A stretch of 64,000 nt of DNA. It comes from Saccharomycodes ludwigii (taxonomy: Eukaryota; Ascomycota; Saccharomycetes; Saccharomycodales; Saccharomycodaceae). Within the stretch, counting starts at the first letter, position 1. Each line of letters starts with the position of its first letter. The position numbers and the translations under genes were made by a program. Positions 1 through 64,000 of the stretch are shown one piece after another. The notes beneath the pieces are model-generated. The model made no database searches and was not told where the DNA came from. It saw only the letters and a list, made by a program, of their open reading frames with translations. The stretch spans positions 551,501 through 615,500 of the forward strand of contig NC_060205.1 in the NCBI RefSeq assembly GCF_020623625.1. Reading direction: 5' to 3'.

Positions 1-418
1 AGAAAAAAAAAAAAAATTAAAATTATCTATTCAATTATTCATTTCTTTAAAAGAAAAAATAAATAAATAAATAAATAAATCGGTTGAATTATTTTTATTT
101 TTTTACAACCAATGTAAAATTTTAGAAATCATTTTCTCCGTTTTCAACCGATCGGTAAAATTAATGGGGAAACAATAATAATATTCTTATTCCTGATAAA
201 AAAAACAAAGATTATTATTATTAGTAGTAGTAGCAATAGTAATAATAAGTTCAGCGTTAGAACAGTAATGAATAATAAAAAAATATTTGTGTTCAATATA
301 CAAAGTTAAAAAAATAAAAAAATAAAAAAAAAAAAAAAAAGAGAAATTATACATAGACTCTAATAAATTCAAAGGCTTTTTTTTTTTTTTCCTGTTTTAT
401 TTTTATTTTATTTTGCTT
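1..418. other. Intergenic, downstream of SSZ1
   Basis: A/T homopolymers, a short TAAA repeat near 60-80 and AAT/AGT triplet runs near 215-250. I see no gene or RNA here. The left end is cut by the window. Confidence 0.6.
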
Positions 419-2104
419 TTAAATCTGTTGCAAGACTTCGTTAGTTTTCAAATCTCTGGCAATGACCTTCAATTTATTTTCTCTAGAAATTTCAAAAATC
501 AATTCAACTCCATTCTTGGTAGCTTTAATACCTAATTCAGCTAATTTCTCAACAGGCTCGATTTCCTTAGTTTTTAAAACTTCTGGTTCATCATCTTCAT
601 CTTCACTCCAATCACTCTCATCATCATCATCATCATCTTCTTTTTTCTCCTCCTTCTTAGGGGCTTCTTCTTTCTCAATGATTTCTTCTTTAATGTTTAA
701 TTTACCAGTATAAACCTCTAAATCGGCACCGTCAACTAAAGACTTCAATTTAAACGATTGTCTGGCTGGTAAACTAGTGTATTTATCAAATATAGTAACA
801 AATTTCTTTGAACCATCCAAAATACCAATACATTCATTCAATTGAGGAACGTCAACAGAATGTTCCAAAAGTTTTTCTAAATCATCTTCTTCATACAGAT
901 CATCAGCCAATAAAGAAGCCTGTACAGCAGCACCAGCGCTTAACATCTCATCTGGGTGTTGCAATTCATTGCCTGCAACCAAAGAAATAACTTTCACCTG
1001 GTTTTCTGGGAAAACAACTTGTAAAGTTTGGGTAATTTTAGGTGTAAATGAGGCACCACCGGTTAACAATATAGAATCAACCTCTAATTTATCTAAACCT
1101 GATTTCTCAACAGCTTGCTCAACAAATGTAACCATTTCATTGATAACATTTCTTACAACCAAGTCGTACTTGAAAACATTTATTGAAGAGTTGAAATCTA
1201 AGCCATCTGCCAAGGAATCAATACTAATATTGGCGTTACTGGTGTTACTTAAGGTCTTTTTGGTTAAAATAGCATTGCTTTTCAATTTAGCCAAAGATCT
1301 AGGGTTTTTGGTAGCATCAACCTTCGTCTTCTTTTGAAACTCACTGTTTAAATATTTAATCAAAACATCATCGATTTTAGAACCACCCAAATCTTGTCTA
1401 GATTCAGTATAGATCTTAGTGAAAATACCATTGTTTCTAATAGCAAAAACAGTAACACTGCTTTGCAACCCACCAAAGTCAGCAACAACAACATTGGAAT
1501 CTTTATGAATAGATGTGGTCTTGGTGGTCAAATGCGATAATAAAGCAGCACTTGGTTCGTGGATGAATTGAACAATTTCCAACCCGGCTTTAGAGGCAGC
1601 TTTAGCAATCCTTTCCTTTTGTAAGTCATTAAAATCGTATGGTACAGTTATCACAGCTTTTTTGTTGTTAACCCCAATATAGTCATCAGCAGCCAGCTTC
1701 AAGTTCTTTAAATGTCTGGCAACAACTTCATCTACACTTAATTTAATCTCTTTGTTGCTTTCGGAATTGGTAATGATAAAACCTGGAACATCATCACCAA
1801 TGTCAACAATAGGAGCACCTGCAGAGCAACGGTTTTTCAAATCCTCACTCAATTTGCTAAACTTTGGTTGTCCAATTAAATCACGGAAATTGATAATGGT
1901 GTTTTTAGGATTACGGATCAACTGTTGAATAGCTTGTCCACCATGATATTCATCACCATCACGGTATGACAAAGCTGTGGCAATGACTCTTTCACCGTCT
2001 GGATTAGCAATAACTTCAACTTTATCGTTGTTTTTAACCGTTGCAATCGAGGACGATGTATTACCGAAGGAGATACCTACAATTGGACTAAATGAAGAGG
2101 ACAT
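419..2104 (-). CDS. SSZ1: Ssz1, atypical Hsp70 of the ribosome-associated complex
   Basis: 561 aa. Ssz1 pairs with zuotin (Zuo1) in the ribosome-associated complex, which stimulates Ssb-type Hsp70 on nascent chains. The Hsp70 nucleotide-binding fold starts at once: the phosphate-1 motif FGNTSSS lies near residue 13, and NPDGER, EYHGGQA and RNPKNTIINFRD follow as in S. cerevisiae Ssz1. As in the family, the substrate-binding part is short. The C-terminal region carries an acidic stretch (about residues 479-508, Glu/Asp/Lys rich, with DDDDDD and SDWSEDEDD) before a final conserved-looking beta segment. The protein is somewhat longer than the 538 aa of S. cerevisiae, probably because of this stretch. 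Next to RRP3 in the same order and orientation as YHR064C-YHR065C. ATG confirmed at the high-coordinate end. Confidence 0.96.
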   Translation of the reverse strand: MSSSFSPIVGISFGNTSSSIATVKNNDKVEVIANPDGERVIATALSYRDGDEYHGGQAIQQLIRNPKNTIINFRDLIGQPKFSKLSEDLKNRCSAGAPIVDIGDDVPGFIITNSESNKEIKLSVDEVVARHLKNLKLAADDYIGVNNKKAVITVPYDFNDLQKERIAKAASKAGLEIVQFIHEPSAALLSHLTTKTTSIHKDSNVVVADFGGLQSSVTVFAIRNNGIFTKIYTESRQDLGGSKIDDVLIKYLNSEFQKKTKVDATKNPRSLAKLKSNAILTKKTLSNTSNANISIDSLADGLDFNSSINVFKYDLVVRNVINEMVTFVEQAVEKSGLDKLEVDSILLTGGASFTPKITQTLQVVFPENQVKVISLVAGNELQHPDEMLSAGAAVQASLLADDLYEEDDLEKLLEHSVDVPQLNECIGILDGSKKFVTIFDKYTSLPARQSFKLKSLVDGADLEVYTGKLNIKEEIIEKEEAPKKEEKKEDDDDDDESDWSEDEDDEPEVLKTKEIEPVEKLAELGIKATKNGVELIFEISRENKLKVIARDLKTNEVLQQI

Positions 2105-2894
2105 TGGTTGTGGTAGTCTTTTGTTGTTTTTTAATTTAATTTTATTTTTTATGTTTGTTTTATTGTTACAGTGTAGATTCGTTTATACAAAAAAAAAAAA
2201 AAAAAAATTTTTTTTTGAAATCCAAGAAAAAGAAAAAGGAAAAAAGAAAAAAAAAAGAAAGAAAAAAGAAACTGCGAATGGGATGTAAAGGCGTATTTGC
2301 CAAAAAGCAAATTAACGTAACGAATTACATTCAACGTGCACTTGAATGCTTTAACAGCGCAGATAGAAAAAAGAACCTCTACAAAACAAAGCAAAATAAA
2401 AAATTACTTTTTTATTTTTTTATTATAATTTTACAGTTAATGGAAAACTTTCAAGTCGAGCAAAAAAAACTTTTTTTTTTTTTTTTTTTTTTCTTTCTTA
2501 TTTTTTTCAATAGAAAACTCGCAGATATAAAAGGGCCGTGTCGATGAGCAACTCTAGCAAAAAAATTGAAAAAATGATAAACTGTCTTGTTTTTTGTTAA
2601 TTATTACTATAAAAGTTTTTTTTTTTTCATTTAAAAATGATTATTCTCAGTGTCCTGGTGTTTAAAAGTCAAATGCCAGGACTATCTTGTAATCTGAAAA
2701 TGTGGAAAAGATTATCAGTATTAACAGAATATTCATGTTATAAGGTAGATTACAAATCAGATCGGAATAACGACAAGTGATTCATATAAGATGCCTTTAT
2801 GTGAGTATATTATAAAACATTATACGAAAATGAAAAGTAAACTAAAGTTAAGGTGGAACAACTAGTAATTAATAATCTGGATTGATATAACAAG
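2105..2894. other. Intergenic between SSZ1 5' end and tRNA-Arg
   Basis: Upstream of SSZ1 there are long A and T tracts. A GATATAAAAGGG TATA-like motif lies near 2524, followed by CGATGAGCA at 2542-2550, which resembles the PAC element (core GATGAG) found before ribosome-biogenesis genes. From 2640 to 2894 the DNA is less repetitive; I see no coding sequence. Such flanks of tRNA genes often hold old retrotransposon ends, but I could not find clear LTR termini. Confidence 0.45.
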
Positions 2895-2966
2895 CTCGCA
2901 TGGCGTAATGGCAACGCGTCTGACTTCTAATCAGAAGATTCTGGGTTCGACCCCCAGTGTGAGTGT
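2895..2966 (+). tRNA. tRNA-Arg(UCU)
   Basis: A 72-nt intronless tRNA. The A box is TGGCGTAATGG, the anticodon loop is CTTCTAA (anticodon TCT, reading AGA) and the B box is GGTTCGACCCC. The acceptor stem GCTCGCA pairs with TGTGAGT through two G-U pairs, and a G discriminator follows. A T run straight after the gene (from 2967) is the Pol III terminator. The sequence is nearly that of S. cerevisiae tRNA-Arg(UCU). An identical copy lies at 22236-22307 on the other strand. Confidence 0.97.
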
Positions 2967-3218
2967 TTTTTTATTTTTTCATTTTTTCCTTATTCCATAA
3001 TAAAAAAAAGTTTATTAACATTAAGGCTAATTAAACTGAACAGAAACAACCAAATTACTCACAATGGTAATTCAAGAGAAACATTTATATATATCACGCT
3101 TTAACCTTCTGATGAAACAAAATTAAATAAGCATTACATACACATATATGTATAGTACAAAATTTTTAGTATGTGATAGTAAAATTAATTATAAAAGAAA
3201 CCGTTCCCATCCTAAACT

Positions 3219-4688
3219 TTATCGTTCTTCTCTGTCTAAATCGTCTTTATTGAATTTCTTTCTTCTGTGGTTTTTGTTATATTTATTGTCTTTACTTCTC
3301 CTGTTCATCTCCATAATAACTTCACCGTTAGCTTTATCAACTGTATCTCTTAGTTGTAAGATTATCGATTTATCAGCATTTTCTTTGGGTAATTTTTTAT
3401 TCAAAACATCTTCAATTCTTAAAATCAACTCTAAGTCATATTGTGAAACTAGCGAAATCGATTTGCCAGATCTGCCAGCTCTAGCTGTTCTACCAACACG
3501 ATGTATATAAGACTTGGAATCAACTGGAATGTCATAATTAATAACAATATCAACACTTGGAATATCCAAACCTCTAGCAGCAACATCAGTAGCAACTAAA
3601 ATACTTCGTTTCCCAGCCTTGAACAAATCTAAAGCCCCTGTTCTTTGGTTTTGATTTAGATCACCGTGCAACGCAGTAGCATTAAAATCCAACATGTTGC
3701 ATAAGGTTGATATTCTCTCACAATTAGATTTGGTTCTAGTAAAAACTATGGTTGTTTTTCCCAAGTATTCATTTAACAAGTACATCAAATATGTGTTTTT
3801 CAACCCGCCAGGAACAACCATTAAAGTTTGAACCAAAGTGTCAACAGTTTGGTATTTATTGGAAACAGCACATTTTACCGGGTTCACTAACGATGCTCTT
3901 TGTAGCTTATCTATTTTAGAAGTCATTGTGGCACTGAATAGGTATGTAGTTCTATTTGCTACCGGTAGAATTTTCAAAATACGATCTAGAACAGGACCAA
4001 ACTCCATATCCAAAAGCCTGTCAGCCTCATCCATCACCAAAAACTTTAAATTCCTCAATGAAAACCCCTTTGTGTTTTCCAAATGATCCATCAGTCTACC
4101 CGGGGTAGCAATAATAACATGTGGTTTCCTCATTAATTCTCTTGCTTGGTCCATCATATTCATACCACCAACAATACAAACTGAACGTAACCCCATGTTA
4201 CTCCCTAAAGAATCAAAAGTCTCCTTAATTTGTTGAGCTAGTTCACGCGTAGGTGCCAAAATACATGCATAATATGGCTGTTTATCATACCACAGTTTGT
4301 TTAAAATAGGTATGGCAAAAGCGGCCGTCTTACCACTACCCGTTTGGGCTAACCCTATAATATCATGCCCCTCTAAGGCAGACGGAATAGCTTTGGCTTG
4401 AATTGGCGTTGGCTTTTCATATTTCAAATTGGCACATGCCTCAATTAATTCAGGTACCAAGTTTAGCTCAGAAAAGGAGTTAAAAGTAGCATCATCTTTA
4501 TCGGCATTTGTATCTTTTTCTTCAGGAGGTCCCTCAACATCTTCATCTTTTTCACTTGATACAGTAAGTAAATCCTTTTGATTTTGTAATGCTTTTGTTT
4601 TAATTTTTTCAGCCAACGACTGGACGTCTGAAATTGTTTTTGATTGTTGTTTTTTTTTTAAAACTTTCTTGTTTGTTTCGTCGGCCAT
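3219..4688 (-). CDS. RRP3: Rrp3, DEAD-box RNA helicase for 18S rRNA maturation
   Basis: 489 aa nucleolar ATP-dependent helicase required for pre-rRNA cleavage on the way to the 40S subunit. The Q motif is around residues 69-97 (F69, PTPIQ). Motif I AQTGSGKT is at 114-121, PTRELA at 146-151, TPGR at 195-198, DEAD at 220-223 and SAT at about 252-254. The C-terminal RecA lobe holds LHGDLNQNQR, DVAARGLDIP and HRVGRTARAG. Long segments match S. cerevisiae Rrp3 (501 aa), for example CIVGGMNMMDQAR. The N-terminal 68 residues are lysine- and acid-rich, and the tail is basic. It shares a 430-bp divergent promoter with SSF1, another ribosome-assembly gene. Confidence 0.97.
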   Translation of the reverse strand: MADETNKKVLKKKQQSKTISDVQSLAEKIKTKALQNQKDLLTVSSEKDEDVEGPPEEKDTNADKDDATFNSFSELNLVPELIEACANLKYEKPTPIQAKAIPSALEGHDIIGLAQTGSGKTAAFAIPILNKLWYDKQPYYACILAPTRELAQQIKETFDSLGSNMGLRSVCIVGGMNMMDQARELMRKPHVIIATPGRLMDHLENTKGFSLRNLKFLVMDEADRLLDMEFGPVLDRILKILPVANRTTYLFSATMTSKIDKLQRASLVNPVKCAVSNKYQTVDTLVQTLMVVPGGLKNTYLMYLLNEYLGKTTIVFTRTKSNCERISTLCNMLDFNATALHGDLNQNQRTGALDLFKAGKRSILVATDVAARGLDIPSVDIVINYDIPVDSKSYIHRVGRTARAGRSGKSISLVSQYDLELILRIEDVLNKKLPKENADKSIILQLRDTVDKANGEVIMEMNRRSKDNKYNKNHRRKKFNKDDLDREER

Positions 4689-4771
4689 TTTATAATATTT
4701 GGCTATCTTTGCTAGTAGTGATATTGTTTTGTCCAGCGGAATGAAAATGAAAAGTGCTTTTAAAATATAGA

Positions 4772-4804
<33 letters not shown>

Positions 4805-4854
4805 AATAAAAGGAGATGGTTTTTCTTTTTAAAATAATATGCGTATTTTTTAAG

Positions 4855-4890
<36 letters not shown>

Positions 4891-4979
4891 AACGACTTCA
4901 AATATTTGGTACAAAAAAGTTTAAAAAAATTTTTTTAATGAAATTACTTTCAATTATTCTCCTATTGAATTACTTTTAC

Positions 4980-5017
<38 letters not shown>

Positions 5018-5117
5018 TTTTAATAACCTATATTAAAGCTTTTTTCAAGCTATTTCTTCAGTTTATATTCCTACTCCCAAGAAAAGAAATTAACAATTCT
5101 AGAAGTCACACAGCATC
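4689..5117. promoter_or_regulatory. Divergent promoter RRP3/SSF1
   Basis: Low-complexity DNA between two ribosome-biogenesis genes: an AAT repeat (about 4776-4803), an A run of about 30 (near 4855-4888), an A7T7-type block near 4922-4937 that resembles the RRPE element (AAAATTTT core), and a TA run at about 4984-5012. Poly(dA:dT) of this kind typically keeps promoters nucleosome-free. The regulatory reading is inference. Confidence 0.45.
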
Positions 5118-6449
5118 ATGGCCAAAAGAAGACACAAGAAGAGAACGCATGTCAAAGTGCCTGAAGAAACATTATCCTCTATCCCAAAATCTATGGTCAT
5201 TAGGGTAGGTAATACTTCAATGCACAGCCATGCTTTAAGTCAATTAGTCAAAGATTTCAGAAATGTTATGCAACCACATACCGCCATTAAATTAAAAGAA
5301 CGTAAATCAAACAGATTGAAGGATTTTATTGTTATGTGTGGTCCATTAAAGGTTTCTCATTTATTCATGTTTACTCAATCTGAAAAGACTGGGAATGTTC
5401 ATTTGAAAATTGCCCGTGCTCCAACTGGTCCAACTGTAACTTACCAAGTTGTTAAATATAGCTTAGCTCGTGATGTTAAAAAATATTTGAAAAGACCAAA
5501 AAGTTTAACTACAGAGGATTTATTGAACCCACCTCTACTTGTACTAAACGGATTTTCCACTAAAAATGGGGAGGTGGAAAAAGTTATTATTTCTATGTTT
5601 CAAAATATGTTCCCAGCTTTAAATCCATCGGCAACGAAATTAAATTCTATTAAAAGGGTTTTCATGATAAATAAAGACCCTGCAACTGGACTGGTAGAAA
5701 TGAGGCATTATCAAATAAGTGTCAAAGACATGGACATTAGTCGCAATTTAAAAAAATTGTATAAAAGTGAACACAATTTGCATAAGGGTGTGCCGAATTT
5801 AAGCCGTAAGCATGATATTAGTAGTTTGATTTTAGACCATGATATTGGTGCCTATACTAGTGAAAGTGAAGCTGAAATTGATGCTGATGCCATAGTGAGA
5901 ATCCAAGAAGAAAGAACAGTCCATGCCTCGTCTTCTAAAAAAATAAAAAAAAAAACTGCTGATGAACCTTCACAGGAAAACAAAGAAGAAAGTGAAAATC
6001 TGGCAAACCCTGTTGAGCTTCAATCTAGAAAAAAAGCTATCAAGCTAACTGAATGCGGACCAAGACTAACCTTACGTTTGGTTAAGATTGAAGAAGGTAT
6101 TTGTTCTGGTAAGATTTTACATCACGAATTTGTATCGAAAACCGATGATGAGATTAGAGCTTTGGAAAAGAAGCATGCTGCAAAGATGAAATTAAAAGAA
6201 CAGAGAAGAAAGGAACAGGAAGAGCACATTGCTCAAAAAAAGGCGGTCAAGGAGGCTAAAAAACAGCGCAAGTTGGAAAGAAGGCAACTGAGAAAAGAAC
6301 AACAAGAAAAAGATGAAAGCACCAAAAATGCCGAAAATAGTGGTAGTAATAGTAGTAGTAGTGAGGAAGATGGTGAAAGTGAGCACGGATATTCAGATGT
6401 TCCTGAGGACTTAGATAGTGATTTGTTTAGTGAAGTCGATGAAAGTTGA
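5118..6449 (+). CDS. SSF1: Ssf1/Ssf2-type Brix-domain ribosome assembly factor
   Basis: 443 aa. Brix-domain protein of early 66S pre-ribosomes (27S rRNA processing, together with Rrp14/Rrp15 in S. cerevisiae). The Brix domain runs from about residue 26 (MVIRVGNTS) to about residue 320. It contains HTAIKLKERKSNRLKDF and GPTVTYQV, as in the family, and ends with LRLVKIEEGICSGK. The C-terminal third is charged and coiled-coil-like (Lys/Glu repeats, then Ser/Asp/Glu), typical of nucleolar factors. Length is close to the 453 aa of S. cerevisiae. One gene here stands for the duplicated SSF1 (chr VIII) and SSF2 (chr IV), since neighbours from both tracks surround it. Confidence 0.96.
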   Translation: MAKRRHKKRTHVKVPEETLSSIPKSMVIRVGNTSMHSHALSQLVKDFRNVMQPHTAIKLKERKSNRLKDFIVMCGPLKVSHLFMFTQSEKTGNVHLKIARAPTGPTVTYQVVKYSLARDVKKYLKRPKSLTTEDLLNPPLLVLNGFSTKNGEVEKVIISMFQNMFPALNPSATKLNSIKRVFMINKDPATGLVEMRHYQISVKDMDISRNLKKLYKSEHNLHKGVPNLSRKHDISSLILDHDIGAYTSESEAEIDADAIVRIQEERTVHASSSKKIKKKTADEPSQENKEESENLANPVELQSRKKAIKLTECGPRLTLRLVKIEEGICSGKILHHEFVSKTDDEIRALEKKHAAKMKLKEQRRKEQEEHIAQKKAVKEAKKQRKLERRQLRKEQQEKDESTKNAENSGSNSSSSEEDGESEHGYSDVPEDLDSDLFSEVDES

Positions 6450-6564
6450 AGAGAGGGTGAGGGGGGAAAAAAAAAATTGACCTGGATAACCTGAAATGTT
6501 TGTACATTATATATATATATATATGCGCACTTTATATAAATAATAAATAGAATGATTTTCTTTT

Positions 6565-6599
<35 letters not shown>

Positions 6600-6843
6600 T
6601 TATTTTATACATATTAACCAATAATAATAATAATAATAATAACATATCCATCATAGCGACATGACAACAAAATTCAACAAGAAAAATACCAGAGTAAAAG
6701 TAAATATATAAACATAAATTACAGCTAGCTATGAAACAATAAATTCACAACAACAAATAAAGATATAAAAATAAATAATTAAAATAAAATCAAATAACCT
6801 AACACCTATAAATAAATAAAAAAAAAAAAAAAAAAAAAAAAAA
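6450..6843. other. Intergenic, convergent SSF1/PIB1
   Basis: Two TA runs (near 6510-6525 and 6565-6595), an AAT repeat near 6622-6642 and a terminal A run. No gene seen. It probably holds both 3' UTRs. Confidence 0.6.
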
Positions 6844-8007
6844 TCACAGAATTGCATCATGAAATGGACACCAGTTTTTAGAATAATCCTTAGATTTTTG
6901 CCGTTTCTTATTAAACCATTCTTTTATACATTTATAATGGAAAACGCAAAAACATTCTAATCTACCAATTTTTTGTCCAGGTTCCATTAATTCAAAACAA
7001 ATGGGACATTCTTCATAATGATTTTCCTTATTATCCTTGACTGCATAAACCAACATTCTATTTGTAGAGCTTGGAGAGGTTTTATCATTGTAATGATGTT
7101 GATGTATAGATTCTGCCTTATGTAAACATTCATTGATATGAACCTGCGACTCCTCTTCCGTTAGGGATGTTAATTTCTCATTGCATATAGGGCATCGGGC
7201 TCTTTCATCATCATCTGCATCTTGATCATGGTTTAGTGATTGTTTTAATTTTTTTTTTGTCTTTTTTATTGATTTTCTTTTACAAGATTTCTTTTTATTG
7301 GCGGCAAGTTTTTTGGTATTATTATCGAGTATCCTGTGAATCGATGCTGAGGGTAAATTAGCACTACCACTGTTATCCAAATTAGAAACAGTGCTGCTAT
7401 TAGTACTGCCATTCATGTTATTGTTGTTTCCAGTAGACAAGGCTGTGGTTGTGGTTGTTGCAGTAGTCATAGTGCTAGCAGAGGATGATCTTATTTCGGT
7501 CCTTGATTCTGTATCTCCCTCGCCATCTTCTTCATCTTCTAACCTTTCCTCTATTAGGACAATTCCATTATCATTTTTAACATTGGGTTCATTTGAGGAT
7601 ACATTTGAAATAGTGGCGGTGGTAAAAAAGGTATTGGTAACGCCTCTGTCTCTTCTGTTTTGTCTTAATTTTTTTCTATGATATTGTTCTGCACTCAAAG
7701 ACATATGGTCCCTTTGTAAAATATTATAACAGGTAATACAGGTTCTATAAGGTGGTAAATCCGACCTTGTCTCATAAAAACTCAAGACTTCTTGGTCTTG
7801 TTCTCGTTGGTACATGCTTGGTTCTATAATTTTAACTTTATCTTCATCATACCATAAAAAATAATCGCTACAGGTACTGCAAAATATTCCCCCACAACAT
7901 CTACAATGATGTCTTCTATTAAAAAATGTAAAAGTACTTTCACAATTCAAACATGTTGTAGATAAACTGTCATCTTCCCAAACGGCAGCTTCATTAATGT
8001 ATACCAT
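6844..8007 (-). CDS. PIB1: Pib1-like FYVE-RING E3 ubiquitin ligase
   Basis: 387 aa. The N-terminal FYVE finger has W10..D13 of the WxxD motif, RRHHCR at 31-36 (the PI3P-binding basic patch), Cys pairs C19/C22, C35/C38 and C43/C46, and a last pair in CITC. At the C terminus there is a RING (C334, C337, C352, C354, H357, C360, then CPFH near 380-383 with His as last ligand). Between them lies a CPIC...HINEC finger (C272, C275, H290, C294) of the UBZ4/Rad18 ubiquitin-binding type. Ser/Thr/Asn-rich linkers join the parts. S. cerevisiae Pib1 (286 aa) is an endosomal/vacuolar E3 ligase; its gene follows SSF2 on chr IV in the same orientation as here. The middle finger and the length are unusual. 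Confidence 0.9.
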   Translation of the reverse strand: MVYINEAAVWEDDSLSTTCLNCESTFTFFNRRHHCRCCGGIFCSTCSDYFLWYDEDKVKIIEPSMYQREQDQEVLSFYETRSDLPPYRTCITCYNILQRDHMSLSAEQYHRKKLRQNRRDRGVTNTFFTTATISNVSSNEPNVKNDNGIVLIEERLEDEEDGEGDTESRTEIRSSSASTMTTATTTTTALSTGNNNNMNGSTNSSTVSNLDNSGSANLPSASIHRILDNNTKKLAANKKKSCKRKSIKKTKKKLKQSLNHDQDADDDERARCPICNEKLTSLTEEESQVHINECLHKAESIHQHHYNDKTSPSSTNRMLVYAVKDNKENHYEECPICFELMEPGQKIGRLECFCVFHYKCIKEWFNKKRQKSKDYSKNWCPFHDAIL

Positions 8008-8396
8008 AGTTCTTTTTCTTTTGGTATGGTTTTTTTTTTTTAATTATTTAATTTTTTGTATTTTTTTATTTTTATTTTAATTTTTTTAACTTTTTTAACT
8101 TTTTTTTTTGGTGTGGTAATTCCGCCTTTCTTTCCCCAAGTTTCTGATATCTCTGTAGATTGTAAAAATAATATTATTCGTTTTATTACTATTTGTGATT
8201 TTCTAAACTGATTTAATAGCTTATTTTTTTATCTTTTATAAATAAAATAAAATAAAATAAAATAAAAAAGAAAAGAAAAGAAAAAGGAAAAGAAAAAGAA
8301 AAAGAAAAAAACGAAAAGTGGTAAAGACAAGACACAAATTATAGTTATAGAATAAGTTTAGTGTTTAACCTTTGATACTCTTTTTTCTTACTCTCA

Positions 8397-8445
<49 letters not shown>

Positions 8446-8684
8446 CCCCCTTTAATCCATCTTTTCTGACTTATCAAAACTTTATCTTTCTCTTTTCTTT
8501 TCTTAATTTATACTTTTTTTTTTTTTGATGGCGCCAAACAACACAAGCAAATATGACCCGTTCCATATTACCCGGTTCTTATACAGCTACACTGCCATTG
8601 GACAGATCTGTAATCTTTGAAAGCTCATTGAATCCTGACAAAACGGCGTACTCGACAAAATTACAATTTATATCTATTTATCAT
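8008..8684. other. Intergenic, PIB1 5' flank and RAD34 3' flank
   Basis: T-rich tracts at 8025-8115, AAAAT and AAAAG repeats at about 8240-8310, the CTCACT repeat at 8391-8444 (listed separately), and from about 8530 a less repetitive, coding-like stretch with a 50-codon frame (8553-8705, listed separately). Confidence 0.5.
8391..8444. repeat. (CTCACT)n short tandem repeat
   Basis: About nine copies of the hexamer CTCACT/CTCTCA in tandem, followed by a C-rich patch. It lies about 390 bp upstream of the PIB1 start codon. No function is apparent. Confidence 0.9.
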
Positions 8685-8705
8685 CTATACACCATCAGCA
8701 ATTAA
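8553..8705 (+). CDS. Possible 50-codon small ORF, unrecognised
   Basis: An ATG-to-TAA frame of 50 codons (begins MTRSILPGSYT, contains DRSVIFESSLNPDK) whose base composition is less AT-biased than the surrounding intergenic DNA. Its last 21 bases overlap the 3' end of the opposite-strand RAD34 gene. I do not recognise it, and its small size means chance cannot be excluded. It could also be a remnant or an exon of a longer gene. Confidence 0.2.
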   Translation: MTRSILPGSYTATLPLDRSVIFESSLNPDKTAYSTKLQFISIYHLYTISN

Positions 8706-10775
8706 AGATATCTTATTTTTAACATCTAGCAACTTTATTAACCAAAACCAGTCATTTAACTCATCTATTTCCTGTTGTTCTTTAACCAGTTGGTTTAGTA
8801 TCCAATAACTCTCTTTGTCCAGCATAATATGTGCCTTTATTGGGCTTGCAAATCCAGGTGTCTGTCTAAAATCAAATCCAGATACTACTTCAATATACTT
8901 TATTCTACTACTAGTACCATCAGACACTCCACTAGTTCGATTATTATGTCTCTTAATCACTGAAATAACATTTAAAGAGTTATTCCCCCGTAATATAATC
9001 TTTGGTACAATTTCATAACCATCTGGCTTAACTTGTTTGATATCATAAATTTCTACATCCCCATATATGTTTTCATAGTCTTTGATATTGGGTAGTGTGG
9101 GCAATTTGGGTGTTGGTATAGTTTGTCCAAATGAATACAACTTTCGCAAATCTATCTTTAATTGTTGATCAGTATTATGTGATGTCGTGACAGCACAAGT
9201 TAGCTTCCTTTTCTTGTAGGCATAAGCGGTTTTTTCTCTAATATTTTTATAGTAGGTTTTGGTTTTAATGGGTGAGTCAATTTCGCTAGCTTTAACACTT
9301 CTTCCTTGAAGTAACCAAGTTTGTAAACTTTTCAATTCAACTAGATCTTTTTTCCAATATATGGAAATTTTATTCTGGAAATCCCCAGATTTCGGCACCA
9401 GGGGCTTACTGCCCTTTTTAAAACCGTACTTTACAGACTTTTGATAAAAAAGGTCACTGGTGAAATTTGGGCTATATTTCAACTCAACAAGTGTTTGAGG
9501 CACCGAATAATTCTTTAATGCCAATTTTTTCAACATTTCACTTTCTGTATCATCTTCAATATAAAACCAACTTATTTTTTTCAAATATTTTTTCCAAATA
9601 CAGTAAGATCTCCAATGCCTATTTTTATTTAATTTGAATAAGCTCGGCAAATACCTATAAGTTATATTTTGCAAGTATCTTGGAGATAAATCATACACTT
9701 CAAAATTTTGATTAATTCCAAGCACGTAATAATGCTTTTGTATTGGGTTTAAACGGGTAAAAGACTCAAATTGGGAAACATATTCGTCTAGTAGATATTT
9801 AGCTACCAACCTACTACCGTTTTTATTTCCATCAGATAAAGAAACTACTGGATCTATTACATATATTTCCCTATTATCAAGTTTCAATTCTATCCAATAA
9901 TACGGACTTAATAAATCAGAGTCACATTTATTGGGCACTCTATAATCATGTTTGTTATTAAAGACCGGGCTAAGCTTGTTTTCAAATTCCATCCAATCAT
10001 GCACTGGTAGAGAATATACAAGTCTCAGTTCCATGTCTTTATTATTTCTAAAATCTATTAATTTTAACAATAAAATGTAAAAAAAAAAAACTAGCTCATC
10101 CCTGGATCCAAGCTTTTTTTTGACCAAATCTACTATGTTTCTTTCTCGTATGCAATTCCAGTCAGCATTGTCACCATAGTATTGCTTAACATTGAAACTA
10201 TGGCTGTTAAAATTTTGGCTCCCAACCTTCTTGTTGTTCTTATCATTAATTTTGGAGTAGACCTGGGAATATACCATTTTTTTTAACCTGTAAGGATTTT
10301 GTCTTACACCATTTGAATTTATTTTAAAGTTATTTCTAAACCAATAGACTAACCCTAATAGTAATGTCCGTATTTTATTCTTTTTAGTTGTCAATGATAT
10401 TATTTTATTCCAGTTACTAAATTTTGTTGAAATTAGTTTGGGTAATATTTTTTTGTACATAACCTTGTGCAATCTAGTATTGTATATTGTATAACTAATA
10501 AATTTTTTTTGGAAGTTTATTAAGAGAAATGGTATTTCACAAATATGCAAACCAAAACTTAAATTCAAACAAAGTTTTTTGAACACCAATGTGTCCAATC
10601 GTTTCTTATCTTTCGATCTGGGTATTGTCCCGATATTATTGTTGGGTTTTAAATTAATAATGAGCTGATCCAATGGTACATCCTCCCATTCAAGATCACT
10701 GTCATCTGAAGTGTGTGTGTCACTGTCAATGTCAAGGAAATGATATTCGGTCTCTGATTCATTTGTAGTTTCCAT
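8685..10775 (-). CDS. RAD34: Rad34/Rad4 (XPC) family DNA damage-recognition protein
   Basis: 696 aa. XPC/Rad4-family nucleotide-excision-repair protein. A transglutaminase-like fold lies around residues 240-330 (LPVHDWMEF, YYWIELKLDNREIYVIDPVV). The beta-hairpin domains follow, with KHYYVLGINQNFEVYDLSPR, VELKYSPNFTS, WLLQGRSVK and near the end VSGFDFRQTPGFASPI. Acidic N terminus. S. cerevisiae has two members: Rad4 (754 aa, general) and Rad34 (692 aa, rDNA repair). Length and the position between PIB1 and IPK1 (as YDR313C-YDR314C-YDR315C) point to Rad34. A separate RAD4 elsewhere in the genome is expected but cannot be seen here. Confidence 0.88.
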   Translation of the reverse strand: METTNESETEYHFLDIDSDTHTSDDSDLEWEDVPLDQLIINLKPNNNIGTIPRSKDKKRLDTLVFKKLCLNLSFGLHICEIPFLLINFQKKFISYTIYNTRLHKVMYKKILPKLISTKFSNWNKIISLTTKKNKIRTLLLGLVYWFRNNFKINSNGVRQNPYRLKKMVYSQVYSKINDKNNKKVGSQNFNSHSFNVKQYYGDNADWNCIRERNIVDLVKKKLGSRDELVFFFYILLLKLIDFRNNKDMELRLVYSLPVHDWMEFENKLSPVFNNKHDYRVPNKCDSDLLSPYYWIELKLDNREIYVIDPVVSLSDGNKNGSRLVAKYLLDEYVSQFESFTRLNPIQKHYYVLGINQNFEVYDLSPRYLQNITYRYLPSLFKLNKNRHWRSYCIWKKYLKKISWFYIEDDTESEMLKKLALKNYSVPQTLVELKYSPNFTSDLFYQKSVKYGFKKGSKPLVPKSGDFQNKISIYWKKDLVELKSLQTWLLQGRSVKASEIDSPIKTKTYYKNIREKTAYAYKKRKLTCAVTTSHNTDQQLKIDLRKLYSFGQTIPTPKLPTLPNIKDYENIYGDVEIYDIKQVKPDGYEIVPKIILRGNNSLNVISVIKRHNNRTSGVSDGTSSRIKYIEVVSGFDFRQTPGFASPIKAHIMLDKESYWILNQLVKEQQEIDELNDWFWLIKLLDVKNKISLIADGV

Positions 10776-10884
10776 TTTAAAACTGTTTTTTTTTTTTTTT
10801 TTTTTTTTTTTTATTAATGCACCTTAATAGTTTTTAGTTTTAAAAATATAAAAACATCTTTACATCATGTATATAATTTAAACT

Positions 10885-10915
<31 letters not shown>

Positions 10916-11005
10916 TGTAATTTTGATTTCAATTTTCCAATTTAGCTAGATATATATATATATATATATGTACCAACGTCAAGTGACAAATACCTGATCA
11001 TAAAA
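10776..11005. promoter_or_regulatory. Divergent promoter RAD34/HTD2
   Basis: 230 bp with a T run of about 30 near 10787-10812, an A run of about 25 near 10885-10908 and a TA run at about 10951-10968. No specific factor site recognised. Confidence 0.4.
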
Positions 11006-11986
11006 ATGAAATACTTAGGAAATAAGTGGTTAATAACTGATTTTATTAATTCCAAAAATATCATTGCTTTTAATAATCTAGTATTTTCCGGTAATAGCCA
11101 TTCGGTGTTGTCAGAAATTCAAACCAATAATAAATACAATCCGCATTTCCATTATGGTGACCATCTATTATACTTTAATCCTGTAAATATCGAACAAGAT
11201 GCAGATGGATATTACTCATATTTATCACCCTCAAAAAATTTTTTTAGTGACAAAGAAGATATCATTGGATATTCCGGCTATAAAAGAAGGATGTGGACAC
11301 AAGGAAAGATTACTTTCCCTCAACCACTGCCATCACAACTGAATTTTGAGATGAATAAAACCTATCAGTGTTTAGAGAAAATAAAGTATGTTAAAATTTT
11401 GGCAAATAATGCTTTTATCAACATTGAAAGAGAAATATATCCTTGCCTAAATGATTCCAGCTTTAAACCTAGTATACAGAAATTAACTGATGACGAGTAT
11501 AATTCTTTAAGTACCAAGAATGTAAATAACATGGTGGTTAAAGAAACAAGAATGTTGATGTACACAAATGAACTTTATAACAGCAATTGCAACAACTATA
11601 CAAATAGGATCTGCGGTACAAACGAAAAGCTTTTGACAAGTCCACAAAGTATCAGAAAATATAGTGAAATAACAAACAATCCACATAGGATACATTTGGA
11701 CGCTCAATATTGCTGGCTGGAGGAGAAGTTACCCGATGTGATAATGCATGGTCCATTTTCGATACAATTAATACTTCGAAATTTTATTGCTTGCCATCCT
11801 AATTTAAATATTAAGTCAATCGATTACAAAAACAGAAATCCAATATTTGCAAATGCGAATATATCTTTTGAGATTAAGCCCGTACCTAATCGGTCTAATA
11901 TTTATCAAAGTAATATAATAAACACTTTGGATAGTCAGATATTAGTAGAGTCTAAAATTCATGTTGAAAAGAATCCTTGTGTATAA
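11006..11986 (+). CDS. HTD2: Htd2, mitochondrial 3-hydroxyacyl-thioester dehydratase
   Basis: 326 aa. Dehydratase of mitochondrial type II fatty-acid synthesis, which makes the octanoyl precursor of lipoic acid. The C-terminal hot-dog half has the hydratase-2 signature region NNPHRIHLDAQYC (about residues 226-238), then MHGPFSIQLILR. The N-terminal half has HYGDHLLYFNP and a conserved RRMWTQGKITF. S. cerevisiae Htd2 is 280 aa; the extra length is in the middle. No obvious cleavable arginine-rich presequence, but the first residues (MKYLGNKWLITDF) contain no acid before Asp12. Its 3' end overlaps that of convergent IPK1 by 35 bp. Position after the SSF gene matches YHR066W-YHR067W. Confidence 0.88.
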   Translation: MKYLGNKWLITDFINSKNIIAFNNLVFSGNSHSVLSEIQTNNKYNPHFHYGDHLLYFNPVNIEQDADGYYSYLSPSKNFFSDKEDIIGYSGYKRRMWTQGKITFPQPLPSQLNFEMNKTYQCLEKIKYVKILANNAFINIEREIYPCLNDSSFKPSIQKLTDDEYNSLSTKNVNNMVVKETRMLMYTNELYNSNCNNYTNRICGTNEKLLTSPQSIRKYSEITNNPHRIHLDAQYCWLEEKLPDVIMHGPFSIQLILRNFIACHPNLNIKSIDYKNRNPIFANANISFEIKPVPNRSNIYQSNIINTLDSQILVESKIHVEKNPCV

Positions 11987-12926
11987 TTTTTTTACTGCAA
12001 TACTCAATTATCTTAGAATATTGCGTTTCCCACGACTTTTTATAAGGTTTATAGTCTACATCCACTATTCTACTTTCAATTATATTTTTGTCGCCATTGT
12101 AGGCTCTCTTCCATATTATAAAGCACGATACATCCCTTAAAGTCATCAAATGAGGATCGAAAAATGGTAATGCAGCTAATAAGTTTGTTTGTTCTTTGTA
12201 CACCAATCTGATTACATTGTTGTCGTTTAAAATCAAGTAACTCGTTATATCGGACAAATAATCCGAGGGCAAGTTATATTTCAATAAAATTTTCTTTAAA
12301 AATGTAATTTTTTCTGTAGTATTATTATTGTTACTGTTATTAGTGGTCATGTTATGAGTATTATCAAATTCAACGACATTGCAGTAGCATATCTGTGTTT
12401 TGATATTTTTTATTATATTATTGGCACAGTTTCTGCAAAAGTATGTTGTGTAATCCGTGTTGTTGACCGAGAGTTTGTTTTGAAAATATTCCCATTTAGG
12501 TTTGCATTCCCATAGTATACTCCTTAGAGATACGTGTATCTTGGTGTAATGATCCACTTCTATAGTTTTGTATTCATTTATAGAGGTAATGGTTTTATCA
12601 ATGTAAAATAGATTGGGTATTTTAAACCCTATGATTTCATCTGAATCTATAAGTATACCTAAATTCGCCAAATATAAGGTAATCCTCTCATAATCACTAT
12701 TAGGGTTATATTGTGGCTTTATTTTAACTAATTCGTAAAGAATAAATGGTAAATTGGCGGTACTGTTTTTGTTGATTATAGACTTTATGAATTGTGTGTT
12801 GACAGTTGCTGTATACGTATTATTCTCAGACAACCTGGAAAACCTTTTACTTATTCGTAATAATGATTGAGAATCTGTTTCAAACAAGACATTAGCATTT
12901 CCTTGAGTAAAATATTGCAAACCCAT
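11952..12926 (-). CDS. IPK1: Ipk1, inositol-pentakisphosphate 2-kinase
   Basis: 324 aa. Makes InsP6 (phytate) from InsP5, which supports Gle1/Dbp5-dependent mRNA export at the nuclear pore. Recognisable blocks are GNANVLFE near residue 9 (nucleotide-binding loop), LWECKPKWEYF, YFCRNCANN (the Cys-rich motif of the family), MTLRDVSCFIIW and RIVDVDYKPYKKW-like VDVDYKPYKKSW at the C terminus. S. cerevisiae Ipk1 is 281 aa with the same blocks. An Asn-rich loop (about residues 195-205) accounts for some extra length. Convergent 3' overlap with HTD2. Corresponds to YDR315C. Confidence 0.92.
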   Translation of the reverse strand: MGLQYFTQGNANVLFETDSQSLLRISKRFSRLSENNTYTATVNTQFIKSIINKNSTANLPFILYELVKIKPQYNPNSDYERITLYLANLGILIDSDEIIGFKIPNLFYIDKTITSINEYKTIEVDHYTKIHVSLRSILWECKPKWEYFQNKLSVNNTDYTTYFCRNCANNIIKNIKTQICYCNVVEFDNTHNMTTNNSNNNNTTEKITFLKKILLKYNLPSDYLSDITSYLILNDNNVIRLVYKEQTNLLAALPFFDPHLMTLRDVSCFIIWKRAYNGDKNIIESRIVDVDYKPYKKSWETQYSKIIEYCSKKIIHKDSFQHEF

Positions 12927-12929
12927 AAA

Positions 12930-12963
<34 letters not shown>

Positions 12964-13602
12964 CTATTAATTTATTATTATTGTTTTTAGTGGCTTACTT
13001 TTACCAAAGACTAGCTGATGAGTGGGAAGATACAGAAGGTATGATTTGTAGGCAAATTAACAATAAAAGAAGTTCAATTAACACCCACTATTAAAAAAGA
13101 TATGTCTTTTCTTTTTTTTTTTTTTTTAATGTATATATTAAAAAATAATTAGGGCAGTAAACACCAAATAAGGATATTAAAACCGATGTTCGAAAATAAA
13201 AATATTATCAATACAACAATATTCATTTTTGTTTTATTTACGAACAAAAATAATTTTCTATTTGTTAATTCGAAATGTTTTACACCAATCAAGAATGAAA
13301 GAAGAGGAAAATATTCACAATCTTTTCGCAAAATAATTTCGAAGAATGTAAAAAAATTTCGCTTTTTTTTTTTCTTTTTTCTTTTTTCTTTAAACTTTTA
13401 TTCGAAATTTTTGGAATAAATACAATATATATATATGCGTATATCTAAGGCTCAAAAATCTTTTGGAAAAAAAAAAAATTTAAAAATAAATCGTTTTAAT
13501 TAAATATATATGTTTTTTTTTTCACATACTCAATATGTATAACTTAGTAAAATAGACAAAAGTAAATCAAATTTATCCCCCCCCCTTATTATTGCCCAAA
13601 AG
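12927..13602. other. Intergenic, divergent IPK1/DYS1
   Basis: T run of about 33 at 12931-12963, then at about 12982-13095 a short less AT-rich patch that reads like coding sequence (see findings). After that come AT-rich DNA, TA runs, and a run of about ten C at 13577-13586 just before the DYS1 start. No confident gene. Confidence 0.45.
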
Positions 13603-14748
13603 ATGTCTTCTGAATTGAATGATAAATTGCCTGATATATTAAAAGATGCTGTTCTTGCTGACTCTGTCCAAGTCCCCGAAGATGCGGTTATAGTCAAAGG
13701 TATCGATTATTCCAACTCAAATGCCACAAATATGAGAGCCACAGACTTAGTCAAATCAATGAAAACTATGGGTTTTCAAGCATCTGCTTTGGGTGAGGCA
13801 TGCGAAATTATTGATCACATGAGAAGATGGAGAGGTAAACATATTGATGATTTAGAAGAACATGACAGAAAGGGCTCTTTTGATGAAAAGGGTTACCAAA
13901 AAACTACCATATTTATGGGTTACACTTCTAACTTAATCTCTTCTGGTTTACGTGAAACATTGTGTTATTTGGCAAAAAATAAAATGATTGATGCTTTTGT
14001 CACTACTGCAGGTGGTGTCGAGGAAGATTTGATCAAATGCTTGGCACCAACGTATATGGGGGATTTTACCTTAAAGGGTAAGGACTTGCGTGAAAAGGGT
14101 TTAAATCGTATTGGTAATATGTTAGTTCCAAATGATAATTATTGTAAGTTTGAAAATTGGATTGTCCCAATTTTGGATAAAATGTTGGAAGAACAAGAGG
14201 AATACGTTGAAAAAAATGGCAAAGATTGTTTAGATGCCAACCAAGACCCCGATTCTCCAATTTGGACTCCATCTAAAATGATTCGTCGTTTTGGTAAGGA
14301 AATTAATGACGAATCGTCTGTTTTGTATTGGTGTTACAAAAATGATATTCCAATTTTCTGTCCTGCAATCACTGATGGTTCCATTGGTGATATGTTGTTT
14401 TTCCATACCTTTAAAGCTTCTCCAAAACAATTGAGGGTAGATTTAGTCAGTGATATTCGTAAAGTTAACACCATGTCCATGGAAGCTACCAAAGCTGGTA
14501 TGTTAATCTTGGGTGGTGGTGTAGTCAAGCATCATATTGCTAATGCTTGCTTAATGAGAAATGGTGCTGATTGGGCTGTTTATATTAATACTGCTCAAGA
14601 ATTTGATGGTTCAGATGCTGGGGCTAGACCAGATGAAGCTATTTCTTGGGGTAAGATTAAAGCTGAAGCTGAAACTGTTAAATTGTACTGTGAGGCTACT
14701 GCTGTTTTCCCATTGATTGTTGCTGCTACTTTTGCTAGTGGAAATTGA
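13603..14748 (+). CDS. DYS1: Dys1, deoxyhypusine synthase
   Basis: 381 aa. Transfers the aminobutyl group of spermidine (NAD-dependent) to one lysine of eIF5A, the first step of hypusine formation. The conserved blocks are [62 protein letters not shown] and [19 protein letters not shown]. The lysine in SWGKI (K351) corresponds to the catalytic lysine (K329 of the human enzyme). S. cerevisiae Dys1 is 387 aa. Position between HTD2 and RRP4 matches YHR068W. Confidence 0.98.
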
Positions 14749-15113
14749 TATCTGTTATAATATTAAAAAAGATAAGTGTATGTATATTGTATGTTGTATA
14801 TATGGATATATATATATATTAAAAATTTTTAAGAGAGATAATATTTACTTGATAATTCAGATTTTGCTTAAATTATGTAATAGCCGTTATAATTGTAATA
14901 TATATTTTCAAATCTGGAGCGTGTTAGCATTCGCGCACTCGCAATATATTTTTATTTTTATTTTTATTTTTATTTTTATTTTTATTTTTATTTTTATTTT
15001 CATTTTCATTTTTATTTTGTTTCCCGTTACTCATAAAAGTTTATCCTAGGATTGTTATTGGTAAAGGCAAATTATGTAATAGGAATAAAACCAGATCACA
15101 TACAGTGAAAGTC
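14749..15113. other. Intergenic DYS1-OMS1 with (TATTTT)n repeat
   Basis: 3' UTR of DYS1, then from about 14948 to 15018 a tandem run of TTTTTA/TTTTCA hexamers (about eleven copies). Then comes the OMS1 promoter and leader. Nothing else seen. Confidence 0.6.
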
Positions 15114-16538
15114 ATGTTTGCATCTAAAAGTAGACTCCTAAGTGATAGAATTAGTTATCAGTTACTATTGTTGCGAAATAAAGGTTCTACAGCTTCTTGC
15201 GTTCATAAGAGCACCATTATTCGAGCTAACAATACGATCAGATATTTTACCAAATCCTCCATCACAAATGAAAAGTTGACCCAAAAACAAGAAAGAGCCA
15301 AAAAACTATTGGAAGAGCAATTGAAATCGCCGTATAGACTAATTAGATGGGCTGCAATTGCGCGTACTGAACAATTTCAAAAAGGACTAACCAAATATTT
15401 AGTTGGTATTTATATTGTCTTTTTCCTTTATGGTGGTTATATTATGAGAAAGTTATTTAACAGAGAAAAAGAATTGGAAGCGTTGCTAAAAAAAGATGAT
15501 AAGGATAAGAACCAGTGGGAAAAATTAAGGGAAAAGGAACTGGATAAAGATCAAAAACTGAGAACCAGAGATGAATTAAAATTGAAACAATATCAATTGC
15601 TAAAAGAAGAGTACGGTATCCAAAATTTTGATGGTATTGTTATTGAAGATTATGAGGACACTAAACATTTGGTAGAGAGAATTACAGGTCAAACATTAAA
15701 AGAAGATGATGCTGTCTTGGAACAATTTAAAAAAGAGCAACAAGTACCAAACATTTTACCACCACGGGATACTACAGATTTTTATGACTCTAAAGCTAGA
15801 AAATATGATAGTGATATCGGAATGGAAGAGAAGATTGTTTTTATGGGTTCGAAACGTAAATGGTTGACGAGCCATTGTAAAGGTGATGTCTTGGAAGTTT
15901 CTTGTGGTACTGGCAGAAATATCAAATATTTAGATCCTACTAAGTTAAATTCTGTGACATTTTTGGACGCTTCAAGGAATATGGTTGAGGTTACACAAGA
16001 AAAATTTAGAAATGAATACCCTGGTTTTGCCAAAGCTGCTTTTGTTGTGGGCAAAGCTGAGGATTTGATTGACTTGGATAAAAAAAATCAAGTTAAATAT
16101 GATACTATTTTGGAAGCGTTTGGCTTATGTTCACATAAGGATCCGGTTAGAGCTTTAAAAAATTTCGAACAATTATTGAAACCAGACGGCAGAATAATTT
16201 TATTAGAGCATGGTAGAGGCGATTATGATTTTGTTAACAAGGTTTTGGATAAAAGAGCTGATAACCGTCTAGAAACTTGGGGGTGTAGATGGAATTTAGA
16301 TATTGGCGAATTACTAGACGACTCTGGCCTAGAAGTCGTTGAGGAAAAAAGATTTCATCTTGGTACTACTTGGGCTATTGTAGCTAAAAGAAAGGGAGCT
16401 GCAAAGAAAAAAGAAGAAATCGGGTTTATTGAAAAGTACATTGGTTCTAGTGTGAGGAAGAGAGCCAACGAGTTTATTGACCATGATGATAAAATCGCTA
16501 ATCAACAGAAAACAGATTTACCTGAGAACAAGAAATAA
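15114..16538 (+). CDS. OMS1: Oms1, mitochondrial inner-membrane methyltransferase-like protein
   Basis: 474 aa. The open frame begins at a GTG at 15105, but the first ATG (MFASKSRLL) is at 15114 and is the likely start. The N terminus is basic and Ser/Leu-rich, like a mitochondrial presequence. One transmembrane segment lies around residues 99-118 (VGIYIVFFLYGGYIM), then a Lys/Glu coiled coil. A class I SAM methyltransferase fold follows, with motif I LEVSCGTGRNIKYL, FLDASRNMVEV and PDGRIILLEHGRG. S. cerevisiae Oms1 (471 aa) is a multicopy suppressor of oxa1 defects. Position after IPK1/DYS1 matches YDR316W. The methyl-acceptor is not evident from sequence. Confidence 0.92.
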   Translation: MFASKSRLLSDRISYQLLLLRNKGSTASCVHKSTIIRANNTIRYFTKSSITNEKLTQKQERAKKLLEEQLKSPYRLIRWAAIARTEQFQKGLTKYLVGIYIVFFLYGGYIMRKLFNREKELEALLKKDDKDKNQWEKLREKELDKDQKLRTRDELKLKQYQLLKEEYGIQNFDGIVIEDYEDTKHLVERITGQTLKEDDAVLEQFKKEQQVPNILPPRDTTDFYDSKARKYDSDIGMEEKIVFMGSKRKWLTSHCKGDVLEVSCGTGRNIKYLDPTKLNSVTFLDASRNMVEVTQEKFRNEYPGFAKAAFVVGKAEDLIDLDKKNQVKYDTILEAFGLCSHKDPVRALKNFEQLLKPDGRIILLEHGRGDYDFVNKVLDKRADNRLETWGCRWNLDIGELLDDSGLEVVEEKRFHLGTTWAIVAKRKGAAKKKEEIGFIEKYIGSSVRKRANEFIDHDDKIANQQKTDLPENKK

Positions 16539-16671
16539 GGTTAAAAAGTATTAGTAGTATTATTATTATTCTTATTATTATTAATTTTAGTGATTTAACA
16601 TGTAGATAGTATTAGTATATATTGTATTAAAAAATAAAGTAATATGTAGAAAGAAAAAAAAAATACAAGCT

Positions 16672-17775
16672 CTAGGCAGACCCTCTTATTTTTTCACCAT
16701 TTATCACGTCTTGGCCCAAAGATTCCATAGTTTCGGTTTCGACTAAAGAACTCAAATCAGGATAGGCCAGACTTGCCTCATAAGCAGCTATTATACGTTG
16801 CTCATTTATACCAATCTCGCAATGAGCCAATGATTTGATTACGTTAGCATATCTAGTAATGGTCTGTTTAATAGAAAAGGAAATATCATCATTCTTATCA
16901 GAATAAATCTCCCAAGATGATTCTTCTTCTAATCTGGTTATTCCAAGTTGCAACTCATCACTAACACCTCTTTTTGTAGTTAATGCTGTACCTCTTGATA
17001 TATTCTTTAAAGTATTCGCATTCTTGCCACTTAAAGAAACATTAGCACGGGCATTGTTATTTGATGTCTTTCGTAGCCATATATAACCATTTACGCCCAA
17101 TATAACAGTGACACCCCCAGGCAAATCATGGGTATGATCTTTTGATCTGATGATTAGAGAATTAGGAACTTCCAAAAAAAACCCATTCCTTAACTTCCCA
17201 TACTTTAAAGATCTGGTATGTAACGCAGCGGCACCATCTTGAAATAAACTTTGCACCTCTGCGTTCAATAAATCCCCCTCCTTTAGGAAGTTTCTCATTT
17301 GTAACTCATCACTTTCAGATTTCCTTCTTAAAACACCACCAGGTAAATTAACACTACCCAACATTAAAACAGCATCTTGCTTAGCGCCAATAGCGACTTT
17401 CCACCTTTTATTCCCCACTTCTGTGATTCTTCCAATTACATGGTCACCCGTTTCAGGTTGATAACGTCCTCTTAGTGGAATTACCGATAGTAACTTGTTG
17501 ACACGAGACACTGTGCCGCAAACCGAAGAATACGTTTTATTCTGTAGGGAATATGTGCCATGACCTCTCATCCATACAGGGTCGTCAGTGACTAGTTCGC
17601 CCGGCGTTACAATCCCAGTCTTATTGATGTCATTGTTATTATCATTGTCAAGCATCTCAATATCTGAATCTGAGTCCGAGTTGTCTATACCGTTAGCATT
17701 GTCATAGTAGTCATTGCTATCTGGAATCAATGTGCCAGTAGATCGTTTAACAATTGAAATAACTGGTGTGGACAT
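16672..17775 (-). CDS. RRP4: Rrp4, exosome cap subunit (S1/KH)
   Basis: 367 aa. RNA-binding cap subunit of the nuclear and cytoplasmic exosome (3'-to-5' RNA decay and processing). After an acidic N terminus there is the Rrp4 N-terminal motif (GELVTDDPVWMRGHGTY, near residue 57). The S1 domain follows (RYQPETGDHVIGRITEVGNKRWKV split by the strand pattern, then LPGG and EGDLLNAEVQSLF). A KH-type domain has GNGFFLEVP-like LRNGFFLEVPNSLI and VILGVNGYIWL. S. cerevisiae Rrp4 is 359 aa. It is divergent from TRM5, as YHR069C/YHR070W. The ATG is preceded by a (TTG)n run in the 5' flank. Confidence 0.96.
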   Translation of the reverse strand: MSTPVISIVKRSTGTLIPDSNDYYDNANGIDNSDSDSDIEMLDNDNNNDINKTGIVTPGELVTDDPVWMRGHGTYSLQNKTYSSVCGTVSRVNKLLSVIPLRGRYQPETGDHVIGRITEVGNKRWKVAIGAKQDAVLMLGSVNLPGGVLRRKSESDELQMRNFLKEGDLLNAEVQSLFQDGAAALHTRSLKYGKLRNGFFLEVPNSLIIRSKDHTHDLPGGVTVILGVNGYIWLRKTSNNNARANVSLSGKNANTLKNISRGTALTTKRGVSDELQLGITRLEEESSWEIYSDKNDDISFSIKQTITRYANVIKSLAHCEIGINEQRIIAAYEASLAYPDLSSLVETETMESLGQDVINGEKIRGSA

Positions 17776-17973
17776 TTGTTGTTGTTGTTGTTGTTGTTGT
17801 TGTTTTTTTTTTGTATGTGAAATTATAGTACTGTTCTTTTAAAATCAAATGTTTTTTTTATAATAAATTTTTAATGCTTGTGTGAAAATATTTTTGTAAT
17901 AGAAATTGCCTTTTTTTTTTATTTTATTTTTTTTCCTAAAAAAAGGAAAAAAATTGCCTTGTTTCGTTTCGTT

Positions 17974-18008
<35 letters not shown>

Positions 18009-18130
18009 CGCTGTGATTTTCAAATATTATAGTATTATTCCAATAATCGACAAACTTGTATGCAAAAAAGTTTTTTAAATCTTGAGTATTCTTGCATTCT
18101 TTAGAAATATACAGAAAAAGAATTAAATGC
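17776..18130. promoter_or_regulatory. Divergent promoter RRP4/TRM5
   Basis: A CAA repeat (read on the RRP4 strand) at the RRP4 start, T runs at about 17911-17933, and a T run of about 31 at 17978-18008. No factor site recognised. Confidence 0.4.
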
Positions 18131-27100: not shown

Positions 27101-28087
27101 TCAAAATGTAGTTAATCCCTCTTGAACACAAGTAGCTACTAATTTGCCTTTTAGATCATAAACTTCGCCCCTCATTAAATGTCTATCATAGAGACTTCTT
27201 GGAGAATCAACATGAAAATTCAGCCAATCATTAGAATTGAAAGCTCCAGTGTGAAAATGAATAGAATGGTCCAATGAAACATTAAATTTGTGTGTGTATA
27301 ATGGTTTTTTATGGAAATATGGTAACGTTAAAATAAAATAAGCGTCTGATAGATAAGCAAAGGCAATATAATTTGCCCTAGGATCGGTACCCAAAGAAAT
27401 ATCTGCTGAAGGGAAATTTCCATCCTTAGCAAACAATTCGTATTCTTGATTAATTGGTTCTTTGACACGTACAAAATAATCCAATGCCTCATCTTGATTG
27501 GCAATGGTACTACTATTGTTGAAAAAATTAGATGGAAACTTATAATCCAACGCACTTAACTGAAATCTCTCTCCATAATCGTCTATGACGTCTGGACTGC
27601 TCTTCAGTCTTTCACTATGTAATCTTAATTCGTCAATGTTTTCTTCAAATAGCTTTTCTGCAGGTATGTATGAGCCATCATTAATATTTGGTACTTTATG
27701 CAAAGTTTTCACTTTATTCAAAGAGCCAGATTCTGTACGTATTTTATTAAGCATCATAGTTGACGTGAATATTAACTTGTCATTTTGAAATGCATTCACC
27801 TGAGTATGAATAAAATTTTTCCCTCTTCTCAAATTTTCTACTTGATATTTAACAGGTAAGTTTGGGTTACAGCCAATTAAGAAATAACTGTGCAAAGATG
27901 CTGGAATAAAATTTTTGGGAACTGTGTATAGTGAAGATAACAAAGATTGGCCTAATAATAAACCGCCAAAACCTGCTTTTGCTCCTGGTGGTACAATAAT
28001 TGGGTTGATACTAACAAAAGAATCATTATCAATTCTTTTTATAGCTAATATTTTGTCTAAAGATGAAAATCTGGAAAGTTTCTTCAT
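27101..28087 (-). CDS. TES1: Tes1, acyl-CoA thioesterase
   Basis: 328 aa. Double-hot-dog acyl-CoA thioesterase of the TesB/ACOT8 family; in S. cerevisiae (349 aa) a peroxisomal enzyme of fatty-acid oxidation. The N-terminal hot dog has FGGLLLGQSLLSSLYTVP, LHSYFLIGCNPNLPVKYQVENLRRGKNF (family motif HSYFL...RxGKxF) and QAFQND-like VNAFQNDKLIF. The C-terminal hot dog has YIAFAYLSDAYFI, LDHSIHFH, DWLNFHVDSPRSLYDRHLMRGEVYDLKGKLVATCVQEG with the catalytic Asp/Ser/Gln type residues. It ends in TTF rather than a clear PTS1 (AKF in S. cerevisiae), so peroxisomal import is uncertain. Confidence 0.92.
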   Translation of the reverse strand: MKKLSRFSSLDKILAIKRIDNDSFVSINPIIVPPGAKAGFGGLLLGQSLLSSLYTVPKNFIPASLHSYFLIGCNPNLPVKYQVENLRRGKNFIHTQVNAFQNDKLIFTSTMMLNKIRTESGSLNKVKTLHKVPNINDGSYIPAEKLFEENIDELRLHSERLKSSPDVIDDYGERFQLSALDYKFPSNFFNNSSTIANQDEALDYFVRVKEPINQEYELFAKDGNFPSADISLGTDPRANYIAFAYLSDAYFILTLPYFHKKPLYTHKFNVSLDHSIHFHTGAFNSNDWLNFHVDSPRSLYDRHLMRGEVYDLKGKLVATCVQEGLTTF

Positions 28088-28478
28088 AAGGTATGTGTTT
28101 TTTTTTTTTTTTTTATAATATTCAATTTTTTTCTTTTTTTTTTTGTTGACGGAACTAAGAGTGTTGATGTTCAGCTACTGATAAATTTTATTGAAGCATC
28201 AATTGTAATCATTTGTAATCAAGACTTTTTTTTTTTCTTTTTTTTTTTTTTTTAATTTTTTTTTTGGGTTTGATTTGGCAATGTTTCTACCTTTTTTCAT
28301 ACGTAAGATCTCCAAAAAAATAAAAAAAAAAAAAAAAAAAAAAAAAAGGATTGGCTTTGTTTAAATTGAATCCAGCGCTTCACTCCATTGCAACTTGCTT
28401 TGTCCTGTTTCCCTTCCTTTCGGCCACCTTGATCTTCCAATCCTTTCTCTTCCTCCCCACCCCACCCCAACTATAATC
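28088..28478. promoter_or_regulatory. Divergent promoter TES1/TAD2
   Basis: Several T runs, an A run near 28321-28347, and a C-rich leader stretch (28410-28470) just before the TAD2 ATG. An open frame extends upstream of TAD2 to 28395, but it starts with TTG and is low complexity. No oleate-response element (CGG-N15-18-CCG) seen. Confidence 0.4.
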
Positions 28479-29210
28479 ATGAAAATAGACTATGACATAA
28501 AGTTTATGGAACTGGCAGTAAAACTAGCTAAATATTCTTTGGATCATGGAGAAACACCAGTGGCATGCATTTATGTACACATTCCAAGCAATAAAATAAT
28601 AGCATATGGAATGAACGACACCAACAAATCACGACTAGGTATATCACATGCAGAATTCATGGGAATAGACCAAATCTATAAAAACAATTTTCAACATTTA
28701 CTAAATGAAATAGCTTTATATGTTACTGTAGAACCTTGTATTATGTGTGCATCAGCTATCAAGCAATTAGGTATTAAAAAAGTCGTGTTCGGATGTGGAA
28801 ACGAAAGGTTCGGTGGAAATGGTTCCATTTTAAGCATTCATAATGATTTTTGTACTTTACCTACCAATAACCATTCCTCGTTGCCTGGGATTTTACGAAA
28901 GGAAGCTATTGTGCTATTAAGACAGTTTTACGTCAGAGAAAATGAACGAGCCCCCGTTCCAAGGTCTAAGAATAACAGAAAACTGGAATTGGAAGAGTTC
29001 CCACCTTTTCTGTGGTCCAAATATTTATCAAAAGAAGATTTTGTTGATACCTTTGGCTCGGAAAACCTGACAAAATACGAAACGGATAGAGATTTATTCT
29101 CATCCGTCAATTGGAAATTAGTTGAAGGCAATTATGATAATATTGTCAATGAGCTTGAACTTCAAATTAATTCATTTGAACAACATAAAAAAAGAAAGTT
29201 TAGTTTATAA
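28479..29210 (+). CDS. TAD2: Tad2, catalytic subunit of tRNA A34 deaminase
   Basis: 243 aa from the ATG at 28479 (MKIDYDIKFM); this start matches the N terminus of S. cerevisiae Tad2 (250 aa). The Tad2-Tad3 heterodimer converts wobble adenosine-34 to inosine. The cytidine-deaminase zinc site is HAEFMGIDQI (HAE, catalytic Glu) and VEPCIMCASAIKQLGIKKVVFGCGNERFGGNGS (PCxxC). RKEAIVLLRQFYVRENERAPVPRSK continues the family alignment. Convergent with SNX4, the same pair and orientation as YJL035C/YJL036W. Confidence 0.96.
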   Translation: MKIDYDIKFMELAVKLAKYSLDHGETPVACIYVHIPSNKIIAYGMNDTNKSRLGISHAEFMGIDQIYKNNFQHLLNEIALYVTVEPCIMCASAIKQLGIKKVVFGCGNERFGGNGSILSIHNDFCTLPTNNHSSLPGILRKEAIVLLRQFYVRENERAPVPRSKNNRKLELEEFPPFLWSKYLSKEDFVDTFGSENLTKYETDRDLFSSVNWKLVEGNYDNIVNELELQINSFEQHKKRKFSL

Positions 29211-29518
29211 AATAAATTACGCAGGGAAAAGAAAAAAAAAGAAAAAAAAAGAAAAAAAAAGAAAAAAAAAACAGCATATATAATGGAATGCATATTAAAT
29301 AATAGATACATATAGTTGTCAATCTTAGATAAGTGTATGTAATTATAATAACACACATAACAAATGGCAAAAATATATATATATCAATTATCTAATGGGA
29401 AAGAAAAAAAGAAAAAAAGAATGATAATAAGGGGAGGGGAATATAAATATATTGCAATATTAAAACCCTTTTAATTGAAAGATAGGCATACTATAATGGT
29501 AACCGCTTTTTTCTTTTT
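29211..29518. other. Intergenic, convergent TAD2/SNX4
   Basis: A GAAAAAAAAA repeat (29228-29270), short TA runs, and a purine-rich AAGAAAAAAAG stretch near 29400. No gene. Confidence 0.6.
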
Positions 29519-30850
29519 TTATAGTTTATTTTCAATTTCTGACCAGGTTTGATACAATCTTTCATAATACTCTATTTGATTATCAGCCAAATTTCCTAAC
29601 GATTTCTTCAATGTTTCATTTTTAATTTGCTCAAAAACACCGACTTCTAGCAAAGCTTCTTGTTCAAAATTATCCGCAATCTTTTTCGCATCATCTACTT
29701 CAGATGTTAGAGTATTTATTTTTGTCTCCAGTTTGGCGATTTTCTCTCGTCTTGAGGCTTCTTGGTTAATACCAGCAATTTCTTCTAGTTTATTTGTAAA
29801 AAAGTTGCCACCGTAACCCGATATTAAATTATTTTTCTCATTTATGGCTTTGGTCAAGTAATCGTTTAATTCCTCGTAATCTATTTGCTTTTGATCCTTT
29901 AATTTAAGCAACTGCTTTAAACTATCCACATAATGTTCCATGTCCCGCAAGTCTACTAAATACTCATAATCATAATATTTAGACAGGTCTCGTAACGAAT
30001 AAGTCATTTTTAAGATACCATTATTGAATATTTTTAGTTTCTCTAGCAATTCACGGCTATTTTCAATATGTTCTTCCTTGGATATTAACTCTTTTAAATT
30101 TTCCAACCCCAAATTTAACTTATTATAATCTTCTGTTAGAGAATCTTGTGATTTAACAACTCTATGGGTCACTTTATCTATTTTGTGTATATTATATTCC
30201 AATTTTTCACTTTTCTCCTTAATTTCAACGAATTCTTCGCTTTGGTTACGTACATGTTTAAAGGCATTCATTAACACGTCACTCACATCTTCATTTTTAA
30301 TCCCGCTGTTACCAGTTATACCAACATTTACGCCACCTGTGTTGGTTACAGTAATACTTTTTCTATAAATGTCCCAATCAGATCCGCTGACTAAAAAAGT
30401 TTCCAACACTTTAGATCTTGAGTATGTTGGATGCAATGCCAATTTTTGCAAGAAATTCTGTAAACTGTGGCACCTTTTTTCAGTAAAACTGGGGCTAAAT
30501 CTATCACCTGAGATATACTGTAACACTTTTTTATCAGGAATGGGCGGAGCTATACATGAGGGATAATCGTTTACCAAAATGGTATGTAAAAGCAAAAAAT
30601 CACTATACCTTCTATGAACCACTAAAATGTTGTTTAGAAAATCTTGTTTATTTTTAAATCTGGTTTTATCAAAGTAATTTTCATGATAAGATGGAATATT
30701 TGATTTGGTAGACACCTGGTAGTTAACAAATGAGCCGCTTTCATCTCTTTGTCTTTGGGGATCAGAAACTATGATGTCTAATATAAAATTGTCATTTTTA
30801 GGTACGGTATTGGTATTAGAATCATTTGTTGTGGGTATGTCACCGTTCAT
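29519..30850 (-). CDS. SNX4: Snx4, sorting nexin (PX-BAR)
   Basis: 443 aa. PX-BAR sorting nexin for retrieval from endosomes (e.g. Snc1) and for selective autophagy (Cvt pathway, with Snx41/Atg20). The PX domain lies around residues 23-155: LDIIVSDPQRQRDESGSFVNYQV, the PI3P-pocket type HRRYSDFLLLHTIL, then the proline-rich PPIPDKK loop and RFSPSFTEKRCHSLQNFLQKL. The remainder is long helices of the BAR domain (about 205-440). S. cerevisiae Snx4 is 423 aa. Convergent neighbour TAD2 is conserved. Confidence 0.95.
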   Translation of the reverse strand: MNGDIPTTNDSNTNTVPKNDNFILDIIVSDPQRQRDESGSFVNYQVSTKSNIPSYHENYFDKTRFKNKQDFLNNILVVHRRYSDFLLLHTILVNDYPSCIAPPIPDKKVLQYISGDRFSPSFTEKRCHSLQNFLQKLALHPTYSRSKVLETFLVSGSDWDIYRKSITVTNTGGVNVGITGNSGIKNEDVSDVLMNAFKHVRNQSEEFVEIKEKSEKLEYNIHKIDKVTHRVVKSQDSLTEDYNKLNLGLENLKELISKEEHIENSRELLEKLKIFNNGILKMTYSLRDLSKYYDYEYLVDLRDMEHYVDSLKQLLKLKDQKQIDYEELNDYLTKAINEKNNLISGYGGNFFTNKLEEIAGINQEASRREKIAKLETKINTLTSEVDDAKKIADNFEQEALLEVGVFEQIKNETLKKSLGNLADNQIEYYERLYQTWSEIENKL

Positions 30851-31556
30851 TAGTCTTTTTATTGCCTTTTCCTCTTATATGTTTACCTATCTGCAGATAT
30901 GATAGTATATGTTTAGCTTTTTTTAAAGAGAGAGAGAGAGAGAGAGAGAAGAAAAAAATTTTAAAAAAAAAATTTAAAAAAAGCAAAAAATAAAAGTGAG
31001 GAAACAAATTTGATTCCTTTAACATATTTATTTCTAATAGGATGGTAAGTTAAGTATCAAACATATAATAAAATACATAAACTTTTTTTTTTTTTTTTCC
31101 CTATTTGGCTTTGTTTATCTCCCTTATTTCATTCTCTCCTTTCCTTTCACACAAAAATACATTAAAACAATTTAAATCATTTTGCAGTGTTTTCTGAAAC
31201 GAACTTTCAACAAATTTTTTATTTATTTTTTTTTTTTGGTGGCAAAATATACAAAAAAAATAAAAAAATAAAAAAAAAAACATCCGAGAGTACGAATATT
31301 GAATTCCGAGGCCACGGCTATTATCCTGTTCGATTCTCTTCCATCGTAAAAAATAAATTTATATATATTTATTTATTTATTTATTTTTAATAATCCAAAA
31401 AACAAAAAAAAAAAAGAAATTAAAATAAATTCAAATCAACGAGGAAAATATACATATTCTCACACAAACACACAAACTAACCAACCATCCACTCACTTAT
31501 ATATATATATATATATATTTGCATCTTTGTTTTCCATCAATTTCTCTTTCTTCAAT
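30851..31556. other. Intergenic, divergent SNX4/MRX12-like
   Basis: An AG dinucleotide run (about 30928-30949), A/T tracts, a short unique stretch at 31290-31345, a TTTA repeat near 31365-31388 and a TA run at 31499-31518 just before the next gene. No gene recognised. Confidence 0.5.
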
Positions 31557-33152
31557 ATGTTAAAACATTCGTTGAAGCATTTCAATCCAATAGTTAGACT
31601 TTTAGCCACCAAAGATACTCAATCTTTAGTAATAAATAAACTATTAGCTAAACCTGTATATCAAAAGTTATGCAATATCACTGCTCCCAGTGTGTTGAAT
31701 TCATACGATCTAACTGTAACTATTAAAAAGATTTTAGAAAAAAATGACACTAAATTGGAGGCCAAAGAGAAAAGTCTAATTTATAATGATTTAATAGAAA
31801 ACTTGACTTCGTATGATTATTCAGTGGCTACTGTTGGCTCCAAAGCATTGCATGAATTAAACCAACCATTAAGTTTAAAAAGTATTGATCAGATAATCCA
31901 ATTTAATCCTGGTAGATCAATGAGTTCGTGGGAGATTTTTATAAAGTATTACCCCTACATTGAAAAAGATATTAATTCAGAAAAATGCAACAAAGTTTTA
32001 TTGACCGTTTTATCGAAGTTGATCTGGTTAGATGATGCTGCTATAAAAGATGGACAAAAATACGCCACTCCAAGGGATATTTTACATGCTATTTTCATAA
32101 TATATAAATTGAATAATCAAGCTTTAAGAGACGTACCTAAAGACACCATTAAGAGGTTATATGATTCAATAATAGCTACGAATTCTACTATTTTACTTCC
32201 AAATTTTTTTGAAAAATTTGACCAGCCCATCAGCACTATGGATGATGTTGATATCTCTATTACCAAGGCCCAGTATTTGTTGAAAAATGTAAATAATTTT
32301 GTCAAAAATCAAGCAGAGATAGGAAACCCTGAAAATAGAGAGGATCTTTATAAAGTTATTGAATTATTGGGCCACAATAATCTTGACACATTGTTAGAAC
32401 CGGAAGAGAAAGAAGCATGTAAGGTAATCGAATCAGTTTATACTGCGTTAACCAACTCACAAATTGCAAACTTCAGTATAAGTAGTAAAATTGAAGCTAC
32501 CAAGTTTTTGGATGAAATTCTTAAGATTGCAGTAGTCAACGGAATCACAAAAAAAGATGTTAAATTGTGCAGCACTATTGTTAAGACCGTTGGCTTATTA
32601 TATGGGGATATGGATAAAGCTTTGAAACTATACCATTCTTTTATGATTCACCACAGGGAAGATCCGGAACTTTTGGTGTTTGCATCTTTCATGACTTTAA
32701 TTTTGAAGAGTTTTGAGCAAAATAATCCATATTTGTTAGCTGCTGCTAAGGCCATGATTCCACCAGCTTTAGATAATAAGACCCTAAAGTTAAATATCTT
32801 GAGATGTTTAATATTGGTTAATTGTAAATTCAATATTGATGAGTCACTACAGCTGTACAATGAAAACATTTCTACATTGAGCAAAAAAAACAAAGAGGAG
32901 CATACTGGTACAATACCATCAGACTCTGCTTTGTTAACCGAAACCTTAATATTGGCATATCTATACAAAGGTGATCGTGATTTTGCTCATGTTATCTTAG
33001 ATGGTGCTATGAAAAATAAATTAGTTGAAGGGCCAACTGCTGTTAAAAGAATCAAGAAGTTGTTATCATATTATGGTGATGTTTTGGAGGAGACAAATTG
33101 CAAAGAATTAATGGAAAACAAAGTCGGACAATATATTAAACACGATATTTAA
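31557..33152 (+). CDS. MRX12: Mitochondrial protein, Mrx12/YJR003C type
   Basis: 531 aa from the ATG at 31557; the frame runs ten codons further up only through a TTG. The N terminus MLKHSLKHFNPIVRLLATKD is basic and amphipathic, as in a mitochondrial presequence. The rest is an all-helical, low-tryptophan protein with repeated leucine-rich helical pairs that could be PPR-like. I identify it mainly by position: it lies on the far side of MPP10/NOC3 in the orientation expected for YJR003C (519 aa, found with the mitochondrial gene-expression assemblies). No catalytic motif can be seen. A PPR-like mitochondrial translation or RNA factor is the natural alternative. Confidence 0.6.
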   Translation: MLKHSLKHFNPIVRLLATKDTQSLVINKLLAKPVYQKLCNITAPSVLNSYDLTVTIKKILEKNDTKLEAKEKSLIYNDLIENLTSYDYSVATVGSKALHELNQPLSLKSIDQIIQFNPGRSMSSWEIFIKYYPYIEKDINSEKCNKVLLTVLSKLIWLDDAAIKDGQKYATPRDILHAIFIIYKLNNQALRDVPKDTIKRLYDSIIATNSTILLPNFFEKFDQPISTMDDVDISITKAQYLLKNVNNFVKNQAEIGNPENREDLYKVIELLGHNNLDTLLEPEEKEACKVIESVYTALTNSQIANFSISSKIEATKFLDEILKIAVVNGITKKDVKLCSTIVKTVGLLYGDMDKALKLYHSFMIHHREDPELLVFASFMTLILKSFEQNNPYLLAAAKAMIPPALDNKTLKLNILRCLILVNCKFNIDESLQLYNENISTLSKKNKEEHTGTIPSDSALLTETLILAYLYKGDRDFAHVILDGAMKNKLVEGPTAVKRIKKLLSYYGDVLEETNCKELMENKVGQYIKHDI

Positions 33153-33204
33153 ATATTATATAGTTATTGTTCTCATTGCCGAAGAAATGATCTACTTTTA
33201 TAAA

Positions 33205-33235
<31 letters not shown>

Positions 33236-33757
33236 GTCTAAATAACTTTTCATTTTTTCTTTTCCCCCATTATTATTTTTTTTTTTCGCTTAAAATAACC
33301 CATGTAATATTTTACATTTCACATTACAACTGGCAAATAATTCCTACAAAGTAACAATAGTAAGGTAAAGAGGGTACAATTGTATTAATTGAGATATATT
33401 GTAAAACGTGTGTATCTTTTTCGAAACAGAAATCGCATATTCCTTTAAGTCACATTCCACAAGAATGGATGGCTTAAAGTTAATTCATATTCCATAATAT
33501 ATACAAAGACATAACCAAAAAAAAAAAAAAGAAACAGAAAAGGAAGAATTACTCATTGTGGAAATAGATATACAATTGCAACATCACTCATTACGAACCA
33601 TGTTGTTATGATCAAAGAAAATAATCGTCTTATCATTACTATTCATCTTATTCTTTGCCCTGTTTTGTATGCATCTGCTAACACTAATCTGTATGACACC
33701 GATTAGCACCTAGAAACAAATAAAGCAGGATAAAAAAAAAAGCTGTACATCCATAGC
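33153..33757. other. Intergenic before the unrecognised gene
   Basis: TA runs at 33203-33234, then moderately complex AT-rich DNA to 33757. No tRNA boxes or coding frame seen. Confidence 0.5.
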
Positions 33758-34489
33758 ATGACTTTAGAAAAAAACCAAGCCATTTTAGTATTAAAGATCG
33801 ATAAACTGCGTAATTCTTCTTCCAAAATTGTAGAAATTTTAACAACTGTTATTAATAATGGATACAAGAAGCCTATGCGCAAATATGGTATCATTAAAAG
33901 CCTCAGAATTAAAACCCCACAAGTGTTTTTCTCTGATCTGGGATTTGATAAAGACCCAGCTAGTAGCGTGCTCTATATTTATCTAAAAAATATAACACCA
34001 GAACAAAGAAGTGAATTACTTAAAGTCTATAGAGAAATTGAATTTAAGGGTGTTACTTTTTATGTAACTTTGCCAAATATTGACAACTATGAGATTTTAT
34101 CTGTTTTTTCATTGGATCAAATCATTGGGACAGCGGGATTCAAGCCTTACTGCTTGGAAAGTTGCGGTGATCCACAAGGTATGGAAAAAGACCTTTGTGC
34201 TATGTATGAATTGACTGGTTTTACAACATTTCAAAAGGGTCTTGGGCTAAGCTTCTTGCCTATTGCGTCCGATTATACTTGTTCCGTGTACCCGATCAAA
34301 ACATTAGTGTCTCAAGTCATAGTAGAACATGAGTTAGTTACCTACTATTGTAAATTACATGGATATGAAGAGAAATCCAGAGTGTTTGTGAAATCAGGCG
34401 GCGATAGTTCTGAAGCTGGACTTGAAAATGATATAATTGCTGATGATTTTCATCTTGCTACATTGTATAAATCAGTTTTGAAATGTTGA
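33758..34489 (+). CDS. Unrecognised 243-aa protein
   Basis: A clean ATG-to-TGA frame of 243 codons with normal coding composition. It begins MTLEKNQAILVLKIDKLRN, contains LYIYLKNITPEQRSELLKV and CGDPQGMEKDLCAMYEL, and ends with ELVTYYCKLHGYEEKSRVFV and a short tail. The last segment faintly recalls the C-terminal part of GNAT acetyltransferases (Y..LHGYEEKSRVF), but the acetyl-CoA loop is not visible. No signal peptide or membrane segment. It sits where S. cerevisiae has CMS1 (YLR003C, next to NOC3), but I do not see Cms1 sequence features. Possibly a fast-evolving or lineage-restricted gene. Confidence 0.75.
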   Translation: MTLEKNQAILVLKIDKLRNSSSKIVEILTTVINNGYKKPMRKYGIIKSLRIKTPQVFFSDLGFDKDPASSVLYIYLKNITPEQRSELLKVYREIEFKGVTFYVTLPNIDNYEILSVFSLDQIIGTAGFKPYCLESCGDPQGMEKDLCAMYELTGFTTFQKGLGLSFLPIASDYTCSVYPIKTLVSQVIVEHELVTYYCKLHGYEEKSRVFVKSGGDSSEAGLENDIIADDFHLATLYKSVLKC

Positions 34490-34786
34490 TATAAATACAT
34501 GTTTACCATCAAAGTGCTAAAAGTGGTTAGCTGATATATAACTTCCATTAGTATAGAATTGATGGACAATTTTTCATTTACCATAAAAAGTTTTTTTTCT
34601 TTTTTTTTATGTTATAATACCCTGTTTTATAAAAAGAGGAGGATGGAAAATATTATATCAATACGTTTTCATTTTTGTCGGTTTAAAAATCTAACTTTGA
34701 ATCTTAAGTTTCATTAATTTACAAGTCCTTATACCTATAATAATAATAATAATAATAATAATTCACTTTTCTTTTTTTTCTTTTTT

Positions 34787-34817
<31 letters not shown>

Positions 34818-34975
34818 TTTTTTCGCAGAAACACATTTAAAAATATACGCTTTATTGCTTCAATGAACTTTTTTATTAACTAGGCTAACATAGCATATAA
34901 CACTTATTTACTCAAAATTAAAAAAAAGAAGGGAAAAAAAAGAAAAATTTAATAAAGTCAATCCATCCAGACCAT
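34490..34975. promoter_or_regulatory. NOC3 promoter region
   Basis: An AAT repeat (34739-34761), a T-rich block of about 50 (34765-34822) and an AAAAATTT block near 34944, which could act as an RRPE-type element of ribosome-biogenesis promoters. No gene. Confidence 0.4.
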
Positions 34976-36994
34976 ATGGCGAGCAAAAGAAAATCACAAA
35001 ATAAAATTCAGAGTAGAACCGCTAAAAAGAGAAGACAGGAAGATTTATTATTGTCTCAGAATGGATTTAATGACACCGACGTTACTCAATCATCTACAGA
35101 ACTAACTAACAATAAAAGAAAACACAATAGATCCACCTCTTCCTGGGATGACGAAGAGCAAGATTATGAATTAAAACCCCGTACCTTGAAGGGGTTTGAA
35201 AATTCAGGTTTACAAGAAGGGTTGCCTATTAAAATTGATGGTAAAATATCAAGGACTGTTAGAGAACGAAAGGAAGAAAAGTATGAAGATGAAGATGAAC
35301 CAGAAATAGAAGATACTGAAGAAAAAGATGAAGATGGAGAAGAAGAAGAAGAAGAAGAAGAAGAAGAAGAAGAAGAAGGAACAAAGGCAGAGGCAGATAC
35401 TGAGGAAAAAATTATCCAATTAAAGGAAGATATTGCAACATTGGCTGAAAATATTCTAGAAGAACCAGAAGAAAATGTTGAATCATTAACACGTTTAAGG
35501 AAAATGACCGAATCTAAAAATCCAAACACTTGTAAATTTTCTATGCTGGCCTTGGTTCCTGTTTTCAAATCCATTGTTCCAGGGTACAAAATTAGGCCAT
35601 TAACTGAAATGGAAAAGAGGGAAAAGGTTTCTAACGACGTTGCCAAATTAAGAAGGTTTGAAGAAAATTTAGTGGCAAATTATATTGCATACGTCGATAA
35701 TCTAGCCAAATTAGTTCGTGTACCAAATAATGAGGATCCAATCAAGGTAAACTTAGGAAATTTGGCTGCACATGCCGCTGGCGAATTGACAGGTAGTTTC
35801 TCGAATTTTAATCATAGCACTGAGTTGCTTACTTTGGTTATTCGTCGTATCTGTAAACCAGCTATCAGTAAAGATCCATCAGCCCATAAATTGATCAACA
35901 CTTTAGAAAATTTAATGTACGACGACGATGAAGGTAACGTCACTTTAGAAATTGTGAGAATATTGTCCAAGACTGTGAAGACCAGAAATTTCAATATCGA
36001 TGAATCTGTCCTAAACATTTTATTATCGATGGATATTTTAGATGATTATGATCCATATGTAGAGGAGGAGAAAAAACTTAAATTAAGAAAAAAGGATAGG
36101 GTTCATTTGTCTAAAAAGGAACGTAAGGCAAGAAAAGAAAGAAAGGCTATCGAGGAAGAAATGCGTGTGGCCGAGCAAGCAGTTTCTGCCGAACAAAGGG
36201 AAAAAAATCAAGCTGAAATTCTAAGATTAACGTTGTCACTGTACCTAAATGTCTTGAAGGCAAATACTCAAGACTTAATAGGCTCGGTGTTAGAAGGGTT
36301 ATCTAAGTTTGGTCACATGGCCAATTTTGATTTGTTGGGGGATTTTTTGGAGGTTATGAAAGAGTTGATATATGATGCAAACTTAGAAGATTTGTCCTCT
36401 AAAGAGGTGAGAAAAGTTCTTTTATGTATTGTAACTGCATTTTCATTGGTTAACAACCATCATGCAATGAAAATATCAGTAGATCTATCATCTTTTGTAA
36501 ATGCTTTGTATGCAATATTGCCAAATGTAGCACTTGACGCTGATATAGAATTTTCTTACAAAAGTTTGAGATTAGCTGATCCATTGACACAAAAATTAGT
36601 CAAGCCGTCAGTAAATGTTTCGACAAAGGCAGAGCTGTTGCTAAAGGGTCTTGATCACCTGTTTTTTAGATCCAAATCAGGCACTAAGCAAAGAGCAGCT
36701 GCGTTTGCCAAAAGACTTTACATTTGTGTTTTAAATACCCCGGAAAAAACATCTGTTGCTATTCTAAAGTTTATTGATAAGCTAATAACCAAATATCCCC
36801 AATTGTGTGGATTGTATTCTACAGATGAAAGCATTGGTAATGGTCATTTCGATATGATAACTGATGACCCAACAAGGAGTAATGCGGATGCAGCTATTAT
36901 AATGGAAAATGTTTTACTAAAATCACATTTTTCTCCATCTGTAAGGGAACTCTCAAAGAGATTGGTACAAAGATCCAAAGAGTCAATTAAATAG
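34976..36994 (+). CDS. NOC3: Noc3, 60S pre-ribosome and replication-licensing factor
   Basis: 672 aa. Noc3 pairs with Noc2 for 66S pre-ribosome transport and also takes part in replication initiation. The N-terminal 150 residues are basic then acidic, with a run of about 14 Glu near residue 125. The NOC domain begins around LKEDIATLAENILEEPEENVESL; FSMLALVPVFKSIVPGYKIRPLTEMEKREKVS is the family signature. A coiled basic stretch KLKLRKKDRVHLSKKERKARKERKAIEEEM (two segments) follows, then the CBF/Mak21-like C-terminal half. S. cerevisiae Noc3 is 663 aa. Orientation agrees with YLR002C beside YLR001C when the region is read from the other strand. Confidence 0.95.
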   Translation: MASKRKSQNKIQSRTAKKRRQEDLLLSQNGFNDTDVTQSSTELTNNKRKHNRSTSSWDDEEQDYELKPRTLKGFENSGLQEGLPIKIDGKISRTVRERKEEKYEDEDEPEIEDTEEKDEDGEEEEEEEEEEEEEGTKAEADTEEKIIQLKEDIATLAENILEEPEENVESLTRLRKMTESKNPNTCKFSMLALVPVFKSIVPGYKIRPLTEMEKREKVSNDVAKLRRFEENLVANYIAYVDNLAKLVRVPNNEDPIKVNLGNLAAHAAGELTGSFSNFNHSTELLTLVIRRICKPAISKDPSAHKLINTLENLMYDDDEGNVTLEIVRILSKTVKTRNFNIDESVLNILLSMDILDDYDPYVEEEKKLKLRKKDRVHLSKKERKARKERKAIEEEMRVAEQAVSAEQREKNQAEILRLTLSLYLNVLKANTQDLIGSVLEGLSKFGHMANFDLLGDFLEVMKELIYDANLEDLSSKEVRKVLLCIVTAFSLVNNHHAMKISVDLSSFVNALYAILPNVALDADIEFSYKSLRLADPLTQKLVKPSVNVSTKAELLLKGLDHLFFRSKSGTKQRAAAFAKRLYICVLNTPEKTSVAILKFIDKLITKYPQLCGLYSTDESIGNGHFDMITDDPTRSNADAAIIMENVLLKSHFSPSVRELSKRLVQRSKESIK

Positions 36995-37376
36995 GTCTCA
37001 TAAATGTGCTATTTTAGCCGTCACTTCCACATTGTAATCCTTCTTTACGATATATTTGTATATTACTATAATTAAGTTTAAATATTACTAATACTAATAC
37101 TAATACTAATACTAACACTAATACTAACACTAACACTAATACTAATACTAACACTAATACTAATACTAACACTAATACTAATACTAACACTAACACTAAC
37201 ATTAACACTAACACTAACACTAACACTAACACTAACACTAACACTAACACTAACACTAACACTAACACTAACACTAACACTAACACTAACACTAACACTA
37301 ACACTAACACTAACACAACCACCACCACAACCACTACCACTACACTACTATACAGATTTTAGCAATTATTTTTAAT
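36995..37376. other. Intergenic, convergent NOC3/MPP10
   Basis: Mostly the hexamer minisatellite (listed separately), followed by an ACC/CCA-rich patch. No gene. Confidence 0.7.
37087..37316. repeat. (CACTAA)n / (TACTAA)n hexamer minisatellite
   Basis: About 230 bp, close to 38 tandem copies of ACTAAC or ACTAAT. The first third mixes TACTAA and CACTAA units; the last part is nearly pure CACTAA (TTAGTG on the other strand). It lies between the 3' ends of NOC3 and MPP10. An open frame through it (Leu-Val repeats on the minus strand) is an artefact of the repeat. Confidence 0.95.
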
Positions 37377-39212
37377 TCAAAGTTTTAAATCATTTGTATT
37401 CTTAGTAAAAGATTTTTGGACATTGCCATGCACATCAGTTTTTTCACCCTTTTTATTGATAACTGTAACATTCTTGGCTTTGGATAACGTTTCAATAACG
37501 TTTTGTTTCTTAGTTTTCTTTGGTGGTTCTTTGGAATTAGTAGCAAATGATTTTGCCCTCTTTCTCTTAACAGCCCTACGCAATCTCCTCTTATCCTCCC
37601 TACTCAATTCCTCCTTAGACATTACGGTGCCATCCTTTAATGTAATTTCATTCGTATTTTGTGACTTCCCGACCTTGTATACTTCTTGAGGAGCTAATGT
37701 GGATGCAGAGGACAGAGTCAATGGCTGAGCATCTTCCATGGTAATGGCAGCAGTTTGCACTTTCACTTCCAAGGATTTTTCCACCGGTTTAGGAACAAAG
37801 TGTGCTGAAGATAAAGAATCCAATTTATACATTAAATCTTTGAACATATTGTTGATTTCATCGTGCGCCTTCTGCATTTCTTCTGTTATTTCTGTTTCTT
37901 CAGTAATTCCTTTATAATCGTCTTCGTAGATTTCAGCTAAGGATTTGGAAGATTTTTGGTCACTTAATTCTAGTAATGGTTTTGGATTAAATTTAGCAAC
38001 ATCTGTTAAGAGTCTTTTTGGCAAATCGTCAAAATTATATTCCTTGATTCTTCTCCTAATCATTTCCTCTAAAGATTCTGTTACTTCACTGGTAATTACA
38101 GGAACAGGTTTGGATGTCCTATCAAATTCTAAATCTTCGGCTAATAGCGCGTCGTCAGGTCTGTCTTTTGCCTTTACCTCACCCTTTAATGCCCACTTCT
38201 TTTCAGCTACAGCTTCTTTTTCTAACTGTGCTATTTGTCTTTGGATTTCAAGTTGTTGACGCTCAAAAGTTGTTAAATACTTACTATCCCTAGTATCTCC
38301 CTCTCCTTCGCCATCAGACGAGGCTGCTTTAGCGTCATCAAATAAATCTAACTTAACAGTATTCATAATATTGTCATATTCCTCTTCATCAAGGTCTTTC
38401 TCTTTCAAAGTGTCTAAAGTATCTTTTTTAGCTTGATTCTGTATTTTCCGGTTCTTTTTTTTGTTTTTGGTTGGTTCATCGAAAAAGTCATTGTAATATA
38501 ATGCTTCCTCGTCTTCATCAGAGGGCATGTCACCAAAGTAGTCAATATCCTCTTTTTCTTCTTCATCGTGGGTTTTGTTATTTCCAAAAATATCTTCACC
38601 TTTAGCTTCTGCATCTTCCATTTTTCTAGCAAAGTCTTCTGCATTGAAAAATTCATCGTCTTTACTATCCTCTTTATCCTCGTCTTCATTACTTTCATTT
38701 TTGTTTTTCTCGATAATACTCGAGATATCACGAGCATCTTGAAACTGATCTTCAGGAACACTACTATCACTGGTATTTTCATCAGAGTTGATCTCACTTA
38801 AACCGTTAGTTTTCTTTTCTTCTTCTTCTTCTTCTTCTTCTTCTTCCTCTTCCTCTTCCTCTTCCTCTTCCTCTTCCTCTTCCTCTTCCTCTTCCTCTTC
38901 CTCTTCCTCTTCCTCTTCTTCAGAAATACCCTCTTGCCTATCGAGTAATTTTTTTAAATCATTTATTTTTTCCAGTAATGAACTTTGAATATTATCCAAA
39001 ATGATTTTTGATTGCCACCAAACTTGATTGGCATCTAAACCATCAACGGTAACTTCATCCAAGGGCACCTTAACGGACAGTTGTGTCTTGTATAATTTGA
39101 TAGTCCTATCTAAATGCTCTTTTACATCGTTTATAGAAATATTGTTTTGCAAGTATTCTTTATTAAACAATGCAGTTGGATCAGCATTCAAAACTTCAAC
39201 TAGATGTGTCAT
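37377..39212 (-). CDS. MPP10: Mpp10, U3 snoRNP subunit
   Basis: 611 aa. Component of the SSU processome that organises U3 snoRNA with Imp3 and Imp4 for 18S rRNA processing. Near residue 50 the protein has DEVTVDGLDANQVWWQ, almost exactly as in S. cerevisiae Mpp10 (593 aa). Acidic central region with a run of about 35 Glu (about 98-132; DNA 38818-38922). The conserved Mpp10 core follows: DYFGDMPSDEDEEALYYNDFF, SKYLTTFERQQLEIQRQI, EKEAVAEKKWALKGEVKAK, RPDDALLAEDLEFDRTSKPVP and LTLSSASTLAPQEVYK. Basic C-terminal tail. In S. cerevisiae the gene adjoins AVT1 in the same relative orientation (YJR001W-YJR002W). Confidence 0.97.
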   Translation of the reverse strand: MTHLVEVLNADPTALFNKEYLQNNISINDVKEHLDRTIKLYKTQLSVKVPLDEVTVDGLDANQVWWQSKIILDNIQSSLLEKINDLKKLLDRQEGISEEEEEEEEEEEEEEEEEEEEEEEEEEEEEEEEEEEKKTNGLSEINSDENTSDSSVPEDQFQDARDISSIIEKNKNESNEDEDKEDSKDDEFFNAEDFARKMEDAEAKGEDIFGNNKTHDEEEKEDIDYFGDMPSDEDEEALYYNDFFDEPTKNKKKNRKIQNQAKKDTLDTLKEKDLDEEEYDNIMNTVKLDLFDDAKAASSDGEGEGDTRDSKYLTTFERQQLEIQRQIAQLEKEAVAEKKWALKGEVKAKDRPDDALLAEDLEFDRTSKPVPVITSEVTESLEEMIRRRIKEYNFDDLPKRLLTDVAKFNPKPLLELSDQKSSKSLAEIYEDDYKGITEETEITEEMQKAHDEINNMFKDLMYKLDSLSSAHFVPKPVEKSLEVKVQTAAITMEDAQPLTLSSASTLAPQEVYKVGKSQNTNEITLKDGTVMSKEELSREDKRRLRRAVKRKRAKSFATNSKEPPKKTKKQNVIETLSKAKNVTVINKKGEKTDVHGNVQKSFTKNTNDLKL

Positions 39213-39752
39213 GTTTCCTTCTATATAATATAGTAAAAAGAGACGAAAAAATATATAAAAAAAAAGAAGTTGTTTCTTACTTCAGATTTGCTCGGTAGTT
39301 TTTGTTTCCACTCGTAAGCTACTAAGTAATTTCAAAGGTAAGGTATTTTAATATAAATTGTAATAATGTATAAGTACTTTTTTTTTTTAATAAAAGAAAA
39401 AAAATATATATTTTTATTTTCATATTGCTTTAACGTTTCTTTTTTTCCTTTTTTTTTTTTTCTTTTTTTAATTCAGTTATTTATGTATATTTTTTTTTTC
39501 GCAAAAAAAAAAAAAAAAAAAAAAAAGCTAGATTGTCACATTTCGTAGAAAATGAAAAAAAAAAAAAAGAAACTTTGTGACAGACGTAAAATACGTGTGT
39601 CCTTGGGATTCAAGTCAAAGGAAGAATATTCTCAAAATACCTGTTGCCAGTAGTATTTGCTTATTAAAACAACACATTTAATCTTTAATGTTCATTCAAA
39701 GAATCTCTTCTTTAAAAAGAAAATTTTTCTTTAAATGGGCTAGCAACAAACT
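39213..39752. other. Intergenic, MPP10 5' flank / AVT1 3' flank
   Basis: T-rich tracts (39378-39500), an A run of about 23 (39505-39527), and a unique stretch at 39570-39700. No gene recognised. Confidence 0.5.
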
Positions 39753-41669
39753 TCAATGAAAGATTGCAGCACCAATACCTAAAACAGCCAGAACTGCACT
39801 GACCACAATAGTCACATGACAAGCAACTCTCTCCCATGGTTTAACTCTTTCCCTACATATCCTTAAATAAAACAGGCATGGTAAAATAAAACAAATCATA
39901 AAACATAATCCTGCACCAATAAATGCGATTAGTTTATCGAATGCTGGTAGTTGAATGGAAACTAACAAAAAAATAAGGTTCACCATAAGCTTATTAAATC
40001 CGCCCAAGAACAAAGCACCGTAGTATTTAAAAGTCCCCCTTTCAAAGTCAAGCTGAACGTTATGAATACCCATCAATCTATCCAATATAGATACGATTGG
40101 CATGGCGTTCAAGGGAGTTTTGGCAATAGGAATTATAGCCATCAAAGCAGAAATTAAAAAGTAAACAAAATTAGGGTACCCTTGAGTCAACAACACACTC
40201 TTAGTAACTTCGTCCATGACGCTGGAGCCAAACATTAAAAACCCAAGAATGGCAGTCCCAATATCAGTTACAGATGTTATTGAATAGGTAGTTTTCAAAC
40301 AGTCCTTAAATTTTTCAGGATGTCTCATGTCTGTTTTCAAATTGGGAAAGATCGCATGGCCACCCCAACAAGCCGACAACAATCCGATGGATAAACAAAA
40401 GTCATTAAATGATTTAGGAAATAAGTGTGTTGGCATTGGGTTTATTAAAGATCCTGGCGATGTAGACTTGTAAAGACCACTTAAAAAGATAACAACAACA
40501 GTCCCAGTTGTGGATATTATTCCCAACAGTGAAACATTGGATAAAACACTTAACGGAACAAAACTCTGAGGAGCAATAATTAAAAACCCAATAAGCTTGA
40601 AAAATGTCACTGAGTATTGAGGGAAAAGAGCATTGAGCGAGTCACCAAATAAAATAAACAAGGAAACACCACTGCCCATCAAGTCAAAAGTAAACAACAA
40701 GGAAATTAACGCACGACCCTTAGCACCAAAAGCAGCATATCCTAAATCACCGTACGAAATTAATGTTGGATCAGTGTCTAAACATCTGGACAACAATTCT
40801 GCGGTACAAAAAGTGGCGATTGCAAACAGAAATAACAATGGAATACCAACAACCCACCCGGCATATTTCATACCTAGTGGCAAGGCCAACAAGCCAATTC
40901 CGATTAAAACATTAACAGAATTGAAAACGGTTTGAGGCGCAGTGGACTGCCCTGCCAACACAGTAACAACGTTTCCGTTCTTGGTTTCTACCTTTTTTAA
41001 AACAATAGAGTTACTGTCAAATGGAACAGTGTTAGTAGAACTGGCATTAGCAGCAATCCCGTTCAAATAACCAACATGACTTGTACCGGAAACAGACGGT
41101 GATAAACTTGAAACCGCAGAATCGCGATCATCAAAAACTGTTTGATTGCCCGAATGTGATAATAAATCAGAAATCGAAGCTTGGTTCTGCAATAAAGTCC
41201 TGTTGTTGGTTGCACCATTCAAATTGCTGTTGCTTAAAGCCAATGATAATCTTCTACCATGTGCACTTGGAGCTAGTGTGTTTGGGTCATATAGTTCATC
41301 ATAACCATCTTTGAAAAAGGATCTTTCTTTATCGTGATGTAGTTCAACCGATTTAAAAGAATTGGCTCTTTTGAAAGAAGAAGCAAATCTACTCAAAGAA
41401 TTCGGTCCCTTAAATGAACCAAAAGGTTGATCAAAAATAGAGCCACGTCTGCTTATGTGAATGCCATTATTGCCGTTGTTATTCTTTCTTATTTCTATTG
41501 AACCATAAGTGGCATTATTATTGTTATCGGATGCATTTGGATTTGATGAGTTCTCGTTGGTATTCGAAACAACAGAGATCGGAATCGAGATATAATGAAT
41601 ACCGTTGTTATTGTTTTGAGTTGACGATATTGGGTCTGTTTGTTGCCCTTCGATGTCTCTACCAGTCAT
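39753..41669 (-). CDS. AVT1: Avt1, vacuolar amino acid transporter
   Basis: 638 aa member of the AAAP family. S. cerevisiae Avt1 (602 aa) takes neutral amino acids into the vacuole in exchange for protons. The first ~230 residues are a soluble Asn/Ser-rich tail ([22 protein letters not shown] recalls phosphorylation or trafficking signals; here given as two adjacent stretches). The transport core begins at [20 protein letters not shown] (about residue 247), the AAAP substrate-site helix, followed by about ten further membrane helices including [38 protein letters not shown] and [18 protein letters not shown]. First right-arm gene at CEN10 in S. cerevisiae, which helps locate the centromere here. 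Confidence 0.95.
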
Positions 41670-42713
41670 TTATAGTGATCAAGAGAAAGTGTGAAGTTGT
41701 TGGAAAGTGTAAATTACTTTTCTTGTCTTTGCTTTTCCAAAAAAAAAAAAAAGAAAAAAAAAAAGGAACTATAGATATGTATGTGTTACTTAATGCTGTT
41801 TTAATTATTATTATATTTTTTTTTTTTTGTTTTTTTTTTTCAACTTGTGTATATTTTTTATAAGGAATTGCCAAAAATGAAGTATATAAATGGTTAAAAG
41901 TGCAAATACGTCCAAAAATCGATAGTATGTATTAGATTTTAGTTAAACGGATAAACAAAGGGAGAAGAAGCGAGCAACCACGAAGCGTTATTTTGATTGT
42001 TTTTTTTTTGTTTTGTTTTGTTTTTTTTCTTTAATTGGTATTTCTGCTCTATGATTATATTGAAAGGGAAAAAGGAGAGAAAGAAAGAAAGATAGAAATA
42101 TGGCCTAACTCTGGCTAACAACTTGCAAGTTTTAATCAAAGAAATTTTTTAAAAATAAAAAATAAAAAAAAAAAGGTTATTTCGTTATCTATTTTTGTTT
42201 TATTTGTTTTTTTTTTTTTTAAAGTAATAGAGCAAAAAAAATACAACAGCATGTGCTCATTATAATCTTGAATGTTATAACAATCGATCTATTATTTTGT
42301 ACAAACTTTTCTCAGTTCAAATACAATGTTGATAAAAAAAAAAAAAAAAAAAATCAGAATAAATAATAGTTAAGATAAGTACAGAAAGAAGGGTGTCTCA
42401 TACTGTCAAAGAAGAAAAAAAAAACAACAACAACAACAACAACAACAATAACAAGATTTCCATTCTATCTTTTTCTTTTTTTTTTCTTTTTTTTTAATGT
42501 ATTTTATATCAACTAGAAATATATCCTTTGAATCACCCTTGCCACCATCAAAGTGATGGCTTTTGAAATAATATTTATTTATACAGTTAGCTCTTTCCCA
42601 AGTAAACATACACATACGTGTATATATTTATATAGAAAAAATAAAAAATAAAAAATAAAATAAAAAAAGCAGACTCATCACAAATTTTTTTTTTCTTTTT
42701 TCCTCCATTTCAT
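41670..42713. other. Intergenic, AVT1 5' flank / SGN1 3' flank
   Basis: 1.04 kb of AT-rich DNA with A and T homopolymers (41739-41764, 41816-41840, 42211-42222, 42335-42352), a CAA repeat at 42424-42446 and AAAAAT repeats near 42637-42668. Nothing coding, no tRNA boxes. Confidence 0.5.
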
Positions 42714-43418
42714 CTAATATGGTGAAAATCTTCCTCTACTAGAACCACCCCTACCACCTCTGAAACCACCCCTGAAACCACCTCTGAAACCACCTCTGCC
42801 GCCTCTACCACCCCTGAAACCGCCACGTTTCATACCAGGTATATTTGTTCTTTTAGAATTAATTTTTAGTTGACGGCCTTTGAATTCGTATCCATCTAAA
42901 TCTAAAGCTTTGGCCACATCTAAAGGATCTCCAAATTCTACATAAGCATAACCCTTAGGCTGCCCAGTCACTTTATTTGTTAATATGGTAACCCTCTGCA
43001 CAACACTAACTTTTTCTTTAAACAACTGTTGTAATTCTTCCGGTGTGGTACTATAATCTACATTTCCGACATAAACTGATCTGGAATCAACTTGCTCTTT
43101 TGCAGCATAGTCAATTACAGGTTGAGAAGAAGGAGAAGCAACAGTATGGCCAATGACACCTGAGCTAGTTGGAGTCAGGACACCTACAGTGCCCACAGAA
43201 CCATTACTATTTCCGTCGTTGTTGTGTATCACTGGCACAGAGTCGTGTTGTAGACTGGGTACTGTTGTCCCAATTATGATACCGGAAGCTTGATGGGCAT
43301 TTTGTTTTTCTAGGTTGGCTATGTCTTGTTGTAATTGTAACAACTTTGCTGTTTCTTCAGCGATGGTACTTGTACGAGTCTCACTATTGCTTAAAAGTTG
43401 GCTTTGTTCTTCGGACAT
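42714..43418 (-). CDS. SGN1: Sgn1/PABPN1-type RNA-binding protein
   Basis: 234 aa with one RRM: RNP2 VYVGNV at 115-120 and RNP1 KGYAYVEF at 155-162. A short Leu/Gln coiled coil (20-40) precedes it and an RGG/GGF tail follows (199-229). This coiled coil-RRM-RG architecture is that of nuclear poly(A)-binding proteins (PABPN1/Pab2). S. cerevisiae Sgn1 (250 aa) is the closest relative there and works with poly(A) RNA and translation factors; the segment RTNIPG after the RRM is shared. The Arg-Gly tail could be a methylation target. In S. cerevisiae it is the first right-arm gene beside CEN9, so it is centromere-linked in both species, though on a different chromosome. Confidence 0.82.
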
Positions 43419-44048
43419 AGTTTGAGTATCAAAATTTTGCTGCCTTACAAGTGTATGCCTCTTTTTTTTCCCCTTTTTACTTTTTTCTTTTTTTTTTATT
43501 CATTAAACATTATAATTACGATGGGGAAAAAAAAAAAAAAAAAGATAACCAACATTACAAAATTAAACAAATGTAAGCAAGCTTAGAAAAAGGGAAAAAA
43601 ATAAAAATGAGAAAGAGAAATCCCAGGAATAAAAATAAAAATAAAAATAAAAAAATAAAAAATTATATTACGGAAAAAATGAAAAAAAAAAAAAAAAAAA
43701 ATATTGTAATGATTTTTAATTTCTTTTTATTTTTTTTTTTATTAAAAAAACATAATGTCCGAATTGAAGCTAATACGAATATTTTAAGTGCACATTCTTT
43801 TTTGTTTAACAATGAAAATCAACAAGTTTTAAATAATACATTAAAAAAATTCAATTGATTTATAGCATTCTCCCACTTGTGTTATATTTTAGTATTAAAA
43901 ATAGTAAAAAAAAAAAAGGATAATTAATATAAACTTTTAATATTTTAACGGATCATATTAAATCGTCTACCATTTTATTCCTAGATATTCTTTTAAAGAC
44001 CAAACCTCATAAGATTGCCCAGGTAAAAGAAAAAAAAATAACCTCAGA
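43419..44048. promoter_or_regulatory. Divergent promoter SGN1 / YLR001C homologue
   Basis: A-rich tracts (43527-43542, 43625-43665 with an AATAAA repeat, 43681-43700), T-rich 43720-43740, then AT-rich unique DNA. No gene or recognised factor site. Confidence 0.4.
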
Positions 44049-46907
44049 ATGGGATTTAAATCTTTTAAATTCTTTCTCCAAAAGTTTTTTGTTTTACAAT
44101 TATTATTTTTGTTGGCCAAATGTAAAATTGATAATACCGATCCACAGGAACCACCTGAATTCACAACTGTAATAGATTTACTTTCCCAAAATGTTATGTT
44201 TTCTCGATTTTTATTACAAGTTCAACGTCACGGATATATAGATTATTTAAATGGGTTAGACAATTTTACCTTATTGGCACCAATAAACTCTGCCTTTACC
44301 TATTCAAACTATGAGGATGACTTCGAATTTGATATCGATGAATATATAGTATATAACAATGTTATAAAAGTGGATGAAAATTATAACAGAAACGAATCCT
44401 TTTTAATTAAATCCGGTGTTAAAATTCCGTTCATTTGGAACCATTTCTATCAGCAAGAAGCAGATAAGTTGCAAATCCAATTATACAGATCGTCCATTAC
44501 TGATAAAATTCGTGTTTTGGATTTTAATTACATTCCTACTTTGCAAAATGCAAGTATGCACTCAATAGACAAATTGTTACCTTTAATGCATCCCCCAACT
44601 TTACCACAACTTCTTGAAACTTATTCACTAGAAAACCATGGAAATATTAGCTTTATAAAAAAATTTGTTAATGACAGCAAAGAAACTTTTTCTGAGCTAT
44701 TAAACGATACCACCCTATTGGTACCTTCTGATAAAACTCTAAATAAACAGTTTAAAGATATTGAAGTAAACTATCTTTTGTTAGACGAGAAGGATATTTC
44801 AAATCCTTCGTCGGGTTTGGTTTTAAAAGCTGATAGAATAAAGCTACTGGAAAACCTAAACATACTTGGGATGCATGTTGGCCTTTGTAATGTGGATGAG
44901 AAAAAAGAAACAACTGTCAAATTTTTAAATGGGAAAAGCGGTAAAATAACGTTTAATGCTTTCCAAAATATTATTATAAATGACGACATGTTTTCAAGTT
45001 CAGGGCCTCAAATTACATTTTCTAGCCCCGAGGTAAATGAAATAACGAGCGAAAACGTAGTCTATTTTTTTGATGACATGAGCGACTTGTCATATAATAT
45101 AACTTTTAATACAGAGAAATATTTGTTAAGTTTGAACGCCTTTGAGTTTATCAATGAACTCTACATTAGACATTTGGAATGTTTAATTAACGACCAATCC
45201 TTCAACAGAAATATTACTTTATTTGTTTCTGTTCCCCAAATGAATAAGGGTCTTGCTAACGATGACTACTTAATCAATTCGGGTGCAAAGGCATCGTCAG
45301 GCGGATTCACTAAACACCAGTTGATCTACCATTTTTTGGAAGATACTATTTGGTTGAATGAAACATTCCATTCTGACAACTCTCTATTGATGCGAAGTGC
45401 AAGACTTGTTAATTCTATGTTCTGCGACAATAATGCTTTGATGGGTGGTAATTGTCAAAAACTAAAACTTTCCAAACTTTCAAATAACAATAACGATGAT
45501 AATAACGCTATATATCGTGTTAATAATAAAGCCCAAGTTATAAATAACACTCCTTTACAGGTAGGAAGTACTTTGATATATTTGGTAGACAACGATTTTT
45601 CATTGCCAGGTAATATTATTCAGTCCGTCAGCTCTTTTTTCCATTGTTCCAAATCTTTGTTGTTCTTAGACCAATTAAATTTACTGGATTTGAAACCTAA
45701 TAAGCACGGCTATACAATTTTTTTACCTTGCTATGATTCATGGGATGATTTGGAGTTGAATTTGGATTACATCAAAAGTAATGTCACTGCACTAAGTATG
45801 GTTATGAAAAATTATATTTTTGAAGGTTTGTTCTACTCTGATACTGAATTGAAAAACTACACTTTTAAAAATCTGTTGGGGGGAAATGTTCAATTAAATG
45901 TGGACAGCTGTAACGAAGACACAGTGGATATTTCTATCAGCTCAATCAATACCAATGGCGGCAACTTAACTATTGGTAAGAACAGAGATATTATTTTCGA
46001 ACAAGGTGTGGTTCATCCCTTAGATAAGCTTTATTTCCCATTAGACTTGGATATCACATTGAGTGCTTTGATCAAGACCACAGGATCTAGTGAGTATTTG
46101 CTGTTTTTTGAAAAATTTCCAAACTTGAATGTTATATTTGAACATAACTTGCCAAATTCCATATTAGTTCCAACTGAAAGCTCGTTGCTATTGGACGGTG
46201 ATGAAATGTCGTTAAACTCTAGCCGCTTAGAAGATACGCTAAAGATGCATATCATTTCTACCAATTCAACCGCAAGCATTTTGAATTGTGGTCGAGACAT
46301 AATGACTGAATACGGCGAAGAATTGGTATGTAAGGAAGTGTCACCAGGCAACTATTTTATAAAGTTGAAGAATTCGGTGGCTGACAAAGAGGTAAGAGTT
46401 TTGAAGAAGGGTTGTTCCACTAATAACAACACATCCTGTATATTTGTTATAGATCGGCCACTTTCATTAAATTGGTTAAATAAAGAAAAGCCCTATCATT
46501 TGCACTTACCTTATATTTCATTTGCCATGGGTATAATTATTGGAATTTTTGGCTTGGTTTTCATATATTTCCTGATCATGCATGAAGTTTCAAAAAGGAG
46601 CACCTATTCATCCTTGACTCCTATTTTATCGCCATCATCGTCTCACCTGAATACTGAGCCTTCTTTATCAAATGTACAAACTGGAAACAGCGAAATTGAT
46701 AATGAAGGTGAAAATGCAAATTTAAGGACACCTTTACTTCAAGCACACTTGGCAAGAAGGCCATCGTCTTCGAATAGTAATTACCAAAGCATGATAAACT
46801 CCGAAAGAAACCAGGGGTTTGAAAATCATTACTCCCAAAATTCTTTATCTAATCCGATCGAAGTTAGAAAAAAAAGATCTGTTATTGACAGTACTGGTAA
46901 TGTGTAA
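44049..46907 (+). CDS. Fasciclin-domain membrane protein (YLR001C homologue)
   Basis: 952 aa type I membrane protein. An N-terminal signal sequence of about 25 residues (KFFVLQLLFLLAKC) leads into a large lumenal part with several FAS1-like repeats: FTTVIDLLSQNVMFSRFLL with NFTLLAPINSAF, ETFSELLNDTTLLVPSDKT, LNKHGYTIFLPCYDSWDD-like and HPLDKLYFPLDLDITLSALI. There are many N-glycosylation sequons and paired Cys. A single transmembrane helix lies around residues 823-845 (ISFAMGIIIGIFGLVFIYFL), followed by a Ser/Asn-rich cytosolic tail of about 105 residues. S. cerevisiae YLR001C (861 aa, unknown role) has the same plan and is the first right-arm gene at CEN12. Function unknown; adhesion or vacuolar/lipid-linked roles are guesses. 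Confidence 0.85.
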   Translation: MGFKSFKFFLQKFFVLQLLFLLAKCKIDNTDPQEPPEFTTVIDLLSQNVMFSRFLLQVQRHGYIDYLNGLDNFTLLAPINSAFTYSNYEDDFEFDIDEYIVYNNVIKVDENYNRNESFLIKSGVKIPFIWNHFYQQEADKLQIQLYRSSITDKIRVLDFNYIPTLQNASMHSIDKLLPLMHPPTLPQLLETYSLENHGNISFIKKFVNDSKETFSELLNDTTLLVPSDKTLNKQFKDIEVNYLLLDEKDISNPSSGLVLKADRIKLLENLNILGMHVGLCNVDEKKETTVKFLNGKSGKITFNAFQNIIINDDMFSSSGPQITFSSPEVNEITSENVVYFFDDMSDLSYNITFNTEKYLLSLNAFEFINELYIRHLECLINDQSFNRNITLFVSVPQMNKGLANDDYLINSGAKASSGGFTKHQLIYHFLEDTIWLNETFHSDNSLLMRSARLVNSMFCDNNALMGGNCQKLKLSKLSNNNNDDNNAIYRVNNKAQVINNTPLQVGSTLIYLVDNDFSLPGNIIQSVSSFFHCSKSLLFLDQLNLLDLKPNKHGYTIFLPCYDSWDDLELNLDYIKSNVTALSMVMKNYIFEGLFYSDTELKNYTFKNLLGGNVQLNVDSCNEDTVDISISSINTNGGNLTIGKNRDIIFEQGVVHPLDKLYFPLDLDITLSALIKTTGSSEYLLFFEKFPNLNVIFEHNLPNSILVPTESSLLLDGDEMSLNSSRLEDTLKMHIISTNSTASILNCGRDIMTEYGEELVCKEVSPGNYFIKLKNSVADKEVRVLKKGCSTNNNTSCIFVIDRPLSLNWLNKEKPYHLHLPYISFAMGIIIGIFGLVFIYFLIMHEVSKRSTYSSLTPILSPSSSHLNTEPSLSNVQTGNSEIDNEGENANLRTPLLQAHLARRPSSSNSNYQSMINSERNQGFENHYSQNSLSNPIEVRKKRSVIDSTGNV

Positions 46908-47522
46908 GAGTAAGTTTTGTTTATTTGTTTTGCTTACTAAAACAATTATAAATATTATACATGTATTTGCTAGTATTAAGCGAGTAATTATTAAATCAAT
47001 ATATTATTGTATGTGCATTTTTCTTTTTTTACCCCATTTAACTGTTAAATGGGAGAGTATTCTGACTAAACTGATTGCGTCCGTGCAACCATTTCTTGCT
47101 AATTTATTAAAATGATTGAAAAATCATTTTTAATTGACTTTTATAAATGTATTACAATTTTACTCTTATTTTTGACAATGTTTCTTATTTATTGTTATTT
47201 AAGGATAAAATTTTCAGTTGAAAAAAAGAATATAATTGAGTTATACGGGCAAGCAAATTAAGTTTTATAAAGACATTTTACCTATTCTTGTGTTACTGTC
47301 TTCTTAGATCCAATATACAACCAAATTCAGATTGGGAACTAAGGGACTAGCAATATCGGTAGATTCTATATGCTCTTTTTTTTATTTTATTTTATTTTAT
47401 TTTATTTTATTTTAATTTATTTGTTATTAGAAGAAAAGAATAACTGTAAAAATAGTTTATGCAAAACGTTAGTAGCTACGGATGTTTGATTATAGTGGTT
47501 GTTTTCAATTGCTTAATATATT

Positions 47523-47555
<33 letters not shown>

Positions 47556-47689
47556 TTTCTCTAAGCTGATTATAACTCATTAAAAAATCAATACATTGGT
47601 GAAAAAAAAATTCAATCTATACCACCTTTCCTTACAAATCACTTGAGGTAATCATTAAACAAAACACATCACATAAATACTCTATTTAG
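46908..47689. other. Intergenic, YLR001C homologue to SHG1
   Basis: AT-rich DNA with a TTTTA pentamer repeat (about 47380-47414) and an A run of about 28 (47525-47553). It lies inside the interval where the centromere is expected, but I see no CDEI/CDEIII-like motifs nor an AT tract as extreme as that at 49782-49961. Confidence 0.45.
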
Positions 47690-48064
47690 ATGGAAAACAA
47701 CACAATTAAAGACTCAACACCGGAGAAAATTGCAACAAACTTTAAGAAGAAAGGTTATTTTGATAATATCAAAAAGGAAATAATCAATAATCATAAAAGC
47801 ATATCGGGCAACCAAACTATACAGGAATATATTACAGAATCTGTAACTAAATTTGTTCAAGATATGGTGTACAAAGATCATTCCTTACTATTTAAAAACA
47901 ACAAAGCAACATCGATGTCATTAATAGAATCAAAGTATTTCAAAGCAAACAAACCAAACATAGATGAGCTTATAAAGACTACGATCACTGACAATTCGGA
48001 AGTTAAAAAAATAATAGAAGCACAGCTTCAAGAGCTTGTAGAGTTTTCGGATCCTAGTAAATAA
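47690..48064 (+). CDS. SHG1: Shg1, COMPASS (Set1) subunit
   Basis: 124 aa. A short protein with the BOD1/SHG1 domain: FKKKGYFDNIKKEIINNHKS near residue 18, then helices IQEYITESVTKFVQDMV. S. cerevisiae Shg1 (142 aa) is a peripheral subunit of the Set1 histone H3K4 methyltransferase complex. The gene is convergent with POP4 and the two coding regions overlap by 37 bp. The same neighbour pair in the same convergent arrangement exists in S. cerevisiae (YBR257W-YBR258C), which supports this otherwise short match. Confidence 0.85.
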   Translation: MENNTIKDSTPEKIATNFKKKGYFDNIKKEIINNHKSISGNQTIQEYITESVTKFVQDMVYKDHSLLFKNNKATSMSLIESKYFKANKPNIDELIKTTITDNSEVKKIIEAQLQELVEFSDPSK

Positions 48065-48957
48065 TAGAAAAGATCATCACATCTTTTAGATTTAAATTTA
48101 CGCCCGCTTCTATCACTGCTTCTATATTTGAATCTATCTCCAATAATACTAAAAACTACCGATGAATTATCATCCACATCTTCTTCATTCCTTTCCTGCT
48201 CTGTATGTTTATTACTTGGAGTTTTATCTAATGGCAAACATATTTCAAATACAGTACCATCTTTGGGAATAATTTTTATTTCATCAATTAGTTTGCCCTC
48301 ACACAACATAATAAAAGATTTCTGTGCTTCCCAAAGAACAATCCCACCGATTCCAGAAACACTTCTGTTCTTTGTTTTAATAACTTTTAAATATGATCCA
48401 TTATAATCAGCTATGGATAGTTTTTGCAAACAAACATTTACATTTAGCTTCTCTAACGACCGTTTATCAGTAATTCTCAATAATTCTTTTATATATGGTA
48501 ACCAAAGATTTTCATACAATCCTTTTTTAAGTGCACAAAATTTTGGAAACAAGCGAATATAGTTTTCACTAAAAGCTTCTTTAAGGTATTTATGGCATTC
48601 TCCCTTATCATTATCTGTCAAATTCCCTCTTTTGATTTCCTTGTTAATTAAACCATGTGCAATTCTAGCTGTCCGTTTGCATTCAATAATATACTGACGT
48701 AACCTCTTTCTAGAGTCATGGTTTAATTTCTTGTAATTTTCTTGTTTCAATAAGGATTTTTTAATTTTTTTTGAGCCTAAACCTAAAAGTTTATTTCCAG
48801 TTTTTTTTCTTATATTTTTTCTATTTGTTTTAGATTTTTTTTCCTTCTTTGTTGGTAATAACTTCAAATTTTCATATAATCTTTGTTCAATAACAGATGG
48901 ATCCTTACCAGAGCTGCTTAATAGATAATCTTTGACAAATGGTTGGATTTTATCCAT
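48028..48957 (-). CDS. POP4: Pop4, RNase P/MRP protein subunit
   Basis: 309 aa. Rpp29/Pop4 family, a core protein of RNase P (tRNA 5' maturation) and RNase MRP (rRNA processing). The basic N-terminal part has SRKRLRQYIIECKRTARIAHGLI. The Sm-like barrel of the family starts near LPYIKELLRI and includes KLSIADYNGSYLKVIKTKNRSVSGIGGIVLWEAQKSF (family signature, G-V/I-W-E-T-xxxF) and IIPKDGTVFEICLP. It ends in FSIIGDRFKYRSSDRSGRKFK. S. cerevisiae Pop4 is 279 aa. An acidic insertion near residues 250-265 (ERNEEDVDD) adds length. Confidence 0.95.
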   Translation of the reverse strand: MDKIQPFVKDYLLSSSGKDPSVIEQRLYENLKLLPTKKEKKSKTNRKNIRKKTGNKLLGLGSKKIKKSLLKQENYKKLNHDSRKRLRQYIIECKRTARIAHGLINKEIKRGNLTDNDKGECHKYLKEAFSENYIRLFPKFCALKKGLYENLWLPYIKELLRITDKRSLEKLNVNVCLQKLSIADYNGSYLKVIKTKNRSVSGIGGIVLWEAQKSFIMLCEGKLIDEIKIIPKDGTVFEICLPLDKTPSNKHTEQERNEEDVDDNSSVVFSIIGDRFKYRSSDRSGRKFKSKRCDDLFYYLLGSENSTSS

Positions 48958-50013
48958 GGTTACTCTATTCTAAAAAATTTATTTGCTTATCTCTTGATAG
49001 TTGCAACGTTGCACTTTTAATCATTAGAAAGTTATTTTTGAAATCTTGCTCAAAAGCAAATAACACATTACATGTACATGAAAAAAAAAGAAAAAAAAAA
49101 AAGAAAAAAAAAAAAAAAGGAAAAAAAAAAAAAATAACTAAGAGCGGTTAAAGAAAATACGAAATGAAAGATTATATATATATATATAACCTGTAATTTA
49201 CAAAGTGGAAACACGTCTAGTAATTAAAGTTTGCATTGTATCTCATAGTTACTTAACACGAAAATTAATTGAAATAAACTTCAATATGATCTTTTCAAAT
49301 TACAATTAACGACAAATTTGACCAAAGAAAAGGTTAATATATAAGTCGTGTTTCCAATGAAAAATATTATCACATAAAATATGGACATTTTCATTATTTT
49401 AGCCAATAATAGAAAAGAAATTAAGTTAAAGAAAAGTAATTACGAACCTTTATTGTGGCGCTGCTAAATTGGGTAAAAAAGATCAACAAATGTATCTAAA
49501 TTGATGTTTTATATCTTTTAATGTAATCATATATCTTATCCATCTACTATGCTCTATAAATCTCACTATACATATTTACACAAACATAAAGTATCTTTTA
49601 ATGATCAAATAACTGTTTTTGACGATCAATAAAAATTAAATTTCGGTTATAATTATACCTTATGTAAAAATTCCACTTATGAATTCGATATATAAAGTAG
49701 TAGTAAAAAAAAAAAAAAAAACGCCACACCCATACATTATTTTGTGTATTTATTATTAAATACTATTTTGTGTTCGCAATAAAAGGTCTTTTAAGTTTTA
49801 TTATTTAATAGAAATATTTACTATTTATTTATATTTTAATTATAATAATAATAAATTTATGAATTAAAAATTTTAACATGCAACATATAGTTTTTTAATT
49901 ATATAATATAAATATTTTATAATTTCTTTATATTATTTTTATTTTAATTTTTAATTAAATATATTGCGAACCAAAATTTTGTGTTTGATGTTATTAGAAA
50001 TGTGTATCCAATA
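48958..50013. other. Intergenic POP4 to Ty5-like element, contains centromere candidate
   Basis: 1.06 kb without genes. A purine-rich block (49080-49134) and a TA run (49174-49187) are followed by AT-rich unique DNA. A strikingly AT-rich segment with inverted boundary repeats lies at 49772-49971 (listed separately). The last 5 bases, CAATA (50009-50013), are the target duplication of the retrotransposon. Confidence 0.6.
49772..49971. other. Candidate centromere: 180-bp ~93% AT core between inverted 10-mers
   Basis: GTTCGCAATA (49772-49781) and its exact reverse complement TATTGCGAAC (49962-49971) bound a 180-bp core in which I count 13 G/C. The similarity continues outward, with ATTTTGTG before the left box and CCAAAATTTTG after the right one, so both ends read TATTGCGAAC followed by an A-rich CAAAAT-like block. 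Each end resembles a CDEIII core (TTCCGAA followed by A-rich) with TTGCGAA in its place. The AT content and length resemble CDEII of Kluyveromyces (about 160 bp, >90% AT). No CDEI (RTCACRTG) is visible alongside. The surrounding genes are those flanking CEN10/CEN12 in S. cerevisiae. Centromere identity is inference. Confidence 0.5.
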
Positions 50014-50257
50014 TGTTGAGAAAATAAATGTACGGGTGTGTATATTTATTTTCTATCTGCCTGTTCGTCATATGCATGGCTGCTTCTAAATACTATCTTT
50101 CCTTTTATAATATTATATTAATTAAGTTATACGTAATTTATATAAGAAGTCCCTTTTACATAAGCTAAAAGAGACTAAGGTGTATATTCATATTAACAGG
50201 TATATTACATAATATGAATCATTCTATTGATCGGTTAGATCAGCTATTCGCTCAACA
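50014..50257 (+). repeat. 5' LTR of the Ty5-like element
   Basis: 244 bp, TGTTGA...TCAACA. Contains AATGTACGGGTGT (50027-50039), a match to the Rap1 consensus on the other strand, and the ATG of the element's frame at 50214, so the first coding residues lie in the LTR, as also known for Ty1. Confidence 0.95.
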
Positions 50258-53200
50258 GGTTATGAGCCCTGAGGCAATACCCGAAGTACTCTACAAATTA
50301 AAAGGAAATTCCAACTATAAAAAATGGTGTGACGAATTTACTTATATGTTAACAGCCTTTAACCCATATATTGTGAGTTTCTTGCAAACTGGTCTATTAA
50401 ACATACCAGACATTAATAATGCTGATACATTTGTTACCACTAGAATGCTTACCACGGCTAGTCGAATTGCAGACATGGCCATCAGAAAATCTCTCGATGA
50501 AAATACATTAGATACATATACAGCTGCCACAAATGCTTTTCGGGGCACAAATTATTATCTAAGAACCAAGGCCGGCTGGGATAGCTTGAATGAGATGTAT
50601 TCCTCCGGTACTTTGAGATCCTACTATGATGCCATGAGCAAGAAGCCTACACCTTATACCTTAACTTCTTCCATTTCGACATGTACTGAAGTTATAAATC
50701 ATCTAGTCGAATTAGATGACTTGAGAATGACAAACTCAGTTTTATACCAAAGTGCCTTATTTTTAGATTATTGTCCAGCAATTGCTGATATGGTGATTGA
50801 TAAGTATGGTGATTCCACAGATGTCACTGTTAATCAGATTAAATTGTATTTGACTAATAAGTCAGCAACAAGAAAGAATAAAGACAATGCCATAAATCCA
50901 TTATCTTCTGCTTTTCTTTCTCAATCTTCAACCCTCAATACATCACAGAAAATCCAAAATGGTGATGCTTTTACTAAGGTCTCAGCCAAAAATCAAAGAT
51001 ATAACAGAGAAACAAAGTATAGGTGCAAGTTATGCGACAAAGATCATAAAACTATCAATTGTCCCGATATTGAGAAATGTAGAGAAATATTACAAAAAAC
51101 CAAAAGTAGCGCATTCTTCTCAAACGGAAATTCTAAATCCCGAAAATGTGATAATTTTGTCAAATCTGAACCTATTTGGTGTTTAGATAGTGGATGTTCA
51201 GCACATATGACTGATAATAGGAGTTGTTTTACAGAACTACTACCATGTAACACAACAGTTAATGGTATTGGTGGAAAGAGATTAACGGCAGAAGGAATAG
51301 GAACTGTTAATATAAATGGAACTGTCTTCAGGGATGTTTTATATGTACCTGATCTTCAGAACAATCTAATTTCTGTTAGGAAAATTAGGAGTGAAGGTTA
51401 TGACATTGTATTCAAGAAAGACGGTACCGTCTGGCTACATGGAAAAGATGTGTTACGTCAGGTTGGTATTGAAACTAAGGGCGGTATTTATTCTTGGTGT
51501 GGTGATTCCTTTGCTTTCTGCTCTCTTGCTGCGGACAACCTATCGTTTGGCCCAGTCTCACAAAAGATTGCAGCTTCCTCATCAAGTGCACCAATCTGGC
51601 ATGCTAAATTAGGACACCCCAGTGTTAAATATTATAATGCCGCTGCCCGGATATTTGGAAAACCAATTTTGAACTCTGAGAAGTATCCTAAATGCCCAAC
51701 CTGTCAATTGTCAAAAGGTATCCATGACAAGTCGACATCTTCAACCACTACGTATAAACAACCACTGTCTGTCATCATGGTTGATATCTGTGGTGGCTTT
51801 CGATATAAAGAACAAACTGAAGCTAGATATTTTCTAACAATAGTTGATGCTTTCTCCCGATATATAACTGTTATATCCTTAAAGCGCAAATCTGATGCCA
51901 CATCCTCATTGATTACATGGATAACCCAAATTGAGAATTTCTTTGCTGCAAATGGTTACAATTATCGACTTGGTACTATTAGATCTGATCATGGTGGTGA
52001 ATTTGACAACAATAATTTTCATGAATATCTTCAAAAGAAAGGGGTGAAACATGAATTCACCGTATCACATTCCAGTTATCAAAATGGAATTGCTGAGCGT
52101 ACACATCGTACTATCGAAGAACGAATGAGAGCATTGATGATTGGAGGAAAGGTACCACCCTATTTGTGGACAGAGGCACTACAAACTTCTGTCTATATTA
52201 TCAACAGGACACCTCGTCCATTTAACAATAACAAAATACCATACTGTATCTGGTTTAATAAATCTCCCAAATCTATTAATATAGAACATCTACATGTATT
52301 TGGATGTGCTGCGTATGTTACATTACCAGAGTCTAATCGTGATGGAAAATTGATGCCAAACTCTATCCTTGGTGTTTTTGTTGGTTATGATAGCTCTCAC
52401 AAAGCCTATAGGATTTATCATATTGATAGTGCTAAGATTTTTGTTGCAGCTAATAGAGATATTGTTTTTGATGATACTATGTTTCCATTTGCCTACTCAT
52501 CTGACTCGTCAAAAGCCTATAATTTTGCTGATTCAAAAGTTACAGGACCCCCTAAGTATCCATCTATTGGATCAACCCAAACTAATTCATCTATTAATCC
52601 TAGTATGGCTAGTAAAGGAACTTACCTACCACCAATGACATCTATGATAAACAATATCAATACCTCATCTTTATCGTCTGACTCAGACGGGGATATAATT
52701 CTACCAGATGATAAAAAGACCTTTGACTCATTACAGAATAACAAAATTGCTAATACAACCAATTCTGACTTAGTTCCCTTAGCAACAAACTCAATTATTC
52801 ATCGAATGCCTGATGATTCCCCAATGCCGTACATCGGACATCAGCCTGTTGAAAGTACTCAAACTGGGTTAGATACCATTCTCCCTCCTAGGCAATCATG
52901 TATTGCTGCAAATCCTATCAAACAATTATCAGTTCTCCCAACCAATTATGAAACTGGTGAACATACCTCTAAAGAAAAATTAGCTTCCTTGGACAGCCTT
53001 GTTCCCTTCTCAAACAGTTCATCCTTGCCTGCTACAGAATCATCTGAATCCATTCCTTCTCCTGATTTTTCAAAACTATTACCAGACTCGCAGAAATTAC
53101 TAACCACTTCAGTTCAACCACTTGAAGTTGGTGAAGCAACAGCTCCTTTCCTTGGATCGTCATCAGTGGCTCCCTTTTTCATTCCCCATGGTGGGAATAC

Positions 53201-55010
53201 ACCACTTACCTCTCAGCTTTTGGATCTTGCTTTACCATCTACTTCTATATCTTCCTCACCATCAACATCAGAAAATTCCTCTTCGACTGTACCATCACTA
53301 AATGAATTACCATTATTACCAGCTTCAACTGGAACAACAGATTCCTTAGTCCATACATCGCCTGACGTTTTTGATCAGACTGAAACCAACGCTACTGAGG
53401 GTTATTCATCCACTGCTATTAAACGTTCCCATACAGCAGCATTTCCTGAGCACTCTAATATTGCTTTATCTGCTATGGCCTATTTTGGAACCCATGATGA
53501 TAAAATACCACAAAACTTTAGTGCTGCATTAAAAGGTCCAAATGGTAAAAAATGGAAAAGTGCGTGTCAACAGGAATTAAATTCGCTTGTTGAAAATCAC
53601 ACGTTTGATTTGGTTTCTCCTCCATCCGACACTAAAACTATAGGTTCTCGTTGGGTCTTTACCATTAAGGATTCAGGGTTGTACAAAGCCCGTTTAGTTG
53701 CCCAAGGTTTTACACAGCGTGCTGGTATTGATTACAATGAAACATTTGCTCCTGTTATTCGTTATAGCAGCGTTCGTTTGTTTCTTGCTGTTGCTGCATC
53801 TCGTGGTTTCCTAATCCACCAGATGGATGTAACCACGGCATTTCTAAATGCACCTATTGATACACCCATATATGTCCGTCCTCCTGTTGGTTATCCACAT
53901 GCTCCTGGCATGGTGTGGAAATTGAATAAAAGCTTATATGGTTTGAAACAAGCGCCTCTTCTTTGGAACCAAACTATAGCTGGAAAATTAGCCCATATAG
54001 GCTTTACAAAACATCCATCTGAGCATGGGTTGTTTGTTTGTTGCAATAACTCCGATGAAACTTTTGTTGCACTCTATGTTGATGATTTATTGATTGCCGG
54101 TAGCTCTTCTGCTAATGTTTCTAAAGTCAAGCATTACTTGTCCGAGTGTTTCCAGATGAAAGATCTTGGACCTGCTTCAAAATTTCTTGGTATGAACATA
54201 ACGCAATCTCCACAAGGAATTTCGGTCTCTCTATCCGATTATATTTCAAAATTGCTTGTTGAATTTGGACCTCCATTTAAACCCATTCATACTCCACTAG
54301 ATAAACATGCCGATTTATTTTCTTCAATTGAACCTCCAACTTCCGATATCACTAGATTTCAAAGCATGGTGGGAAAACTGCTATTTGCTTCGAATACTGT
54401 GAGATATGATATTGCTTTTGCTGCTTCATTTTTATCTCGGTTTCTCAAATCGCCTACAAATGTGCATCTGAAAGCTGCTAGAAGAGTTGTTGACTATCTA
54501 ATTACTACTAAAGATTTTAGTCTCACTTATAAAAAAGGTATTCCGTCTCATCTTACTGTCTACAGTGATGCATCCTATGCCGATGATAAGACGGATATGC
54601 ATTCTACCTGTGGATACATCACAGTTTACAGTGGTGCACCCATTACGTGGAGTTCCAAGAAAATTAAAGTAATGTGCTTATCTTCTACTGATGCAGAATA
54701 TATATCCATGAGTGAAGCGTGTAAAGAAGCATATTGGTTAACTGACATATTTAATGGCCTGAACATTGAAATACCATCTATTGATTTGATGGCTGATAAC
54801 ACATCTGCAATTGCACTTGCTAAACATCCAACACAACACAACCGTACAAAACACATTAACGTAAAATATCACCACATAAGAGAAGCCGTTGAAACCAAAA
54901 AGGTAAACATTCAATTTTTAAAAACAACAGAACAACCAGCTGATATGATGACCAAACCTCTCTCAAGAGCTTTACACGAAAGATGCCGTGACACCTTTAT
55001 TACTACTTAA
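50214..55010 (+). CDS. Gag-Pol polyprotein of the Ty5-like element
   Basis: 1598 aa in one frame. The Gag part has a CCHC knuckle CKLCDKDHKTINC starting at residue 271. An aspartic protease follows (LDSGCSAHMTDN, about 323). The integrase zinc site runs from H463 (HAKLGHPSVKYYN... CPTCQLSK), with the D,D35E core VDICGG / RSDHGGEF / NGIAERTHRTIEERM. A Ser/Pro/Thr-rich spacer of several hundred residues comes next, the region in which Ty5 carries its targeting segment. Reverse transcriptase has YVDDLLIAGSS near 1288, and RNase H has YSDASYADD near 1450 and the DNTSAIALAKHP block. Ty5 of Saccharomyces has a similar single frame (about 1.6 kb of codons). Confidence 0.95.
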   Translation: MNHSIDRLDQLFAQQVMSPEAIPEVLYKLKGNSNYKKWCDEFTYMLTAFNPYIVSFLQTGLLNIPDINNADTFVTTRMLTTASRIADMAIRKSLDENTLDTYTAATNAFRGTNYYLRTKAGWDSLNEMYSSGTLRSYYDAMSKKPTPYTLTSSISTCTEVINHLVELDDLRMTNSVLYQSALFLDYCPAIADMVIDKYGDSTDVTVNQIKLYLTNKSATRKNKDNAINPLSSAFLSQSSTLNTSQKIQNGDAFTKVSAKNQRYNRETKYRCKLCDKDHKTINCPDIEKCREILQKTKSSAFFSNGNSKSRKCDNFVKSEPIWCLDSGCSAHMTDNRSCFTELLPCNTTVNGIGGKRLTAEGIGTVNINGTVFRDVLYVPDLQNNLISVRKIRSEGYDIVFKKDGTVWLHGKDVLRQVGIETKGGIYSWCGDSFAFCSLAADNLSFGPVSQKIAASSSSAPIWHAKLGHPSVKYYNAAARIFGKPILNSEKYPKCPTCQLSKGIHDKSTSSTTTYKQPLSVIMVDICGGFRYKEQTEARYFLTIVDAFSRYITVISLKRKSDATSSLITWITQIENFFAANGYNYRLGTIRSDHGGEFDNNNFHEYLQKKGVKHEFTVSHSSYQNGIAERTHRTIEERMRALMIGGKVPPYLWTEALQTSVYIINRTPRPFNNNKIPYCIWFNKSPKSINIEHLHVFGCAAYVTLPESNRDGKLMPNSILGVFVGYDSSHKAYRIYHIDSAKIFVAANRDIVFDDTMFPFAYSSDSSKAYNFADSKVTGPPKYPSIGSTQTNSSINPSMASKGTYLPPMTSMINNINTSSLSSDSDGDIILPDDKKTFDSLQNNKIANTTNSDLVPLATNSIIHRMPDDSPMPYIGHQPVESTQTGLDTILPPRQSCIAANPIKQLSVLPTNYETGEHTSKEKLASLDSLVPFSNSSSLPATESSESIPSPDFSKLLPDSQKLLTTSVQPLEVGEATAPFLGSSSVAPFFIPHGGNTPLTSQLLDLALPSTSISSSPSTSENSSSTVPSLNELPLLPASTGTTDSLVHTSPDVFDQTETNATEGYSSTAIKRSHTAAFPEHSNIALSAMAYFGTHDDKIPQNFSAALKGPNGKKWKSACQQELNSLVENHTFDLVSPPSDTKTIGSRWVFTIKDSGLYKARLVAQGFTQRAGIDYNETFAPVIRYSSVRLFLAVAASRGFLIHQMDVTTAFLNAPIDTPIYVRPPVGYPHAPGMVWKLNKSLYGLKQAPLLWNQTIAGKLAHIGFTKHPSEHGLFVCCNNSDETFVALYVDDLLIAGSSSANVSKVKHYLSECFQMKDLGPASKFLGMNITQSPQGISVSLSDYISKLLVEFGPPFKPIHTPLDKHADLFSSIEPPTSDITRFQSMVGKLLFASNTVRYDIAFAASFLSRFLKSPTNVHLKAARRVVDYLITTKDFSLTYKKGIPSHLTVYSDASYADDKTDMHSTCGYITVYSGAPITWSSKKIKVMCLSSTDAEYISMSEACKEAYWLTDIFNGLNIEIPSIDLMADNTSAIALAKHPTQHNRTKHINVKYHHIREAVETKKVNIQFLKTTEQPADMMTKPLSRALHERCRDTFITT
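50258..50271 (+). other. Primer-binding site, half-tRNA initiator Met
   Basis: GGTTATGAGCCCTG directly follows the 5' LTR and is the exact complement, 14 of 14, of the anticodon stem-loop of yeast initiator tRNA-Met (CAGGGCTCATAACC). Ty5 and copia are known to prime with such an internal tRNA fragment. It is also translated, as part of the gag frame. Confidence 0.9.
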
Positions 55011-55040
55011 TACTATACAAAGACTATGATAATATTAAGT

Positions 55041-55049
55041 AAGGGAGAG
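55041..55049 (+). other. Polypurine tract of the Ty5-like element
   Basis: AAGGGAGAG immediately before the 3' LTR, the usual plus-strand primer position for an LTR retrotransposon. Confidence 0.85.
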
Positions 55050-55293
55050 TGTTGAGAAAATAAATGTACGGGTGTGTATATTTATTTTCTATCTGCCTGT
55101 TCGTCATATGCATGGCTGCTTCTAAATACTATCTTTCCTTTTATAATATTATATTAATTAAGTTATACGTAATTTATATAAGAAGTCCCTTTTACATAAG
55201 CTAAAAGAGACTAAGGTGTATATTCATATTAACAGGTATATTACATAATATGAATCATTCTATTGATCGGTTAGATCAGCTATTCGCTCAACA
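55050..55293 (+). repeat. 3' LTR of the Ty5-like element
   Basis: 244 bp; read base by base against the 5' LTR I find no difference. Same termini and same Rap1-like site (55063-55075). Confidence 0.95.
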
Positions 55294-55298
55294 CAATA

Positions 55299-56545
55299 TT
55301 GATAAATAAATGTATGGGTGTGTAATTTTTTTTTTTATGGATTCTTTCTTTACTTATATATGTTGAGCAAATAGCTGATCGGACCGATCAATAGAATGTT
55401 TCATATAATGTAATATACCTGTTAATATGAATAATACACCTTGGTCTCTTTTAGCTTATGTGAAGAGACCTTTTATATAACTTAAATAATACTCTGTTAT
55501 ATAAGGAAAGATAAGATGTATTCATCTGGTGATTGAATATCCTAGCATGATACCATAAGCAAGAAGCCTGCATCCTATATATTAACTTGTCCTATTTCGA
55601 CATGTACTAAAGTTATTAACTACCTAGCTAAATTAAGAGGTTTAAGAATTGTAAATCCCGTTTTATTCGAAAGTGCTTTGCTTTTAAATTATTGTCCAAT
55701 AATTGCCGATATGGTAATTGACGGGTATGATGATTTCACAGCTGTCACTGTTAACAAAATTAAATTGTATTTGAGAAGCAAGTCGGCAATAAGAAAGAGC
55801 ACTACTCTCTGTGTTCTTTCCTCAGTCTATAGGCATTACTATGTCTCCAAAGAATCTAAATAGTGATTTTTCTTTTTGTAAGATTTCAGACAGAAAACAA
55901 AGGAAAGAATAGTGCAAGAAAGAAACAAGGTGTAGCTGTGAAATATGTGACAGAGATCATAAAATCATTAACTTTCCTAATATTGAGAAATGTAAGGGAA
56001 TTTTACAACAAAATAAAGATACTGCCCTTTTTTCAAATGAGAATTCATAATCTGCAAAATATAATATTGATATCAAAATTAAACCCATTTGGCTTCTAGA
56101 TAGCGGATGTTCTATATGTTATAACTGACGATAGTTTTTTTTTTTTTTTTTTTTTTTTTTTTAGCCTTCTTTGTTAAGGATTTACCTATCGATTTTATTA
56201 GTCTCACTTCTGTTCAATACGTTTTATGATATTATCACATGGTTATATTATGTATAATATATAATCTGTTATATGTTAAATTAAGGGTAGGAATATGTGT
56301 AACATTATTAGGTACAATACATAATATGAACGATTTAACTGACTGTATAAATCAATTGTTTATTCTATAGCGTGTTTACATTCTATAGTTCTTAACTTTC
56401 TTGTAAAAGGATAAATTTTTACGTACGTTTTAATTAATATGCATTGTTATAATAATAAATACGCATAGAAAATAAAATAGCAGTTAAATGACAAGTGAAA
56501 GATTAGCCGGAGATATGAACCCATACATTTATTTTATCAATATTA
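55299..56545. mobile_element. Nested fossil fragments of the same Ty5-like family
   Basis: Directly after the young element comes the start of an older LTR (55299-55330, TTGATAAATAAATGTATGGG). An inverted LTR piece (55361 to about 55540, TGTTGAGCAAATAGCTGATC) follows, then a forward gag/protease-region relic (about 55541-56135). A forward LTR end lies at about 56270-56370, and an inverted LTR start at about 56440-56545 (ends CATACATTTATTTTATCAATA-like). All are clearly diverged from the young copy, so several older insertions and rearrangements are stacked here. Broken in many places; a fossil. Confidence 0.8.
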
Positions 56546-56669
56546 TTTTAGGAATTTTTTTTTTAAAATCCTACAGCACAAAAAAAAAAAAAAAAAGTGT
56601 AGGATTGGATTGTACCTACCAAAATTTTTGTATTTAGTATAGAAACACATATAGTGAATATAAATTTCT
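56546..56669. other. RTT109 promoter-proximal region
   Basis: Short AT-rich stretch with a T run and an A run (about 56580-56596) between the fossil repeats and the RTT109 ATG. The gene's promoter therefore probably lies partly in retrotransposon-derived DNA. Confidence 0.4.
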
Positions 56670-58115
56670 ATGAACTCAACTGATTTTGTCACCACAGAGG
56701 GTGTTAAATCTAATGGCTTTTCAATTGCTGAATATTTGCAAAGCTATTTTCCTCAATTAGATGGTACGCACTTTGAAGTTTTCCATTTACAATCACCTTC
56801 CTCGGAAGTTGAATCTTTATATTATAATGTTGGTGACCTTAATGATAATGCCACTCAGGACACCGTTGTTAAAGCTGAGCATTTTATTGCCGTGAGCTGC
56901 AACAAAAAAATTTTTTTTGCTATTGATATTTTAATTTATCTACTTATTAAAGTTGCCAACTCTAATCCTTCTAAAAGTGGAAACGTCTGTTCTGAAGAAG
57001 TTATTGTGGAATTGGAAAGACATCTCTTTATCTCTAAGGCAGATACAAATGGTTATTGTGATATAAAATTAAGTACGAAGAATATTACTCGAGGTATCCT
57101 AAATTTTTTGCTTGATATAGAAGTTCAACACTATTTAAAAAATGTTATCCGCTTGAGGAAAAACAATTACGCTGGTTATGATAAAAATAATTTCATTACT
57201 AAAAATACAAGTACTAAACAGGCATTACAGATTTTGGCACAAAGGTTAGACAATAGAAAAGATCTATGCCCAGAAACAGCTTCAAAAGTGTCGCCTCCAT
57301 TTACAACTAATTATGTGCTGGCAAATGGCATTCAAAACAAGATTATGACAAAAATATCTTTATTTACGAGACCTGAGCCACAATACTTATTTTCTGAGTC
57401 ATCTAAAAACCGTAATAAACACATTTTATCGGGAGACCAACTATTGCATTGGTGGTTATCAATAATCGATTCTTTATTGGATAATTTCGAAACGAGTGGT
57501 AGTTTTAGCGGTGATAACACCATTAAAGCTAAAGTTAAAATTCCTGGGGAGGATGATTCTATGATTTATAAACGTTATATTTGTAAATTAAAACACAGAG
57601 ATATCTGGGAGGTCGGTACAATATATGGGGACAAAAATGATTTGTCACATATGGTTATTCCATTGTTTCCCGATGATCCCAAAACCAGATTCATCAGATC
57701 AAACATTGAGGAAGGAAGAGATGGCTTAAAGTTAAAGGCTTTTTGGAACGAATTACAGGGAAGGCAGGAGTTTAACTTGGGTATTGTAGTTGGTGTAATA
57801 GGTGTAAGTGGTTTATGGAAGAAAAAATTAAGTGAGGATACCTTAACCGACTATTCAATATACATACCACCAACAAAAAAAAAATTTAAGAATCTCAAAA
57901 GATATGTTATTGGAGAAGAATATGACACGGCAGAAGGTGCATTAGACTCATATTCTAATTTAAGTGAGTATTATAGGAAGTTAAGCCTGAATCCCATTTC
58001 AATTATTGGTACGTATAAATATTCTGCTGAAAAGGTATACGATGGCAGTAGTATAGTAAATCCTGTTGTAATAAACAATCTTAACTCGTTGGTCGTCCAT
58101 AGAAAAAAGAGATGA
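56670..58115 (+). CDS. RTT109: Rtt109, histone H3 K56 acetyltransferase
   Basis: 481 aa (S. cerevisiae 436). Fungal p300-like enzyme that acetylates H3K56 and K9/K27 with the chaperones Asf1 and Vps75. Typical blocks are DGTHFEVFHLQSPSSEVESLY near residue 31, VKAEHFIAVSCNKKIFFAIDILIYLL, the active-site area LFTRPEPQYLFSESSKNRNKHILSG (catalytic Asp/Tyr/Trp region, with LLHWWLSIID) and FPDDPKTRFI. DGLKLKAFWNELQGRQEFNLGIVVGVIGVSG lies in the C-terminal half. In S. cerevisiae the order from CEN12 is DNM1, RTT109, SFI1; here RTT109 and DNM1 are flipped as a pair. Confidence 0.94.
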   Translation: MNSTDFVTTEGVKSNGFSIAEYLQSYFPQLDGTHFEVFHLQSPSSEVESLYYNVGDLNDNATQDTVVKAEHFIAVSCNKKIFFAIDILIYLLIKVANSNPSKSGNVCSEEVIVELERHLFISKADTNGYCDIKLSTKNITRGILNFLLDIEVQHYLKNVIRLRKNNYAGYDKNNFITKNTSTKQALQILAQRLDNRKDLCPETASKVSPPFTTNYVLANGIQNKIMTKISLFTRPEPQYLFSESSKNRNKHILSGDQLLHWWLSIIDSLLDNFETSGSFSGDNTIKAKVKIPGEDDSMIYKRYICKLKHRDIWEVGTIYGDKNDLSHMVIPLFPDDPKTRFIRSNIEEGRDGLKLKAFWNELQGRQEFNLGIVVGVIGVSGLWKKKLSEDTLTDYSIYIPPTKKKFKNLKRYVIGEEYDTAEGALDSYSNLSEYYRKLSLNPISIIGTYKYSAEKVYDGSSIVNPVVINNLNSLVVHRKKR

Positions 58116-58868
58116 ATTAAATTTTATGTATTCTTTAGCATAGGGGGGGGGGGGGGGTCATTAAAATGAAAAGTAAAAATTTTACCAGTGATAACGATAA
58201 TAATCAATAATGTAAAGTTATGATGAGCAATTTTTTAATTTTTGATATTTATCTTTGTATATTGTCGGATTTTATTGTAAATAACTCTAAACTTTTGATG
58301 TTATGTTGTGTAAGATATGGCATTTCATTTTGTTTAGTCTTGGATGAACAAATAAACCAATGATTTTTCTCTAAAATGTAACTCCTTCAGAAATCTATGC
58401 AGATACTGAGAGAACGTTCCTATATAATTTGGAGAAGAAAGGGGGCAGGAGGGAATGAACCAAAATCATTTGCCAACCTTGTTTATTAATTTCCGGACTT
58501 GTGAAAAAAAATTGTTGTTGTTTTTGTTGTTTTTTTTTTTTTTTTTTTTTCTGATCTGTAATATCTTTTATTTCTGTTTACGATTTCAACCACATTTAAC
58601 ATTTTTGTTATTTTCACATCTTTTTACTAGAATTTTGCCACTATACCATTTGTTAATTCTCCATTAGTATCGTTAAATATTTTTTTTCTGTTTTCTTCTC
58701 TCTTTTTTCTTTTTTTTTTTTTGGTTATTTTTCACAACTCTTTTTAATATCTTGAAATTATCATCACTGTTCTAAGCACTTTACTTTATATAAATCTGGA
58801 TAAACAAACTAATAGAAAAAAAAAAAAGAGAAAAGAAAAAAAGAAAAAAAGAAAAAGTTCTAAAAACA
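58116..58868. other. Intergenic RTT109-DNM1
   Basis: A run of about 15 G at 58143-58157, very rare in this AT-rich DNA and just after the RTT109 stop codon. Then AT-rich DNA, T runs near 58530-58550 and 58709-58722, and an A-rich leader before DNM1. No gene. Confidence 0.5.
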
Positions 58869-61190
58869 ATGGCGAGTTTGGAAGATCTGATCCCTATAGT
58901 TAATAAATTACAAGATGTTATGTATGATGCTGGGATCGATACTTTAGATCTACCTATTTTAGCAGTTGTTGGTTCTCAATCTTCTGGTAAATCCTCCATT
59001 TTGGAAACTTTGGTGGGTAAAGACTTTTTACCAAGGGGAACAGGTATCGTTACTAGAAGACCTTTGGTCCTTCAACTAAATAACATTAGTGAAGATTCGC
59101 CACTTATTTATGAATACGATGAGCAAGTTTCATCTAACAATGATGATAATGATGATGATAATGATTCAAATGACCAAAACGAAGAAAGGGAAATTACTTT
59201 AGAGGAGCATTTGAGAAAGAATATTTCTACTTACAAGCCTGAAGTAAAAAACGAATGGGGTGAGTTTTTGCATATTCCAGGGAAACGATTTTACAAGTTT
59301 GATGATATCAGAAAGGAAATTGAAAGAGAAACCTCCAGGATTGCTGGTAAAAATAAGGGTATTAGTAGAATTCCTATCAATCTAAAAGTTTTTTCGCCAC
59401 ATGTTTTGAACTTAACTTTGGTTGATCTACCAGGCATCACAAAGGTTCCCATTGGCGAACAACCTCCAGACATTGAAAGACAAATCAAGAACTTAATTCT
59501 GGAATATATAGCCAAACCAAATTGCATAGTCTTGGCAGTTTCGCCTGCCAATGTGGACTTGGTTAACTCCGAGTCGTTGAAATTGGCGAGAGACGTTGAT
59601 CCTTTGGGGAAGAGAACAATTGGTATTGTTACAAAGTTAGATTTGATGGATCCTGGCACTAATGCATTGGATATTCTATCTGGTAAAGTTTATCCGTTAA
59701 AGCTGGGATTTGTTGGTGTTGTGAATCGTTCTCAACAGGATATTCAGCTAAATAAAAGTGTTGGAGAATCTTTAAAAAGTGAACAAGAATTTTTTGATAG
59801 GCATCCTGTATATAGAGCTATTTCCAATAGATGTGGCACTCGTTATTTGGCAAAACTTTTAAACCAAATTTTGATAAACCACATTAGGGAAAAATTGCCA
59901 GACATCAAGGCCAGATTGAACACTTTGATTAGTCAAACTGAACAAGAATTGGAGATGTTTGGTGGTGTTGATATTATTACGAGGGAAAATCGAGCTAGTT
60001 TAGTTTTACAATTGATGAACAAATTTGCCAAAAACTTTATTGCATCCATTGAGGGTACATCTTCTGAAATCAGCACCAAAGAATTGTGTGGTGGTGCAAG
60101 AATCTATTACATTTATAACAATATTTTTAGAAAATCATTAAACTCCATTGATCCTACTTCGAGTTTATCCATCAGAGAGATCAGAACAGCTATTAGAAAT
60201 TCTACCGGTCCCAGACCCTCTTTGTTTGTTCCGGAATTAGCATTTGATTTACTGGTCAAGCCTCAAATCACGCTGTTATTAGACCCATCACAAGTTTGTG
60301 TTGAACTAGTTTATGAAGAATTGACGAAGATTTGCCACAGCTGTGGTTCCCCAGAACTAACTAGATACCCCAAATTGCAGGTTCGTCTGGTGGAGGTTGT
60401 TAGTGAATTATTACGAGAGAGGTTAGGACCTACTCGTTCGTATGTAGAAAGTTTGATTGACATCCATCGTGCCTATATCAACACTAATCATCCAAATTTC
60501 ATTAGTGCTACAGTTGCGATGTCTCAAATAGTTGAAGACCGAAAAAAACAAAGACAGGCTGCTGAAAGGAAAATTAAAGATGAAGATAGAAAGAGAACAC
60601 AAACAGAATCATCTAAAAACCCTACTGGTGAACGCAGTGACAGCATTGACAATAATTCCAATGCCAGTGATTTAGATGATGCGTCGGATCCTCCACAATT
60701 GCCCACTGCTGATGACCAAAAGCCACCAAAGGACTCGTTTTTGAACTACTTTTTTGGCAAAGACCAACAAAAATCGCAAACCAATTCTAACCTGTCCAGA
60801 ACAACTTTAACTGGATACGAAGATTATAATAGAAATAGCACTTTTGGTATGGAAAGCTTGGATTTGAGCCTAAGAAAGGATGATGATGACGGAGAATATC
60901 AGTTAACCGAGAGAGAGGAGTTGGAATGTGAATTGATTAGAAGATTGATTGTTTCCTATTTTGGCATTATTAGAGAAATGATTGAAGACCAAATTCCAAA
61001 GGCTATTATGTGTTTATTAGTTAATTATTCGAAGGAAATTGTTCAAAACAGATTAGTTACCAAATTGTATAAAGATGAGTATTTTGATGAACTGTTGATG
61101 GAAGATCAAACATTGGCTCAAGAAAGAGAAAGATATATTGCTTTATTAAAAACTTACAAGGAAGCTGCTAATATTATTAGTGATATTTGA
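58869..61190 (+). CDS. DNM1: Dnm1, mitochondrial/peroxisomal fission dynamin
   Basis: 773 aa (S. cerevisiae 757). The dynamin GTPase has G1 GSQSSGKSS at 35-43, G2 TRRPL (about 62-66), G3 DLPG in LTLVDLPGITKVP (about 180-190) and G4 TKLD in GIVTKLDLMDP. The stalk/middle domain includes GGARIYYIYNNIFRKSL. A variable insert B (about 555-680, Lys/Glu then Ser/Asp rich, contains KDSFLNYFFGKD as in Dnm1 orthologues) precedes the GTPase effector domain (LECELIRRLIVSYFGIIREMIEDQIPKAIMCLLVNY in two pieces). It polymerises on mitochondria via Mdv1/Fis1. An acidic Asp/Asn loop in the GTPase domain (about 93-108) is an insertion typical of yeast Dnm1. Confidence 0.97.
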   Translation: MASLEDLIPIVNKLQDVMYDAGIDTLDLPILAVVGSQSSGKSSILETLVGKDFLPRGTGIVTRRPLVLQLNNISEDSPLIYEYDEQVSSNNDDNDDDNDSNDQNEEREITLEEHLRKNISTYKPEVKNEWGEFLHIPGKRFYKFDDIRKEIERETSRIAGKNKGISRIPINLKVFSPHVLNLTLVDLPGITKVPIGEQPPDIERQIKNLILEYIAKPNCIVLAVSPANVDLVNSESLKLARDVDPLGKRTIGIVTKLDLMDPGTNALDILSGKVYPLKLGFVGVVNRSQQDIQLNKSVGESLKSEQEFFDRHPVYRAISNRCGTRYLAKLLNQILINHIREKLPDIKARLNTLISQTEQELEMFGGVDIITRENRASLVLQLMNKFAKNFIASIEGTSSEISTKELCGGARIYYIYNNIFRKSLNSIDPTSSLSIREIRTAIRNSTGPRPSLFVPELAFDLLVKPQITLLLDPSQVCVELVYEELTKICHSCGSPELTRYPKLQVRLVEVVSELLRERLGPTRSYVESLIDIHRAYINTNHPNFISATVAMSQIVEDRKKQRQAAERKIKDEDRKRTQTESSKNPTGERSDSIDNNSNASDLDDASDPPQLPTADDQKPPKDSFLNYFFGKDQQKSQTNSNLSRTTLTGYEDYNRNSTFGMESLDLSLRKDDDDGEYQLTEREELECELIRRLIVSYFGIIREMIEDQIPKAIMCLLVNYSKEIVQNRLVTKLYKDEYFDELLMEDQTLAQERERYIALLKTYKEAANIISDI

Positions 61191-61382
61191 TTGCAATTAT
61201 TAAGTTTTCTGCATTTTTTTACTTATATATATATATATATATATATGTATGGCATATTTATCGAACAAGTTATAATTTATTATTTTTTATATATTCTACC
61301 ATTTTATCTTTTTTTTTTTTTTTTTTTTATCTGCCTTGCAATAATAATAATGATAATAATAATAATGATAATAATAATAATG

Positions 61383-61425
<43 letters not shown>

Positions 61426-61571
61426 GTAGTAGTAGTAGTAGTAGTAGTAACAATGGTAATAAGCAATGAAGTTAAATCCAAAGATAATTGTAAAAATGAG
61501 TACATTATTATAATAATGAAATCTACATACGCTGTCTCCCTCTCTCTCTCTCTCTTTATATATTATTATTT
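61191..61571. other. Intergenic, convergent DNM1/PRE3 with triplet repeats
   Basis: TA run (61225-61244), T run (61310-61328), then an AAT/GAT repeat passing into an AGT repeat (about 61340-61449), and a CT run (61535-61553). No gene; open frames through the triplets are artefacts. Confidence 0.7.
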
Positions 61572-62219
61572 TTAGATATTTTCGTATTCTTCTGGGTAAA
61601 AAATCAGACGTTCGACACCATTGCTTGTTAATATAACCATTCTAATAACACCGCCAGAAGAACCATCCCATTTTATAGCTTGGGATAAAGAGTGTTTAAC
61701 GAAATTAACAGTCTCTTCTTTAGTCATATCCTCCTTAAAATTTTTATCACAATAACCATAGATAAAAGCCGACCCCGAACCAGCAATAGCATATGGTTGC
61801 TTATGAATAGACCCGCCTAAAGGTATACTGTAAACTTCGCCCTTATTTTTCGCATCATAACCAGCCACAATTATTCCAGCACTTAAATTATCTTTATTTT
61901 CATAACACAAAGTTTGGAAAATAGAAGCGGCCGTCTTAGTAGATGGCTCACCAAATTGAGTGGTGTATAAATCTAAATAATATTGAACAATATCAGCAAC
62001 TGCTTGTGTATCCGCAGCGGAACCAGATCTACAACACCAGATTTTATCATGAACTCTGGTTAGTTTATCTGTGACACGGTTAGCAATGTATGCACCTGTG
62101 GTGGTACGTGAATCTGCACCTAAAATGACACCATCTTTAAAAGTAACAGCCATGATAGAAGTACCCAAGCTGACTTCACCTTTTTTCAAATGCTGTATGT
62201 CAACACTAATTCCATTCAT
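61572..62219 (-). CDS. PRE3: Pre3, proteasome beta-1 subunit
   Basis: 215 aa, the same length as S. cerevisiae Pre3. Caspase-like catalytic subunit of the 20S proteasome. The propeptide MNGISVDIQHLKKGEVSLG is followed by the mature N-terminal nucleophile T20 (TSIMAVTFK). D36 in LGADSRTTTGAY and the Lys of TDKLT complete the active site; CCRSGSAADTQAVADIVQYYL and SIPLGGSIHKQPYAIAGSGS are conserved. The frame is uninterrupted, whereas the S. cerevisiae gene has a short intron near the start. It is the first left-arm gene at CEN10 in S. cerevisiae and has the orientation expected relative to AVT1. Confidence 0.98.
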   Translation of the reverse strand: MNGISVDIQHLKKGEVSLGTSIMAVTFKDGVILGADSRTTTGAYIANRVTDKLTRVHDKIWCCRSGSAADTQAVADIVQYYLDLYTTQFGEPSTKTAASIFQTLCYENKDNLSAGIIVAGYDAKNKGEVYSIPLGGSIHKQPYAIAGSGSAFIYGYCDKNFKEDMTKEETVNFVKHSLSQAIKWDGSSGGVIRMVILTSNGVERLIFYPEEYENI

Positions 62220-62746
62220 ATTTTCTTGTTTTTTCCTTTTCTTTTTCTGTTGAGTTGACTTGGATTCACTTAGATCTAATTGTATGTTTGGTCTATATAC
62301 AATAAGTGGTTCTGTTTAAGTTCTTATATATATATCTGATTATATAATAAATATATTAAAACGTTTCCTTTGCCAAATTGAATTGTCCGTTTATAATTTG
62401 TTTTCTTTCTTCTGTTGTTGGAAGTAAAGAGAATTGGATATGCATTTTATGTTAAGATGTAAAGATTCAAAAATTCATGAAAGAATTAAGTGAAAGAAAT
62501 CACTTAAAGTTATTATTTTGCCACCTTTTTTTTATTTTTTTTTTTTATTTTTCTTTGAAATTTTAGGGCCAAAAATTAAAATATTATCATACAGTAAAAT
62601 AAAGCACGAAATAATTATTATACCGAGGTTCCGTTAGATCCTTTTTTTTTTCTAAAATTTTCTAAAATTTTCTAAAAAAAGAAAATATTACAAATTTATA
62701 ACAAGTAAAACGCACAATTCATAGCTTTCTTATTAAACAAAGTAGC
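62220..62746. other. Intergenic, PRE3 5' flank / SFI1 3' flank
   Basis: AT-rich DNA with T tracts near 62527-62552 and a triple TCTAAAATTT repeat at 62650-62678. I did not find the proteasome PACE motif (GGTGGCAAA); the nearest candidate, TTTGCCACC on the plus strand at 62517-62525, reads GGTGGCAAA on the minus strand and is a full match, about 300 bp upstream of the PRE3 start, so an Rpn4 site is probable. Confidence 0.5.
62517..62525 (-). promoter_or_regulatory. PACE element (Rpn4 site) of PRE3
   Basis: The minus strand reads GGTGGCAAA, the canonical proteasome-associated control element bound by Rpn4, 298 bp upstream of the PRE3 start codon and in the same orientation as the gene. In S. 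cerevisiae nearly all proteasome genes carry it. Binding itself is inferred from the exact motif and its context. Confidence 0.8.
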
Positions 62747-64000
62747 TTAATGTTCCCCATCTTCAGGTCTTAAACGAACTGAATTAATGTTTAGAAAAGT
62801 GTCTGACTTTTGTAATCTTGTAGGAGACCTATTCTTGATTGGTGAAAACTTGTTTTTAATTGTCGAATTTAGAACACTAGAACTTTTAATTGGACTTGGA
62901 ATAGCTCTTAAAGATGCTTTTTTATACCTATTTTTCATGGCTGACATTCTAGTTTGTTTTATACGTTCACTCATAGGTATACTAGACGTAGTCCTACTTC
63001 GTGGTTTTGTTGGTGTTTCAAAATATTCACGAGGAATTAAACTAGTGTCATAGGTGAGATCGTTTTCTTCTCCTTCCTCTTTTTTCCCCTGGCCACCTGT
63101 GTCTGAAATTGGGGTACGAATAATCTTTTTCTCTTTTGTTTTTTCTCTCCATATCATTAAAGTAGCCCGTAATGTGGCCCTATCCCACCTTTTAATAAAT
63201 GCGTCTGCGGTTTCATTTGTACTAGCAACTTTTAAATATTTCACGGTCCAAACATTCAAATAAGCTCTCTGTAATGTCAATTGTTTTTTCTCATTTAAAA
63301 TACCTAAATAACCCAGTAAAGATAATGTGTTGGCATATGTATTTTTCCATGCTATAAAAAAATTCATCAACAAAAAATATCTTCTTGATTCATCTGCTAG
63401 TAATTTATATTCCTCGCTGTTTAACTGCTGCTGTTTAATGATACTAAAAACTCTTTTTTTCTGAAAGTTGTTGGCTAAAACATCTGCATTTTTTCTCAAT
63501 TCCACCTGTTTTAACATCTTGGATATCCATAATTGGAAAATTTCCTGTTTTTTAAAATTCTGCACAGTTTCCAAATATTCATTTAAAAGCACCATATATT
63601 TTAAATCTCTGATGTCATTTTCCTTTTGTTTCCATAATTTAAAGTATTTCCTAGAAATTGAATTGCTGATCGGCCTATTTTCAATAAATAGTCTTTCTTG
63701 TTCATTCACTTCTTTTATATGTCTTATGCTGTTTTTTAACACGTTGATAGATCTCAGCATAATGAAAAAATTACTCTTCTCATAATTATCTTGTATTAAA
63801 TCGTATTTTTTTTTGAAAATTGAAAAATATTTCCAACGCAATTTTTTGGATAAAAATTTATCAGCTTTAACATAGCTATCTTGATAAAAAGCCAACTTGT
63901 CATGCCATGTGGCGAAGTATTCATCCAACAAGACATTCTCTTTAAGAGCTAGTTGACTTTCCAAGATCAGTTCATCTTTCCATCTTTGAAGCATTTTGTT
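62747..64000 (-). CDS. SFI1: Sfi1, spindle pole body half-bridge protein (partial)
   Basis: The C-terminal 417 codons; the frame is open to the window edge, so the Met at 63994 need not be the start (S. cerevisiae Sfi1 is 946 aa). Long alpha-helix of repeated centrin (Cdc31)-binding units: Trp/aromatic positions recur in YFATWHDKL, YFSIFKKKY, YFKLWKQKE, IFQLWISKM, FFIAWKNTY, YLNVWTVKY and TLMIWREKT. The last ~90 residues are basic and Ser/Pro-rich, with SPIK, SPIKN and SPTR, i.e. Cdk1-type sites, as known for regulation of spindle pole duplication through the Sfi1 C terminus. Position beyond PRE3/DNM1 matches YLL003W. Confidence 0.92.
   Translation of the reverse strand, partial: NKMLQRWKDELILESQLALKENVLLDEYFATWHDKLAFYQDSYVKADKFLSKKLRWKYFSIFKKKYDLIQDNYEKSNFFIMLRSINVLKNSIRHIKEVNEQERLFIENRPISNSISRKYFKLWKQKENDIRDLKYMVLLNEYLETVQNFKKQEIFQLWISKMLKQVELRKNADVLANNFQKKRVFSIIKQQQLNSEEYKLLADESRRYFLLMNFFIAWKNTYANTLSLLGYLGILNEKKQLTLQRAYLNVWTVKYLKVASTNETADAFIKRWDRATLRATLMIWREKTKEKKIIRTPISDTGGQGKKEEGEENDLTYDTSLIPREYFETPTKPRSRTTSSIPMSERIKQTRMSAMKNRYKKASLRAIPSPIKSSSVLNSTIKNKFSPIKNRSPTRLQKSDTFLNINSVRLRPEDGEH

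Follow-up and report, generated by a model that had tools for sequence, protein, structure and literature searches.

A probable mirror-image point centromere in Saccharomycodes ludwigii, one of seven on a shared plan without CDEI

A mirror-image centromere, in which the same box faces inwards from both ends of an AT-rich tract, very probably occupies an interval on contig C6 of Saccharomycodes ludwigii, judged from the sequence of this interval and its relatives elsewhere in the genome. The best explanation, which we consider likely with its CBF3 and nucleosome mechanism included, is that the interval is a point centromere and one of seven built on a single plan, where two inward-facing sites of ~35 bp, each comprising a TCGCA core and ~30 bp of outer arm, enclose the tract and CDEI is absent. 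The seven loci lie at ancestral positions, one per chromosome, and carry a conserved motif without detectable polarity. If this reading is true, nature would offer a counter-example to the polar CDEI-CDEII-CDEIII plan. In a centromere that lacks CDEI and carries one and the same box at either end, the contributions of polarity, Cbf1 and CDEIII could be told apart.

The window is the whole stretch of DNA that was analysed, 64 kb in length, and corresponds to C6 bases 551501-615500. Direct reading of its sequence gives a left box GTTCGCAATA at 49772-49781 (+ strand; core TCGCA at 49774-49778) and its exact reverse complement TATTGCGAAC, the left box inverted, at 49962-49971 (- strand; core TGCGA at 49965-49969), and both boxes were recovered by the genome pair searches described below. 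The CDEII-like tract between them (49782-49961) is 180 bp in length with 13 G/C and is the presumed seat of a single CENP-A nucleosome; the perfect 10-bp repeat and its AT-rich interior had been reported in the initial annotation, the coordinates and counts of which proved exact. The window contains ten perfect 10-bp inverted repeats whose arms have at least four G/C each and lie 100-260 bp apart, and the box pair alone among them has an interior GC content of 12% or less; 30 dinucleotide shuffles of the window, accepted when at least 99.9% of the full length was reached, gave a mean of 3.2 such repeats and 0.0 with a low-GC interior. Stretches of 180 bp with no more than 18 G/C account for 61 of 63,821 positions in the 64 kb, all starting at 49764-49824, and for 0 of 113,405 in the other fetched non-centromeric loci, which were picked by motif and not at random.

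The genome searched comprises 12,500,424 bp from one strain of one species in eight contigs, of which C1-C7 are chromosome-sized, and the published S. ludwigii assembly is described as 12.5 Mb in seven chromosomal scaffolds (PMC8567612). Contig C8 is 26,468 bp in length; over the first 10 kb its GC content is 27%, and a bacterial-code scan found no tRNA there. The pattern GTTCGC-N162..192-GCGAAC occurs at four places in the genome, those on C2, C6 and C7 being AT-rich and the fourth, on C1, not; its reversed control occurs at none. Relaxation to TCGCA-N162..192-TGCGA gave 26 places, of which seven are AT-rich, and these are distributed exactly one each on C1 (2194421-2194617), C2 (496257-496441), C3 (640456-640646), C4 (820945-821134), C5 (703656-703848), C6 (601274-601469; the window feature) and C7 (404609-404798). 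The chance of such a one-per-chromosome distribution is 0.0035 for seven randomly placed sites. Interior GC is 6.6-10.0% at the seven AT-rich pairs, whereas it is 20.8-47.9% at the 19 others, and in the reversed-letter control (25 or 33 places, by two counts) the lowest value was 22.0% among the 15 of 25 places that were computed. At spacings of 100-130 and 193-223 bp, TTCGCA/TGCGAA was found at one place each, neither of them AT-rich in the letters inspected. The pattern fixes the TCGCA/TGCGA core, so the invariance of TCGCA among the 14 arms follows from the search, and the outer arm and the AT content are not constrained by it. The search would miss a centromere in which the core has changed, but each chromosome-sized contig already has one AT-rich pair.

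All four homologues that had been named as flanking the interval are present by Pfam domain. To the left lie AVT1-like (39753-41669, - strand; Aa_trans) and YLR001C-like (44049-46907, +; fasciclin), together with an RRM protein (42714-43418, -) and an RNase P p29, POP4-like gene (48028-48957, -), and to the right lie DNM1-like (58869-61190, +; dynamin) and PRE3-like (61572-62219, -; proteasome), together with RTT109-like (56670-58115, +) and SFI1-like (62747-63994, -); in S. cerevisiae, CEN10 lies between AVT1 and PRE3, and CEN12 between YLR001C and DNM1. Pfam assignments at the other loci gave an exonuclease with HRDC domain (RRP6-like) on one side of the C1 pair and a cyclin (PHO80-like) and Ras-type GTPase on the other; TFC3 and an N6-adenine-methyltransferase-type gene (EFM5-like), both on one side, at C2; neutral trehalase opposite histone H2A at C3; Rer1 and an eRF1-type gene (DOM34-like) opposite a septin at C4; dynamin (VPS1-like) and poly(A) polymerase, both on one side, at C5; and BTB and TRAP-alpha (IRC22-like) genes opposite RRM, NOP16 and phosphomannose isomerase at C7. 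We take the neighbours on C1-C7 to be the genes beside S. cerevisiae CEN13/15, 1/7, 2/4, 3/14, 8/11, 10/12 and 5/9, respectively, and the ancestral pair 6/16 is presumably the sole one without an S. ludwigii centromere. Ancestral neighbours are thus found at seven of seven loci, on two sides at C1, C3, C4, C6 and C7 and on one side at C2 and C5, for which ~5 kb was fetched. The genome-wide expectation of the initial annotation, that exactly one inverted pair around DNA of more than 90% AT should be found per chromosome, each at a syntenic ancestral locus, was borne out on all seven chromosomes (interiors between cores of 175-187 bp, 90.0-93.4% AT), which strongly supports its identification of the interval as a centromere. 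Hanseniaspora likewise uses seven of the eight ancestral loci (PMC12711049, section 9), and putative point centromeres on all S. ludwigii chromosomes were described in 2021 on the basis of synteny and a DNA motif (PMC8567612).

The similarity that had been seen to extend outwards from the C6 boxes is real and forms part of a longer arm, which occupies the 30 bp outside each core (left arm at 49744-49773, +; right arm, the mirror image of the left motif, at 49970-49999, -), as defined by a matrix of 14 arms. Read inwards with TCGCA at 0 to +4, T at -27 and AA at -16/-15 are invariant in 14 of 14 arms from the seven chromosomes, and T at -1 is present in 13. When the matrix for each chromosome was built from the other six, the sums of the two outer 30-bp arms were +22.7 to +35.1 at the seven AT-rich pairs and -7.8 to -66.9 at the 19 others, for a motif first noticed on the same sequences that were later scored. 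The C6 arms contribute +10.9 (left) and +14.0 (right) on this scale. Full-arm scores of the 14 centromere arms are 21.3-32.2 (leave-one-out), with the C6 left arm the lowest at 21.3 and the C6 right arm at 24.4; the best non-centromeric matches to the all-arm matrix, within the window and the fetched loci over which it was scanned, score 10.8 and 15.8, respectively.

Between the arms the seven interiors are not homologous in general, as only one of 21 pairs (C2-C4) aligned better than all of its 60 shuffles. This bears on the possibility that the repeats are relics of a transposable element, either a solo LTR or a miniature terminal-inverted-repeat element that lies at the centromeres by chance, which could account for terminal inverted repeats, an AT-rich interior and the large amount of Ty5 sequence in the surroundings. 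Homologous interiors and dispersed copies, the features of such elements, are not found for the seven AT-rich pairs: 20 of the 21 interior pairs are non-homologous, each chromosome has a single AT-rich pair, the remainder of the 26 places with this spacing providing none, and no stretch of the Ty5 LTR resembles the arm significantly, its best score being reached by 27 of 200 shuffles. We therefore regard a transposon relic as highly improbable. Enrichment of homopolymer runs, as reported for CDEII in S. cerevisiae, was not found in the interiors (271 bases in runs of at least four, versus 293 +/- 30 in shuffles).

The arms are alike to the same degree however they are paired, with 15.7 of 30 positions identical within a centromere, 16.4 between centromeres, 16.5 for left with left and 16.0 for right with right, against a background of 9.2. 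The best division of the arms into two classes was matched or exceeded by 105 of 300 nulls with shuffled arms, in a test on seven centromeres that would miss subtle arm differences. The equal similarity and the lack of a two-class split indicate a dyad without detectable polarity, and the symmetric layout proposed for C6 thus holds at seven of seven centromeres, each with the same arm at both ends. The function could still be polar if one box were the CBF3 site and the other bound a factor with a lookalike site that replaces Cbf1 at CDEI. This is suggested by S. cerevisiae structures, where only one CBF3 site is sequence-specific, and by the range of single-arm strengths noted above, but neither the equal likeness of the arms in all pairings nor the failure of any split to outdo shuffled arms would be expected from it, and we consider it unlikely. 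A second possibility is that the inverted arms, instead of being protein sites, work in cis by folding into a hairpin or cruciform, for which the C6 copy would offer a perfect 10-bp stem. Arms of the same centromere are, however, no more alike than those of different centromeres, which indicates that pairing is not selected and favours protein sites, and a near-dyad within the arms (AACAC..GTGTT), which appears in the consensus only and is not claimed here, lacks covariation (permutation p 0.86). A structural role of this kind is accordingly very doubtful, and two inward-facing protein sites remain the preferred reading.

None of the seven centromeres has a CDEI word (RTCACRTG, TCACRTG or CACGTG) within 600 bp, which agrees with the lack of a canonical CDEI claimed for C6; the looser E-box CAYRTG, mostly as CATATG, is found in the same range at six of seven but in no fixed place. 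The CDEIII word TTCCGAA has a single site within 600 bp of the seven centromeres, 599 bp from the C5 left core. The CDEIII consensus is TTTCCGAA, and the S. ludwigii box TTTGCGAA resembles it loosely. The description of the boxes as CDEIII-like therefore stands in part: the loose resemblance is there, but no CCG is conserved in the arms, the core of which is TCGCA/TGCGA.

With the conventional point centromeres of S. cerevisiae and Kluyveromyces marxianus the S. ludwigii loci share a short, sequence-defined form, occurrence once per chromosome at ancestral loci, the presence of CBF3 genes and an AT tract within the published range, which extends from around 50 bp to almost 200 bp (PMC12925627, section 5; 165 bp is given for K. 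marxianus in PMC12226651). A CDEII-type tract and a single ancestral locus per chromosome are present in seven of seven cases, whereas CDEI and a one-ended CDEIII with a CCGAA core are lacking; CDEIII lies at one end of the conventional centromere, in contrast to the same box mirrored at both ends in S. ludwigii. In the wider sense a point centromere is sequence-defined and CBF3-dependent, and of the CBF3 genes those for Cep3 (E 4.9e-92), with its Zn2Cys6 zinc cluster intact, and for Ndc10 (NDC10_II, E 1.6e-48) are present in the genome. So are a Chl4 (CENP-N) gene and a Cbf1 gene at C1:1009954-1010100, for which the best solved match is Centromere-binding protein 1 among the three of seven HLH matches that were fetched. 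The Cep3 frame in the genome (C3:997000-998900) has an open length of 616 aa, and its match to Cep3 covers positions 5-497 of 511; the public record has 397 aa and a different end, and probably represents a truncated gene model. Besides Ndc10 itself, a weaker match to NDC10_II lies at C2:1812367-1812696 in a frame of 1091 aa.

A mechanism is proposed where each box would be bound by a Cep3-containing CBF3 complex, and two such complexes would hold both ends of a single Cse4/CENP-A nucleosome on the AT tract. The kinetochore would then be nucleated without Cbf1 at a CDEI, so that CDEI and Cbf1 would be dispensable. We infer that CBF3 recognizes the TCGCA/TGCGA boxes because a Cep3 gene with an intact zinc cluster is present, and where an AT tract of nucleosome length is enclosed by two equal, convergent sites, the simplest reading is that each CBF3 has its own site. 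S. cerevisiae Cep3 reads CCG (PMC12873945, PMC6077249), and two CBF3 complexes are described as embracing the centromere DNA there, with the second Cep3 contacting flanking DNA nonspecifically (PMC12873945, a preprint). If the proposal is true, the second CBF3 of the dimer, which is nonspecific in S. cerevisiae, has a box of its own in S. ludwigii, and this would address the structural question of how a CBF3 dimer engages a centromere with only one specific CDEIII.

The core without CCG could instead indicate a symmetric centromere with boxes that are read by another factor, CBF3 being recruited indirectly or used differently, and a CGCA-type inverted motif is likewise described for the centromeres of Hanseniaspora uvarum (PMC12711049, section 10). 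Set against this are the retained genes for Ndc10 and for Cep3 with its Zn2Cys6 cluster, and the report that CBF3 of Naumovozyma castellii binds quite different elements (PMC4533239), from which it follows that a changed core does not exclude CBF3. We judge a different reader to be improbable, slightly more so than a polar function, and retain recognition of both boxes by CBF3 as the favoured proposal. N. castellii is similar to S. ludwigii in having point centromeres whose elements are non-canonical, and its CBF3 orthologue binds them, but most of its centromeres are described as lying off conserved syntenic locations (PMC4533239), whereas the S. ludwigii loci are ancestral and a CHL4 gene is present in the genome.

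A further comparison is with the 'proto-point' centromeres of H. uvarum, which belongs to the same order, Saccharomycodales, and for which seven ancestral loci with the eighth unused and an inverted CGCA..TGCG motif are described (PMC12711049). In H. uvarum two AACGCA lie 5 nt apart within a 21-bp motif, whereas TTCGCA and TGCGAA are ~180 bp apart in S. ludwigii. A search with AACGCA-N5-TGCGTT, which represents part of the motif and not the full 21-bp logo, gave no match with fewer than two mismatches within 4.5 kb of the seven centromeres; the best matches have two mismatches at C7 and three at C1, C3, C5 and C6, and none with three or fewer was found at C2 and C4. The best match at C7 and one of the two best at C6 fall inside the right arm, their first letter being the final A of TGCGA. 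Each S. ludwigii arm could be related to a single Hanseniaspora motif. We hold it about as likely as not that the centromeres are fully dyad-symmetric and CDEI-less, with two equal, convergent CBF3 sites at the two ends of one CENP-A nucleosome, and would so be both an exception to the polar plan and a candidate intermediate between the CGCA-type centromeres of Saccharomycodales and the conventional form. Saccharomycodales adjoins the Saccharomycetales, where point centromeres are of debated origin (PMC12711049, section 15).

The layout had been put forward as new for point centromeres. A symmetric two-box plan without CDEI is not described in the titles and abstracts surveyed, and the word Saccharomycodes is absent from the main texts of PMC12711049 and PMC12925627, but centromeres as such had already been predicted in S. 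ludwigii (PMC8567612). Any novelty would lie in the symmetric, CDEI-less layout, of which an earlier description may exist, most likely in Haase et al. (doi 10.1038/s41586-025-10092-0). Plasmid and binding tests could be built directly on the seven sequences.

A complete Ty5-like element adjoins the C6 centromere at 50014-55293, with a 5' LTR at 50014-50257 (+ strand), a second LTR at 55050-55293 and a polyprotein ORF of 1598 aa at 50214-55010 (+) that contains Pfam Retrotran_gag_4 (the Ty5 Gag N-terminal region), rve and RVT_2. The ends TGTTGA..TCAACA and the 5-bp target duplication CAATA (50009-50013 and 55294-55298) establish this as a real insertion. The element begins 44 bp outside the right TGCGA and is a neighbour of the centromere and not part of it. 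A protein search with the C6 copy as query gave a further full copy 1.9 kb from the C2 centromere (listed at 100% identity), partial copies near the C4 (93-95%) and C7 (90%) centromeres, at a distance of ~0.33 kb from each, and a full copy ~40 kb from the C1 centromere (C1:2232000-2241900), which shows that not every copy is centromeric. The C1 copy lies between kelch and WD40 genes, which we take to match no centromere neighbour, and a second C1 centromere beside it was considered and rejected (TTGTGAACACAAAAT; arm score 9.4, no partner box seen).

A BLAST search that admitted E values of up to 1 gave Ty5 LTR pieces on 12 of 14 centromere sides. The nearest lie 44-99 bp from the box core, with none closer, and several of these nearest pieces are short and weak (E 0.084 left of C2; E 0.002 left of C1, left of C5 and right of C7). 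No piece was detected at this threshold right of C1 or left of C6. A 16-bp LTR match (E 0.29) lies inside the C2 interior. The distances suggest that Ty5-like elements integrate on both sides just outside a protected footprint of ~285 bp, as if integration were aimed at the edge of the kinetochore footprint and were symmetric like the motif. The shuffles of the Ty5 LTR described above lend no support to an origin of the boxes from the local LTR; Haase et al. are said to have advanced a wider LTR hypothesis.

Sites resembling the Rap1 consensus accompany these pieces. One such site, ACACCCATACATT, of putative role, is associated with the C6 centromere outside the left arm (49726-49738, no strand assigned), and another lies in the 5' LTR (50027-50039). 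With up to three mismatches, Rap1-like sites in one outward orientation are found on 10 of 14 sides at 35-80 bp, where ~0.11 are expected per side; further matches are one in the opposite orientation left of C4 and a second, weak outward one at 101 bp right of C6. The flanking sites are probably for the most part LTR heads, since the LTR carries the same site, but the left side of C6 has a Rap1-like site without a detected LTR piece, and the sites may be either LTR heads or a centromere-flanking element. Before the C6 Ty5-like insertion its target site already contained the head of an older LTR-like piece, complete with a Rap1-like site, which is seen from 55294 onward.
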